This document shows, in pieces, positions 1 through 64,000 of a stretch of DNA of 64,000 nt. Both the position numbers and the translations under genes were made by a program. Below the pieces are notes generated by a model that had not been told where the DNA came from, made no database searches, and was given only the letters and a program-made list of their open reading frames with translations. The first letter of the stretch is position 1. Every line of letters begins with the position of its first letter. Source of the stretch: Medicago truncatula. Taxonomy: Eukaryota > Streptophyta > Magnoliopsida > Fabales > Fabaceae. The stretch covers positions 27,006,494 to 27,070,493 of the forward strand of contig NC_053045.1 of assembly GCF_003473485.1 (NCBI RefSeq), written 5' to 3'.

Positions 1-1487
1 AAGTTGATAATTGCTCATCCAATCCCTTGAAAATGTGGGATCTTATAATAAGTTAGTTTTTGATAGTATATTATTTCTAAGGAAAATGTTCCATGTACAC
101 ACACATAACCCCCCACCCCTTCCACTCCTTTGACACCTCTTAATTTAAATGAATTTAAGTTGTTGAATAAGCTATATAAAAAGGTTATATAGGTGCGTGT
201 CAAATCAGTGTGTGAAAATTATGAGGTTTCCATTTATAAAGACCCTATCTAAAAGTATATATTTAATAAGGTAATCAAAATTAGACCAGTCATTAAACTG
301 GTATACGTTTAGGTTTAAGGTTTCAGTACAAGAAATTAGGCGATTTGTTAGGGGCAAAATCCTTGAAAAAGGCGTTAAAAGCCCTAGCAAAGCAACCCAT
401 CAAAATTTTGTGAGGGGTGAAACTATGTAAAGCTCTGGCCTAACCCCTGCCATAGCCCCTGTCACCTATTTTGACTGACTGCATTTGTCATGGTCTTTGC
501 GAGGGATATGCCCCTATCAAATTATTTTCAATTTCAAAAATATATTTAAAAATTCAATAAAAACAAAGCTAACTTTTTTAAAGAATAAAAAGCTAACAAT
601 TATATAATTTTATTTAAAAATTTGAATTAATTATTTAATTCATTTATAAAACAAGTTAAAGTTGGTTTTTGAGTTCAACTTATTTTATTTTCTAAATCCA
701 GTATCATATTCATTTTTTTATCAATACTTTCTACTTTTCAATAGGTAGTGAATATGTTGTTTGACTCATAATTGTGGGTGAGGAATTTAACGCATGTTTG
801 TCTTGTGTAGTCATCAACAATGATTAATCAATACTTTTTATTTTTAAAGAGGTTGTTCTAGTTGGACTAAATGGATGAATGTTAAATATGTTTGTAAGTG
901 CTCTTTGATTTCAAAGGTCTTTTATTTCTTAGATTGACTCATCATATCCTCACATTAAATTTTTCTCATAAAATAAATAAATCTACCTCTTTGACATGCC
1001 TCCCAAAGAGCATCTGATTTGAATTTATGATTAAATTAAGCTGTTTTTAATAATGATTAAATTAAGTTTGTTTAACTTGGAAACCATTCTCAAGTTTGCA
1101 TGCCCCAATCATATATTCCACACCCATTGTTTTTCGTTCACCGACAATATAAGAAATTTGACCTCTTGTATTTCTAACTCTGACAGTTTAATTTTGTATA
1201 TAATATTTTTCATCTTTACAGTCAAAAGTATAGAGTCATCAATTTGACTTATGACCTGGTAATTTCTAAATTTACTTAAAATCTAATATATTTTTAAAGC
1301 ACTTGTTGTCTTATTCACATGTTTAATAAGAAATAATATCAAATTACCCTAATTTATTATACATGTTATATAGTTATGTTTGAGACATGGATCATAATTA
1401 ATTTGACCTATCTTCCATCTTATTTATATTGAAAAGACGAAAAGACGTAAGAATGAAGCTTACTTGATTATTAAGTTTATTAATTTG
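1..1487. other. AT-rich intergenic DNA, no gene seen
   Basis: I see no coding signal on either strand. The open frames here are short, low-complexity and without recognisable motifs. The sequence is A/T-rich with homopolymer runs. Confidence 0.5.
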
Positions 1488-2641
1488 ATAGGAATGGGGT
1501 GTGTTATAGTGTGTTGAAGGCTCGTTATGGGGAAGAAGGGGGGCAACTTAAGGACGGTGGCAGGACTAGTTCAGTTTGGTGGAGGGGTATGGTTGGTATT
1601 CACGATGGTATAGGTATAGGAGTGGGGAACTGGTTTGATGAAAATATTTCTAAGATAGTTGGAGATGGTCGAAGTACTTTTTTCAGGATGGATAATTGGA
1701 TTGGGGAAGTCCCTTTGTGTGTTAGATTTAGTCGCTTATTTGATTTGGCTAAGAATCAAACTTGTTCAGTAGCTGAGATGCAGCAATTTGGGTGGGATGA
1801 GGGGCGTAGAAGTGGAGGAGAATGCTTTTTGCGTGGGAGGAGGATCTTCTTAGGGCCTGCTGTTTTTTGCTTCATAACAATTTTCAGTTTGGTGTAAATG
1901 ATCGTTGAAGATGGTCTCTTGACCTAAGTAACGGCTACTCAGTTAGCGGTGTTTATCAAATGTTCACAACACCAGATCCGCTAGTTGTGCGGGCTAATTT
2001 GGATACTATTTGGCATGAACATGTTCCTCTCAAGGTTTCTTTATTTGTCTGGCGTCTTTTTTTCGTAACCACCTCCCAACAAAGGATAATCTCTTGCGGA
2101 GGGGAATTATCCAATGTGAGGCCGCCGTTTGTTCCGGTGGGTGTGCGGTTCAGGAGTCTGCGGATAATCTCTTCATCACTTGCAGCCACTACAGTCAGCT
2201 TTGGCCTCTTATTCAAGATTGGTTAGGTCTCTCTTCAGTTGATACATCTTGCGCTCTCGATCATTATGTGTAGTTTGGGCAGCTAGGTGGGTTCCCTCGT
2301 CAAACTCACTCTTTTTTTAAACTAATTTGGTTCTCCTGTGTTTGGACAGTTTCGAAAGAACGAAACAATCATATTTTCAATAATTCAACTTTGGCGCTTC
2401 CACAGTTGAGTGATAAAGTTAAGTTACTATGATTTTCGTGGTTAAAGGCAAACATGCCTAGCTTTGTTTATACTTATCACGAGTGGTGGCGCCGCCCGCT
2501 CCCTTGTATGGGCATCACTTTGTAATTTTATTGTTGTTTTTCGGCAAGCTTTCCTGTGTTTTTGGCTTTGCCATTTTTGTAATAACTCTTGATGACCTTT
2601 CTTAGCACACCTTCTGCGAAGGACGGTCTCTTGCATTCTTG

Positions 2642-2686
<45 letters not shown>

Positions 2687-2690
2687 CATT
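1488..2690 (+). mobile_element. 5'-truncated LINE (L1-type) 3' end, decayed
   Basis: Conceptual translation gives the C-terminal tail of a plant L1-type LINE reverse transcriptase polyprotein. It starts with a run like 'SVLKARYGEEGG', followed by 'WWRG', 'GDGRSTFFRMDNWIG' and then a zf-RVT-like block (about 1975-2240) with 'LKVSLFVWRL'. The frame is broken by several shifts and stops, so nothing full-length can be made. The reverse transcriptase core and the endonuclease are missing, as expected of 5' truncation during target-primed integration. The copy runs into a (TA)n tract at its 3' end. A second LINE tail of the same general type lies at about 35870-36620. Confidence 0.8.
2645..2684. 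repeat. (AT)n microsatellite at the LINE 3' end
   Basis: About 40 bases of uninterrupted AT dinucleotides directly follow the LINE tail. The tract may have grown from the LINE 3' terminal repeat or from its target site. Confidence 0.9.
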
Positions 2691-3129
2691 TTGCCTTCTT
2701 AAAAAAAACTATGAAGAAATTAGTAAGTAAACTTAACCACCAAAGGAAGATTAACCAAGAAGTTTACTTAACCATGTAGATATCAAAAAGTAAATTTAGC
2801 CAAAAAAAAAACTTAACCATTAAGAAGACATAGCCAACAAGAAACCAATGAAATAATAAAAAATAAATAAAAATTATATTTCTACAATATTTTTGAGGGA
2901 ATATTTCTACAATTATTTATGGATAACATTTTTTTACAAATTACCTTTTCATCCCTTTTTAATAATAAAAAATAATAATTTCTTTGTACTCTCTTGGTCA
3001 TTGCCCCTTCCTAGAAAGTAAGAGTAAAAACAAAATAAAAAATAATATTCCTTTTTTCTTACATAAGTAGCCTACCTTTATAATGAAGAAATGAAAGAAT
3101 AGGAGAAAACTTGAATTCTGAAAACATAA
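2691..3129 (+). promoter_or_regulatory. 5' flank of the first NIT4 copy
   Basis: This is the space between the LINE tail and the ATG of the first nitrilase copy. It is A-rich and contains no long open frame. A possible TATA-like string (tttataatga, about 3077-3086) lies about 50 bases before the ATG. No other site can be supported. Confidence 0.3.
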
Positions 3130-4083
3130 ATGGCACTTGCAACAAAAACTCCAACCTTCAACGGTTGGCCGGTCTTCCCTAATGACGACATTGGTTCCGA
3201 TTTTAAAGCAGTCACCGTAAGAGCCACCGTTGTTCAGGCCTCCACCATCTACTATGACACACCTGCCACTTTAGGTGCTTTTACTTCCCCACTTTGATTC
3301 ATTAAACACAATGGTTATCATTCTTTTTGAATTTTTTTGACTTAATTTTAATTTTGTTTCTAGATATTATTGTGCATTTGTGGTAAATTTAGCGTCTAAT
3401 TTTGTTTACACATAAAAATGTCTTACACTATAACAATCTGAGTCTCCAAGAGTGCATCGTCAACACTATACTTGTTCTGAGTTGACACTATGACTATTTT
3501 TTGTACAAATAGTGATAGTCGATAAGTTAACTGATAGTTAATAAATTCATGAAAATGCATTTATACACGGTGTTAACTTTCATCTATGTCTTCGTGTCGG
3601 AAGTGCCCTTTGTGCTGCGAACAAATGAAAATCTTTTGGCTTGAATGCTTGTTTTATTATTTGCAGTTAAGGCTGAAAGATTGGTGGCTGAAGCAGCTGG
3701 AAATGGGTCTCAACTAGTCGTATTTCCAGAAGCATTTGTTGGTGGCTACCCGCGCGGTTTCGTTTATGGTGTTTCTATGGCATACCACACAACCAATGGC
3801 AGAGAACATTTCAGAAAGTATCATTCAGCAGCCATTGATGTGCCTGGTAGGAGCTTAATTCACTTGTATGCTTAGTACAAAATATTTGACTGTGTAATAC
3901 TATCAACACATTTTCTTCTTGTCAAATAATCTAGTGACGAGAATCTCGCACAGTAAAAAATTGTAAATTCGAACTTCCGTCCGAACACAACAAATGTCTT
4001 TAGAGCTATCATATGAAGAGTGCATACAAGGTCAATACAATTTTGTATGCAAAAGTATTTAAGATATATCATCAAACTTAATT

Positions 4084-4975
4084 TTTGTTGAAGAGTCTCA
4101 CATTGATTGAGAGATGATTTGAATAATTAAGTGTTTATAAGTGAAGGCAATCATCGTCTCACAAGTCGGTATTAAGAGTTGTCTTAAGTCTAACCACATA
4201 AACTAAGATTGTTTACCAAGTGTTGAGAAACAATCTTACACGTGTTTACCAAGTGGACCCACTGTCCTCCGATGAGAAAAAATTTCGACAAACCGTGTTT
4301 CATTTTTGATTTGCCCCTCCTATATTGCCATGTTAGGCCTAACTACATATTCTAAGACAATATCTACAGCCTGTTGAGATATGTCCTTACACCGTGTTTA
4401 CCTAATGGAACCACTGTGAGTTTTTTTTTATATAAACCATGTTCATCTCCGGTTTGCCCCTCGTATATTGTTCTTACACATTCCAGCATTTGTTTCAACA
4501 AATTTTCAGCCATATATCAACCAACTGTCGCCGCACCCGCTCACACGTGTCGATAACCTTCATGCACATGATTCTCATGCGCTCTGTTTCAACCACGCGT
4601 GCAAGGCGTCCGTGCGCCGTCCCTTTTCGGTGATCTTTACGCCGGCATACTTGTCTCCTTTGTGCATTTCCAACAAGACAACCTATGTTCCTAAGATTTT
4701 GTTTTGTGGGATTGTGTTAGGCCTAATCGTAATTTCTATATTATGGTATTAGAGTCTCCTTTAAGATCTATAAGGTCACCTGCCATCAGGTATCTAATAT
4801 CGTACCACCCCATTCATAGCTTTGAACCAAGCATAATAGTGTTGGACATGAGAAAGTGTGTTAAAGAGTCCTACATTGATTGAGAGATGACGTGGATAAC
4901 TGTTTATAAGCAGGAACAATCATCACAAGTCGGTTTTTTTAGTTGTGTTATACCTAACTATACATATTCTAAGAA
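4084..4975 (+). repeat. TRIM-like direct repeat pair in NIT4 copy 1 intron 2
   Basis: Two related segments, about 4084-4205 and 4858-4975, both read TGTT(G/A)AAGAGTC... followed by 'attgattgagagatga' and 'caagtcggt'. Between them 'tatggtattagagtct' (about 4743-4758) resembles a degraded tRNA-iMet primer site (TGGTATCAGAG). Short direct terminal repeats plus a PBS-like site without a coding region suggest a terminal-repeat retrotransposon in miniature. Borders and target-site duplication are not resolved. Confidence 0.5.
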
Positions 4976-5563
4976 TTTTAAATCTCAGTTACATCCACCA
5001 TCTTTTTCTTCTTTTTTTATCAAAGTTAATCTTCTAGCATTAATACTAAAGCTTAAGAAAAAATACTATATTTAATCAATAATAAGCACCAAAACAAATG
5101 TATTCTCTACGAACAAGTCAGTAATGATTAAATAAATTGTCAAATATAAAAAAAATAATATCATTTGATTTTTATATATTAAAAGATAAGTGTATTCTCT
5201 ACGAACAAATTGGGTTGTTAGAAAATAAAATCTAAACTAATTTAATAAAAATATATCACTAAATAAGGAGAAATTAGTTGATATTTTTCAAGTAAAGTTT
5301 CATCACTAAATTTCCACTCATTAATTCTAACTAATTAGTCGAAGTTCATATGGGCACACACTCTTTTTATATATTAGGATTGAATGACTTTGTGGAAGAA
5401 AAGTCGGCACGACTTTCTCTCTATCTCTTTCTTATATTTCTTTCTCTCATCTTATATGTCATTTCTTTTTCATCTGTCACTCATAAAATACTCGAAAATA
5501 CACTAAAATCATCATAAATTTCCCTCCATAAAATCACTCAATGCAACTCTCTCTTTTCACTAA

Positions 5564-5567
<4 letters not shown>

Positions 5568-5643
<76 letters not shown>
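5568..5643. repeat. (TA)n microsatellite next to the NIT4 copy 1 exon 3 acceptor
   Basis: About 75 bases of uninterrupted TA dinucleotides end only 17 bases before exon 3 (acceptor AG at 5659-5660). This is the region where branch point and polypyrimidine tract would lie. The intact sister gene lacks this tract. Confidence 0.95.
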
Positions 5644-5645
<2 letters not shown>

Positions 5646-6150
5646 CACTTACTTCTGTAGGTCCAGAAGTGGATAGATTGGCAGCAATGGCAGGAAAGTA
5701 TAAAATACATTTAGTGATGGGTGTGATAGAGAGGAATGGCTACACACTTTACTGTACTGTTCTATTCTTTGATTCTCAAGGTCATTACCTAGGAAAGCAT
5801 TGGAAACTCATGCCAACAGAAGCCGAAAGGCTTTTCTGGGGATTTGGTGATGGATCAACCATTCAAGTTTTTGAAACTCAAATTGGAAAACTAGGTGCTG
5901 TAATTTGTTGGGAGAATAAGATGCCACTATTAAGGACAGCAATGTATGCTTAAGGTTGGAATTTTAAACTTTAATTTTTAGTGTTCAAGTATACATACAA
6001 TGTTTAATTAGATAGATATTAATCATAAAAAAATCCAACTAATTTTCTAAATTAATGCCTATTTTTGAACTTTTTTACACATTAGAGGTAAATTGTGGTT
6101 GTCACTCAATTAAGTTTTGCTATGCTTATGTCTAACCTCGTCAAAAATTA

Positions 6151-6493
6151 AGATTTAATTGTACTTTTGGCCCCCTATCTTTTCAAAAGTTGCGATTTTG
6201 GCCACCTAACTAATTAAATTACAAAACAGCCCTTATGTATTGGATCTTTGGCAGTTTTGGCCCGAAGCCACTTTTGACTTAGTCTTCGCTGACGTGGCAC
6301 CCACAATGGCCGACACGTGGCACCTCACTTAAGGGATGTGGGTGCCACGTCAGCGAAGACTAAGTCAAAAGTGGCCTTGGGGCACAAAACTGCCAAAGAT
6401 TCAATACATAGGGGTCTGTTTTGTATTTTAATTAGTTAGGGGGTCAAAATCGCAACTTTTGAAAAGATTAGGGACCAAAAGTGCAATTAAGCC
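6151..6493. mobile_element. Palindromic MITE in NIT4 copy 1 intron 3 (family A)
   Basis: The two ends are long inverted repeats. The left arm reads like 'TTAATTGTACTTTTGGCC' and the right arm ends in the complement ('CCAAAAGTGCAATTAAGCC'). The arms include 'caaaacagcc' and 'ggcagttttgg' blocks and meet near 6310-6340. Related copies of the family are at 32485-32799 and 38971-39422. No coding capacity. It is a non-autonomous DNA transposon; the superfamily is not determined. Confidence 0.85.
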
Positions 6494-7647
6494 AAAAATT
6501 AAATGTCTAAATCTAGCATGTAGTCTGCGATAAACTTATTTTTATGTTTGAGATTCGCTTTTTCCAAAGTTTGATATAACATGTATTTAATATGAACATA
6601 TTTAAATAAGTAATTTGAATTCTATATTTTTATATATACTAATGCGTTAATAGATCAATGAAGTTAAATAATAACAAAGATCAACGAAGTTAAAACTATT
6701 GTGGGGCTTTGGTTTTAACAGGTGTGGAAATATATTGTGCACCAACAGCTGATTCTTCGAATGAGTGGCAAGCTTCAATGATCCATATTGCTATTGAAGG
6801 TGGATGTTTTGTCTTGTCAGCAAACCAGTTTTGTAAAAGAAAGGATTATCCACCCCATCCGGAGTATGTTTTCGCTAGTGCTGAAGAGGACCAAACACCA
6901 GATACTGTTGTATGTCGCGGAGGTAGTGTCATTTTATCTCCATCAGGGACTGTTTTGGCTGGACCAAATTATGATGGGGAAGCATTGATATCAGCAGACC
7001 TAGGTACTTCATTCCTCGCTAACGAGTATTTCTGGACATTCTTTAAATTGGAGTATTATATTATTAATATTTGGTTCTCTTAAAGCATTTTTGATTTAAG
7101 AGAACCAATTTTAAGCTCAAACAATGCTAGCAGTTGTATTTTTAGGTTGAATTTGAATCAAATGCATCTTTTGCAATTTTTTAATACATGTTAAAACACT
7201 TTTAATTTTCTATAATTATATACTCAAAAGTAATTTTGAACTAAAGCATAGCTTCTAATTATGCTACACCCTAATTGTTGAAATTTTTTTGCACAGATAT
7301 TGGGGAAATAGCAAGAGCTAAGTTTGATTTTGATGTGGTTGGACACTATGCAAGACCTGAAGTGCTAAGCTTGATTGTCAATGACCAACCAACAAATCCA
7401 GTTACTTTTGCTTCCACGTCAACAAAAATTGAAGAGAAGTCCAAATAGTGTCTTTCTTTCATTGTCAACAACTTTCAATCCTTAAATTCTTCACACGTCC
7501 ATAACATTGGATTCATCTATTTATGATTATCTAAATGTACAATAACCAGTTGCATAGAGGTTTAATTTATCATCAATGTAGCTGCAAATGTGATCTGTCT
7601 CCCATACTGATAGCTATTCTTTCATGGCCAGCTACCCCACTTTTATT

Positions 7648-8492
7648 GAGTAAATAGTCAATTTCTTCCTTGTAAGTTTCATCAATTATCCCCCTGAAAT
7701 TTCACAACGTTAGTCAATTTATCCCCTCCGTCAAATTTATCTGTTAGTGAACATGACGTTTTGCAAATACCCCCCTGAAGTTTTGCAGTTATGTGCAAAA
7801 TGCCCCCCAAACTTAAAAATTTATATTATTTTTTTCTTAAAAACAAACAATTAATAGTTAAATATTAAAGCTAACTATTAATTTTGGAGTTTGGAAAAAC
7901 TACATACATATTTACATCAAAATAGGGAAAAATGTGTATTTTTAAAGTGACAATAGTGGTTATTTCTAATAGACAAATTATTATTTTTAGAGGTTTATAA
8001 ACAAATTAATAATCAGATTTAAATTTATATTTTCTCCTTCACCATCTTACTCTTTTAACTCCTCCAACTCCTTCAACAATTTGCTCAAACCATTTAAACT
8101 ACACAACCCCCAATATTGATCCACAAATCATCCCATTATTGTCACTTTAAAAAATACATATTTTTCCCCATTTTGGAGCCTATTTTGATGTATATATGCA
8201 TGTAGTTTTCCCAAATTCCAAAATTAATAGTTAGTTTTAATATTTAACTATTAATTGTTTGTTTTTAAGAAAAAAATAATATAAAATTTTTAAGTTTAGG
8301 GGGCATTTTGCACATAAGTGCAAAACTTCAGGGAGGTATTTGCAAAACGTCATGTTCACTAACAGAAAAATTTGACGGAAGGGGTAAATTGACTAACGTT
8401 GTGAAATTTCAGGGGGTAATTGAAGTTTTGTTAATTTCCGAAAAGTAATTGATGAAACTTACAATTTTAAGGAGAAAATTGACTATTTACTC
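7648..8492. mobile_element. 845-bp long-TIR Mutator-like MITE with 10-bp TSD
   Basis: The ends are GAGTAAATAGTC and GACTATTTACTC, exact inverted complements. They continue as inverted arms of more than 300 bp, including complementary 'ccccctgaa'/'ttcaggggg' and 'caaacaattaatagtt' blocks. The 10-bp sequence CACTTTTATT occurs directly outside both ends (7638-7647 and 8493-8502), which fits the 9-11-bp duplication of Mutator-type transposons. No transposase. It lies between the two nitrilase copies. Confidence 0.88.
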
Positions 8493-8502
8493 CACTTTTA
8501 TT

Positions 8503-9446
8503 TATAGTACCTGTTCCAAACATTCCTCAATTTGTATCTCCATTCAAAAATATTATACAATTCACTAGCTCCATTCTAATCTCAATTGCCACTTCCCTAA
8601 GTACATGAAGATGTAATACATATCCAACAATTCTTTTTACGAAATTTTTTTATTCATAACAAATTTTTGTTTAAGATGAACAAAGATCAGTAAGATTTGA
8701 ATCAACATTAAAAAAGATGTTATATATAGGCGGAACATCTAAAAGATAAAACCAAACACCTCGTACGACATAAACACCAATAAAGATACCATCCAAATCA
8801 AACCCCCACACAACAGCATAAACAAAACTTGAGTCAAATCCATTAAAACTCCTTCACAAATGACCTCATAAACATCTAAAAACATCTATCGCCTACTACT
8901 CATGCATATCCAAAAATTACAATTGCATCACTAAAATATTAGTGGTATCGTCTACAATCGAAGTATCATTCATTTTGGAAACTATTTTTCCTCTATTTGT
9001 TTATCAAGTTTGGTTGTTAGACTTGTCGGACTAAAAGTATCAATTTGTACGTTGGTCACGGCTACCGTAAGTTCAATTGTTATTTTTTTATAAAATAAGT
9101 TAAATTGGAAATGAGAAGCAAGTGGAAGAAATAGAATACATTGGAATGAGAGGGTTTTGGAGCCTAAAACTGACGTCTTCTATTTCTAGTTCCTTTTTTC
9201 CAAAACCCTCCTCTCCCCTCCCCTCCAAACTCCCAAACAAAGTCTAAAACTCTGTCTAATAAGGTTCACTCTAATTGGAATCATGTCACGGAGAAGTTTC
9301 AAATAAAAAACTTGGACTTTGAAAGGACAATAATTAGATTTATATTTCTTTATATTTTTTGTATGGTTCTTTACCTAACCTTTTTTTTTTCTTCTTCTTT
9401 ATAACAAACTTTAAAAAAGTTGTGGATTTTTGTCTTAATAAAATAT
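8503..9446. other. Intergenic DNA between the two MITEs, no gene seen
   Basis: AT-rich sequence with no long open frame and no recognised motif. A C/T-rich stretch lies at about 9190-9240. Confidence 0.4.
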
Positions 9447-9985
9447 AAGCTTAATTACATTTTTGATCCTCACATTTTAACTTACTCACGAAAACGGTCT
9501 TGCCTCTTTCAAATCGAACAAAATCGTCCTTAAACTATCATGTTTTTGCAGTTTTAGTTCTACCTCCTTATTTTCAACTCTAGAAACGCATATAAATGAC
9601 AGTTTTAGTCCAACTATGCTCAACCATGAAATAAATAAGGAATAAAGCATGTGGGTACAAGGAATCTATTTTATTCAGCAGATTAACCTAATTACTAAGA
9701 CATGTTACATACCTGAAACATGTCTTAGAAAATTGAGTTTTTTTTTGTTAATGTGCTGAATAAAGTAGATTCCTTGTACTCACATGTTTTATTCCTTATT
9801 TATTTCATGGTTGAGCAGATGTGGTTGGACTAAAACTGTCATTTATGTGCGTTTATGGAGTTGAAAATAGGGGAGTATGACTAAAACTACAAAAACATGA
9901 TAGTTTAGGAACGATTTTGTTCAAATCAAAAAAGGCATGACCATTTTTGTGAGTTGATCGCAAAGATCAAAAGTGTAATTAAGCC
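9447..9985. mobile_element. Palindromic MITE directly upstream of the intact NIT4 gene
   Basis: Inverted arms of about 260 bp. The left arm starts 'AAGCTTAATTACATTTTTG' and the right arm ends with the complement 'AAAAGTGTAATTAAGCC'. The centre contains complementary 'agacatgtt'/'aacatgtct' words. TAAAATAT occurs on both sides (9439-9446 and 9986-9993), a likely 8-bp target-site duplication. The right end is only about 150 bp from the ATG of the functional nitrilase, so the core promoter lies between element and gene or within the element. Confidence 0.8.
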
Positions 9986-10139
9986 TAAAATATAAAAATA
10001 AAAAAAAATAAAAAACACGATTGGCTGGGAATTTGTTGTCTAATTTTATTACAAGTTGTACAAGTAGTAATACCTTCATCCCTGTAAATGAAGGAACTAG
10101 AAAGAAGTAAAAACACACTTGACTTCTCAAGAGAAAACC

Positions 10140-13100
10140 ATGGCACTTGTAACAACCACTCCAACCATCAATGACGGACCACTCATCTCCGAAGTTGACA
10201 TGGGTTCCGATTTCAATGCTCTCACTGTCCGAGCCACTGTTGTTCAAGCTTCTACCATTTTTTACGACACTCCCGCCACTTTAGGTCCTCTTACTTCTCC
10301 CTCTGTTCACCTTAGAATTAGTTACGATTAAAGTCAAACATTTTTAATGATATGACGATTATGATCGATTAACAATGTAAAAATCTTTACACTGACAGTC
10401 TGTATAAGTTAAATTTAAATCTTTTTACTTGATTGGCCTTTTATTGATAATGTTTTTCAGTATGAGCTTTCTAGAACGCTGAATTTTCGGTGTTGAGTTG
10501 GTTTACAGATAAGGCTGAGAGGTTGCTGGCTGAAGCTGCTAGCTATGGTTCCCAGCTTGTTGTGTTTCCAGAAGCATTTATTGGTGGATATCCACGTGGT
10601 TCTGGTTTTGGTGTTTCCATTGGTAACCGTACTGCTAAGGGTAGAGAAGATTTCAGGAAGTATCATTCAGCTGCTATTGATGTGCCTGGTAAGAGCTTAA
10701 TTTGAAGAATAAGTTACCATTGATGTTATGTATCTTTGATGTTATGTATACTTTATCGATTTTATGTAAAATTAATGTGGTAGAGATGAAGATGTTGCGT
10801 TGGATGTGTGGTAAGATTAGACAAAATAGGATTATAAATGACAACATTAAATGGAGAGCTATAAAGCAAGGATACGGACACAACACGTGTCCGACAACGG
10901 GATACGCCTAATCTAAGGAGTGTCCGTGCTTCATAGACGGAGAGACTTGAGGTAACACCTATCGTATAAAAGATGGTGGAAACTCGGATTAGAAGACTTA
11001 TTAATTTAGGTAAGATGGAGGATAGTTCAATCACTAGAGGTAGAAGAAGACCTAAAACAACTATAAGAGAAACTATTAAGAAAGATCTACAGATTAGTGA
11101 GCTGGATTGAGATATGATATATGACAAAACATTATGGCGCCGTTTGATTCATGTAGCCGACCCCACTTTGTGCGATAAGACTTCGTCGTTTTTTTATTGA
11201 TTTTATGATAAAGTTTCAAACATTAATTTTAACCGATCAAATCAAAGTTGTGGGGCACATGCATTTTCAAGTAACTAATTTTGTAATATTGTTGTATTGT
11301 AGGTCCTGAGGTGGATAGATTGGCAGTAATGGCAGGAAAGTATAAAGTACATCTAGTGATGGGTGTGATAGAGAGGGATGGCTACACACTTTACTGCACC
11401 GTTCTCTTCTTTGATTCTCAAGGTCATTACCTAGGAAAGCACAGGAAAATCATGCCAACAGCACTGGAGCGCATTATCTGGGGATTTGGGGATGGATCAA
11501 CCATTCCCGTATTTGAAACTCAAATTGGAAAAATAGGTGCTGCCATTTGTTGGGAAAACAAGATGCCGCTATTAAGAACAGCAATGTATGCTAAAGGTTA
11601 GAAAAGTTAACCTTTGAGTTTTTGTCATTCGATTACACCCTATTTGGAATGACCAACATTGTATAGTACGTATTAGGGTGTTGTATTTACTTGCTTGAGC
11701 TTGTGAAACTATTTTGGCGAACTTATGGAAACAACTATGACATGTTTGCAATCTGTTTTCAACTTATTTCTATAAACTCCTCAGGATAGCTTATGAAAAA
11801 AGTTTATTTTACCGTTTGATATAGAAATAGCTTATACATAAGCACTTATTCGATAAACATGTTACATGTATGCTGTAAGAATTTAATTGAGATGTTCATC
11901 CAAACAGGGCCTTTTTGCATATATTCATCTTAATTAGTAGCATTAGATTGCCTATTGCCGGTATTGGATTTGGTTATTTACATTGATAAATCAATGGATC
12001 TTTGGTTTTAACAGGTGTGGAAATATATTGTGCACCAACTGCTGATTCCAGGGAATTGTGGCAAGCATCAATGACCCATATTGCACTTGAAGGTGGGTGT
12101 TTTGTTTTGTCGGCAAACCAGTTCTGTAGGAGGAAGGATTATCCACCTGCTCCGGACTATGTTTTTGAAGGTTCAGAAGAGAACCTTACACCTGATTCTG
12201 TTGTATGTGCTGGAGGTAGTGTCATTATATCGCCATCAGGGGCTGTTTTGGCTGGACCCAATTATGAGGGGGAGGCACTAATATCAGCAGACCTAGGTAT
12301 GTCTGTCATTTATGGTTGATATTTACACCTAATGGTTGAACTGTATTACAAAGAGCATTGTTTTCTTTAAATGTGTGTATAGCCGCCCCGCGAGTAAGCA
12401 CAGATGTTTACCTGGCATGTTTCTGGTACACTATGCCAGACTACTGGGTTGGTACCTGGTATGAGTATTAGGAATTTAGGATATAGAATTTGAATTATTT
12501 TAGGTTTGTTATCTTATTAGGATGGCTGGACCAGCTATGTTAAATAGAGGCTATAGTGGTGCTATAGCTTTATAGCATACAGAATTTGAGCAAATTGTTA
12601 TAGTTCTGAGTTACACTATTTAGTACAAAATGTTGTCAAATAGCGGCTATAACACTATTGCATAGCGTAATTTGAACAAAGTACTATTTCCTGCAGTCCA
12701 CGATTGACACCACTGGGTGCACTTACATTAGTACGACAACTCTTATATGTGACATAGATTAATAATTTACTATTACATGCTTCTGTTATATATTCAAATT
12801 TGTTATTTTGATGCACTAATAATTTCAGGACTTAGTTTTATTTTATCCTGTTTTCATCCTTTTTCATCTAACCTTGTTGGCTACAATGTCAACAACCTAT
12901 AAGCATGACTATGTTAGAAATTTGTGTGAAGTATTTGTGGCCTCCATTCTTTGTTTCAGTATTTTGAAGTTTAGTCGGATTAAATGTTATATTATAAAGA
13001 AGATAGTAATTCTACTTAAACTAATGGACATGATTGAGGTTGTTTGATGTTTGGCTCAAGAATTTATCAAAGGTGGTTCAAATTCAATCCGTGTTTACCA

Positions 13101-13399
13101 AACACTTAGGACTAATAATGTATCTTGGGCTTTCTTGAAGGTCTTTTATGATGAATTACTTTCTCTGTCTTCCATGGTTTCACTGTCATTAAGAATTTGC
13201 CATTATGAATTGAATGCTACGCCCTGATTCTTGAAAATTTTGCACAGATCTTGGTGAAATAGCAAGAGCGAAGTTTGATTTTGATGTGGTTGGACACTAT
13301 GCAAGACCTGAAGTGCTAAGCTTGATTGTCAAGGACCATCCAACAAATCCGGTTACTTTTGCCTCGGCATCAACAAAAACTGAAGAGAAGACCAAGTAG
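10140..13399 (+). CDS. NIT4: NIT4-type nitrilase (beta-cyanoalanine nitrilase/hydratase), tandem copy 2, intact
   Basis: Join 10140-10284, 10509-10688, 11303-11596, 12015-12296, 13248-13399: 1053 bp, 350 aa, all introns GT-AG. The protein is a carbon-nitrogen hydrolase with the Glu-Lys-Cys triad visible as Glu70 (FPEAF), Lys157 (GKHRK) and Cys191 (ICWEN). Length and sequence fit plant NIT4, a cytosolic enzyme that converts beta-cyanoalanine to Asp and Asn. It acts downstream of cyanoalanine synthase in disposal of the cyanide released during ethylene synthesis. The start is the only ATG in exon 1 that gives the family N-terminus. The gene follows a broken copy of itself by about 2.7 kb. A palindromic MITE ends 154 bp before the ATG, and intron 2 carries a LINE scrap. 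I infer that this copy provides the function of the locus. Confidence 0.95.
10787..11185 (+). mobile_element. RTE-type LINE C-terminal fragment in NIT4 intron 2
   Basis: Translation gives the end of a plant RTE-type LINE reverse transcriptase: '[14 protein letters not shown]' followed, after an interruption, by '[19 protein letters not shown]', '[18 protein letters not shown]' and '[12 protein letters not shown]'. The block is interrupted by about 100 bp (10848-10950) with ends that look inverted ('ctataaagca...cggacac' against 'gtgtccgtgcttcatag'), perhaps a tiny MITE inside the LINE scrap. It is intronic and not coding. Confidence 0.75.
12530..12690. repeat. MITE-like fragment in NIT4 intron 4
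   Basis: Contains 'gctatagtggtgctatagc' and, further right, 'tacaaaatgttgtcaaatagcggctata'. A related string occurs inverted at about 31265-31335 in the intron of the gene at 30253 ('tatagccgatatttggtgacattttgtac'). Two dispersed copies in opposite orientation support a repeat family. Borders are uncertain. Confidence 0.45.
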
Positions 13400-14719
13400 T
13401 TTCTTCCTTTCATGGTCAGCAACTTCCAAACCTCCAGTTATGGATCTGTAAATTAAGCATTTGCACATAGGTTTGATTCAGTTGAACTTGTTAAAATGAC
13501 TTTGGATAATTGGAATATTCTACTACAGAAGCATTTAATAAAAAAATCACATATTTCATTTATAAAAAGTGATAAATGCTCTAGTATATGTTTGTAATCT
13601 GTATGGTTATTCAAACATACTGTAAGCTTTCACAAAAGGCAAAGCAATTCAAATGACCCTTGTTTCTATAAATTATTTATTACTGATGTTTATTTAGCTT
13701 GCTTATTCTAAGTCACAGCATCTTATAACATATTTGGCTCTCTGTTGGAAAAGTTTGCAAATCACACAAATGAGTGAAAATGTTATGTTGGGAAGGTTTC
13801 AAACCACTTTCAATAAAATTAGAGGATTGTTTTTGTTTATATGTGATCTGCTGATTTACCTAATAAAAAAACTAAACATGTAATCAAGATATAGAAAAAC
13901 ATTTGTTTATACTGTGTATTAGGTACCTGAATAGATTGAAGTAGTCTCCTAACAAGTGTAAATGTCCTTTCTTATTTTCATAACTCATGTGTTTGTTCTC
14001 TTAGAGGGTAACCTTGGCGCAACTGGTAAAGTTGTTGTCATGTGACCGCACTTTAACCTGCATTTTACGAATACTTTTTTTCTTTCTTTCTGTTATTTCT
14101 TCATCATAAACACCGCTTTATTGTGTACAATTCTGAGGGGAAGGGTAAAAATGGAAATAAGGGGTATGTTTAATAGGTTTAGGGGTCCACCTATAAAAAT
14201 TCTTGTTGTTCTAAAACAATGTGAGTGGTCCACTTACACATGGTTGATCTAAAGATCCAAACGGAGGCTACATAAGGTTACAGAATTCAAATATTTGAAT
14301 AGTTATATAGAGTTGGAACTATCCTATAATAATGTTATCTGGTACAGGTTGTCACAGTCAATATTTACTTCATTTAAATCAGAACCATACATTTTAAATA
14401 TAATTGAGTCCCTATAATTTCTTTAGGTAGTAGAGTCCTTTGTTCTTAGTTCATTTGTATGTAACCCAAAATGCTACATTATTATTTTTTTTCTTTTGGA
14501 ACTATTAAGGAAATCACATGTGTAGTGGCTACTCAATAATTTTCATGCCGGTGGATCAAACAACTTGTTCAATATGTACATGTTTGTTTCTTGCTATATA
14601 GCTTTAACAAATATATTAGCAATGATAAGTTTTGAACATATTCAATACATGAAAGACAACATTTACAATTTGGAACAAAAATAAAAATAATAGTAGCTAT
14701 CAATGATAATAAGTTACTA
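13400..14719. other. Intergenic DNA between NIT4 and the coiled-coil gene
   Basis: The first part will hold the NIT4 3' UTR. The last part (from about 14719 downward in gene terms) holds the 3' UTR of the minus-strand gene. Apart from the SINE scrap at 14005-14046 I see no other structure. Confidence 0.4.
14005..14046 (+). mobile_element. Au-type SINE, 5' fragment
   Basis: The string 'gggtaaccttggcgcaactg' followed by 'gtaaagttgttgtcatgtga' matches the 5', tRNA-derived end of the plant Au SINE as I remember it, including an A-box-like 'TGGCGCAACTGG'. The rest of the SINE (B box and body) is absent, so only a fragment remains. Confidence 0.6.
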
Positions 14720-17631
14720 CTAACTATCACTATCTAAACTTTTTAAGTAACATTTTGATTTTCTTCCTTCAGCTTCTTGCTTCAAATTTTCACCCTTAAA
14801 GACAAGAAGAGAATTTTCTCTTGCTTCTTCACTAGTACACTGCAAAGTTAACTGATTATCATTTCTCTGAACATGATTAGCACTTGAAATAGACCTATTG
14901 CTCGTTGTTTCGTCCTCATCATCTTGTATCCGAGCTCGAGAGAGAAATTCAATTGAACTATCGGGACGAGAATGATCTCGACCTTCTTGAATATTTGTAT
15001 CCAAATCCCTCTTCTTGAAACTGGAATTTCTCTTGTTGAAGCAAATACTTCCCCATTGAATTCTCTCATAAGATTTCCTCCCTGTACTTTCTTTGTCAGT
15101 TGAAACTCTTTTTGAGTCTTTTTGAGCATCCTTTTCGCCTGGATAACTCCACTCCGATCCTCTATTGTCGTTATTCATGTTCAATTCAATTGATTGGAGA
15201 TCACTGTCATCCTCATCTGAGTCATTTTGTCCTTCATACTCTGCATTTTGGAATCTCTGACAAACTTTGTTGAAATAAGACTCAAGATCGTTGAATTTCG
15301 TACACTCTGGAGAAGCATCCCCGTTTTCTTCATCTCTAGTTCTCATAAAGTCTTCAAGCTCATTTCTTAGCTTTTCTACAAAATCATTTTTCTCTTCGAA
15401 TTGATACTTGGCCTCTGAAAGCTTCATCTGGACTCTCTCCTCGCGCAAAACATCCGCTAACTGAAGCATTTCCCTCTCCTTTTCCACCTCTTCACGAACT
15501 TTAACCGACTCCTTTTTCATTTCCTCCACCTGTGCTCTGTCTTCCCCAATACCTCTAGCTAGTTCATCACAAATTTGTTCGAGAATCTCTTTTGCACGTT
15601 TCTCCCTTTCAAGCTCTTCGCATACTTTCAATTGTGAAGCTTTTACACTAGCCATTTCTATGGCAATCTTCTTATTCAACCTTTCAGTTTGTTTCCTTAA
15701 CTTCTTCTCCACTGTAAGCTCTTCAGCTACATTTTTAATGGCATCGTGAATCTTTTCTTTTTCTCTGCTTTTCCATGCAGCCTTTTCTTCTGCAAAACGT
15801 TTTACCATATACTCAATGTCTTTCTGGTTAGAGTTCGAGCGCTCATCTTGTATCAGTTTGTCAAGTAGGCCGCAAACCCGATCAAGCTCACTTCCGAGAG
15901 CCAAGGTGAGGGCCATTGTCGATGATTGCTTCTCTCTATGACACATTTGATTTAAAACCTTAAGAATCTTCTTCGATGTCGATAGACTACTTCTAGCTTC
16001 CTTGAGACGACTCTTCACTCCAACAGCGCATTTGCCACTATTTTTCTGCATTTCAATTTTTAAATGTAGTTCAGTTCTATCCTTTCCAACCACCAAAACA
16101 TGTAATTTTAAATTAATTAGTCAGATCTATCTATATATTTTCCCTGCTGTTACTTTTTCAATTGAAATGATACATGAAACAATGAAAAAGAAATATCATA
16201 CTACTAGATCAGAGTGAATAATAGTGACAGTTTAATCTTAAAAAATGATGAGATTAGTGATTTCTGAGGAGCCATGAGGTCATGGTTATTAATTACTAGT
16301 ACTTTCAATTTCAAACCAATGTACCTGAAAAGCTACTAAAAATTAATTTTATTGTAAGAAAATAGGTTCTCTCAAATAAATATCTAACGGTCTCAAACTC
16401 TCATGGAAACTACTTGTGTTAATGCCATTATTGCAATCCATCTTCCTTTTCAACTGCTACAAATTAAAGCCCCCAAATTTTGACAAGAAATAAAAAAAAG
16501 GTTGAATAACTAGGTTGATGATCATGAAAATGATGAGCCAATTTTTATTTTCTTTGTTAACCATGTTATTGCCGTGAAGTATTCATCAACTTTGCCAATG
16601 ATTAATCTCTATCAGGAAACTTGGTTGGCCACGTTTAGTGGAGTTTCATCCACAAGACTTGAATTTGAAACCTTGCTTAAGGGATCCCGGTCCAGTTCCA
16701 ATCATACAAGCGCAATGTTGGACCAATACGATATGCTCACCACATTTCTAATTTAGATGTTATTTGAAAATTAAATAACACCGTATGTGCTTATCTCTAT
16801 CTCTCTTTTACTTTTATCTTAGACATTTCAAAAGTACACATAAAAATTAAAGAAAAGTGTATTTGACATCAAAACTTTTGTATACAAAAATCATCTCTTT
16901 CTAATTAGTATGACAAATTTACATACTATAAACACTTTACCTCATTTAAACTGTCACTGGTATGGGCGTCCATACCAGAACGAAGTGGATGAGATAACCC
17001 TGACACTGTTCTGTAACCATCACTTTCAAATCCTTTCATTCTCTGCATAATCAAAAGCAAAACAAGAATCACAAAACATCATACAAACCCAATAACAAAA
17101 TACAAATGAAAAAGTAAACTTTTTTTCATAGAAATTTACCTCTGAAATAGGACTGTTACATGGATCTGACATAAGTGGCCTCAACAAACCTGATCTAGAC
17201 AAGCTCTTAGCTTTTTCTCTGCTTCTGTTACTTGTTTCCTTGCAGCTTCTCATTTGTTCAGCCTCAAATTCCTTCTTGACCCTTGAAGGATGCAAATCAT
17301 TGATTTCCCACAAAGAAGCAGCAAGTTTTCTAGCTGAAACAGAAACCTCCTTCTCTTTATCTTTGGAGGGTAACCCTGAAGCTGAAGAATACAAAAGATG
17401 TTGTGTAGTGTTCTCCATAGAAGGTGAAGATGTAGTACTTGTCTTCCACAGTGGAACTGGTGTGGTGGACCCTCCTTTCTTTCCAACCAAAATAGCTCTC
17501 TTGAATCTGTATCTTCTTGCTAAAGAAGATGAAGATGAGGATGAACAGTTTCTCTTCCTGATTTTGTTGTGTGAAATCTCTCTAAAACCTTCTTTAAGGT
17601 TATTGTTTGTTTGATTATGACAAGAGGACAT
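14720..17631 (-). CDS. Coiled-coil protein of the At5g41620 / USO1-like family
   Basis: Complement of join 14720-16045 (exon 3), 16941-17042 (exon 2), 17140-17631 (exon 1): 639 aa. Exon 1 gives a basic, Ser-rich N-terminus (poly-Ser 30-36) and the family signature RKLAASLWE at 101-109. Exon 2 (34 codons) joins in frame at both sides. Exon 3 gives 'VKSRLKEARSSLSTSKKILK' and then a long Lys/Glu-rich coiled coil (about 250-460), followed by an acidic and Ser/Asp-rich tail. This pattern is shared by Arabidopsis At5g41620, At1g64180 and relatives annotated as 'intracellular protein transport USO1-like'; BRANCHLESS TRICHOMES is a more distant relative. The biochemical role is not known, and a cytoskeletal or trafficking scaffold is only an inference. 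The exon 3 acceptor was chosen for phase; another AG about 35 bases upstream would also keep the frame. Confidence 0.85.
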
Positions 17632-18282
17632 GTTGATGAAAATTGTGTGTGGAATTTGAAGTAACCAAGTTTAAGATTTACATGAAGATTTGGACATGTG
17701 ATAGGTGATAGTTGTTACCATCATAGTTTACTTACTTTTTGTGTTTTTTTCAATGTTGTTTTTGTAAGATGCATATGAAAGAAAAGTGGGTCATGAAAGA
17801 TTTCTTCTTCTTCTTTTTCTCTCTTGTGGTGTGTTATATGATGTTTGAAGGAGTAAAGAAATTTGGAACATGCCAAAAAATGGAAAGAAAAGGAAACTAC
17901 ATGTGCTAAGAAGTCTTGTGAGAGGGAAAGAAATAGTGAGAAATTTTGGTCACTTTTTTGGGTGAAAAGTAAGAGAAATCTTGTGAAGGGGAAGAGTGTA
18001 AACGGTTTAGTTTAATGGTTATTTTGATTCGTTGGAAAAGTCCCTTAAAAAGACGGAAAGAGAGGATTTGGCAGACACGTGAGAGCAGGTGCATTAAATG
18101 AGGGACATGCATGTGTTTTTTCTAGGTTCATAGAAATGTTCATCCATACTAGCATGTGGTGTGAGTGTGTGTGCAAATAATTAAATTGAAACTATAAGGT
18201 AGTAGTATTATTGACTTGATTCTTTGTATTGCATTTCATTCACTCCACTATATGATATTAAATTTATATTGTATATACTCCG

Positions 18283-18378
18283 TTTTGATGATATTATTTG
18301 AGTCTCTTTTAGTTTAATCAGATGTATTAATTTTGATGATATTGTTTGAGTCTCTTTTAGTTTAATCAGATGTACTAA
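18283..18378. repeat. Two-copy 48-bp tandem repeat
   Basis: The unit, which starts 'ttttgatgatatt' and includes 'gagtctcttttagtttaatc', occurs twice head to tail (18283-18330 and 18331-18378). Only a few bases differ between the copies. Confidence 0.85.
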
Positions 18379-19790
18379 GTTTGATCTTAATCTTTGAAAT
18401 GCAACAACGTTATAATTTTTGAAGGAAAATTTTGTCGCTTTTGTAGTCCTACTCGGATCAACAAATTAGCATATACAGTTGTGTATAAAGGACATCTTGA
18501 TTTTTAAAGAATTTGAATTATTTGTTAAAAAAAAAGGAATGTGTATTAGTACATTTCAATTAATCAGTTCCTTGTCCCTCATCTCACCTGGAATGTTCGT
18601 CAAATCTGTCATCAATTCATCTGTAACAGCGTTTACTTCTTGTCATTACTCCTCGAAGACATAAATTTATTCTAATTATAGTTTATAAGATCAATCATAT
18701 CACTTTTTTTTACATAATTCCAATTTCCAAGATGATTAATTTGTAACCTAAAGGCTAATCATTGTCACGTGTCATATATAGATGCACTGTGAATGTTAAG
18801 TTATTACTAGTACTCTTAACTTAATGGGTTTTAACACATGGATGATTAACTGTTTTTGTTATTTGAAGGATAGAAAAACTAGGGTTTATATTTTTATATA
18901 GTAAACAACTTCATTCAATTGCTAAAGTATAGATTACAAACAAGGTGAGCCAACAGTGTAGGGACATTCCTGTATAGCAAAACAAGGATATTCAGAAGGC
19001 TTCAGAAGGCATGTGCTAAATAATCCCTTCATTCATCCAAACAAACAAATTGTTATTATTCTAGCAGAGTAGGGACTTGGATCCAGTAGTTGGAACTATC
19101 TCAAAATCACTCACACTGTCATTTTTTTATTTTTATTTATGAGCAAATGATTGTATTCTGACTTGACAAATTTGATCTTAGATATACAGTTAATTTTTGT
19201 TTTAAAACTGAAAATTTCATTGAGACTTCGGAAGTCATGTGATCTTGATCATAAGGTGCAAAAGAATGTAAATTTTAATCGTATAGCTTAAAATACCGTA
19301 GGTTGAATCGGGATAGTCCAATCTTAATTGAATTACTATCAATGTTACGAATGCGTGAATATAGAGAATCTTTGATTACAAGGGAGTTTGGTTGAAGTTT
19401 TACAATAACCACTTTCATTGATAGTTCACTATATGGACCAATACTTTTGAATTGTCCGAAATATAAACGCAATCGATGTTGTCGTTCAAATCAAAAGTTT
19501 GCGGTTGGGTTTTGAGACACATATCTGCATTTTCTTATTTTTGTTAAATTAACAATTATGAGTGACTATTTTAAACACTACAATGTAGAGAACCGTAAAC
19601 TTTTAATTATGAAAGCTTATGATCATAACAGGATCGAGAAGTTGGCTCCGAAGAAGATAGAACAACATCTCATTGTATGTTGATGATGAGTGGTACCTAC
19701 AAGCATTTTGGCATCAAGTAATTGTAAGGTGAGAAACGGTAAACATTTAAAGAGGTACTTATAAGAGGATTGAGGAATTTTGAGGAGTTG

Positions 19791-19834
19791 GAACGTTAGT
19801 TTTCAAGATCATAACGATAGAAAACTAACGTTCT
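19791..19834. repeat. Short inverted repeat (hairpin)
   Basis: GAACGTTAGTTTTC and its exact complement GAAAACTAACGTTC are separated by about 15 bases. The flanks extend the pairing weakly (gaggagtt / cctcctc). It may be a small MITE remnant; no function is evident. Confidence 0.6.
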
Positions 19835-22800
19835 TCCTTGACCTCCTCATTTGTCCCTGCCTCTATCTGTATAGTTGTTTCTACCAGCTGTTGTTGCTTT
19901 GATGGAGAAGCTTTGATCAAATTATGACCTTTTACTTCGACTAAGTTTTTTATGGATTCGGCTTAGACCCAATACAAAATTGTTGAGTCACAACGGACCA
20001 AAACCATAAGACATTGTACTTATGAGTCTACCGTTGGAACACTTTATCAAAAAGATTTTCAATACAAAGAGTCAAATGAACCTTTGGACTCGGTGCAACC
20101 GCGCAAGTGAGTTCGAGGATCAACATTGAACTCAGAGCAGCTGCACAATTGAGTTAAACACCACATATTTATCCAAAATCTTACGTGTTGAATTTATAGA
20201 TCATCTCATTTATAAAGTGTTCAACCTCCACTTTTTCACACAATGTCATATTTATAACTTACATTTACTTCACAACAAAAACAACTTATGTATGTAAATC
20301 ATTTTCAAATTTCGAACCACATTTTAACTACTACAATACAAAGTAGTACAAGCTTGCCATCAACAAGTCACCGACTTCCTTCACAAACAGATTGAAGAGA
20401 GAAGAAAAGAATACCTGGTGGGGGCCCTAACAAACGGCTCAATATGTTTAAGCAAATCCAATGGTCATTAATGCATCAATAGTTCATACTGCATGAGGGG
20501 CCCCACCATGGTTTATTTTGCCCGTTCTTATTAATATTCTTTCACTGAAATGGGAACATACGGTGTGGTTACATAAGGACATTTGGCCGTTATGTCTGGA
20601 AGTATATGCGGCAATATACACGGCTATTATATTAATAACAATTGTTCATGGGCCAAGCAGCTTTTAATGTTTACATTACTGCTTGCTATGTTGATATTGC
20701 CTATGATTCAGATCCATTGTATTCTCCTCAGATATACCCCGCAAGGACAGAACTTAAGAGAGCTTTTTGTAGGGAAAGGAAAATAAGAAGTTGGGACCTC
20801 TTTGTTTCATTTGGAGGGAAAATGACAAAAAAAAGGAAGGGGAGAAAGGAAAATATAGGAACCAACCGAGATTTGCTGCTACAGACCATGACTGCACGCA
20901 TTTACGTAGTCAGTCGTTATGTAATCGTTTGATTGAGATCAGACAGTTCAGATTCAATTTTTAAAGGAAATCAAAATCTGCTTTAAATTTGCAACAACTA
21001 ATCTCAAAAGTTATCACCAATGCATAGTAAGAACCTATCTGTTACGGGTCAAACTACAACAAAGGCAATGGACCCAAGCACTCACAAGAATGAAAAACCC
21101 AAATATGTGACTAGAAAGCCTATTTGCTGGTCTAATTATAATTAAGTCACTTAATTATTATGTTTCTAGAATTTTGTTACTATATTCCAATATATTTGAG
21201 AATGAAATAAACATGAATAAAGTTGATCCAATTCCTTATCTGATATTCTGTTTTCCTATCTTGATTTCTGAATTTTGCAAGTTCTTAAATTTTCACTTGA
21301 AACACTACCCTAACATTGGTGCTTTCATTGAGAGAGTTTGACCATGAAAAAGACTACATATAGGTTGGATTAAGGTGCTTTACCGAATACTGATAAGTGA
21401 GTGAAGCCGCAAAAAAGGGAAAGGTTATCATCGGGCTAGTGTCGATAGAGTGAATGTTGTCGTAGATGTAGGCACTTAAATGACGTGGCACATTAGGAGT
21501 CCCATATCGAGCAGATAAAAGTGTTCGACGTGGTACTTAAGCGATAAGTCTTTCTAACATAATAGACTAGTCTTTTCGGTTGAGCTCTCCTCATAGGCCT
21601 CATAACAATTGGTGCTTTCGTCATACCTACAACATGATTGGATAGGTCTTAAACTGTAATTGGAATTCCATTACAGTCCCTGATTGACGAAGCTTGAATA
21701 ACACCACTTATGATTCATGTTTAGAAAGACCAAAACGGAGTTCCAACACAGTGTGAAGGTATCCCAAGTGGTGATTTGATTAGTAGTGCGTAGCAATTTG
21801 AACCACCCTAAGATTGTCTGACCTTGCATGAAAAACACACTCAAAAACAAATGTTGATGAGGAGGAAACTCAAAATACTGTTCAGCTTGAAAACCTCAAT
21901 CTAATGGATTGGATCCATTAAAACGGAAACAACTTGATTTTTGCGGTCCTGGGTGTTGTGTGATTGGTATTACCATTCTGCTAAATTTGTTGCAGAGCTA
22001 GCAGAATAGATGTCGTAAGTTGTTCACGGAGGGTCGCAATTTTTGTGTATGAGATCCGACTTTTGGCGTTCAAATTCTGAGGTCATGGAATTGCGTTGTT
22101 CCTCGAGATTCAGCTTCATCTCACGCATCTAGGTCAAGCGTTGAAGGTCATGCACGAAAAAAAAATGGTTCAAGCATAAGGGAGTTTGATAACTACATTA
22201 TTGTTTTGTTTAGTAAGGTTGTGTTTTTATTTAGTAATGTTTGTTTAATAATGTTTTGTTTAGTAAGGTTTATTCCATAAACTCATGTTTTGTGCTTTTC
22301 CTTTTGGCAGTTGAATCATCTTTGGGTAATTTCCATTCAATTTGAGGCTAGTGAGTGTATTGCACGAATATTGTTATGCTTGGCATATAAATTGGCTTCG
22401 GCTTTTTTGGTTTGACACCACTTACCACCAAAAACCTCTTGTACTTGCATTGTTGTTTTAATAGAGTTTTCTTATTTTTACTTTTTGCATTCTCTTTATT
22501 TTGTTTAGGTAGCTCATTCTCTTTATTTTTACTTGATGATTGAATAGTCTACATTAGTCTTGAGGTCATGGAAAGTATTCTTATGAAAAATTTCTATAAT
22601 CTTTATTTCTTTTCTTTTGCTTAAGAAATGCATTTGCCTAATCTAGTTTTATAGTACTTAATCAAAATCATAGGCAACCTTCCGATAAGTGAAAGTTTGA
22701 AGCGTGAGAATATCCTACAATTTTTTGGAATGTAAAAATGGATTTTCGGATTTAATGGGTCTCACTAACAAGTAAACCATCAGAATAAGGAGCATTGTTT

Positions 22801-23000
22801 AAGAGACACTTCTTTGTTGTTAGAGATATAGTAAATGATACAAAAATGAATATCTCATCTTTATACTTGTATTTCTAAGGCAAAAGGAATGAATAGAAAT
22901 TTAGAGTGTTTGTTATAATGATGAACTCTAATGATTTGAAGGCATTTTTCATCAATGCATGTTTCCAAAACAAAAATCAAATCATTTAACAATCAACTTG

Positions 23001-23005
<5 letters not shown>

Positions 23006-23035
<30 letters not shown>
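23006..23035. repeat. (TA)n microsatellite
   Basis: About 15 perfect TA dinucleotides in an AT-rich intergenic stretch. Confidence 0.9.
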
Positions 23036-23038
<3 letters not shown>

Positions 23039-23391
23039 ACCAAAATCATTTCTTTATTTGCATACTTAGATTAGTTGTTACTTCTTTACTTAAATTAGCC
23101 TGTGAAAAAATTGCAAAACAAAAAGTTGGGGCAGCAACTAATACAAATAATAATTTACAACATTCATTATGAAGACAATATTACACCAATTTTTCCTAGT
23201 ACAAGAGAAAAGGTGCCAAGTGTTCTACAAGGTTTTTTTTTTTACTCATGGTAGTAGATTACAAGGCTGAAAGTAATATAAAGGGAAAAGAAATTAATAA
23301 CAGACCATAAGTTATTATGAATTAAAAATCAGAAGTACACCTGAGTTTAATTCATAGTAATAATAACTTATGAATTAAAGTTGTTATGATT

Positions 23392-25126
23392 TCATTTCTG
23401 AAAGTAATCTTCAGTCCTTCCTTTGAAACCAATTTGGCCAAAAGTGAGAGAGATGAACAGTCCAAGGTGCCAACAGATCAGCCATAACCTGTTCAATTCA
23501 TCATGTTTATCTTAGATACATTTTTATGTCTAATCCAAAAAATATATTGAAAGACAAACAATAACTATATGTTTGTTTTAGTTTAGATAGTTTAAGTCGG
23601 TAAATGTATACAAAACGGTTCCATGGTCTAGCGGTTAGGACATTGGACTCTGAATCCAGTAACCCGAGTTCAAGTCTCGGTGGAACCTTTGTTTTATTTT
23701 ATTTTTAATTCATTTTCAAAAGTTTCTTGTTTTTCTTCAAGTAGTTTAATGGTAAAAAAATTATCTTTTATGGTGAATAAGTAGGTGTACAAGGTTCAAA
23801 TCCAACTGAGTAATTTTCACATGACCATATTAACATCTGAGTTAATTAAATAAAAAAAAAATTCTACTTTGACTTTAATTAAACTTTGTAGATATTTTCT
23901 ATATTATATATCATTCATGAATTAAAGTTAAAATATGCAACATTCAACGACCAAGTTTTCTCTTTTACTAGGACAAGCTCAGAAGATCTAACACCTCTAT
24001 CTGATTTCTTCATATCATATTTTCATTACTTTTTTTTTGTTGTTGTTAAATCATAGCTTAATTTCTCATCTTTGATTTCACTTTTATTATTATAATTATA
24101 ATTATTACTTTAATTAGTAGCACTTGCTTGTGACATAAATGGATGCATTTAGCTGTTGGAAGGCACTTTGATGTGTGAATTTTTTTTTTTATTAAAATTG
24201 GCATTCTTAAACAATGAAAAAAGCAAAACTCATGCGCTCGGATCATCTGGTTGCCAACAATTCATACACTGGGTTAGTCAATACAAAATTTTGTTCTGAT
24301 TTCAATTAGACTCGTTGTTAGTAGACGGTAGGATTGATCACTCGAATTAGTCAATAGAATACCAAGTTAAAAAAATAAAATGAAAGAAGCAAAATAAGAT
24401 TTTTAATGGAAATGACTAACCAGAAGGGTGAAGTAAGAGCAGGAGGAGTTGGGAAGTGAGCAAGTTCAGTGCCAATGCTATCAAAGAAAAGTCCAGTCAA
24501 ACTTTTACCATCTATAGCTGGTATGCTAGATGGTGCCAACCAACCTATCAACCCAAATCCAATCACATTGAAATCCCTCCTCAACCAATCCCTTTGGAAG
24601 CTACTATACACCATAACAATTCACAAAATAATGTCACAATTTATTTATCATCATAATTCTATAGTGCATAAGTAAAATACTTGCTGCATAAGTAAGATAG
24701 TGTTGCATCGTGCATAATGAGTTTGATCATATTTCACTTGATCTAACGATATGACTTATTGATCAAATAATAAAAACAAATTTGTGTATGGTAGAACGTA
24801 TACTTCACTTTCGTATACTATAAAACTAGCCCAAGATAAATATTCATATGGATCAAAATTTATTATATTTGAAAACCATATATACAAATCAATCTTATAA
24901 TAAAATTTACCATGTGACTCTCCCACCATTTCCAAGTGCCATAGCTTGCTTCAAAGGATTCCTAGCAATCACTTGCGGTTTCACAAATCCTACAAACAAA
25001 TTACAATTAAAATAAATAGAAACATATCATAAAATCATGTTTATTATATCTTAATGACAAAATACCGGAGGTGAGACGTGATGCACCAGCCATTCCTAGG
25101 ACGGTTGGAAAGGTTGTTGCTGCCAT
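23392..25126 (-). CDS. PSAO: Photosystem I subunit O (PsaO)
   Basis: Complement of join 23392-23488, 24421-24600, 24911-24989, 25066-25126: 417 bp, 138 aa. All six splice borders are GT-AG and every phase closes. Exons 1-2 encode a chloroplast transit peptide (MAATTFPTVLGMAGASRLTS) and the lead-in 'ARNPLKQAMALGNGGRVT'. Exon 3 encodes 'FQRDWLRRDFNVIGFGLIGW' and 'SIGTELAHFPTPPALTSPF'. Exon 4 encodes 'WHLGLFISLTFGQIGFKGR' and ends TEDYFQK. These are hallmark blocks of PsaO, a nuclear-encoded thylakoid membrane protein with two hydrophobic segments. With PsaL and PsaH it forms the side of photosystem I that docks LHCII during state transitions. Length matches the family (about 140 aa). A tRNA gene lies in intron 3 on the other strand. 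The ATG is the first one in the transit-peptide frame. Confidence 0.93.
23617..23688 (+). tRNA. tRNA-Gln (anticodon CUG)
   Basis: A 72-nt cloverleaf. The acceptor arm is GGTTCCA paired with TGGAACC plus discriminator T. The D-arm contains TGGTCTAGCGGTTAGGA (A box). The anticodon stem TTGGA/TCCAG has the loop CTCTGAA (anticodon CTG). The T-arm CCGAGTTCAAGTCTCGG serves as B box. The CCA end is not encoded, as usual for nuclear genes. A T-rich run follows directly (tttgttttatttta), suitable as a pol III terminator. It lies within psaO intron 3, antisense to psaO. Confidence 0.96.
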
Positions 25127-27889
25127 TTCAGCTGTAATCTATGATTTTGGTGTTGACAATGCAAAGAGATATGAATCAAATATGTGTGCAAAGTAGTGGT
25201 GATTTTTGTGGTTCCAATTATTATTGTTGTTTTCTACGAATAAAATAAGATTGGGTTTGGATTGCGTTTTCGTGGATGTGCTAGTTACTCAATGACATTG
25301 TGCCACATTGGAGAATTTGGGATAAAGTAGGGTCTACATTAATCCTTTGATTGGTCTCTCCTTCGACCAAGGATTGCTAAATAGGATTCACGATCCTTTC
25401 ATGTTAAAACTAAAATGAAGAAATAATCTTGGAGGATATTGATCTTTAAAGAGTCTTGTTAAAAAAATTATAAAAAAAGTTAAAATTTCAATTCTCAATA
25501 CATTAATTAAATAAATTTAAAAAAGAATTACTAATTAGAGGTCTTAAATAGTGTTCTCTCAAGAACACTCGTCAACGTATCTTATTTTTAAAATAGGATT
25601 TAATTACATGTTGTGTCTTATTTTAAAAATTACTTGTTGTCTCTTATCTTTAAATTGGGCATAACTCATCTTAAAATCCGACTTTTAAACACAATCAGAT
25701 GTGGGACACTTTAACACATTCCCTCACGATCAACATTATTGGGTTTGGTTCATGAAAATAAGTGATGGGCGGTCAGATAGCGGAAACGTGATAGCATGTG
25801 GTCCAATGGGCCTTAACAAGGATTTGATATCATCTTAAAATTGAGCATAACTCATCCTTACAAAACCGACTTGTGAGGTGGGGATTCCACTTATAAACAC
25901 ATGTTCATGTTATCTTTTATTTGATGTGAACTCTTTAACATCTTATGTTCAGGCTATCAAAGGGTCATGCATAGTAATGTCATGTCTCTAGGTCCATGAA
26001 TGTTGTGTTTACGATGATTGGTTTGCCATCCAAAATGGTCTGGGAAAGAAGCTTGTTACATGTTTGCCTTCTTTCATGTGTAATTAATCTTTGATATATA
26101 AATGATATAAAAACTCATTAACTTGTTTGGAAAAAAAATTATATAGACAAAATAACAAAGTCTTTAGAAACTCACATGAATAAAGGAGTCAAAACAAGGT
26201 TCGAATTCTGATCATGACGTTCGACTTAATAATTTCGATATTTTTGTCGATTATGTTTCTAAAATATAAAAATGGACAACCAACTATTTATTTAATAAAA
26301 ATGATATTTTTTTGATAAAATAAAAATGATAGTTAATTTATAGATTTATGAAGTAAGAGTATGGTACACCTTAATTTACAAGTGTACTATAGAAATCTCA
26401 ATTTTGCAAAGGAAAGTTTGGCAAACTTTTTAAGAAAATGACTTAAGAGATTATTTGAGGTGTGTGTGTCTTAACTGTTGGAAATATTAATAAGAAAAAG
26501 AATAGATCTCAGATAATTAGGAAAAACATAAGAGAATTGTTGTATTGTGACAAAAGTCATTGCACTAAAAGCAAATTTTCGATAGACCTCCGATATAATC
26601 CCATATTCGATTTTGCTCCTCAAAGGTTACGTAACTATGTGTCTGACCCGTGCACTCGAGGTCAACACATTGGAGCTTCACAAACAATACCCAAAAATGG
26701 TTGAGAGTATAAGAAAAAGCATTGGCTTTTATCTTTGATCATATACCCTCTGCCTAGCTATGTGTCTATATATATTCATTTATATAAGTCCCCCGTGCAT
26801 GTATCATAAGCTAATCAATATATAGATTTCTCATTCTGCCCGTTGTAGGTAGCACTTCCTCCTAAATAAATGAGATTATCATGGCATGATACTAATGACA
26901 ATAAATTGAGGAAGTGGTCCATTGGTTAGTAATGTTTAAGGCAGTTATCAAATGGACTTGGTGAACTCAATTATTGTTGTAAGAAGGAAATATAATTAAA
27001 GGAATATAAGATAATTGATTTTCATTATATCCAACAATCCCTCACTAATAGCCATTAAGGAAATGTTTTTTCATGCTTAAGTGTTAATGTCACGTAGTGA
27101 ATTACTCTTGAACTTAATAGATTAAAGATGAGACCCCCCACGATACACGCTTTTACCTTTAAAATTGTGATAGCTCCACGATAATTATTTTCATCATAAT
27201 TAAGACTTTTATCATCTTGGGCTGCTAATGAGTGCTCTAGAAAGATTGCCGAAGTCTTTCATAAAAGGTGGTCTAAACCTTCACACTAATGTAGGTAGAT
27301 ACATGTGCGTCTCTATAGCACCCTGCATCCATTAAGAGCTAAAAGCTCATCCTCGCATTAAGCACTACCACACGCCACAGGGATGAAATATGTAGTGCAT
27401 GTAGGAGTATTCATATGACTTTGTTTGACCTCAAATTAGGTATCCACCATATTTTCCTCCACTCAAGGCTTTAAATTCATCCCCCACAACATATCCAGGA
27501 CAAATTTCCTAGGTAATCCTTTCACATAAGGATCTTAAATTATAAAAAAATAAAAAATTCTCTTTTCTTTTCTCACTTCTCATATAGCGAGATAACATTA
27601 TTTTTAGTTCCTTTTACAAAAGGATTTGTCTCGTCTCTCATAGACACTATTATTAGTCACATAGCTTATAGCTTGTTATCACAAGATTTAGAAGGCTTGT
27701 ATATCCTCCATAAAGGTATCTCAGTCACATTGGGTCTATCAACATTATTGCTTCATGATCTGCAAATTCAAGAGCTGAAACTTTTGATTTCATTAGTAAA
27801 TTTTCTCTATTTACTAGTTATCATGTAGAGATAGAATATTGTCAGAAATTGTGGTCTTCCCTTATCTCAAATTCCATTGTTTAGTAGCT
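25127..27889. other. Intergenic region upstream of psaO, repeat-rich
   Basis: The first few hundred bases should hold the psaO promoter (read on the - strand); I see no certain TATA box there. No gene is recognised in the rest. About 26880-27890 reads like transposon DNA ('ccaacaatccctcactaata', 'gatacatgtgcg') but I could not place it in a class. The same sequence seems to resume after the solo LTR at 29137. Confidence 0.4.
25640..25950 (-). repeat. TRIM/LTR-type repeat fragment, reverse orientation
   Basis: The strings 'gagcataactcatccttaca', 'aaaccgacttgtgaggtggg' and 'cttataaacacatgttca' are typical of a short-LTR repeat that is frequent in legume genomes. It appears here in reverse orientation, with a decayed 'gatatcat' in the place of a PBS complement. 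The motif 'gggcataactcatcttaaaa' at the left part looks like a second partial copy. Classification is from memory and tentative. Confidence 0.45.
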
Positions 27890-29131
27890 TGATGAGTCAT
27901 TTAATATCTATTTTTATATGTTATTTAGTTTAGTTTTAAATAAATTTTATTTTATATTAGTATTATTTCCTTTTTGAGTTAGTTTACTACAAATTGCACG
28001 TTATTATATTTCAGGAACGAATATTTGATGGATTGAGTCTTGGAGCAAAAGAAAGGGACTTGGAGCTGATTTAGTACGAAAATACGAAAATTCAGAGACA
28101 AAAATATGTCTCCCCAAAGTCAGAAGCTTGGCACGGCCCGTGCTAGCATTGGCACGGCCGTGCCACCCTCCAGAGTCACTTTTGCTGCTTTTGCTTAGAT
28201 TTTAAGCTACTCTATTTTAGCCCGCAGTTTCTTGTGGAACATTCCAGTAATGTAATTGCTTAGATTTTAAGTCGAATGTATGCTATAAATAGAGTAGCTA
28301 TCCATCACAAATATTCATCTTTTCTTGGAATTCAATGAGTGACAATTGCTTTTCTAATAAAAGTTCTTTTCTTTTCCTTTATTTTCTTGTCATTTACTTT
28401 TATGCTTTCTCTCTTCTTCCCCGTCCCGTGTCTACGATGAACATGAGTGAGTAGACTTCTCTTTGTCTTGGGATTGTTGGATAAGTCTAAATGACATAAT
28501 CCTAATCAAACCAAGCTCTAAGCCTTAATCTTATGTAACCCTAATTTCTTATCTAAATTCACCGCTTTAACATGGATCAACCATTATCAAACTGTGGAAA
28601 CGAAAGTGGAGGGTTTGATAATTGTTTATCCATTATCTCAAATATCAATTCATAAAACGAAAGTGGAGCTTTGATATTCGAACAAGTGAATTTAGACAAG
28701 GATTGCAAAGGCAGCGAAATAGTCTTTGCAATCTTTGAGACATATAGTTTCGATCTTCAAGGGAACTAATAATGATCAAGTCAGCGAAATAGGCTTGGTT
28801 GTTAGAGGAACCAAAATCTAATAGTAATCAAGTCAGCGAAATAAGCTTGGTTGCTAGAGGAACAAAAGAGAAACTGTCTTGAGAAATTAGGTCTAACATA
28901 AAGTTATAAGCTTATAGTTTGGTTTGTGAAGGACTTGTTATTTAGATGAACCAATGATCCCAAGGCTCCTTTTATTATTATTATCTTTCAATCGCTTGAA
29001 AACCCCAACTTACAACTCTTTTCTCCTCTAATCATTATCAAAGGTTAATTGAATTAAACGACTCCATGTCGGAACGATACTCTTTTCATACTACTTCGGT
29101 AAGACCGTGCATTTGCGGTTTTATCTCATCA
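27890..29131 (+). mobile_element. 1242-bp solo LTR with TSD TAGCT
   Basis: The ends are TGATGAG and CTCATCA (TG...CA, inverted). TAGCT is present directly outside both ends (27885-27889 and 29132-29136), so the borders are well supported. A 16-bp perfect palindrome TGGCACGGCCGTGCCA (28150-28165) lies about 120 bp before a TATA box (TATAAATA, 28284-28291). No internal region, PBS or second LTR follows, so it is a solo LTR left by recombination. Family not identified. Confidence 0.88.
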
Positions 29132-29136
29132 TAGCT

Positions 29137-30252
29137 ATATGGTCGATTTCATGGTTCATATATCAGAGCCTAATTTGAGGAACCTGTGTGATATGTCTTG
29201 AACTTGTCATGTTGCAAGAATACAATTATTGGCTGTAAAGTCTCCTTCTAAAGGGGCACAACTAACTTGGCATGAGTTTTAAAGTCTCTTATATCTTTCC
29301 ATATATACTCATCATTACATTCTCAAGCAGCATTACAAATCATTCACAATCACAAATAGAACTTCAAAATTTTCTTTCTTTCTTTCATACACAAGCTGTT
29401 GTATTCATCATTACTGTGTTGCAAGTATTAATAACAATACGGGATTCTGTTTACCTGGTATTAGAAGGTCATCCTCTTCCGATGTTGTGGATGATGTTCC
29501 ACAATGAAGTTGTTTGTGATTTCCATTTCATTATTGAATCAACCTTAATTATGCGCTATTTCCCATCAGTCAATGTAGAATAGCGCCTACGACAAATATG
29601 TGGTATGTATTGGCCAAAAAATTGGTTTCGAGCCAAAACAAATGTTTCCTAGGCAGTGATGTTTTCAGCCAAAATCCCTAGCTATCCATTTCATCTGAAA
29701 TCCCTTCGTCTACGAACCATTCCCTCAAAGAAAGGCACCTGTTTGTTTGAGGTTTGAAAAAGGAATGAATGAGATGCACGCTTGTAATTTGTACCATCTA
29801 TTGTCTGTGCTAGTCAAAGGATGAGATCAAGGTAAACATTGAAATACAATTAGACAGTAGTAATAATTGTTATGAAATCTGTTTTTCAAAAGAATTACTG
29901 CACTTCGTGATACATATTAACTCGAATTTTATTACAGTAATGATAATGTTGTGTATATTAAAATTCTAGGCACTTGGCAAAAGCTAGAAATGATTTTACA
30001 ATGTCTTGTCATGTCACAATATTCTCATTCTGGTAACATTTTTCCATACAAAAAAGAAGCAAAATGAAAAGTTATCACCATAGAAGATAGTGTCTTCTGT
30101 AGAAATTTTCATCAACTAACTTATCTCAGTCTCTATATTACTATGATCAACAACTCATTCAAGTTTGAAGTAAACAATTTGCCACTCACACTTACTTTAC
30201 GACCAAAGTTCAAATTCAAATCTAAAAAGAAAAAAGAAAACAATTCAGAAGA
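29137..30252. other. Intergenic region, continuation of the repeat plus gene 5' flank
   Basis: 29137-29590 appears to continue the transposon-like DNA that the solo LTR interrupted. An open frame of about 100 codons at 29272 has no protein-like features. 30100-30252 is the probable promoter/5' UTR of the next gene; it ends in an A-rich leader directly before the ATG. Confidence 0.4.
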
Positions 30253-32237
30253 ATGGGTGATTTACAAATTCAACAAGAATCCATGGTGATCCCTCACAAA
30301 CAGAAACAATCCATGATTATTCCAACATCATCAATGCTTCATCATCACCCTCACAACAACACTGTCAAACTCTGTTCACCATCATCATCATCTGCTCACC
30401 AACCGTCATCCAAGAAGCATTCTTTTGACGCAAGCAATCTCACCCGTAATGGCTTCTCCGCCATTACACTTTCTTTCAGTCTCCGTGGGAATACTCTTAG
30501 CCGCTGTGTCTCTGATCCATGCACCTTGCCGGATCAATCCATGCCGGTAAAAGGGCCGTCAACTGCTTTGCAGCCTCTGCCTCCAATCAGGAGATGTATA
30601 TCTGAAGTTATTGATCCGTCTGATGTTAAAGAAGCAGTTGATCGTTATTTGAACTCTGCTGAAAAAACCACCCTTGAATCTGATTCAATGGTATGTGTTG
30701 AAACTTGTGTTTCTTGCTAAAAAAGTAATCTTTTTTTTGACTTGGAATAATGGGTTTTGTTTGTTTTTTGTATAGGCTTAAAAGGAATGAAGAAAGTGTG
30801 GGATGAAGTTATGGAAGACGAGGAAGAAAATGAAAAGGAACAACAAGAAGAAGAGCCCTCTCCTGATGCTGAAGATGAAAAAGATGAAAAAGAACAAGAA
30901 CAAGAAGAGCACTGTCTTGACTCTTTTGTTGCTAAAGATGAAAAAGTCATATCTCAGGTACATGTCTTGAATCTTCAACTGTGATTGTCTTTTCTATTGT
31001 AATCTTCAGTGTATTTGGTTCTTTAATTGGTACTTACAAGTTATACTCATAAATTTATAAGTTTTTTCTTGTTTTTATGTATATCCTAGTTGCACTTGCT
31101 TAATTACGTAGAATCCGGGGGTTATGGGAAGGTATTGAATTTGATCATAGTTGCATTTCTAATCATAGTTTATGTGCAGCAATTTTAACAACTCAATTAT
31201 ATAGTCATATACGTTAATGCTAGTAAGTAACAAAGTTGTCCATCACAGATCACGGAAAGTAGTGGTTTGTTCAAATTCGGATATGCTGTTGTACTATAGC
31301 CGATATTTGGTGACATTTTGTACTAAATCGTGTATTGCAGAATAGTATCTATTCACGCCTGCACAATCGTGTAATTGGTTATATCAGAATATCTGCATAA
31401 ATAATGCAGTAGAATGTAATAAGTAGACTTTCCCTTATCAACATATACATATCTGAAGTAAAAAAATTATTTGATCAACTGTGGGTTGTGCTTCCTTCCA
31501 CTGCATTTTTCCTTTGGTTTTTAATTTACCGAATCTAGGTAAGAATAAATACTCTTCCTTTCAAGAATTTTGTGGGAAGTATGTTAGAGTTAGAGGCTGC
31601 ATATTGAAGGGTAAAAATGCTAAATTTTAAGACAAGAACATACTGAAGAAGATGATATATTCAATTATAGTTTCATGTGTAGTGTAGCCAGCCACCTTTA
31701 TTCCTGTGTTAGAATGTTTATAGCTATAACACTACCGAAACTTTTGGCCTCATTACAACTACATGTGTAGTGTAGCCACCTTTTGTTCCACTTAATTATG
31801 TAGGATATGGGGGTTTGGCTAAGAAGCATAATAAACTGTTGATGTGATCATAGTTGCACTTGTAATCATTGTTTTAAATTGCGATTGCAGTCGCACTTGT
31901 GGTCAAGATGTGAACCATTACATTGTGGGGAAATGCAGCCGATGTGACTAAAATTGTGTTTGTGACGACAACAAGTTGTTGCTTCTAAAAAGCGGCGGCA
32001 ATTGCGATGTAGTTATGGCGACAACAAGTTAAAACTATATACATGAGTTTCAGATTAATAGTTTTTATGCTGAACAATTGTTTTTTGTTTTTGTAGGATC
32101 AATTGGGAAATGATTATGAAGAAGCTGTTAGTGTGGAGTGGATTGATAAGTGTTTAAGCCTTACTTTCAAGTGTCCATGTGGCAAGGGATATGAGGTTCT
32201 AATCTGTGCAAACAATTGTTACTACAAGTTGGTCTAG
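30253..32237 (+). CDS. Uncharacterised plant protein with a Cys-rich C-terminal tail
   Basis: Exons 30253-30690, about 30793-30957 and 32097-32237: about 247 aa. Exon 1 is His-, Ser- and Pro-rich with conserved-looking blocks 'LSRCVSDPCTLP' and 'PLPPIRRCISEVIDPSD'. Exon 2 is a short helix ('KVWDEVMEDEE') followed by a very acidic Glu/Asp/Gln stretch. Exon 3 ends with 'EWIDKCLSLTFKCPCGKGY' and 'CYYKLV', a compact Cys motif (C-x-C plus further Cys) at the extreme C-terminus. I recognise it as a plant-specific family but cannot give it a function. The exon 2 acceptor is uncertain. The strongest-looking AG (30774-30775) would shift the frame and stop at once. The AG at 30791-30792 keeps the frame and is used here. 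A 1-bp lesion at this junction is also possible. Confidence 0.75.
31240..32045. repeat. Repeat fragments in the second intron of the gene at 30253
   Basis: 31265-31335 holds 'tatagccgatatttggtgac', related in reverse orientation to the MITE-like fragment at 12530-12690. 31865-32040 holds G-rich segments such as 'gcgattgcagtcgcact' and 'agcggcggcaattgcgatg' that contrast with the AT-rich surroundings and look like a second dispersed repeat. Confidence 0.35.
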
Positions 32238-32484
32238 AAGAATCAGTATGCTTAATAGATTCTTTTGTTTATATTCTGTTTTAGTTTGGAAAAAGCTTGT
32301 CTGTTTTCATTTATGGTAGCATTTTGGTTGTCACTAGAAGAACCAATCTATATTTGTAGATCCCTTACATTTGTTTTGTAAATAAGTTGGTATATACTAT
32401 CTCAACATTCTTTGAACTTAATGAATGAAAGTATTTTTATACCCATCTATCAGTTCAATGCCTTGTGAACTATATATATATATA

Positions 32485-32799
32485 GGCTTAATTGCACTTT
32501 TGGACCCCTATCTTTTCAAAAGTTGCGGTTATGGACCCCTAACTAATTTAAATACAAAACAACCCCCTATGTTTTGATTCTTTGGCAGTTTTGGACCCCC
32601 AAGGCAAAAAAAAATAAAAAAAATTGACACGTGGCACCTCACTTAGGGTGCCACGTCAACGTTGACCGAGTCAACAATGGACTGGGGGTCCAAAACTGCC
32701 AAAGAATCAAAACATAGGGGGCTGTTTTATATTTAAATTAGTTAGGGGTCCATAGCCGCAACTTTTAAAAAGATAGGGGTCCAAAAGTGCAATTAAGCC
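32485..32799. mobile_element. Palindromic MITE (family A), 315 bp
   Basis: The ends are GGCTTAATTGCACTTTTGGA and its complement ending AATTAAGCC. The arms include the same 'caaaac' and 'ggcagttttgg' blocks as the copy at 6151-6493. It is flanked on both sides by TATATATATA, so the target was a TA run and the duplication length cannot be read. It lies about 250 bp after the stop codon of the gene at 30253. Confidence 0.88.
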
Positions 32800-33459
32800 A
32801 TATATATATATATATATATCAAAGATAAGTGTATATTTTTATATTTCAAAGAAAAAAAAAATCCAGGTTTTGATTCATTCCGCCACTTGCTTTTCATGCA
32901 TGACACATATAACTTCAAAATACCATGCGGAAGGGTTTTATTCTAAACTATTTACAAAACTTCAAAATTTCCACATCGTACTTTTATAAATGTAACAAAA
33001 AAAATCAAAAATAAATTATCAATTAAGCATGCATGCATCAATTCATTAGACAACACATCAAAAGGCATCAACTGAGTCTTTCACCAGCACCTATTTTTCA
33101 CCCATTCAATTGAGATCTTATTACCACAGAAGACTAGATGTAATTGGCACAAATCATGCCTAAGTAAGTCCTTTGATTTACTTATGTACATTTAGGTTAC
33201 ATTGCTATATGATTTATGACTATGATACAGACACATTAGATTTGCCATTTCAAAATCGACACTTAATATAATATCGTTTAATTACTTTTATTTGTGAAAA
33301 GATATTCATGTGAGTTGAGTTTCGAAGGTTCATAAAATTAAACTTGTCTTGAGGATTCGTAGCCAATAAAATTCTATGTTATCTAAAAATTCACTCATTT
33401 TTTTTCCACATTCCATCTAAGGTCAAAATTTGCACTACAAAATGCAAAACTGTAACAAC
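32800..33459. other. Intergenic DNA, no gene seen
   Basis: AT-rich sequence with short open frames only; no motif recognised. Confidence 0.4.
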
Positions 33460-34100
33460 GACCTTCTATTCTTTTATTGGCCATGCTAATTAATTAGCAT
33501 GTCACAATTAATGCACATGTTGTTGTGAACCGGTATGTGTCGTGGCCATAATTAAGGGGACCCTCTATTTTTGCATTGGCCATACTTAGCATGCCACACT
33601 GTATACACATATGTTTGTTGTAGATAAGGATAAGTTTTTTAACAAACATTTGTAGTGGATAGGGAATGTATGTATGAGTTGGTGCATAATTTTCTAGAAG
33701 CAATTTTGGTTGTATTATTTTGTGAGAAAAGTTGTAGGATTAGAACAAAGTATAATTATATATGTTTCTTAACACCCGTGAATTAGATAAATAAGGGGTA
33801 CGTAGAGGGGAGTGTATAGTTTAGGAGCAATACCTAGATTAAACTAGTTGAATCATTTTATTATAATAAAATTTTGTTCAATAATTGATATAGCTAAGAA
33901 TAATATATTAGAATTAGATAAGACAATAATTTGAATCATTGAACCATAACATGAAATTATTGGTATAGCATCATATATTAGAGTTAGGTAAGTTAAGGTA
34001 ATACAAGAACAAATCTTTATAACATTTTATAATCATTGTATTGTAGTGAAAAGTCAAAACATCTCATAGACCAGCCAAGTAACAAAAACCTACCCGATAC
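33460..34100. repeat. Partial duplicate of the F-box gene 3' flank, copy A
   Basis: 33840-34090 aligns with 36955-37200, for example 'aacatgaaattattggtat', 'attgtattgtagtgaaaagt' and 'ccagccaagtaacaaaa'. The block includes the last codons and the stop of the F-box gene on the - strand. 33465-33600 contains two copies of a 'ccttctattcttttattggc'-type motif that recurs at about 34376. An 18-bp perfect palindrome (33483-33500) lies in the first of them. The rest of the F-box gene is not present here. Confidence 0.7.
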
Positions 34101-34344
34101 CCCCATAACAACAATTTAAGGGAAAAAGAAGCATAACAACGACGGGGTAAACAACAAACAAATAAGTGGCTACCCCTTTCTACAATCATAATATATATGA
34201 TTGAGACACAATAGATAAGATGTTACAAACAAAAAAAAGATACAATAGATAAGAATATATCAGTAGAGAAGAATAATAAATAATGTTTATATTAATATTA
34301 TAAAATGGAAAGGATGTATTAGGATACCAGAATGAATGTGCCTG

Positions 34345-37179
34345 TGGTTAGTAGATAGGTGACCATAATAAAGCCGACCTTCTATTTTTTATTGGCCATG
34401 ATTAGTATGCCAAGTTTCTGCACATGTTTGTAGATGATATAGGTATATGTTGCGATCATAATTATGCATGAGTTGGTGCTTATTAATTTTCTAGAAGTAG
34501 GGCTGGAAATGAGTCGAATCAGATCGAACCTGTTTGAGTTCGACTCGACTCGTCAGGAATTGGTTCAATTTGAATCTCGGTTTGAGTTTGACACGAACTT
34601 TTTTTTTAACTCAAGTTCGGCTCGTTTAAAGTTCACGAATAGATTGGTTTGACTCATTAAGTTCAATTTGTTGGTTCAAAGCACGTAACTTTAGGTATGA
34701 AAATGAGTAAAGTCACTTGAACCACGCAACTCAAAAGTCAATGAATTTAAATTTTTGACACATAAATATATTGGAATTTATACCAATTTTTAATGGACTG
34801 GATGAAATTAATTATAAATTGCTTAAGAAATTCATATTTATGGAGAATAAAAATTAATAATTAATATGTGCTTAGTCGAAAAAAAATCTATTTTTTGTGT
34901 AATGTTATATTTTAACGTCGTAAATATGCCTGAAAAACTCATGAAAAATTCAAATTCTATGTCACTTTTTTGGACTACATGTACATTAGAGGGTAAAAAA
35001 TAAGAATAATCCGAAATTACAAGGCTAGAATATATGTTTCTTTTTATTTTACAGGGTCATTTTTCAAACATAGTATATATTACAAGGTTAATTTAAATAA
35101 TTAACCCTATTTATTTTTTGTGAATTTTATAAAATATTGTATACTCGATATTTTTTTTTAATATATTGAGTCTTAAACACTTAATTTCTACTTCTTTTTT
35201 TCAGAACATAAGGAGTCAAATGTTCAAAGCAAAATAGAAACCTTTATAAGAAGAAATGCAAGCTTAATCCCACAAGCTGAGCAAAGGTAGAAATTATAAT
35301 ACTAAATTAAATATCTTTAAAAAAATAATATGTCTAAGATCATATTTGATAAGACCAATTACTTGATTAAATTAACGAGAAACATGTTAACAATGAAAAC
35401 CATAGGATATAAGACATAACACGTAAATATGAGATAAAAAATGATAAAAAACACATAAAACACCTGTACCATCTTCAATCATTTTAATGGCAGAGAGAGA
35501 ATTTATTTGTACAATGAATTTTTGTCCAATGAATTAATGTAATTTATATTGTTTGACTACCAAAAGATCATAATAAACACCCGGCAAAAAGCATTTTAAG
35601 TTTTAACTAAGCAAAATATAAAGCGTTGAAGATTAATTTATTAGAAGAAAATGTTAATTCTTTTTATATTTGTTTGACTAGTTTGAATATATCTTATAAT
35701 TTCTTATTTTTTTTATAAGTTGCGAATTTAAAAAAAAAATATTCTATGCTAATTTACTCTTTCAAGTTTGGTCTCACCTTCCTTACAAAAAACTTGACCA
35801 CCCTAAGTTTAATTCTTGACTTTGTCCTTATGTTGGATTATTTTGTGATAATTGTTATAGGTGATGATTGTTAGATCTTGTTCATGGCTATACGGTGCGA
35901 GTAGCATATCGCTATATTACTATTACAGGTGAAACATTAGATAGAACTCTTGTCGATGATGTTTGACATAAGCATATCCCTTCTAAGGTGTCTCTGTTGG
36001 TGTGGTGCCTCCTTCGTAATAGACTTCCTACTAAAGACAACTTGGTGCATCAGGGTATTCTTCCTCCAAATGACGTGGTGTGTGCTGCAGGGTGTGATAA
36101 TATCGAATCAGCTACACATTTGTTTCTACATTGCAACATCTTCAGTGACCTCTGGTCTAATGTGTGGAAATGATTAGGTATTTCATCGGTACCTTCTGGT
36201 GATCTTCGACAACATTTTATTCAGTTTACCAATATGGCGGGTATGCCAAGATTTTCTCATTTATATCTAAAAATAATTTGGTTTGCAACTGTTTGAGTGA
36301 TTGGAAAGGAAAAGAACAGTTGTGTATTTCAAAATACGGTGTCCACTCATTTTCTTCTCATCGAAAAAGTAAAGTTAAATTCATTCTTATGGTTGAAATC
36401 TAAATAGGTGGCCTTTGATAGTTACCACGACTGGTGGAAGCATCCATTACTATGTATGAGTGTTCACTTGTAATTTATTTTGCTTTTTGGATGATGTTCT
36501 TTTAAGCATCCTCATTCCGTAGATTTGTACATACTTTTTGGGGTGTTTCTTCCTTTTGCACGTCTTGTGCGGGTGGAAACATCTATGGGTAATATATGTC
36601 TCATTTTAATTTGTTAAAAATAAAAAAATTGTTACAAGATTAGAATAAGGAATAATTTAAATATATTTCTTTTCTTTTTTTTTTAGACTTTAAATATATT
36701 TCTCAATACCCGTGTATCTAGTAGTGATAACTAGTAGACGACAAATGTGCACATGTTAATAAACTTAATAGAAAATTAATATTCGTTTGAAATTTATTTT
36801 TTTTGAAGGGCTTCGTTTGGAAGTCTTTTATTTATTTAACTTTATAAAAAGTTAAAACATATCATACTTTTCTTACTAAAAAGAAAAATATATCATATTT
36901 TTCCAGTGCAAATGCTTTTAGAGCACAAATTTGGAAGACTACTAATTAAAAATTATTGAATCATTACATATGTTATTTATTTGTAATAAAATTTGTTAAA
37001 TCATTCGTATATGCATTAGATTAGCATTAGTTAAGATAATTTGAATCATAACATGAAATTATTGGTATGGCATTATAGATTAGGATTAGAATTAGGTAAG
37101 ATAATTTACACCAAGAACAAATTTTATACTAACAATTTTATAGTACAAACATTGTATTGTAGTGAAAAGTCAAAACATC
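34345..37179. repeat. F-box 3' flank, copy B, split by insertions
   Basis: Copy B of the duplicated flank starts with 'ccttctattttttattggcc' (about 34378) and 'tgagttggtgc' (34470). It resumes at about 36628 ('agattagaataaggaataat', compare 33738) and runs into the F-box stop at 37180. In between lie AT-rich DNA (34500-35860) and a LINE tail (35870-36620). The intervening DNA shows no other gene. Confidence 0.6.
35870..36620 (+). mobile_element. 5'-truncated LINE 3' end, decayed
   Basis: The translation contains 'HIPSKVSLLVWCLLRNRLPT', 'AAGCDNIESATHLFLHC' and 'WSNVWK', the zf-RVT block near the C-terminus of plant L1-type LINEs. Next come 'IIWFATV', 'LNSFLWLKSK' and 'HDWWKHPLLCM'. Stops and one frame change are present. 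The end is a short A-rich tail at about 36610-36625. It is a separate insertion from the LINE at 1488-2690. Confidence 0.8.
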
Positions 37180-38214
37180 TCATAAACCAGCCAAGTAACA
37201 AAACCAAACACAAACAACAAACGCAACAATGGTAGAAACACCATCACGTACCTTCTGTCTCTTAAACTTCATCTCTCTCCTCTCCCTAATCAACCCCAAG
37301 AATCTCTCATACCTCTCTTTCATCTCTCCCACTTCACTAACTTTCTTCCTCTCTCCAAACTCCATTGCCTTCATCAATATCCCAACCCCTTCTTTCCCAC
37401 TAACCTCCCCTCCTTCCATATCCTCCATTACTAAACTCACCTCCCTCATGTACAATTCACCCCCAACTTTCCCACAACATGTCACCTTCACCATACACTG
37501 GACCATCTCGGTTGATCGTCGTGTCTCTCCCGCCATTGTCACCGCGAAAAGAATCTCCATGTCTCTTGTTAGCCAGTGACGTCGTACTAATACCGGCTTC
37601 CGGCTGGAAACGTTCGCTGAACGTTTTCCAGTCGGGTCGATGATAATCCAGCTTAATGATAAATTCTCTTCCAAATTCTTCATCCATTCTTCATTTTTTC
37701 TAACAAACTTCACCGGAGTTGGAACCAGCTCATTTGGTTCCAAAGTTCCAATATATAACGACGACGTGAGAAACATGTTCTTTTTCGTTTCAGTTCGCTG
37801 AACTCTGGAAAACACCGGCTTACCTTTGTAGTGTATATCCACAGCAGAGATAAGCTCTTCTGGCGGAGGAGGTGACGGAGGATGATTTGATTTTGAATGA
37901 GAAGAGAAATGATGAAGAGTGGGAAATGCGTCTGAGAAAATCGAACGGTGACCATTTGGGAAAGTGGAGATGACATGGCTGGTGGTAGAATCTAGTAACG
38001 ACGGCCACGTCTCGGTGCAGATTTTTTTCCAAAGATCATTATCCATGCAGAGGTGGCGGAGGTGAGAGCAAGTGGAGGCAGTGGTGGCGAGCGTGGCGGC
38101 GTCGAGGTGGGTGAGGATGTGTGTATGGAGGATATCATGGTGCATGGTGGTGATGCTTGATGTTGATGATGATGATGACGAAACCATCTTGCTTTCGGTT
38201 GAAGCAATAGCCAT
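37180..38214 (-). CDS. F-box protein with C-terminal hydrophobic tail (At2g27310-like)
   Basis: One exon, 344 aa from the ATG at 38214 (a longer frame begins at a TTG two codons upstream). After a Ser-rich start, the F-box lies at about 26-72 ('HHDILHTHILTHLDAATLAT' then 'CSHLRHLCMDNDLWKKIC'). This is the SKP1-binding module of an SCF E3 ubiquitin ligase. The middle holds 'AVDIHYKGKPVFSRV' and 'LSLSWIIIDPTGKRS' blocks as in Arabidopsis At2g27310/At2g36090-type proteins. A basic stretch is followed by a 20-residue hydrophobic tail (about 325-344, 'STIVAFVVCVWFCYLAGL') that could anchor the protein in a membrane. The substrate is unknown. The 3' end has a partial duplicate at 33.8-34.1 kb. Confidence 0.88.
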   Translation of the reverse strand: MAIASTESKMVSSSSSSTSSITTMHHDILHTHILTHLDAATLATTASTCSHLRHLCMDNDLWKKICTETWPSLLDSTTSHVISTFPNGHRSIFSDAFPTLHHFSSHSKSNHPPSPPPPEELISAVDIHYKGKPVFSRVQRTETKKNMFLTSSLYIGTLEPNELVPTPVKFVRKNEEWMKNLEENLSLSWIIIDPTGKRSANVSSRKPVLVRRHWLTRDMEILFAVTMAGETRRSTEMVQCMVKVTCCGKVGGELYMREVSLVMEDMEGGEVSGKEGVGILMKAMEFGERKKVSEVGEMKERYERFLGLIRERREMKFKRQKVRDGVSTIVAFVVCVWFCYLAGL

Positions 38215-38888
38215 GACCAATATGATACAAATATGTTAATTTTTGTTTCTAGAGATGAGAAAGGGTGAAGATATGTAAAAGTATGAAATATTTATATTGT
38301 TCCAATGGTTCAAATGGATAATAAGAAATGTTACATGATTAGGTGGAGTACAACTATAGAATATATATATATATATAATTGAAGTGGTGAATTATTATAT
38401 AAGAGTATAGGAGTAAAGATATTATTAAGGTTGGAATGAATGAATGATGGTGAGTCAAGTCAATGTTGGTTGTCAAGTTTGTCCATATCTGTAAAACTTT
38501 ATCACATCACAGCTAAATTGCGTTCAAACTTTTGAATGCTGCTTATTTTTTTCTTCCTATATTAAAGTTTTTGGAAATTTTATTTCTATAGCCATCTTCC
38601 ACGGTGCATAATCATTATTAAGTCTTTAGAAAATTTGACATGAGAAAAAAAGATCATCATTAGAATTAGAATATATGCTCTATATATTTTTTATTAAACC
38701 TTTAATTAGATTACTATAAATTATGATCTTCAGCGTTGGCAACACTTTTTCATTAATTCTTTTTATTAAGGATAAAAAATTTAAAGATAAAGGGTGTGCA
38801 AGCTATAGGGATATAATAACGTTGACGTTAAGATGAGTTTTTTATTATGACTTTTAATGAGTTTTTGATATGATTGCTTATAAGTATA
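38215..38888. promoter_or_regulatory. F-box gene 5' flank and intergenic DNA
   Basis: Read on the - strand, this is the upstream region of the F-box gene. A (TA)n run at about 38363-38378 lies 150 bp before the ATG. No confident promoter element can be named. Confidence 0.3.
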
Positions 38889-39650
38889 GGGTCATGCTAA
38901 CTTGTGTCTTTATGACACATGTTAAGTATTAATGTCATTTCACTGATGGTAAGAATTTATTGAAAAAAATTAAGTTTAATTGCACTTTTGGACCCCTATC
39001 TTTCGAAAAGTTGCGGTTATGACCCCCTAACTAATTTAAATACAAAACAGCCCCCAATGTTTTGATTTTTTGGCAGTTTTGGACCCCCAGTCCATTAGTA
39101 AGGTGCCACGTGGCCCCCTAAATAATACACGTCGCACCTCACTAATGGACTGCGGGTCCAAAAGTTGCGGTTATGGCCCCCTAACTAATTTAAATACAAA
39201 ACAGCCCCCCTATGTTTTGATTCTTTGGCAGTTTTGAACCCCCAGTCCATCAGTGAGGTGCCACGTGTATTATTTAGGGGGCCACGTGGCACCTCACTAA
39301 TGGACTGGGGGTCCAAAACTGCCAAAAAATCAAAACATTGGGGGCTGTTTTGTATTTAAATTAGTTAGGGGGTCATAACCGCAACTTTTGGAAAGATAGG
39401 GGTCCAAAAATACAATTAAGCCAAAAAATTATTACTCTCCCTCCAAAATATAAGCAAAAAGTAGTCAAATAAGTTGATGTATCTGTACAAATTTTGAACC
39501 AAATACATTAACTTTTATTAACTAATGTTTGCTTACATTTTGGAATGGGAGTATTAAACATTTTGAGCAATAATTAACACAATTTTCGATACATAATTTC
39601 TATTAGTAGAATTCTTAACATGTGTCCTTAAGGTACAAGTTATCATTTCA
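38889..39650. mobile_element. MITE (family B), split by a family A MITE
   Basis: The left end 'GGGTCATGCTAACTTGTGTC' and the right end (39612-39646, complement of 'taacttgtaccttaaggac') form inverted repeats. The same family is intact at 62871-63050. The centre is occupied by the family A element at 38971-39422, so family B was here first. Confidence 0.65.
38971..39422. mobile_element. Palindromic MITE (family A) with an internally duplicated arm
   Basis: The ends match the copies at 6151 and 32485 (TTTAATTGCACTTTTGGACC and the complement ending AATTAAGCC). The blocks 'tccaaaagttgcggttatgg' and 'acaaaacagccccc' occur an extra time inside (about 39148-39230), and 'aggtgccacgtg' appears in several orientations. 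Thus one arm is duplicated, which explains 452 bp against 315-343 bp in the other copies. Confidence 0.8.
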
Positions 39651-40999
39651 CATAAGTTTAATGAGTATTTTATTTTTAATAAAAAAAATGATATAACGAC
39701 GTTAACATTTTTTTGAGCAAGACGTTGACATTTTAAACATACATGATTAAATTGATTTGTCGTCTTTGTGCGGTGTTCATTTGATTGTTGAAAGATTAGT
39801 TTTGATCAAGTACAGATTCAATCAATGACTTTTGCGTCGTCAACGTTGCAGATCCAGAAACATGAATATTTCAGTGGCTTGAATATAATCATATTTGTAG
39901 GCTATGTACTTTGTCGTTTTATGCTATCAATTTGAATGAATGAATGAATATCATTTATTTTTATCAGAAAAAAAATGTTACATGAAATTTAGTTAAGGGA
40001 CGAATTGTGTTATTTTGCCTTTAATGATTTATATTAGATTAACCCAATATTTTATGAATATTTTCAAAAAAATAAAATAGTAAAGAGTCCATCTTTAAAT
40101 TTTTCTTTTTTAGATCCATATTAGATACACCCGTTTTTTATTGATATAATGACTTTTAAAAATTAAAATCAACTTTGAGAGTTTGTCAAAATATATTTAT
40201 TTAATATTTTATCTCGTCTATATAATTAATAGTTGTAAGGTCCAAATTTTTATATTTAATTAATTACAACACTTAAGAGTAAAAAAAATCCTTGCTATTG
40301 TTCTAAACATTTCTTTTTTAAAATGAAAGTGATTGGAGAAGAAAAGTAAACATGCATTAACATGCATGCATATAAATGTAGTAAACGAAAGTATGCTGTT
40401 AGTACGAGAATTGACTTGGTGTTGTTCATTGTCGTGGCAGACACTTCCACGAACTAGCTAACGAGAACTTCAAGTCGCATTTTGCAGCTTTTGTTCCACA
40501 ATGGGTGTGTAGTTGTACCATTTTTCAACCTATTAAGGATTGCGTCATATGGTAAATCTAAGACTTTTGATCAATAATGTCAATTTAACTAAGAAATAAA
40601 AATTAAAAGCAATTATTAGCACTTTGTTACTAAAAAATAATCATTATTTCACGTATATATATGAATTTCCAATTCAATAATGGTAGGAAAATAATTTATT
40701 TTTTTCTTCCTTTGATAGTATAACACCTCAAAATTTGTATGAGTGAGACGGCCGGTCATTTGTTTGTGTCATGCCTGGTAGAGGCTTCGGTGTGGTTAAG
40801 GTGTATAGGTGGTTGGATTGGGACTTGAGAGTTACCGATGAGTGTTTTAGATCTTTTTCAATTTTTGTCATTTGATAAGAGGGTTAGGAGGAGGCTTTAT
40901 GTGTGCCTGTTTGTAAGTGTCAAAATAAGATTATTTTTACTAACACTTAGCGACTTGTTTTACAAGTAAATTACATTAAAAACCTCTAATTTATTATAA
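39651..40999. other. Intergenic DNA, no gene seen
   Basis: AT-rich sequence without recognisable coding or repeat structure, apart from being left of the nested retroelements. Confidence 0.35.
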
Positions 41000-42239
41000 A
41001 TACATAATATAGGTTTTAGCCAGATAAGCTAATTTCATCTATTTCCCTTCGTTTATGTAAGCACTTGAGTTGGAAAACAAAGACAAAGCAGAAAGTTTCA
41101 TAATTGTCAAAATTCAGAATGTTGTCAGCTCCGTCTAACAAATTTAGTTTGCCTAATGAATCGAATCATGTCAGCTTCGCTAGCCAAGCAGGAGGCCAGC
41201 CTAGCGAAAAACAGGCGGTTTAAAGAAAGCTGCTCATAATGTTGTGAAAGAAATTAAAAGCCATTTTTTGTCATGTGATGTACAACAAAAAGCTTGTCAT
41301 ATTATGAGAAAGAAAGAGCATGGAGCAAAGGAGGTTAAGGAAAACCATGAGAGAGGAAACCTTTCCAATTGGTTAAAGCGGTGGCAAGAATGCCTATAAA
41401 TATGAGAACTTCTTCCCTTGGAGAGAATATGTTTTGGGAAGAAAAAAAAAAACAACCCACTTGGTTCTTTGCAAAAAAGCTCAATAAACAAGAGAGAAAG
41501 GGAGAGTGATCTAGAGGGAGAGAAAACGGAAGCGAAGGAAATTGTGTGAGTTGCTTCAACGTCAAATCTTTCTACTTCTTCTCGTTTATCATTATAAAGT
41601 TATCATGTATACCACTAGGAATCTAACGGAGATACTTAATATGGATTGTGAAATATGAATTTTATTTCGTTATATTCTTTAGTTTAAATATGTTCTTAAT
41701 GTTTTGTCGATGATGTGAAGTTCTACAATTGATCTTTTAATTTAGTTTAAGTCTTAGTTGTCTTGACTATCTGAGCGACATGGTTTAAATTATGTATAGG
41801 TGTTATCGCGTTAGAGAAAGCGGATAGGTATATATCATGTACAACTATCTGCGTGTATGCCATTGAAACAATCAACTATTTTTCCACTAACGTTAACGCA
41901 ACGAAAGTCAGTTGGTTCAATGGATCTCGCATCGTTAACCATAGATGGAGACGTATGCTGAGAGATAGATGGAGTTATAATTGAAATAAAAGGAGTATAT
42001 AATCGATTCAGGAAGGATATTAGACAAATAGTTCATGAAGCTTAATCCCGACAGTATATCTTTCTACTTTTGTTTTATCATATACATTGGAAAGAGAATT
42101 CATGAACAAACAAACTTTTAATTTCATACTCAAAATGATGTTAGTTGTTGAAGGAATATGATAAGCTCATGAGTTTTAGTGGATTCGATATTTTATTTTT
42201 TGATAAACCAACATACTTTTTTGTTGTACGAGGATTGGA
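41000..42239 (+). mobile_element. Older LTR of Athila/Cyclops-like element (left part)
   Basis: LTR-like region: a TATA box (TATAAATA, 41395-41402) lies about 190 bp after a GC-rich inverted pair TTCGCTAG/CTAGCGAA (41176-41208). The region resumes at 60392, where within a dozen bases a primer-binding site follows (60403-60420). I infer that the LTR runs from about 41.0 kb to about 60394, interrupted by the 42245-60386 insertion. The left border and a target-site duplication were not found. Confidence 0.5.
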
Positions 42240-43347
42240 AAATCTGTAACACCCTATTTCTATTAAAGCAATTAAACATGCGAATAATTCATATATTCAA
42301 GAAATAGATGCTACTTCACCAAATCAAAGAAAACAAAATCGAATCAACGGTCGACATGCATGTATATAAAACCTCATCAGTCGCAGCGGATACAAATCAT
42401 ATACATCAAGCATACATGTCACATGATCTCAAAATTGCATAAGCATAAAATCTCCAAGTCCGACACATGGACAAAATCTCAAAGTATAAAAATAGTCCAA
42501 CAGGATCTAGAGCTAACAACAAAACCCTAAATCAGAGCCAACTCTACTCTAAGACCCGATAGCGGAGAAAGCTCCCACTATCCACCAACATCAGGAACTC
42601 ACCAAGCTACTAAACCTGCACACGTCTACCCATCCATACAGATAGGCAGGCGGTCCATCACAGATCCACTAGGGGTAAGTATTACATCAACATAAACAAT
42701 AACACAAATAAGCAGGAATAGCATAATCCAAATAACAGTTAATCATGGATATTTCAATTTAAACATCTCGTACATGATCAATAATAATATTCACATGCAT
42801 ATACTTACATCAAAACCCCAATATCTCACATCAATAATCATCGATCATATGAACAATTATCAACTCACAATTATTCATACACAATCACCGATCACATATC
42901 ATGAACAATCATTAATCATACTTCATGAACAATCACATATAACATGAATAATCATCAATCACATTTATCATGAATAATCATCAATCATATTTCCACCACT
43001 TTCATGAGTTTATCAATTCACATAGTTAATCATGACATGACACAACAATCCATCAAATACAAACATCACCATTAATCACTTACAACCACTAGTACATCAA
43101 GTAATTTCACAACTAGGACTCATGTCACCTCATGATATGATCGTAGACACGACACCTATATGCATGCGGTACCGGTCATCACCAATATTTTAGGCCGTTG
43201 CCCATCATCACCAAATCATCACCAATTGGATATATAAACATATCCGTCATCACCAAATATGTATGCATGAACATATGACTCAACAACAATGCATATGTTC
43301 ACACAACAACTCACCATATCATCACCAATATTTTATTTGCATTTATG

Positions 43348-43352
43348 CAATC
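43348..43352. repeat. Target-site duplication CAATC of the Ogre element (left)
   Basis: CAATC precedes the 5' LTR and recurs at 58180-58184 directly after the 3' LTR, which fixes both element borders. Confidence 0.93.
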
Positions 43353-44863
43353 TGTTATACCCTGTTTTTGGACCTAAAAATACTGGGCCCAATTTCATTT
43401 CAAACTTTGTCAATTATCAAATTTCAACTGCACAGTTCAAATTGTCTCTGCCTCGCAGTATTTTCAATCACAATTTCACCTATGTTTTTTCTTGCATAAA
43501 ACCTTTTGAAATATCTTTACTTGTCTTGTAAGTCATTCAAAAGTGTCTCTGAATCATTACATTGCTTTTTCTACAGTTTATTTCAAAATTTGCAAAAGTC
43601 ATACAGAAGGGTATTTTGGTCATTTCCTGCAGTGGGACCCATTTTCATCCTTGTGACTGTCTCTGAGTCTTTTCAGATTGTTTTTTTTACATTTCATCAG
43701 TAAACCTTGTTAAATTCATTTCAAACTTGCATCTGAGTCAGTGTCAAGTCTGTTTGAGTCAGTTTAGGTCATTTTTAGCCCTAGGGGCATTTTGGTCATT
43801 TCACACGAAATTTTGGCATAGAGAGGTTACTTTGAAGTACCTCATTTAGGTCATTGGTTCGTTTTAGTCCGTTTTGTCAATTTTATTTTTGTTTCGCTTT
43901 ACGTTTGATCAAATTGCGTTTTATTCAATTTTATTTTTTATTGCATTTTGGTCCAGTTTCTTTTCCAATTTGCATTTTAGTCCTTTTTATTATTTTCATA
44001 TTAGTCCCTTAATTTTTCAATTTTGCAGAAAGGTCCCAAATTAATTCTAAGTCCAAGGCCGCACCATTCTTTTTTTTTTCAAGTCCAGGTGTCACTTTTT
44101 CATTTGATCAGATGCACACATGTCAGCTATAAAAGCAGTGGGTCAGAGTCAAAGCCATTAATCACACGCACACACTCACCTTAGATGTATGCATAGGATT
44201 GTATGGTTAAATAAGCGTTTAGGTTTTAAACACTTAGAGAAAATCCATCTTTTTTCAAAAAAAAACAATTGAACTTCACTTCAAAAAATTTCATAATAAA
44301 TATGAAGTCAACACTTCATTTTTTTTCTTTTCTTTTTTCTTAAGAAAAATTCAATTCATCTTAATCATTTAGACTTTCTTTTTAATCACTAATCAAACCT
44401 CACTTTTTTGCTAAATCTAATGCCCTTGAGGCCTCTCATCTCTATTCTTCAAAATCTCTTTTCAAACTTAAAATCAACCAATAAAAACAAAAACCATCTT
44501 TGAGCAAGAACTACGCCGGTTTTGATCCCGTAAAACGGTACGTAGGCAATGAGTCAAAACTCATCCAAGCCGAAATAAAATCAAATTCTACTTCTTCTCA
44601 CCTCCGTTCTTAACTAATCATACCTCCCCTTTTACAAATAAGCAATAAAACTAAAAGCGTAGAAATAAACTTAGGAGAGCGGTTCTTATGGAATACCATA
44701 ATCGCTCCGGGTGCCTAACACCTTCCCGTAGCGAAAACGACCCCCGAACTTAGGATCTAAGGGTTTTTCTCAATTTTGCCCTTCCCAAGAAAAAATAGAG
44801 AATATCAACGGTCAAAAGGTTCAAGTCCAATTAATGGCTTGGCACCCAAAAACCATGATAACA
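43353..44863 (+). repeat. Ogre-lineage 5' LTR, 1511 bp
   Basis: Starts TGTTATACCC and ends GATAACA (TG...CA). A TATA box (TATAAAA, 44128-44134) lies in the middle and marks the probable start of R. By eye I found only two base substitutions and one homopolymer length change against the 3' LTR (56668-58179). Confidence 0.95.
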
Positions 44864-44867
44864 GAAA

Positions 44868-44885
44868 TGGCGACTTCACTGGGGA
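44868..44885 (+). promoter_or_regulatory. Primer-binding site of the Ogre-lineage element
   Basis: TGGCGACTTCACTGGGGA lies four bases after the LTR. It begins with TGG, complementary to the CCA end of a tRNA. Ogre elements are known to use a tRNA-Arg primer with a very similar site, so tRNA-Arg is the likely primer here. Confidence 0.8.
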
Positions 44886-45572
44886 CTCTTTTTAGCGGGT
44901 CGCGCCTAGTTTTCCTTAGTTTATATTTACGCTTTGTTTTATTGCTTACATATGTGAATACTTGTTTACTTTCATTTAACGTGTGGGGTGAGAATATCAA
45001 AAGTCCTAACCCGGGCTGAGTGAACTTATGTTTAGGTAGAGATATAATCGACAATTCGATCCGGGGGTTGCCTCGTGTATTGGATTATGCGATCAATCTC
45101 ACATAGCTGAGGCATTTTGAAGGTGATATTGTCGGCGTGTGTTGTCATGCTTAGGCACTTCACTTTCAATTGTTCGACGAAGCTATGAACCGTAGTTACC
45201 AAACCCATCTTAGCCTTTTTAGGACGTAGTGCGGTGGCTAAATTGAGTGTTGTCTCAAACTTTAGTCGTCACGCGATACTACACTCAAACTAGACCTTCT
45301 CACAAATAATCATGGAACGGGTGTCGTCCTGTACTACCATGATATATGTGAGAGAGGTTGCAGTTTGGGAACTGTGTTAGAACCTTGGTTACTACTATCC
45401 AAAGCCTTAGTTCACCGGACGCCGTGTCCATCCGTTACTTTGAATCTCAACCCACCTTGTCCTTTGTAAACTAAACAACACCATCATGCATACATGCATT
45501 CATACATAAACATTTTTCATGCATTCATCGAAGGGTTTAAACAAATGGAAATTTTTGTAAATAATCACAGGT
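44886..45572 (+). other. 5' leader of the Ogre-lineage element
   Basis: About 690 bases between PBS and ORF1 without a long open frame. The ORF1 ATG is preceded directly by 'tcacagg', which resembles a 3' splice site, so a leader intron is conceivable. Confidence 0.5.
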
Positions 45573-47003
45573 ATGAAGAAGACTAAGTGCTACAAGTTCA
45601 AGGAAGTGGATTTGGTTAGTTTGAGAGAGTTGGCACTCAAAGTCAAGAGTCAAACAGGGTTCCGACTCCGGTATGGGGGATTGCTTACTTTGCTCCGAAC
45701 CGATGTAGATGAGAAGCTAGTGCACACTCTGGTGCAATTTTATGATCCGAGCTTCCGTTGCTTCACTTTCCCGGACTTCCAGTTGGTTCCTACTCTCGAG
45801 GCTTACTCCAATCTAGTGGGTTTACCTATAGCCGAGAAGACGCCTTTCACCGGTCCCGGGGCTTCTCTCACTCCTCTGGTTATTGCTAAGGATCTCTATC
45901 TCAAGACTTCCGACGTCTCCAACCATCTTATTACCAAGTCTCACATCCGGGGGTTCACTTCGAAGTATCTTCTTGATCAGGCTAATCTCGGTACCACTCG
46001 TCAGGACACACTCGAGGCTATTCTTGCTTTGCTTATCTACGGGCTCATTCTCTTTCCGAACCTCGACAACTTCGTGGACATGAATGCTATCGAGATCTTT
46101 CATTCCAAGAACCCGGTTCCTACTTTGCTAGCGGATACTTACCACGCCATTCATGACAGGACTCTCAAGGGCCGTGGGTATATTCTTTGCTGCATATCTC
46201 TCTTGTATAGGTGGTTTATTTCGCACCTTCCGAGTTCCTTCCATGACAACTCGGAAAACTGGTCCTACTCGCAGCGGATTATGGCCCTCACTCCTAATGA
46301 GGTCGTCTGGCTCACTCCGGCCGCTCAGGTGAAGGAAATCATTATGGGTTGCGGAGACTTTCTCAATGTACCTCTTCTTGGTACCCGTGGGGGAATCAAC
46401 TACAATCCCGAGCTTGCTATGAGACAGTTTGGCTTCCCTATGAAGTCAAAACCCATCAATCTTGCTACATCTCCAGAGTTCTTCTTCTACACGAATGCTC
46501 CTACCGGACAAAGGAAAGCTTTCACGGAGGCTTGGTCCAAGGTTCGAAGGAAGAGTGTGAAGCATCTAGGTGTGAGATCCGGTGTCGCTCATGAGGCCTA
46601 TACTCAGTGGGTGATAGATCAAGCTGAGGAGATTGGTATGCCTTATCCAGCTATGAGATACGTGTCTTCATCTGCTCCATCCATGCCTCTACCTTTGCTC
46701 CCCGCGACTCAGGATATGTATCAGGAGCATCTAGCTATGGAGAGTCGTGAGAAGCAAATGTGGCAAGCTCGGTACAATCAAGCTGAGAATCTAATCATGA
46801 CTTTGGATGGTAGAGATGAACAGAAAACTCATGAGAATCTAATGTTGAAGAAAGAACTAGCTAAGGTCCGGAGGGAATTGGAAGAGAAAGACGAGCTGCT
46901 TATGAGGGATTCCAAGAGGGCCAGAGGACGACGAGACTTCTTTGACAGATACTGTGGTTCAGACTCCGAGTCCGATGATCTTCCGACCACTTCCTATGCT
47001 TGA
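45573..47003 (+). CDS. Ogre ORF1 protein
   Basis: 476 aa from ATG, intact. This is the extra ORF that precedes gag in Ogre-type elements. The main globular part (about 10-330) is of the plant 'DUF7745 / mobile-domain-like' type: 'FYDPSFRCFTFPDFQLVPTL', 'EAYSNLVGLP' and 'ILCCISLLYRWFISHLPSSF'. The C-terminus (about 385-450) is a charged coiled coil ('EHLAMESREKQMWQARYNQA', 'KKELAKVRRELEEKDELL') followed by an acidic Ser-rich tail. The function in the life cycle is not known. It ends 201 bases before the gag frame opens. The family placement is recognition from memory; the position in the element is what makes it secure. Confidence 0.85.
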   Translation: MKKTKCYKFKEVDLVSLRELALKVKSQTGFRLRYGGLLTLLRTDVDEKLVHTLVQFYDPSFRCFTFPDFQLVPTLEAYSNLVGLPIAEKTPFTGPGASLTPLVIAKDLYLKTSDVSNHLITKSHIRGFTSKYLLDQANLGTTRQDTLEAILALLIYGLILFPNLDNFVDMNAIEIFHSKNPVPTLLADTYHAIHDRTLKGRGYILCCISLLYRWFISHLPSSFHDNSENWSYSQRIMALTPNEVVWLTPAAQVKEIIMGCGDFLNVPLLGTRGGINYNPELAMRQFGFPMKSKPINLATSPEFFFYTNAPTGQRKAFTEAWSKVRRKSVKHLGVRSGVAHEAYTQWVIDQAEEIGMPYPAMRYVSSSAPSMPLPLLPATQDMYQEHLAMESREKQMWQARYNQAENLIMTLDGRDEQKTHENLMLKKELAKVRRELEEKDELLMRDSKRARGRRDFFDRYCGSDSESDDLPTTSYA

Positions 47004-47204
47004 GAGCTTCATTTGTTTATCTTGTTGGAAATGATATGTTGTTTTGTTTATTTGCAAGATTTCTAATTTGTTTAAAAATCCTTCGATGAAAAAATAAGTC
47101 TTTTGCATTTGCATTTGCATATCATGCATCATATGCATCATGCATTGGTCACAAAGGCTTCCAAGTGCTCACTATCTCCTGGTTCCTCTGCCGCAGTGTG
47201 AAAA

Positions 47205-50200
47205 GTGGCTCGTGCTCAGAGGGTCTACGAACCTGATAGAATTGATCGAACCAGAGAATACAGAAGAAAGAAAAGGGCTATGGAAGAAGAGAACGCTCAG
47301 CTTCGCACCGAATTAGCCACTCTAAGGGAGGAATTGGCTAAAGCTAATGACGTCATGACTGCTCTGCTAGCTGCTCAAGAGCAATCAGCTACAGCTATCC
47401 CTACAACCACAGCTGCACCGGTGACTACAAGCGTGCTCCCAACCACTTCTGCGGACACTCGCTTTGCTATGCCAGTGGGGTTTCCGTATGGGCTTCCACC
47501 GTTCTTCACTCCCAGTACTGCAGCGGGCACTTCGAGCACTGCTAACAATGTTCTGATCTCTGCAACAAATGCTGCCTCCATCAATGCTACTTTGCCACAA
47601 ACAACAGCGGCTGTCACTGAGCCTCTTGTGCATACCCTGCCCCAAGGTGTTAACATCAACACACAGCACGGAAGTATCCCCGTAACCAAGACCATGGAAG
47701 AGATGATGGAGGAACTTGCTAAAGAACTCCGTCACGAGATCAAGGCCAATCGAGGGAATGCGGACTTTTTCAAAACTCAAGATCTTTGCTTAGTGTCAAA
47801 AGTGGATGTTCCTAAAAAGTTCAAAATTCCGGATTTCGACCGGTACAACGGGCTAACTTGCCCTCAAAACCACATCATCAAATACGTCCGAAAGATGGGC
47901 AATTACAAAGACAATGATTCCCTTATGATCCACTGTTTTCAGGATAGTTTGATGGAGGATGCCGCTGAGTGGTATACTAGTTTGAGCAAGAATGACATCC
48001 ATACCTTTGATGAATTAGCCGCTGCTTTCAAGAGCCACTACGGGTTTAACACTCGATTGAAGCCGAATAGGGAGTTTCTCAGGTCCCTATCTCAGAAAAA
48101 GGAGGAAAGTTTCCGTGAATATGCGCAAAGGTGGAGAGGGGCAGCTGCCCGTATCACTCCTGCTTTAGATGAAGAAGAAATGACCCAGACATTCTTAAAA
48201 ACCTTGAAGAAAGATTATGTTGAGAGGATGATCATCGCTGCCCCGAACAACTTTTCAGAGATGGTCACTATGGGAACCCGTCTTGAGGAAGCCGTCAGGG
48301 ATGGAATCATCGTGTTTGAGAAAGCTGAATCCTCTGTAAATGCGTCGAAGAGATATGGTAATGGACACCACAAGAAGAAAGAAACGGAAGTGGGGATGGT
48401 GTCAGCTGGAGCCGGTCAATCAATGGCTACCGTTGCTCCTATCAATGCAGCTCAAATGCCTCCGTCATACCCATACATGCCGTACTCTCAGCATCCGTTC
48501 TTCCCACCGTTTTACCATCAGTACCCCCTGCCGCCGGGTCAACCTCAAGTGCCCGTCAATGCAATTGCCCAACAGATGAAACAACAGTTGCCGGTTCAAC
48601 AACAACAACAACAACAACAGCAGCAGCAATATACCAGACCAACTTTTCCTCCTATACCAATGTTGTATGCAGAACTTCTTCCAACTCTACTCCAGAGAGG
48701 GCATTGTACAACTAGACAGGGCAAGCCACCACCTGATCCGTTGCCTCCAAGGTTCAGGTCTGATCTCAAATGTGACTTTCATCAAGGTGCCTTAGGTCAT
48801 GATGTCGAGGGGTGTTATGCTTTGAAGTATATCGTGAAGAAACTCATTGATCAAGGGAAGCTGACTTTTGAGAATAATGTTCCACATGTCCTCGACAATC
48901 CGCTACCAAATCATGCCGCTGTGAATATGATCGAAGTGTGTGAGGAAGCTCCTAGACTTGATGTCCGCAATGTCGCAACTCCTCTGGTGCCTCTGCACAT
49001 CAAGCTGTGCAAAGCTTCTCTGTTCAGCCATGATCATGCCAAGTGTCTAGGATGCCTCCGTGATCCTTTGGGTTGCCATGCTGTTCAAGACGACATCCAA
49101 AGCTTGATGGATGATAATCTTCTGACTGTCAGTGATGTTTGCGTGGTCGTGCCAGTTTTTCACGATCCGCCTGTCAAGAGTGTACCTTTGAAGAAGAATG
49201 CTGAGCCTTTGGTGATAAGGTTGCCAGGACCAATTCCTTATGTTTCGGACAAGGCAGTGCCATACAAGTACAATGCTACTATGATAGAAAATGGAGTAGA
49301 GGTGCCTCTAGCCTCCTTTGCCACAGTAAGCAATATTGCCGAAGGGACTTCTGCAGCGCTAAGAAGCGGGAAAGTCCGTCCGCCGTTATTTCAGAAGAAA
49401 GTAGCTACACCGACCATTCCGCCAGATGAAGAAGCAACTCCAACCGTTGTTTCACCCATTGCTACAGATGTGAACCAGTCAGGAAAATCTATAGAGGATT
49501 CAAATTTAGATGAGATTCTAAGGATAATAAAGAGGAGCGACTACAAGATCGTTGATCAGTTGCTGCAGACTCCTTCGAAGATATCTGTCTTGTCATTACT
49601 CTTGAGCTCTGAGGCTCACAGGAATACCTTGTTGAAAGTGCTGGAGCAGGCATATGTTGACCACGAAGTTACGGTAGATCGGTTTGGTGGCATAGTGGGA
49701 AATATTACTGCTTGTAACAACCTCTGGTTCAGTGAAGAAGAGTTGCCAGAAGTGGGAAAGGGTCACAATCTGGCTTTGCACATCTCGGTGAATTGCAAAT
49801 CAGACATGATATCAAATGTGTTGGTGGATACCGGTTCCTCCCTCAATGTAATGCCCAAGACGACTCTAGACCAGTTGAGCTACCGTGGGACCCCTTTGAG
49901 GAGGAGTACTTTCTTGGTCAAAGCTTTTGATGGATCTCGAAAGAATGTGCTGGGAGAGATAGACTTGCCGATAACCATTGGCCCTGAGAATTTCTTGGTT
50001 ACTTTCCAAGTGATGGACATTAATGCATCCTACAGTTGCCTGCTGGGAAGACCGTGGATACACGATGCAGGTGCGGTTACTTCCACCTTACATCAGAAGT
50101 TGAAATTTGTGAAGAATGGAAAGCTCGTTACCATTCATGGTGAAGAGGCATACTTAGTCAGCCAGCTGTCTTCCTTTTCTTGTATTGAAGCAGGGTCTGC

Positions 50201-50543
50201 TGAAGGGACTGCTTTCCAAGGATTGACCATTGAAGGTGCGGAGCCTAAGAAAGCTGGGGCTGCTATGGCTTCATTGAAAGATGCTCAGAAGGTTATCCAG
50301 GAAGGTCAGACTGCCGGATGGGGCAAGGTGATACAGCTCTGTGAGAACAAGCGTAAAGAAGGTCTCGGGTTCTCCCCGTCGTCAAGGGTTTCCTCAGGAG
50401 TCTTCCACAGTGCTGGGTTTGTTAATACTGTCTCTGAAGAAGCAACTGGATCTGGTCTCAGGCCTGCATTTGTTACACCAGGAGGCATTGCGAGAGATTG
50501 GGATGCCATTGACATTCCTTCAATCATGCATGTGTCCGAGTAA
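47205..50543 (+). CDS. Ogre Gag-protease polyprotein
   Basis: The open frame starts after a TGA at 47199. The first ATG in it is 47280 (upstream codons begin with GTG at 47205), so the protein is about 1087 aa from that ATG. Parts in order: N-terminal coiled coil; retrotransposon Gag core (about 47800-48310, 'FKIPDFDRYNGLTCPQNHI' and 'AEWYTSL'); poly-Gln tract (about 48597-48630); a Cys/His motif 'CDFHQGALGHDVEGCYAL' in place of a classical zinc knuckle; aspartic protease with active site LVDTGSS (about 49821-49841) and 'CLLGRPWI'; a G-patch-like end ('GWGKVIQLCENK', 'GLGFSPS', about 50314-50385). Gag forms the particle and protease matures it. The stop TAA (50541-50543) lies inside the intron candidate 50540-50828, so splicing would continue the frame into pol. 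Confidence 0.9.
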   Translation: MARAQRVYEPDRIDRTREYRRKKRAMEEENAQLRTELATLREELAKANDVMTALLAAQEQSATAIPTTTAAPVTTSVLPTTSADTRFAMPVGFPYGLPPFFTPSTAAGTSSTANNVLISATNAASINATLPQTTAAVTEPLVHTLPQGVNINTQHGSIPVTKTMEEMMEELAKELRHEIKANRGNADFFKTQDLCLVSKVDVPKKFKIPDFDRYNGLTCPQNHIIKYVRKMGNYKDNDSLMIHCFQDSLMEDAAEWYTSLSKNDIHTFDELAAAFKSHYGFNTRLKPNREFLRSLSQKKEESFREYAQRWRGAAARITPALDEEEMTQTFLKTLKKDYVERMIIAAPNNFSEMVTMGTRLEEAVRDGIIVFEKAESSVNASKRYGNGHHKKKETEVGMVSAGAGQSMATVAPINAAQMPPSYPYMPYSQHPFFPPFYHQYPLPPGQPQVPVNAIAQQMKQQLPVQQQQQQQQQQQYTRPTFPPIPMLYAELLPTLLQRGHCTTRQGKPPPDPLPPRFRSDLKCDFHQGALGHDVEGCYALKYIVKKLIDQGKLTFENNVPHVLDNPLPNHAAVNMIEVCEEAPRLDVRNVATPLVPLHIKLCKASLFSHDHAKCLGCLRDPLGCHAVQDDIQSLMDDNLLTVSDVCVVVPVFHDPPVKSVPLKKNAEPLVIRLPGPIPYVSDKAVPYKYNATMIENGVEVPLASFATVSNIAEGTSAALRSGKVRPPLFQKKVATPTIPPDEEATPTVVSPIATDVNQSGKSIEDSNLDEILRIIKRSDYKIVDQLLQTPSKISVLSLLLSSEAHRNTLLKVLEQAYVDHEVTVDRFGGIVGNITACNNLWFSEEELPEVGKGHNLALHISVNCKSDMISNVLVDTGSSLNVMPKTTLDQLSYRGTPLRRSTFLVKAFDGSRKNVLGEIDLPITIGPENFLVTFQVMDINASYSCLLGRPWIHDAGAVTSTLHQKLKFVKNGKLVTIHGEEAYLVSQLSSFSCIEAGSAEGTAFQGLTIEGAEPKKAGAAMASLKDAQKVIQEGQTAGWGKVIQLCENKRKEGLGFSPSSRVSSGVFHSAGFVNTVSEEATGSGLRPAFVTPGGIARDWDAIDIPSIMHVSE

Positions 50544-50828
50544 TGTGTCTTGTTGCTTTAGCGCTTTGTTTTCAAAAATAACAATCATCTCGCTCTGCCC
50601 AAAGCGAGAGTGATATTTTCTGTAAGGGCATGTTTGTTTCGGCATTGCCGTTGATTAATAAAATTTTGTCGTTTCTTCCACGACTACTTTTTTTTAGTGC
50701 TTTTTTTTCCCTTGGAAACAATGGTAATGCCAGAAAAAACCAAAACATCTGTATTTTCTTATTAATTTCAAAAAAAATCTGCATGAAAAAAAAAACTCTT
50801 TCTAAAATCATCCAATCATTATATGCAG
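50540..50828 (+). other. Intron candidate between gag-protease and pol (289 nt)
   Basis: A GT at 50540 (GTAATG) and an AG at 50827-50828 (TATGCAG) delimit an AT-rich 289-nt interval that contains the gag-protease stop codon. Removing it leaves two bases of a codon on the left and one on the right and places the pol frame (from 50830) in register. Ogre elements are known for such an intron whose partial splicing sets the Gag to Gag-Pol ratio. The site pair here is my reading and has not been tested. Confidence 0.8.
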
Positions 50829-50829
50829 G

Positions 50830-53800
50830 TTGAACCATAATAAACCCGTTGAACACAGTAATCTTACGGTTCCTCCAAGTTTTGATTTCCCTGTGTATGA
50901 AGCCGAAGATGAGGAAGGTGATGACATACCGTATGAGATCACTCGGTTACTTGAGCAAGAAAAGAAAGCCATTCAGTCTCACCAAGAAGAGATTGAGCTT
51001 ATCAACATAGGTACCGAGGAAAACAAGCGAGAAATCAAGATTGGTGCTACTCTAGAGGAAGGGGTTAAACAGAAGATCATCCAGCTCCTCCGGGAATATC
51101 CGGATATTTTTGCATGGTCCTATGAAGATATGCCAGGTCTAGATCCTATGATTGTGGAGCATCGGATCCCCACCAAGCCTGAATGTCCTCCCGTCAGGCA
51201 GAAATTGAGAAGGACTCATCCTGATATGGCTCTCAAGATTAAGAGCGAGGTTCAAAAGCAAATTGATGCGGGTTTCCTCATGACAGTTGAGTACCCTGAA
51301 TGGGTTGCTAATATTGTGCCCGTGCCAAAGAAGGATGGTAAAGTCCGGATGTGTGTTGACTTCAGAGACCTGAACAAAGCCAGTCCAAAAGACAACTTTC
51401 CATTACCTCATATTGATGTGCTTGTTGATAATACTGCTCAATCTAAGGTGTTCTCCTTCATGGACGGTTTTTCCGGCTATAATCAGATCAAAATGTCTCC
51501 TGAAGATAGAGAAAAGACATCTTTTATCATTCCATGGAGTACTTTCTGCTACAAAGTGATGCCGTTCGGCCTAATCAATGCTGGTGCTACCTACCAAAGG
51601 GGAATGACCACTCTGTTTCATGACATGATTCACAAAGAAGTTGAGGTATATGTGGATGACATGATTGTGAAGTCAGCAGATGAGGAGCAGCATGTTGAAT
51701 ATTTAACAAAGATGTTTGAAAGGTTGAGAAAATACAAGCTACGATTGAATCCCAACAAATGTACATTCGGCGTCAGATCCGGCAAGTTATTAGGCTTCAT
51801 TGTCAGCCAAAAGGGCATTGAAGTCGATCCTGATAAAGTCCGGGCCATCCGAGAAATGCCAGCTCCACAGACAGAGAAGCAAGTCAGAGGTTTCCTGGGA
51901 CGCTTGAATTACATCTCCCGATTCATATCTCATATGACTGCAACCTGCGGGCCGATCTTCAAGCTACTTAGAAAGAACCAGCCTGTTGTATGGAATGATG
52001 AATGCCAAGAAGCTTTTGATAGCATCAAGAATTACCTGCTGGAACCACCTATCCTTGTCCCACCCGTGGAAGGAAGGCCTTTGATTATGTATTTGGCAGT
52101 ATTTGATGAATCCATGGGATGCGTACTTGGTCAACAAGATGAAACCGGAAAGAAAGAACATGCTATCTACTATCTAAGCAAGAAGTTCACCGATTGTGAA
52201 ACTCGGTATACAATGCTTGAAAAGACTTGTTGTGCTCTAGCTTGGGCTGCTAAACGCCTGCGTCATTACTTGGTGAATCATACAACTTGGCTGATATCCA
52301 GAATGGATCCGATAAAGTATATCTTTGAGAAAGCGGCCGTTACTGGGAAGATCGCACGCTGGCAGATGCTTTTGTCTGAATATGATATTGTGTTCAAAAC
52401 TCAAAAGGCAATCAAAGGCAGCATCCTCGCCGATCACCTTGCTTATCAACCTCTTGATGATTACCAACCAATTGAATTCGATTTCCCTGATGAAGAGATC
52501 ATGTATTTGAAATCCAAAGACTGCGACGAACCGTTGATTAATGAAGGTCCAGATCCCAATAGCAAGTGGGGTTTAATCTTTGATGGTGCTGTCAATGCTT
52601 ATGGTAAAGGAATTGGGGCAGTCATTGTATCCCCGCAGGGGCATCACATTCCTTTTACCGCCAGAATTTTGTTCGAATGTACCAACAATATGGCTGAGTA
52701 TGAAGCATGTATCTTCGGGATCGAGGAAGCAATTGACATGAGAATCAAACACCTCGACATCTATGGAGATTCTGCGCTCGTCATCAATCAGATAAAGGGT
52801 GAATGGGAGACCCACCATGCTAAGTTGATTCCTTATCGTGATTATGCGAGACGTCTTCTGACATATTTTACAAAGGTTGAGCTGCACCGTATTCCTCGTG
52901 ATGAGAACCAAATGGCTGATGCTCTTGCTACTCTATCCTCCATGTTTCAAGTAAACCATTGGAATGATGTGCCAATAATTAAAGTGCAACGCCTTGAAAG
53001 ACCTTCGCATGTGTTTGCTATTGGGGATGTGATCGATCAGGCTGGTGAAAATGTGGTTGACTATAGACCCTGGTACTATGACATCAAGCAGTTCTTGCTG
53101 AGCCGTGAGTATCCGCCAGGTGCTTCCAAACAAGACAAGAGGACCTTGAGAAGATTGGCCGGTAGATTCCTGTTAGATGGAGATATTCTGTACAAGAGGA
53201 ACTATGACATGGTATTGTTAAGGTGTGTTGATGAACATGAAGCAGAGCAGTTAATGCATGATGTACATGATGGTACCTTCGGGACCCATGCTACAGGGCA
53301 TACTATGTCAAGGAAGTTGTTACGAGCAGGTTACTACTGGATGGCCATGGAGCATGATTGCTACCAATACGCCAGAAAATGCCACAAATGTCAAATCTAT
53401 GCTGATAAGATTCATGTGCCTCCGCACGCTCTCAATGTTATGTCATCCCCATGGCCGTTCTCAATGTGGGGCATCGACATGATTGGAAGAATTGAACCGA
53501 AGGCTTCAAATGGTCATCGTTTCATCTTAGTGGTAATTGACTACTTCACCAAATGGGTTGAAGCAGCATCTTATACCAATGTGACCAAGCAAGTGGTAGC
53601 TAAGTTTATCAAGAACAACATCATCTGCCGATATGGTGTTCCCAGTAAGATTATTACCGACAATGGTACCAACCTGAACAGCAATGTGGTGCAAGCTCTT
53701 TGTGAAGAATTCAAAATTGAGCATCATAACTCTTCTCCTTATAGACCTCAGATGAATGGTGCAGTTGAGGCCGCCAACAAGAATATCAAGAGAATCGTCC

Positions 53801-54318
53801 AGAAGATGGTAACCACTTACAAGGACTGGCATGAGATGTTACCCTATGCTCTGCATGGCTACCGCACTACCGTGCGCAGTTCAACCGGGGCAACCCCTTT
53901 CTCTCTTGTATATGGTATGGAAGCAGTTCTTCCTTTGGAAGTGGAGATCCCATCTCTCCGTGTGATAATGGAAGCAAAGTTATCTGAGGCTGAATGGTGC
54001 CAAAGCCGGTATGATCAGTTGAATTTGATTGAGGAAAAACGTATGGATGCCATGGCTCGTGGACAGTCATATCAAGCAAGAATGAAGACTGCCTTTGACA
54101 AGAAAGTCCATCCTCGAGAATTCAAGGTAGGGGAACTTGTATTGAAAAGGAGGGTAAGCCAGCAACCCGACCCAAGGGGCAAGTGGACGCCTAACTATGA
54201 AGGTCCTTATGTTGTCAAGAAGGCCTTCTCCGGTGGTGCTTTAATCCTTACACACATGGATGGTGTAGAACTTCCAAATCCAGTGAATGCTGATATAGTC
54301 AAGAAATACTTTGCCTAG
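50830..54318 (+). CDS. Ogre Pol: reverse transcriptase, two RNase H domains, integrase
   Basis: An 1162-codon open frame with no ATG at its start (first codon TTG), as expected if it is reached by splicing. Parts: reverse transcriptase (about 51170-51800) with 'VDFRDLNKASPKDNFPLP' and catalytic YVDD at 51649-51660; the usual gypsy RNase H (about 52080-52440); a second, archaeal-like RNase H (about 52560-52930) with 'FDGAVNAYGKGIGAV', 'NNMAEYEA', 'YGDSALVI' and 'NQMADALA', typical of the Tat lineage; integrase with an HHCC finger (about 53250-53400) and a D,D-35-E core (Asp 53476-53478, Asp 53659-53661, Glu 53767-53769). No chromodomain follows. All catalytic residues are present and the frame is unbroken. 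Confidence 0.95.
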   Translation: MNHNKPVEHSNLTVPPSFDFPVYEAEDEEGDDIPYEITRLLEQEKKAIQSHQEEIELINIGTEENKREIKIGATLEEGVKQKIIQLLREYPDIFAWSYEDMPGLDPMIVEHRIPTKPECPPVRQKLRRTHPDMALKIKSEVQKQIDAGFLMTVEYPEWVANIVPVPKKDGKVRMCVDFRDLNKASPKDNFPLPHIDVLVDNTAQSKVFSFMDGFSGYNQIKMSPEDREKTSFIIPWSTFCYKVMPFGLINAGATYQRGMTTLFHDMIHKEVEVYVDDMIVKSADEEQHVEYLTKMFERLRKYKLRLNPNKCTFGVRSGKLLGFIVSQKGIEVDPDKVRAIREMPAPQTEKQVRGFLGRLNYISRFISHMTATCGPIFKLLRKNQPVVWNDECQEAFDSIKNYLLEPPILVPPVEGRPLIMYLAVFDESMGCVLGQQDETGKKEHAIYYLSKKFTDCETRYTMLEKTCCALAWAAKRLRHYLVNHTTWLISRMDPIKYIFEKAAVTGKIARWQMLLSEYDIVFKTQKAIKGSILADHLAYQPLDDYQPIEFDFPDEEIMYLKSKDCDEPLINEGPDPNSKWGLIFDGAVNAYGKGIGAVIVSPQGHHIPFTARILFECTNNMAEYEACIFGIEEAIDMRIKHLDIYGDSALVINQIKGEWETHHAKLIPYRDYARRLLTYFTKVELHRIPRDENQMADALATLSSMFQVNHWNDVPIIKVQRLERPSHVFAIGDVIDQAGENVVDYRPWYYDIKQFLLSREYPPGASKQDKRTLRRLAGRFLLDGDILYKRNYDMVLLRCVDEHEAEQLMHDVHDGTFGTHATGHTMSRKLLRAGYYWMAMEHDCYQYARKCHKCQIYADKIHVPPHALNVMSSPWPFSMWGIDMIGRIEPKASNGHRFILVVIDYFTKWVEAASYTNVTKQVVAKFIKNNIICRYGVPSKIITDNGTNLNSNVVQALCEEFKIEHHNSSPYRPQMNGAVEAANKNIKRIVQKMVTTYKDWHEMLPYALHGYRTTVRSSTGATPFSLVYGMEAVLPLEVEIPSLRVIMEAKLSEAEWCQSRYDQLNLIEEKRMDAMARGQSYQARMKTAFDKKVHPREFKVGELVLKRRVSQQPDPRGKWTPNYEGPYVVKKAFSGGALILTHMDGVELPNPVNADIVKKYFA

Positions 54319-54340
54319 AAATATGAAAAGAACAGCGTGG

Positions 54341-55216
54341 TAGGTCGAAAACCCGAAAGGGCGGCCTAGGCAAAAATGCGCTTCCCGGTGGATCGAAAAC
54401 CCGAAAGGGCGGTCCAGGCAAAAATAAGGGACAAAAAAATATATATGAAAAGCTCGCTGAGATTGTACGCAACTCAGGCAAGAATGAGCGTCTCGATGAG
54501 CCGAAAACCCGGAAGGGCGGTTCATGCAAAAATGAGATTGAAACAAAAGGCAAGTAACTATACCTGGCTAACCACCGTCCTCCTTGGGGCATCTGCAGCT
54601 GTTAATGACCATCTTCATCTGAAGCTTCTGTACTTGTGAATTCAAAGTTTTTTGGGAAATGTAATGATTACTGTGTTCAATGTACCACCAACCAATAAAA
54701 TTACCATTTTCCAAGCTTTGTGAATCCGTGGAGTCACGCCTTCGGCTGACCACCACTCTTATACATCAAATTGAGCCTGTGCTTTTGTTTAAAACTCTAC
54801 TTTCTTCTATTTTCAAAGCTATATACAAATCATTTTCCTTCTATTTTGATAATGACAATGCTTGAAACAAACATTTTGAAAATTGAAAACCTTTTGTCTA
54901 TTTTGAAAAGCAAACCTGAGCAACAGGGTACATTCAAATGAAACATGCACGAGCGAGAGTATGTTGATGTCTATTTCAATATATGTTACAAGCAGGTTCT
55001 CCTCCAGGATAGTCTGTGGTCAATGGCAAGAATGAAAAAACAGAATGAAAATGCATGAAAATAAATGAGCTCGCTAAGTTGAAAACCCGAAAGGGCGGCT
55101 TAGGCAAAAATGAGCACCCCGCTGGATTGACAACCCGAAAGGGCAGTTCAGGCAAAAATGAGGCATTGAAAAGAATTTATTTCCCCGATGGATCGAAAAC
55201 CCGAAAGGGCGATCCA
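54341..55216 (+). repeat. Array of six covarying 28-nt hairpins in the Ogre 3' region
   Basis: Copies at 54341-54368, 54389-54416, 54497-54524, 55075-55102, 55123-55150 and 55189-55216. Each has a 7-base left arm, AAAA (once ACAA), CCC, a tetraloop, GGG and a 7-base right arm. Five of the six are then followed by GGCAAAAAT and the third by TGCAAAAAT. Left/right arms: TAGGTCG/CGGCCTA, TGGATCG/CGGTCCA, TGAGCCG/CGGTTCA, TAAGTTG/CGGCTTA, TGGATTG/CAGTTCA, TGGATCG/CGATCCA. All arms pair fully when G-U is allowed. Tetraloops are GAAA five times and GGAA once, both GNRA. Spacing is irregular, so the copies are dispersed units and not a simple tandem repeat. The RNA-level role is unknown; packaging, dimerisation, stability or RNA export are candidates. 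Confidence 0.85.
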
Positions 55217-56653
55217 GGCAAAAATGGGATGCAAAAAAAAAAAAAAAATGAAAATGAATGAAAATTGAGAAAATAACATGCAAAAAGCATTGACCACAGA
55301 TGCAATGTCTACAACGTACCCAGCACTGAAATGCCCAGCACAACGGCGTTTTCCCCAGTAAAGTCTTCCAAGATTCTATCTCCAGCAAGTTGCATACCTG
55401 CCTGCCCTCAGCCTTGGCTCCGATACGTCTCCCAACGACGTCATCTCCAAAGAGGATTTCCAAGAATGTGTAATATAGCACGAGCCACTACGTGCCCAAT
55501 GATCTGATGTCTTGTCTTCCCCGTGAAGTCGTGCCTACAAAATGCCAACAGTCATGCATTACAAGCATTCATACATGTATAATCATGCATATTACGTACC
55601 CATGCATATTAATGAATCTGTTATATCATCCATGCATATTGCATTTCCAATGTCAACATCAGTCTCAATTCAATACTCATGTCAGGTTCTCTGTCAAAAC
55701 CTTGTGAGCCAATAATATCGGTCAATTTCTACCTTTCAAATCAAATCGACGTCAAGTCAATCTCAATCTACATTTTGCCAACAAACCAATCCCCAGTGAA
55801 TATGTTTCTGTTTGGTCAAGTGGCTAGTTCAAGTCCAAGAACAGCTTGTACCTATCAATTTGCTTATGTTATCGGTCGAGTGCCCAGCTCAATCCAAGAG
55901 CAGCTCGTACCTGTCAATATGTTTCCGTTTGGTCAAGTGGCTAGCTCGATCCAAGAGCAGCTTGTACCTGTCTATCTGTTTCTGTCCGGTGGAGTAACCA
56001 GTTCGCATCCAAGAACAAGCTCGCACCTGTCTATTTGCCTTGCTTTCAGTCGAGTAACTAGTTCGAATCCCTAAGAACAACTCGTACCTGCCAATTTTAC
56101 ATGTTTTCAGTCGAGTCACCAGTTCGAATCCGTAAGAACAACTCGTACTTGCCAATTTTCTCTTTTTCCCAGTCGGGTCACCAGTTCGAATCCATAAGAA
56201 CAACTCGCACTTTCCAATATCCCCAAGTGAGTTACCAGTTCGAATCCATAAGAACAACTCATGTTTGTCCAGTAACCTCTATCCCCTGTGAAGTGACCAG
56301 TTCGAATCCATAAGAACAACTCGCAGTTGTCTGTTTGTTTCATCCCCGGTCAAGTGGCTAGTTTGAATCCAAGAGCAGCTTGTACCTGTCCAACTTGTTT
56401 CTAGTTTCCCGTTGCTCCGCTATTCACTATCTTTGTCAATGTCTACCAATCCCGCAATGGATACGACATATTTTGTTAATTCCAATCCCCATGAGGTCTT
56501 GCATTCATAATCCAAATGATGCATGGCATGCATATTATTTGAAAATGGGTAGGCGTATTTTTACGTCCAAACACAGTGCAAATGCTAATATTTAAGTATC
56601 TTCGTCCTGTCAAGCCAAAGACTCCGTCTCTTGACTCTCCAGACAAAGAAACT
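54369..56653 (+). other. Long 3' untranslated region of the Ogre-lineage element
   Basis: About 2.3 kb between the pol stop (54316-54318) and the 3' LTR. Besides the two hairpin arrays it holds no protein-coding frame with recognisable content. The short open frames through the first array merely translate its repeats. Confidence 0.7.
55814..56386 (+). repeat. Array of ten covarying two-stem hairpins in the Ogre 3' region
   Basis: Units start at 55814, 55874, 55931, 55988, 56048, 56109, 56171, 56225, 56288 and 56348 (period about 60, hairpin about 40 nt). Each has an outer stem (GGTCAAG or GGTCGAG on the left; CTTGTACC or CTCGTACC on the right, one bulged base), an inner stem (GTTC/GAAC or GCTC/GAGC) and a 7-10-nt loop. 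Changes are compensated between arms in most copies: CAAG/CTTG, CGAG/CTCG and TGAG/CTCA; GTTC/GAAC and GCTC/GAGC; GGT/ACC and AGT/ACT. Units 4 and 9 each have an imperfect outer stem. Units 5-9 also contain GTTCGAATCC, which resembles a pol III B box. Tandem repeats are known from 3' regions of Ogre elements; conserved pairing in them is what stands out here. Confidence 0.85.
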
Positions 56654-56667
56654 TAAATAGGGGCAGC
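56654..56667 (+). promoter_or_regulatory. Polypurine tract of the Ogre-lineage element
   Basis: TAAATAGGGGCAGC directly precedes the 3' LTR. AAATAGGGGCAG is the purine-rich core where plus-strand DNA synthesis should start. Ogre-type elements have a similar G-rich tract. Confidence 0.75.
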
Positions 56668-58179
56668 TGTTATACCCTGTTTTTGGACCTAAAAATACTG
56701 GGCCCAATTTCATTTCAAACTTTGTCAATTATCAAATTTCAACTGCACAGTTCAAATTGTCTCTGCCTCGCAGTATTTTCAATCACAATTTCACCTATGT
56801 TTTTTCTTGCATAAAACCTTTTGAAATATCTTTACTTGTCTTGTAAGTCATTCAAAAGTGTCTCTGAATCATTACATTGCTTTTTCTACAGTTTATTTCA
56901 AAATTTGCAAAAGTCATACAGAAGGGTATTTTGGTCATTTCCTGCAGTGGGACCCATTTTCATCCTTGTGACTGTCTCTGAGTCTTTTCAGATTGTTTTT
57001 TTTACATTTCATCAGTAAACCTTGTTAAATTCATTTCAAACTTGCATCTGAGTCAGTGTCAAGTCTGTTTGAGTCAGTTTAGGTCATTTTTAGCCCTAGG
57101 GGCATTTTGGTCATTTCACACGAAATTTTGGCATAGAGAGGTTACTTTGAAGTACCTCATTTAGGTCATTGGTTCGTTTTAGTCCGTTTTGTCAATTTTA
57201 TTTTTGTTTCGCTTTACGTTTGATCAAATTGCGTTTTATTCAATTTTATTTTTTATTGCATTTTGGTCCAGTTTCTTTTCCAATTTGCATTTTAGTCCTT
57301 TTTATTATTTTCATATTAGTCCCTTAATTTTTCAATTTTGCAGAAAGGTCCCAAATTAATTCTAAGTCCAAGGCCGCACCATTCTTTTTTTTTTTCAAGT
57401 CCAGGTGTCACTTTTTCATTTGATCAGATGCACACATGTCAGCTATAAAAGCAGTGGGTCAGAGTCAAAGCCATTAATCACACGCACACACTCACCTTAG
57501 ATGTATGCATAGGATTGTATGGTTAAATAAGCGTTTAGGTTTTAAACACTTAGAGAAAATCCATCTTTTTTAAAAAAAAAACAATTGAACTTCACTTCAA
57601 AAATTTTCATAATAAATATGAAGTCAACACTTCATTTTTTTTCTTTTCTTTTTTCTTAAGAAAAATTCAATTCATCTTAATCATTTAGACTTTCTTTTTA
57701 ATCACTAATCAAACCTCACTTTTTTGCTAAATCTAATGCCCTTGAGGCCTCTCATCTCTATTCTTCAAAATCTCTTTTCAAACTTAAAATCAACCAATAA
57801 AAACAAAAACCATCTTTGAGCAAGAACTACGCCGGTTTTGATCCCGTAAAACGGTACGTAGGCAATGAGTCAAAACTCATCCAAGCCGAAATAAAATCAA
57901 ATTCTACTTCTTCTCACCTCCGTTCTTAACTAATCATACCTCCCCTTTTACAAATAAGCAATAAAACTAAAAGCGTAGAAATAAACTTAGGAGAGCGGTT
58001 CTTATGGAATACCATAATCGCTCCGGGTGCCTAACACCTTCCCGTAGCGAAAACGACCCCCGAACTTAGGATCTAAGGGTTTTTCTCAATTTTGCCCTTC
58101 CCAAGAAAAAATAGAGAATATCAACGGTCAAAAGGTTCAAGTCCAATTAATGGCTTGGCACCCAAAAACCATGATAACA
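56668..58179 (+). repeat. Ogre-lineage 3' LTR, 1512 bp
   Basis: Begins TGTTATACCC and ends GATAACA, followed by the TSD CAATC. TATA box at 57444-57450. Differences seen against the 5' LTR: one extra T near 57384, C to A near 57572 and A to T near 57604. Confidence 0.95.
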
Positions 58180-59225
58180 CAATCACACCAATAATTCATC
58201 ACCACGTATATAATCATACACCATGTCATAATAAACATACACATGGATTCACCAATATCATCACCTTCTCATAATTTCATATCAATTACATGATTTACAA
58301 TAATCAACAAACATCAATTATCACATGTGGTTTCACCAATATCAAGCACTCTCATATTCCAAGTAAGAGGGAAAACAACATCTCATGATAAATATCATAT
58401 TCAACATCTACGATTCATCATACATCAACATGATTATCAATAATCAACAATGTCATTCAACATCATATATATATTCACCCACCATATCATAATAAGGAAT
58501 GTATATGGATTCACCAAAATCATCACCTTAAGATAAACATCACATTCAAACAATCATTCAATCATACAACTTCACTTAGTCATATAAGAATAGTCACAAC
58601 AACTCATAAGATAATTGGCTAAAGAAACATTTCCGACAAAAAATCCAAATCATGTGGCAAACGGCCAACATTGATAATTTTCAAGCTAGGCAACTTATTC
58701 AAGTTTGAAATCCTACAATTCAATCTTAATCAATCATGTAGTGAAGGACTTAAGCCACTTGCAAACTATTAGAAATTAGTTCAAAGTATAGCTTAAGTTC
58801 GTATGAGAAATTCCAAGACAAAACAACATTTAACTCAAAACCCGTTTTCACTGATTCAACTCCGCCCAAAATATTTCTTAAACCATCAACACATTCACAT
58901 TCCCAATACATAAATGCATACTCAATTATTCACTCTAAGCACTTCATTAAATCCAATATCAAGTTTGGAAAAGTCTCACGACTCATAAAAAAAGTTATGC
59001 TAAGTTTTCACAAAAATCCACATGACTCGTGTGTAGTAATTTAATCATATCTCAAGTTCTAAAAATCATTTGGACGTCAAACCAAAACCATTAGAAAGCT
59101 AACAAAATTATCTAAAACTTTCATGTTTACACCAAAGTCCAATTCAAAACAGAAATAGGTGAAAAAGATGCAAGAATGCGAAACAGGGGGTGCTGTCACT
59201 GTGCAACTCGCCCCGCGAGTGAATC

Positions 59226-59290
59226 ACTCGCCATGGCGAGTTGACATAGTAGCCACTCGCCCCAACTCGCCTCCAGCTCGCCATGGCGAG
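59226..59290. repeat. Two GC-rich perfect palindromes in the 3.3-kb LTR
   Basis: ACTCGCCATGGCGAGT (59226-59241) and CTCGCCATGGCGAG (59277-59290), with partial copies CTCGCCCC in between. They stand in a GC-rich patch inside otherwise AT-rich DNA. Confidence 0.85.
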
Positions 59291-60402
59291 TTATGACAGT
59301 ATGCAAAAGTACTGTTACGGGAAAAATCCATTTTTCACCCCAAAATCCCAATTTTGACTTCCCAATGCCCAAATTGATCCCAAAGTTCGTCTAAACGCTT
59401 CTAAACATGAAAAGACACTCAAATCCATATAAAAACTTGAATTAAACTTCATTTTAAACAAAATCATCATTTGACCCATTTTTGCAAAACAACCAACAAC
59501 ATCTTATTTCTCATCATCAATCCACAATTAAGTATACTCAAATCATGATTCACTCACAATAGCATCAGTTAACAATAACAACATCAATGGAATATGAATT
59601 ACATCTCATTTCAATCAAAACATATCAAATTTCATCCATTAAGGATAATTTCATAACTTAACATTTATACATACTTTGAAACATGTAATTTCACCCACAA
59701 ACATACCATAATCATCAATTCATGCACAAGAAAATAGCATCACAGCAAGAGCACGAATTTAGCAAGAATTGTTCATCAACCCATTTTCATACAACATGAC
59801 AAAATGCAAAAATTGAACATGATTATGATGGTAACTAACCCCCTTACCTTAGGTTATGATCAATTCAAACTTGAGCTTCACCTTAGCTCCTAATTCTCCA
59901 ATCTTCAAGTTTCCCCCTTTTGCTAACCCTTGTTCTTCCTTTCACTCACTTTCTCTCTCTACCTCTCTCTAACTTGTGAAATGAAATGAATGAATGAATT
60001 TCTCTCCAAGTTTAGGTTTAGGTGTGTTCCCACTCAATTGGGCTCAATTCTAGACCCTAATGGGCTTAACCCATTCTAACATAATTCTAAAAAGTTTCTA
60101 TACACTCAACGGTAATTACTAACAACGGTAAAATATAACCAACGGTCACTAAACGGTAAAAACTAATCACTACACTAGTAACTTAGTAAAATAAGGGTTC
60201 TCACTAAACATTAAAAATAATTCTCACCAAAATTACCATTTTACCCTTACCCGTCAAATGACCAAAATACCCTTCTAATACGGTAATCCATGAAAATGCA
60301 CCCAATGACAATTAAATACACACAAGCACACATAATCACATAATAATTAATTAAAAATAAATCAAGCGAAAAATCGGGCTGTTACAAAATCCACTTATGA
60401 AA

Positions 60403-60420
60403 TGGCACCGTTGGTGGGGA
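60403..60420 (+). promoter_or_regulatory. Primer-binding site of the Athila/Cyclops-like element
   Basis: TGGCACCGTTGGTGGGGA differs at three positions from TGGCGCCGTTGCCGGGGA, the site used by Athila-type elements in many plants (as remembered). It lies at the right place, just after the resumed LTR end. Confidence 0.65.
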
Positions 60421-61377
60421 CTTGTCTTTAAAATATTAGAAATTGTTTCAATTTTTATTGTTTTGAATATCTGTATATATTTTTCTCTATTATGCTTAAT
60501 TCGTCAGTCGATGCTTGTTCTCCCATCGAACAAGTCCGAACCTGTAAATATTTTTCTTTGTTTTACTTTTAGTTGTTAATCTTGTAAAGTTTTGGTTTGT
60601 ACTAACCTATTTTTTGCATGACAAAGAAAAAATTTCTTGTTAGTTATATATGTTTCATATTCTCTCCATCATAAACGAAACCATGCATGATTGTGGTTAT
60701 AACAATTTCTATACTCTATGTGACTATGAATCATATCAACAATATCAACAAAGTTCTTCCATAGACGAACGAGAATCAATGATGGAAGATATTTTGAACG
60801 TGTTCATGGAACAGTCTGTGATAAACATGCAGAATACCAAACGCAAATTGAAGAATTTGTCATGTACGTTGGAGATGATGAGTGCACAACTAGCTTTTTT
60901 GTCACTAAACATGGAAAGTCAAATCAACACTAAAACCATTATGAAAGATCGAGACGATAATCCAAGTGATGACGAGGCATTTAAAAAGAGTCTTGGAGAG
61001 GATGTTGAGGAGGAAGCGATAGAATTATAGGATGTGGAATAATGAAAATAGTAGAAGGAATAGAGACGTCACATGAAGTAGAACTTAATTAAGAATGGTC
61101 ATATATTGAGGAGGACAACACTATTAATATAGAAGAAGTTATGATGGCTGCAGAGGAAATAAAAGGATTACTTGACAAGGAAGTATCATGTGAATAGGGG
61201 GGATGAAAGAGAGCAAGGCAGAACTTGATCGTGTAATAAACGTAATTTGTACCTTGTTTAACAAGCAAAATTTAGGAAGGATATGATCTCCACATCAACT
61301 CTACTTCAAATTTATGGAATTCCTCCCAAAGAAAAGAAATACAAAGGAGGATGTGTTGCCAGTCTCATCTTGGCCAC
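60421..61377 (+). mobile_element. Internal region of the Athila/Cyclops-like element, decayed
   Basis: Follows the PBS at 60403. An open frame at 60650-61030 (126 aa) has Gag-like character: helical and rich in Gln, Met and Glu, with 'NMQNTKRKLKNLSCTLEMM' then 'SAQLAFLSLNMESQ', similar in style to the coiled segment of Athila-type Gag proteins. The downstream part is open only in pieces. No protease or reverse transcriptase is present. Class assignment rests mainly on the PBS. Confidence 0.5.
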
Positions 61378-61819
61378 TGTAACACCCCGTTATTAGAGAA
61401 AGTTAGTCTCACCTTTACCTTAGATTAGATGATCGGACTCTACAAGATTGCTCCTCTTCTCACAAGATTATTCTCTTCTCTGACTTCTCACTTTTCTCAA
61501 AAAAAAAAAAAAAAAACAGTTTGCACGTATTCTAAATTTTCTAACTCTAACTATCCCCTTTATATAAATCATTAACCTACTTATTTTTCCCTTATTTCCA
61601 ATTCTGCCCCCCAAGCCTCATTATTCTAATTAATTATATTCCTCCACTAAATACTAAAATAGGGGCTACTAATATATTTCTCCACTAAATAATAAAATAG
61701 GGGCTACTAATAAATATCAAACACAACAAAAATATCACTTATCAAAATAAATCGATTAAATTATAAAAAAAAGACTCTAAACTCAATCAAATAAATAAAT
61801 CATAAAATAGGGCGTTACG
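61378..61819. mobile_element. 442-bp solo LTR-like insertion
   Basis: Starts TGTAACACCCCG and ends GGGCGTTACG, near-inverted ends like those of the 3.3-kb element. GCCAC flanks both sides (61373-61377 and 61820-61824). When it is removed, 'tcttggccac' joins directly to 'cctatcaaac'. It has an A-rich run at 61500-61517 and no coding capacity. A small solo LTR or TRIM LTR; the last base has decayed from A to G. Confidence 0.75.
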
Positions 61820-61824
61820 GCCAC

Positions 61825-62381
61825 CCTATCAAACTTAAGTTCTCCCAAACGATTCATTTTTGGTGAATCTCATTAACCATTTTTACTTTTTCAGTTAGGC
61901 TCTTAGGTTATAGTTGATCCAAGCTAGGTGTGATTTTGTTGAACCTGTACCGGATATAGTCACACATAATACACCCCCTCTAGAGAATGTTGAGAATACT
62001 GAGCAGATTGATCAGACTGAGAATACGTCCTAATTAGAGACGTCAGTTGTCCCCCCCTCCACACTATTATTGCCAAATACTTTGGAAGGACCTTAAACTT
62101 CTTAGACAGATGAGGGTTTTGCAAAATAATAAGATCACATAAGAAGCTCTTACGCCTTATCTGATGAAGTAGAGGAAACAATTTAACAAATCTATTCCTA
62201 CAATCTCGATCCAAGGGTGAACCGAATGATGGTTGAGCAACACCTTTTTTCTTAAGGACCACATTATTATTTTTTATTTTAACATGGTTTTCTTTTGAGG
62301 GTTTTGGTTTGGCCACCATCTTTACATATTTTTCCGTTGTTTTAATCTATATTACGAGTGGGTGGCAGAGGAAAATAATTA
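61825..62381. other. Right part of the decayed retroelement, uncertain
   Basis: Continues the DNA interrupted by the 442-bp insertion. A 119-codon open frame on the - strand (61960-62319) has a Lys-rich start but no family motif. On the + strand, fragments such as 'PPLENVENTEQIDQTEN' resemble retroelement linker sequence. I cannot decide between them. Confidence 0.35.
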
Positions 62382-62550
62382 TTGGGTGGACACAAGAATT
62401 TGGACTTTCTATTTGGTCACACACACACACAAAAGTTGACATACTATAATCATTTGAAAATTAATTATTATTTAATTATTATTTTTTCTACTTTTGCTTT
62501 TTTATGTGTGTGTGACCAAACAGTGAGTCTAAATCTTTGTGTCCACCCAA
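62382..62550. mobile_element. 169-bp MITE
   Basis: The ends TTGGGTGGACACAA and TTTGTGTCCACCCAA are inverted, and inner arms 'ggtcacacacac' and 'gtgtgtgtgacc' continue the pairing. The centre is A/T only. The target duplication is not clear. Confidence 0.75.
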
Positions 62551-62870
62551 GAGTTGCTCAGCAGAGGATATAAGTTTCTTGGGATGTCAACTGAGTTGGG
62601 ATCTCAGAGCCCTTCTCTTTAAAAAAAAAAGAGAAACGATATTTGTATAATCATTTTTCTAATAACTTTTGAACAACTTTCTATTTCATACTCATGTGAT
62701 GTTATCATTTCTCTTCATTTTTCACTCTCCATTGTTTTTTAACCGATAAAAAGAAAGAAAAAGAAGGTTCTCATGGAAGTTATCAATAAATAGATGTGTC
62801 CCTTAATCAACCATTAACCAACAATGATGTGAACAATTACATGTTAATCAATTTTACACTTTTTATTTAT
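62551..62870. other. Intergenic DNA between two MITEs
   Basis: No gene or repeat recognised; an A-run followed by 'gagaaacg' at 62619-62638. Confidence 0.35.
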
Positions 62871-63050
62871 GGGTCATGTTAATTTGTGTCCTTAGGACAC
62901 AAGATAAGGAACTAAAAAGTAGAAATATTTCCTCAAATTTTGTGCATTTTATTTATTATAAATTCAAAAATTAAATTGAATGCACACATTCCAACAAAAA
63001 GTTATTATTATGGATTCCTTATCTTGTGCTCTAAGGATACAAGTTAACAT
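62871..63050. mobile_element. 180-bp MITE (family B)
   Basis: The left end GGGTCATGTTAATTTGTGTC is continued by 'cacaagataaggaa'. The right end is the complement ('ttccttatcttgtg...acaagttaacat'). The split copy at 38889-39650 has the same ends. Confidence 0.75.
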
Positions 63051-63463
63051 TTTTCTAGAATCAGATTTACTCATTAGTATCCCCCTAATATTCATACAAG
63101 TATTATTTTATTTATTATTTTACAAAAATACATATTTTATTTTAGTAATACAATTTATATTTACCGAATCCTTAATTTTCCATTTCGCTTTTACAAAGGG
63201 ATGTCACCAATATAAAATTTAAAAAATAAAATAGTCCAAAGGTTTAATTTTAATTTTAATTTGTTTTTCTTCCAAATTTAAAGACAATTTCAAAAAAATA
63301 AACCTTTGTTTTTTAAAATATTTTAGGATCTACAAAATTAATTAAACCTTTGTTTTTTAAGAAGAGTAGTCATAAGTAAACCGAAATGATAAAGGATTAG
63401 CCAAGGGAGTAAGGTGAGGGGGGTAAGGTTCCCGTTCTATCCATCTATCTATGCTGTGCTGCC
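63051..63463. promoter_or_regulatory. 5' flank of the gene at 63464
   Basis: AT-rich, then G-rich close to the gene ('gagtaaggtgaggggggtaa', 63406-63425). It should include the promoter of the next gene; no clear TATA box. Confidence 0.3.
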
Positions 63464-63614
63464 ATGGATGGCATTAGATTTGTCTCCAATTGTTACACCT
63501 TTCAATTCTCCAAAACCCCTTCATTTTCTCCTTTCCCTACTGCTTTTTCCACATACACCCCCTTTGTTTCATCACTAAGAGCTTCTCGTACTACTACTGC
63601 TACAACTACTACAG
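63464..63614 (+). CDS. First exon of a probable plastid-targeted protein (partial)
   Basis: An ATG in good context (gccATGGat) opens 50 codons that end at a GT donor (63615, 'acag|gttaac'). The peptide is Ser/Thr/Phe/Pro-rich and almost free of acidic residues ('FSKTPSFSPFPTAFSTYTPF', 'SSLRASRTTTATTTT'), as in chloroplast transit peptides. The mature protein would lie beyond the window or in later exons, so the function cannot be told. 63615-64000 reads as intron. Confidence 0.55.
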
Positions 63615-64000
63615 GTTAACCATCTTTCCTCATTTCTCTCTTCTTTTGCTGCTATAGCATTAATTTCGTCATTTTTATTTGAAAGTTAACAATTTAAGAT
63701 ATGATGATGTGCCTTATGAAGCACATACTCAGAAACCTTTGATACTTAGACACCGATAATAATTTGAGAAGATAGAAGCTATTGAATATAATTATATGTG
63801 TTGGTGTCATTATTTGTCGAACTCCAATGAGTAGTTCCTTCTGCTTCAGAAATAAGAAATTCAGTTCGGAATTTGAGATATCATGTATATATAATATATC
63901 ACTGTTTGTTAACTTAGAGAGCACACATTATACTTTCTCCGTGGACAAATTAATTGAACAACAACAATAACCACGTCTTATTTCAATAAATGCGGTTGGC

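What the first reader, a model, noticed from the sequence alone, without database searches (positions are those of the whole stretch)
54341..55216. Six dispersed RNA hairpins with GNRA tetraloops and covarying stems in a retrotransposon 3' region
Six 28-nt units have identical architecture: 7-bp outer stem, AAAA bulge, CCC/GGG inner stem and GNRA tetraloop, mostly followed by GGCAAAAAT. The outer arms differ between copies, but all seven pairs remain possible in each copy, for example TAGGTCG/CGGCCTA, TGGATCG/CGATCCA, TAAGTTG/CGGCTTA and TGGATTG/CAGTTCA. The one tetraloop change (GAAA to GGAA) stays within GNRA. Plain repeat decay would break pairs; here changes are matched by complementary or G-U changes. 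This suggests selection for RNA structure, perhaps a packaging, dimerisation or stability signal. Tandem repeats are known in Ogre 3' regions; I know of no description of this covarying structure.
Basis: partly seen in the sequence, partly recalled or inferred. Interest (0 to 1): 0.9.

Follow-up and report, generated by a model that had tools for sequence, protein, structure and literature searches.

The report
Selected RNA hairpins in Ogre retrotransposons
A large plant retrotransposon carries, just after its last gene, a set of RNA hairpins whose two halves have changed together over evolution and which are kept even in relatives without a recognisable reverse transcriptase, so they are probably a signal that the element's RNA needs in order to be copied.

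Summary
The six units are real; all 42 outer-arm pairs can form. They lie 3' of pol in a 14.8-kb Ogre-type element. The core pattern occurs 2,970 times in the host genome and 0 times reversed.

Covariation survives branch-level tests. In 107 distinct units all 10 inferred two-sided changes kept pairing (shuffles: mean 1.1, maximum 8 in 20,000); 30 bootstrap trees give p<=0.005. On internal branches single changes make G·U more often than A·C (15:2) and seldom break pairs (40 kept, 6 broken); terminal branches look neutral (17:16; 29:36). This points to selection on the sense RNA.

Six examined relatives, bounded by direct repeats 96.9-99.9% identical, show no reverse-transcriptase match yet keep hairpins: probably a cis signal used in trans. 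Packaging is my first guess, export or stability second; both untested.

The 60-bp repeats downstream covary too, more weakly.

Against: unremarkable folding energies, few individually significant pairs, 56 copies with a broken inner pair, one genome only, copies found by the motif.

The parts
43353..58179 (+). Ogre-type Ty3/gypsy LTR retrotransposon, flanked by 5-bp target-site duplication CAATC (43348-43352 and 58180-58184)
   Evidence: LTR match 99.8% over 1513 bp; ends, TSD and primer sites read
43353..44863 (+). 5' LTR
44864..44886 (+). likely primer binding site (GAAATGGCGACTTCACTGGGGAC); tRNA-Arg type by analogy with published Medicago Ogre families, complementarity not tested
   Evidence: tRNA-Arg for Ogre families in PMC2533021 (passages)
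45561..47003 (+). ORF1 (DUF7745), upstream of gag (stop-to-stop frame)
   Evidence: PF24924, E=1e-118
47202..50543 (+). gag-protease frame (stop-to-stop); no CCHC zinc-knuckle match; the protease match is below the Pfam cut-off (E 0.00054)
50806..54318 (+). pol frame (stop-to-stop): RT, RNase H, second RNase H-like domain (RVT_3), integrase; stop TAG at 54316-54318
54334..54382 (+). H1: outer stem AGCGT/GCGCT, 7-bp stem TAGGTCG/CGGCCTA (arms 54341-54347, 54362-54368), AAAA bulge, CCC/GGG, GAAA loop
54383..54431 (+). H2: outer stem TCCC/GGGA, stem TGGATCG/CGGTCCA; abuts H1
54490..54538 (+). H3: outer stem GTCTCG/TGAGAT, stem TGAGCCG/CGGTTCA, GGAA loop
54670..54790 (+). block between the two groups of three hairpins that is better conserved than most of the sequence between units
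54728..54753 (+). seventh hairpin GTGGAGTCACGCCTTCGGCTGACCAC inside that block; U-A/C-G and G-C/A-U changes among 23 aligned elements
55069..55115 (+). H4: outer stem GCTCG/TGAGC, stem TAAGTTG/CGGCTTA
55117..55164 (+). H5: stem TGGATTG/CAGTTCA, ACAA bulge; outer stem (CCCC opposite GAGG) not formed in this copy
55182..55229 (+). H6: outer stem TCCC/GGGA, stem TGGATCG/CGATCCA
55814..56386 (+). ten tandem monomers (T1-T10, TRF periods 57-62 bp) with nested stems (typically GGT/ACC, CRAGT/RCTYG, GYTC/GARC) and covarying pairs
56655..56667 (+). likely polypurine tract (AAATAGGGGCAGC) next to the 3' LTR
56668..58179 (+). 3' LTR

Best explanation
Shown by sequence: the 3' region of this Ogre-type element carries two groups of three hairpins with a conserved block between them. 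A typical hairpin has an outer stem, an asymmetric internal loop (2-3 nt opposite 9-11 nt with GGCAAAAAU), a 7-bp stem, a four-A bulge, a 3-bp stem and usually a GNRA loop. The helices change sequence while keeping pairing in the sense strand, and the unpaired bulge and internal-loop bases change less. Inferred: the hairpins are repeated binding sites on the genomic RNA. A protein, or the RNA itself through the GNRA and A-rich loops, reads the unpaired bases while the helices present them. Because young relatives without an RT match keep them, they act in cis and let an RNA be taken up by proteins made elsewhere. The most likely step is recognition and packaging of genomic RNA by Gag. My confidence is about 0.9 for selection on the sense-strand structure and about 0.4 for packaging as the step; the number below is for the whole statement.
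For: Covariance-model hits: 120 in 26 of 26 sources and 66 in 20 of 20 more loci, all chosen because they hold the motif. Core: 98.6% of 860 cells paired in 86 distinct units, 28-50% when slid. Outer helix of 4 bp or more in 95% of 88 distinct units, 62% on average (maximum 74%) with swapped flanks. Branch-level co-changes canonical 9 of 9 and 10 of 10 (11 of 11 on another tree, slid controls 0-2); in 30 bootstrap trees 5-24 canonical of 7-25 co-changes, p 0.0025-0.005 with a floor of 0.0025. Internal versus terminal branches: G.U to A.C 15:2 versus 17:16, kept to broken 40:6 versus 29:36 (Fisher p 0.013 and 4e-6). Without any filter on the tail, GCAA follows the 3' arm in 84 of 88 distinct units; AAAA bulge in 73 of 84 and GNRA in 73 of 84 without core indel. 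Group C: no RT match in 6 of 6, direct repeats 96.9-99.9% identical, target duplications read in two of five, primer-site string in five of five printed ends, hairpins present. A-to-C identity 0.72-0.88 in the six units, 0.47 in the adjoining pol remnant, 0.51 between units.
Against: No functional or probing data. Folding-energy z-scores of 3' regions do not consistently stand out from LTR and flank. In a per-pair test only the top pair is below E 0.05 (about 0.025), the second is about 0.2, the other structure pairs are at E 11 or more, and ranks 4-6 are not structure pairs. The C-A mismatch pattern of the inner stem has 56 copies against 165 of U-A, and by 5' arm they fall into sets of 16, 10, 9, 6 and 15 others, so imperfect forms have probably multiplied more than once (the U-G and C-G counts did not complete). 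Between groups A and B two units align poorly (H4 0.67, H6 0.45). This element's Gag has no recognisable CCHC knuckle. Packaging signals known from retroviruses lie mostly near the 5' end (recalled). Export or stability would leave the same traces.
Confidence: 0.45

Rival explanations
1. The hairpins are an RNA export or stability element: repeated binding sites for a host factor that bring the partly unspliced genomic RNA out of the nucleus or protect its long 3' UTR from nonsense-mediated decay, like the transport elements of MPMV, IAP and MusD or the RSV stability element.
For: The first 7-bp arm begins 22 nt after the pol stop codon, with more than 2 kb between stop and 3' LTR. [quoted passage not shown] It would also be kept in non-autonomous relatives.
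Against: No Rfam match at E<=1. No expression or localisation data.
Confidence: 0.32
2. The hairpins have no function: template switching during reverse transcription or replication re-copies one arm from the other and keeps the stems paired by mutation alone.
For: Template switching can create and maintain hairpins and gives double changes in one event; the abstract also says that it can explain asymmetric base-pair frequencies in RNA stems, which I did not follow up (PMC8794818, abstract and outline).
Against: Re-copying should leave Watson-Crick pairs (my inference), but G.U pairs are frequent (105 cells against 5 A.C of 860) and favoured on internal branches only (15:2 against 17:16). It does not explain why unpaired bulge and loop bases are kept in a region that is otherwise about 50% identical between groups A and C.
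Confidence: 0.08
3. DNA-level inverted repeats (cruciforms, or hot spots for duplication) or simple shared ancestry of copies, with pairing a by-product.
For: Copies are related, and shuffles that ignore relatedness overstate covariation (stated in the description of the tool used). Tandem duplication at hairpins during reverse transcription is plausible.
Against: Branch-level tests that respect relatedness and the strand-specific G.U bias on internal branches.
Confidence: 0.07
4. A translation signal for the ORFs upstream, such as stop-codon readthrough or a cap-independent enhancer.
For: First hairpin starts close behind the pol stop.
Against: Kept in elements whose pol is missing apart from a broken integrase tail; one of them (L018) has no open frame of 150 aa or more in the two chunks scanned. 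The frame downstream in the window is only 152 aa without Pfam match.
Confidence: 0.06

Closest known systems
Tandem-repeat 'hypervariable 3' UTR' of Tat-lineage elements, including Ogre (Macas et al. 2009, cited in PMC7004042 and PMC11963269; the 2009 paper itself not seen)
   Same: Same place (between pol and 3' LTR) and same lineage; arrays that differ between groups were found here too.
   Different: Published work treats them as repeats and sources of satellites; [quoted passage not shown] 'Hairpin' and 'secondary structure' have 0 occurrences in the main texts of PMC7004042 and PMC11963269.
Retroviral structured export or stability elements (MPMV CTE, IAP RTE, MusD MTE, RSV RSE; RTE and MTE seen in a passage, the others recalled)
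   Same: Structured cis elements on genomic RNA.
   Different: No Rfam match at E<=1; here a motif repeated six times with strongly conserved unpaired bases.
Retroviral packaging signals with exposed hairpin loops (recalled), and the dimerisation and packaging signals ascribed to the barley parasite element BARE2 (PMC3735527, passages)
   Same: Kept by elements that rely on others for proteins.
   Different: Those are retroviral or Copia and, in retroviruses, mainly near the 5' end (recalled); here Ty3/gypsy, 3' of pol, and no CCHC knuckle match in Gag.
LARD and TR-GAG non-autonomous LTR elements (TR-GAG recalled; LARDs in Medicago in PMC2533021, passages)
   Same: Group C elements are bounded by near-identical repeats and lack an RT match.
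   Different: They share the hairpins with the autonomous family; in the printed ends 5 of 5 show its primer-site string and 3 of 5 its polypurine string, which points to this family as helper.

Membership tests
Ogre lineage (Ty3/gypsy, Tat clade) | Extra ORF upstream of gag | tested here: met
   DUF7745 frame 45561-47003 upstream of gag; an ORF upstream of GAG is reported for Medicago Ogre families (PMC2533021, passages)
Ogre lineage (Ty3/gypsy, Tat clade) | Second, archaeal-type RNase H between RNase H and integrase (defining role recalled) | tested here: met
   RVT_3 at pol residues 600-709, between RT_RNaseH and integrase
Ogre lineage (Ty3/gypsy, Tat clade) | tRNA-Arg primer binding site | tested here: inconclusive
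   Site read next to the 5' LTR, same string in 5 of 5 group C ends printed; complementarity to tRNA-Arg not computed
Ogre lineage (Ty3/gypsy, Tat clade) | Intron in pol | not tested
   Frames are separate with a gap at 50544-50805; no transcript data
Ogre lineage (Ty3/gypsy, Tat clade) | Large size, tandem repeats between pol and 3' LTR | tested here: met
   14.8 kb; array from 55799 on
Ogre lineage (Ty3/gypsy, Tat clade) | Place in an RT phylogeny | not tested
   no tree of RT domains was built
Evolutionarily conserved RNA structure | Compensatory changes beyond what phylogeny gives | tested here: met
   per-pair significance weak. R-scape itself was not available
Evolutionarily conserved RNA structure | Strand specificity (G.U tolerated, A.C not) | tested here: met
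   15:2 on internal, 17:16 on terminal branches
Evolutionarily conserved RNA structure | More stable than shuffled sequence | tested here: not met
   3' region z-scores like controls; single units z -0.35 to -3.16. A common but not a necessary feature of such RNAs
Any described Rfam family, including self-cleaving ribozymes and viral elements | Match to a covariance model | tested here: not met
   0 matches at E<=1 over 53000-57500
Retroviral-type packaging signal | Needed for incorporation of genomic RNA into particles | not testable with these tools
   Only retention in relatives without RT match
Constitutive-transport-type export element | Promotes export of unspliced RNA | not testable with these tools
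   none

The most novel reading that the evidence does not exclude
The whole stretch between pol and 3' LTR of Ogre elements is a modular platform of structure-conserved hairpins. The dispersed GNRA units and the fast-changing tandem arrays are both selected as RNA hairpins, so the 'hypervariable' 3' repeats of unknown function are hairpin arrays whose sequence turns over while the fold is kept, and non-autonomous relatives live on the same signal.
Probability: 0.33. Interest if true: 0.85.

Novelty: new variant of a known kind. Interest (0 to 1): 0.72.

Why it matters
Ogre-type elements make up a large part of some legume genomes (45% in Lathyrus sativus according to PMC7004042, passage seen). 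How their RNA is exported has not been studied directly (PMC12786077, passage), and the function of such repeats behind pol is stated to be unknown (PMC11963269, Discussion). A defined motif with thousands of copies, with natural compensatory variants and relatives without RT that keep it, makes the question testable with reporters and probing. It would also give a sequence-and-structure tag for finding non-autonomous partners of Ogre elements.

Tried and rejected
Rfam: no match. Relatives outside this genome: none by pattern or protein in viral contigs; 24 pattern hits in prokaryote genomes have unpaired arms (0-5 of 7 pairs) and are near my rough chance expectation of about 15, so chance. 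In one search I first cut the 3' arm of those hits at the wrong offset; one search repeats it correctly.

Folding energy: I expected the 3' regions to be unusually stable; one search says they are not consistently so, on either strand (sense means -0.01 to -0.99 in seven 3' regions, -0.38 to -1.04 in four LTRs, -0.30 in the window's flank, +0.19 in its coding part), so I do not use energy as an argument.

General claim 'every 3' tandem repeat is a hairpin': supported for the window's array in A-type elements by pair counts, less by events: 3 canonical of 5 co-changes in 34 distinct monomers, p 0.0036, but single-sided changes 12 kept and 12 broken; one false row dropped. For the 95/103-bp arrays of four group C elements the stems are clear by eye but the event test finds 0 canonical of 1 co-change, p=1. 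The 28-59-bp arrays were only looked at by eye. Kept as the novel case, not as a result.

Per-pair covariation with a phylogenetic null: only two pairs approach significance; 17 of 88 units were left out for indels or unclear register. The enlarged set starts from 154 units (88 already distinct ones plus 66), leaves out 25, blanks the outer columns of 10, and merges duplicates to 107. My filter there demanded a tail like NRCNAA, so the low change rate of those loop columns is partly built in; the unfiltered count is.

DNA cruciform, template switching and translation signals were considered; see rivals.

Inner-stem counts genome-wide: U-A 165, C-A 56; the U-G and C-G counts, and a pattern for a purine at position 5 of the 3' arm, were asked for and never answered.

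Full report
WHAT IS THERE. The window lies on contig C4 of a 430-Mb genome in 42 contigs; contig sizes match Medicago truncatula A17 (recalled). The finding sits in an LTR retrotransposon at 43353-58179 with LTRs 99.8% identical over 1513 bp, a 5-bp duplication CAATC on both sides, a frame with DUF7745 upstream of gag, a gag-protease frame, and a pol frame with RT, two RNase H-like domains and integrase ending in a TAG at 54316-54318. This is the layout of Ogre elements; PMC2533021 describes two Medicago Ogre families with an ORF upstream of GAG, a tRNA-Arg primer and an intron in pol (passages).

THE SIX UNITS. H5 has ACAA instead of AAAA, and H3 is followed by TGCAAAAAT. The outer stems of H1 and H2 abut, and H4's ends one base before the CCCC of H5, so neighbouring hairpins could stack (inference). 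The arrangement is two groups of three, with a conserved block between them that holds a seventh hairpin at 54728-54753.

HOW COMMON. The exact pattern AAAACCCN4GGGN7GGCAAAAAT has 2,970 matches in the genome and none when read backwards. A covariance model from the six units finds 120 units in 26 of 26 sources and 66 in 20 of 20 further loci, 2-5 per source. Neighbours whose 53-nt windows overlap are not both listed: H1 of the window is missing there. All loci were chosen because they hold the motif, so I cannot say what share of Ogre elements lack it. A protein search with the integrase part scored 131 of 5,303 candidates, the best copies only, and does not answer that.

THREE GROUPS. By the last 149 residues of integrase, ten window-like loci, window included, are 96-100% identical (group A; an eleventh row, L005, overlaps L004), four loci are 78-82% (group B), and five rows (four elements) give only broken matches of 35-51%; nine loci gave none at E 1e-5, four of which give weak pieces at 1e-3. 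Loci with decayed or no pol tail and the C-type hairpins I call group C. Six of them were examined with flanks. They are bounded by direct repeats 96.9, 97.6, 98.8, 99.4, 99.7 and 99.94% identical (in L017 the repeat comes in two pieces, in L019 it is 4.6 kb long and includes a gag piece). Of five whose ends I printed, two show a 5-bp target duplication (L021 GTAAC, L003 CACCA), five show the primer-site string and three the polypurine string of the window element. None of the six has a match to RT, RNase H or protease of the window element; they keep gag pieces (one, L014, a 503-aa open frame) and a decayed integrase tail. So they look like recent insertions moved by enzymes made elsewhere (inference). 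All six keep hairpins: five units each in the list. Identity between groups A (10 loci) and C (9 loci) is 0.72-0.88 within the six units, 0.47 in the pol remnant and 0.51 between units. Between A and B (4 loci) it is 0.76-0.94 in four units but 0.67 in H4 and 0.45 in H6, with pol 0.73 and 0.48 between units (five overlapping, near-duplicate or partial loci left out). Decay of coding with retention of the hairpins is the best pointer to a cis-acting signal.

IS THE COVARIATION REAL? On 86 distinct units 98.6% of cells pair against 28-50% when partners are slid, but that control ignores relatedness. An R-scape-like test of my own on 69 distinct units (17 of 88 left out) ranks an outer pair first (E about 0.025) and a core pair second (E about 0.2) of 1,275 column pairs. 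Column pair 8-37, which would extend the stem in units with A-U or C-G there (41 of 107 units; 50 have G-G), is third; ranks 4-6 are not structure pairs; the remaining structure pairs have E of about 11 or more, because each column changed only a few times. Counting changes branch by branch has more power: 9 branch-and-pair cases changed both partners and all 9 kept pairing (shuffled partners: mean 0.66, maximum 7 in 20,000). With 107 distinct units it is 10 of 10 (mean 1.14, maximum 8). A second tree gives 11 of 11 with 0-2 in slid structures. Thirty bootstrap trees give 5-24 canonical of 7-25 co-changes and p from 0.0025 (the floor) to 0.005, so the signal is stable though the number of events is not. 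One clean case: the third hairpin of the first group, A (window H3) against C (L021), differs by five two-sided changes and one G.U-to-A-U change with no broken pair.

WHICH MOLECULE, AND IS IT SELECTION? A G-C or A-U pair that loses one side by transition gives G.U or A.C; the two are equivalent in double-stranded DNA but only G.U pairs in the sense RNA. On terminal branches, which should hold mostly changes after insertion, the ratio is 17:16 and single changes break pairs as often as not (29 kept, 36 broken). On internal branches, which passed through replication, it is 15:2 and 40 kept against 6 broken (Fisher p 0.013 and 4e-6). Bootstrap means agree (13.7:2.6 internal, 21.5:15.8 terminal). 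This contrast is what purifying selection on the sense RNA predicts and is hard to get from DNA-level palindromes. The unpaired bases are kept: GCAA after the 3' arm in 84 of 88 distinct units, AAAA in 73 of 84, GNRA in 73 of 84. The still lower change rate of the loop columns is partly imposed by my filter.

COUNTER-EVIDENCE. Energies of 120-nt windows in the 3' regions of seven elements are not consistently lower than in LTRs and flank. A C-A mismatch in the inner stem occurs in 56 copies genome-wide; by 5' arm they are TGGACTG 16, TGGATCG 10, TAGACCG 9, TAAGTCG 6 and 15 others, so imperfect forms probably multiplied in more than one lineage, against 165 with the U-A double change. A purine at position 4 of the 3' arm, in an otherwise intact core, occurs in only 3 copies: variation in this genome is almost all transitions, so the evidence for pairing rests on fewer kinds of change than in an old RNA family.

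THE TANDEM ARRAY. The repeats at 55814-56386 also hold nested inverted repeats: 94.2% of 120 cells paired in ten monomers against 22-45% slid, five pairs with two-sided changes. In 34 distinct monomers of group A, 3 of 5 co-changes are canonical (p 0.0036), while single-sided changes kept pairing 12 times and broke it 12 times. The group C elements examined have other arrays; those of L021, L018, L014 and L001 show 6+6-bp stems in most array monomers printed, with alternating outer arms TTACCT/AGGTAA and TTGTCT/AGACAA in L021, but the event test gives no support there. This is suggestive of a general rule, not proof.

MECHANISM. Repeated hairpins with variable helices and conserved unpaired bases are typical of protein-binding or loop-docking sites (general knowledge). 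Since elements without RT match keep them, the function is probably in cis and serves any RNA that uses the family's machinery. I put packaging or genomic-RNA recognition first (about 0.4), export or stability second (about 0.3). [quoted passage not shown]

NOVELTY. Nothing in Rfam matches. Nine answered searches of 5.39 million open papers, for the core string and for Ogre, Tat or plant LTR elements with structure, hairpin, stem-loop, packaging or 3' terms, gave no description in the listings or in the passages opened. [quoted passage not shown] Macas 2009 and Macas and Neumann 2007 are known to me only through reference lists. I call it a new variant of a known kind: a cis-acting retroelement RNA structure, in a place and form not described for plants in what I could search.

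Noticed in passing
window 56048-56327 (monomers T5-T9): Five of ten tandem monomers contain AGTTCGAATCC, close to the tRNA B-box (GGTTCGANTCC, recalled); could be chance or a Pol III-like signal.
   Followed up: no
window 54675-54680 and 54771-54776: GTTCAA and TTGAGC, unchanged in 22 of 23 aligned elements (one has a G-U at the end pair), can pair over a long range around the central hairpin; since they hardly vary this is neither for nor against.
   Followed up: partly
window 47202-50543: Gag of this Ogre has no CCHC zinc knuckle by regular expression or Pfam.
   Followed up: partly
L033/L034 (L014 element) and L039/L040 (L021 element): Elements without RT match but with open gag frames (503 aa in L014; at least 335 aa in L021), recalling TR-GAG elements (name recalled); LTR identity 99.4 and 99.9%.
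   Followed up: partly
genome G000, units with 5' arm TAGACCG: A form with a C-A mismatch in the inner stem (CCC/AGG) is listed at nine places; a natural imperfect form for testing.
   Followed up: no
L031/L032 (L019 element): Direct repeat of 4.6 kb at 99.7% that includes a gag piece in both copies: unusual LTR or recombined element.
   Followed up: no
window 37180-38235, minus strand: Open frame with F-box match in the flank of the element.
   Followed up: no
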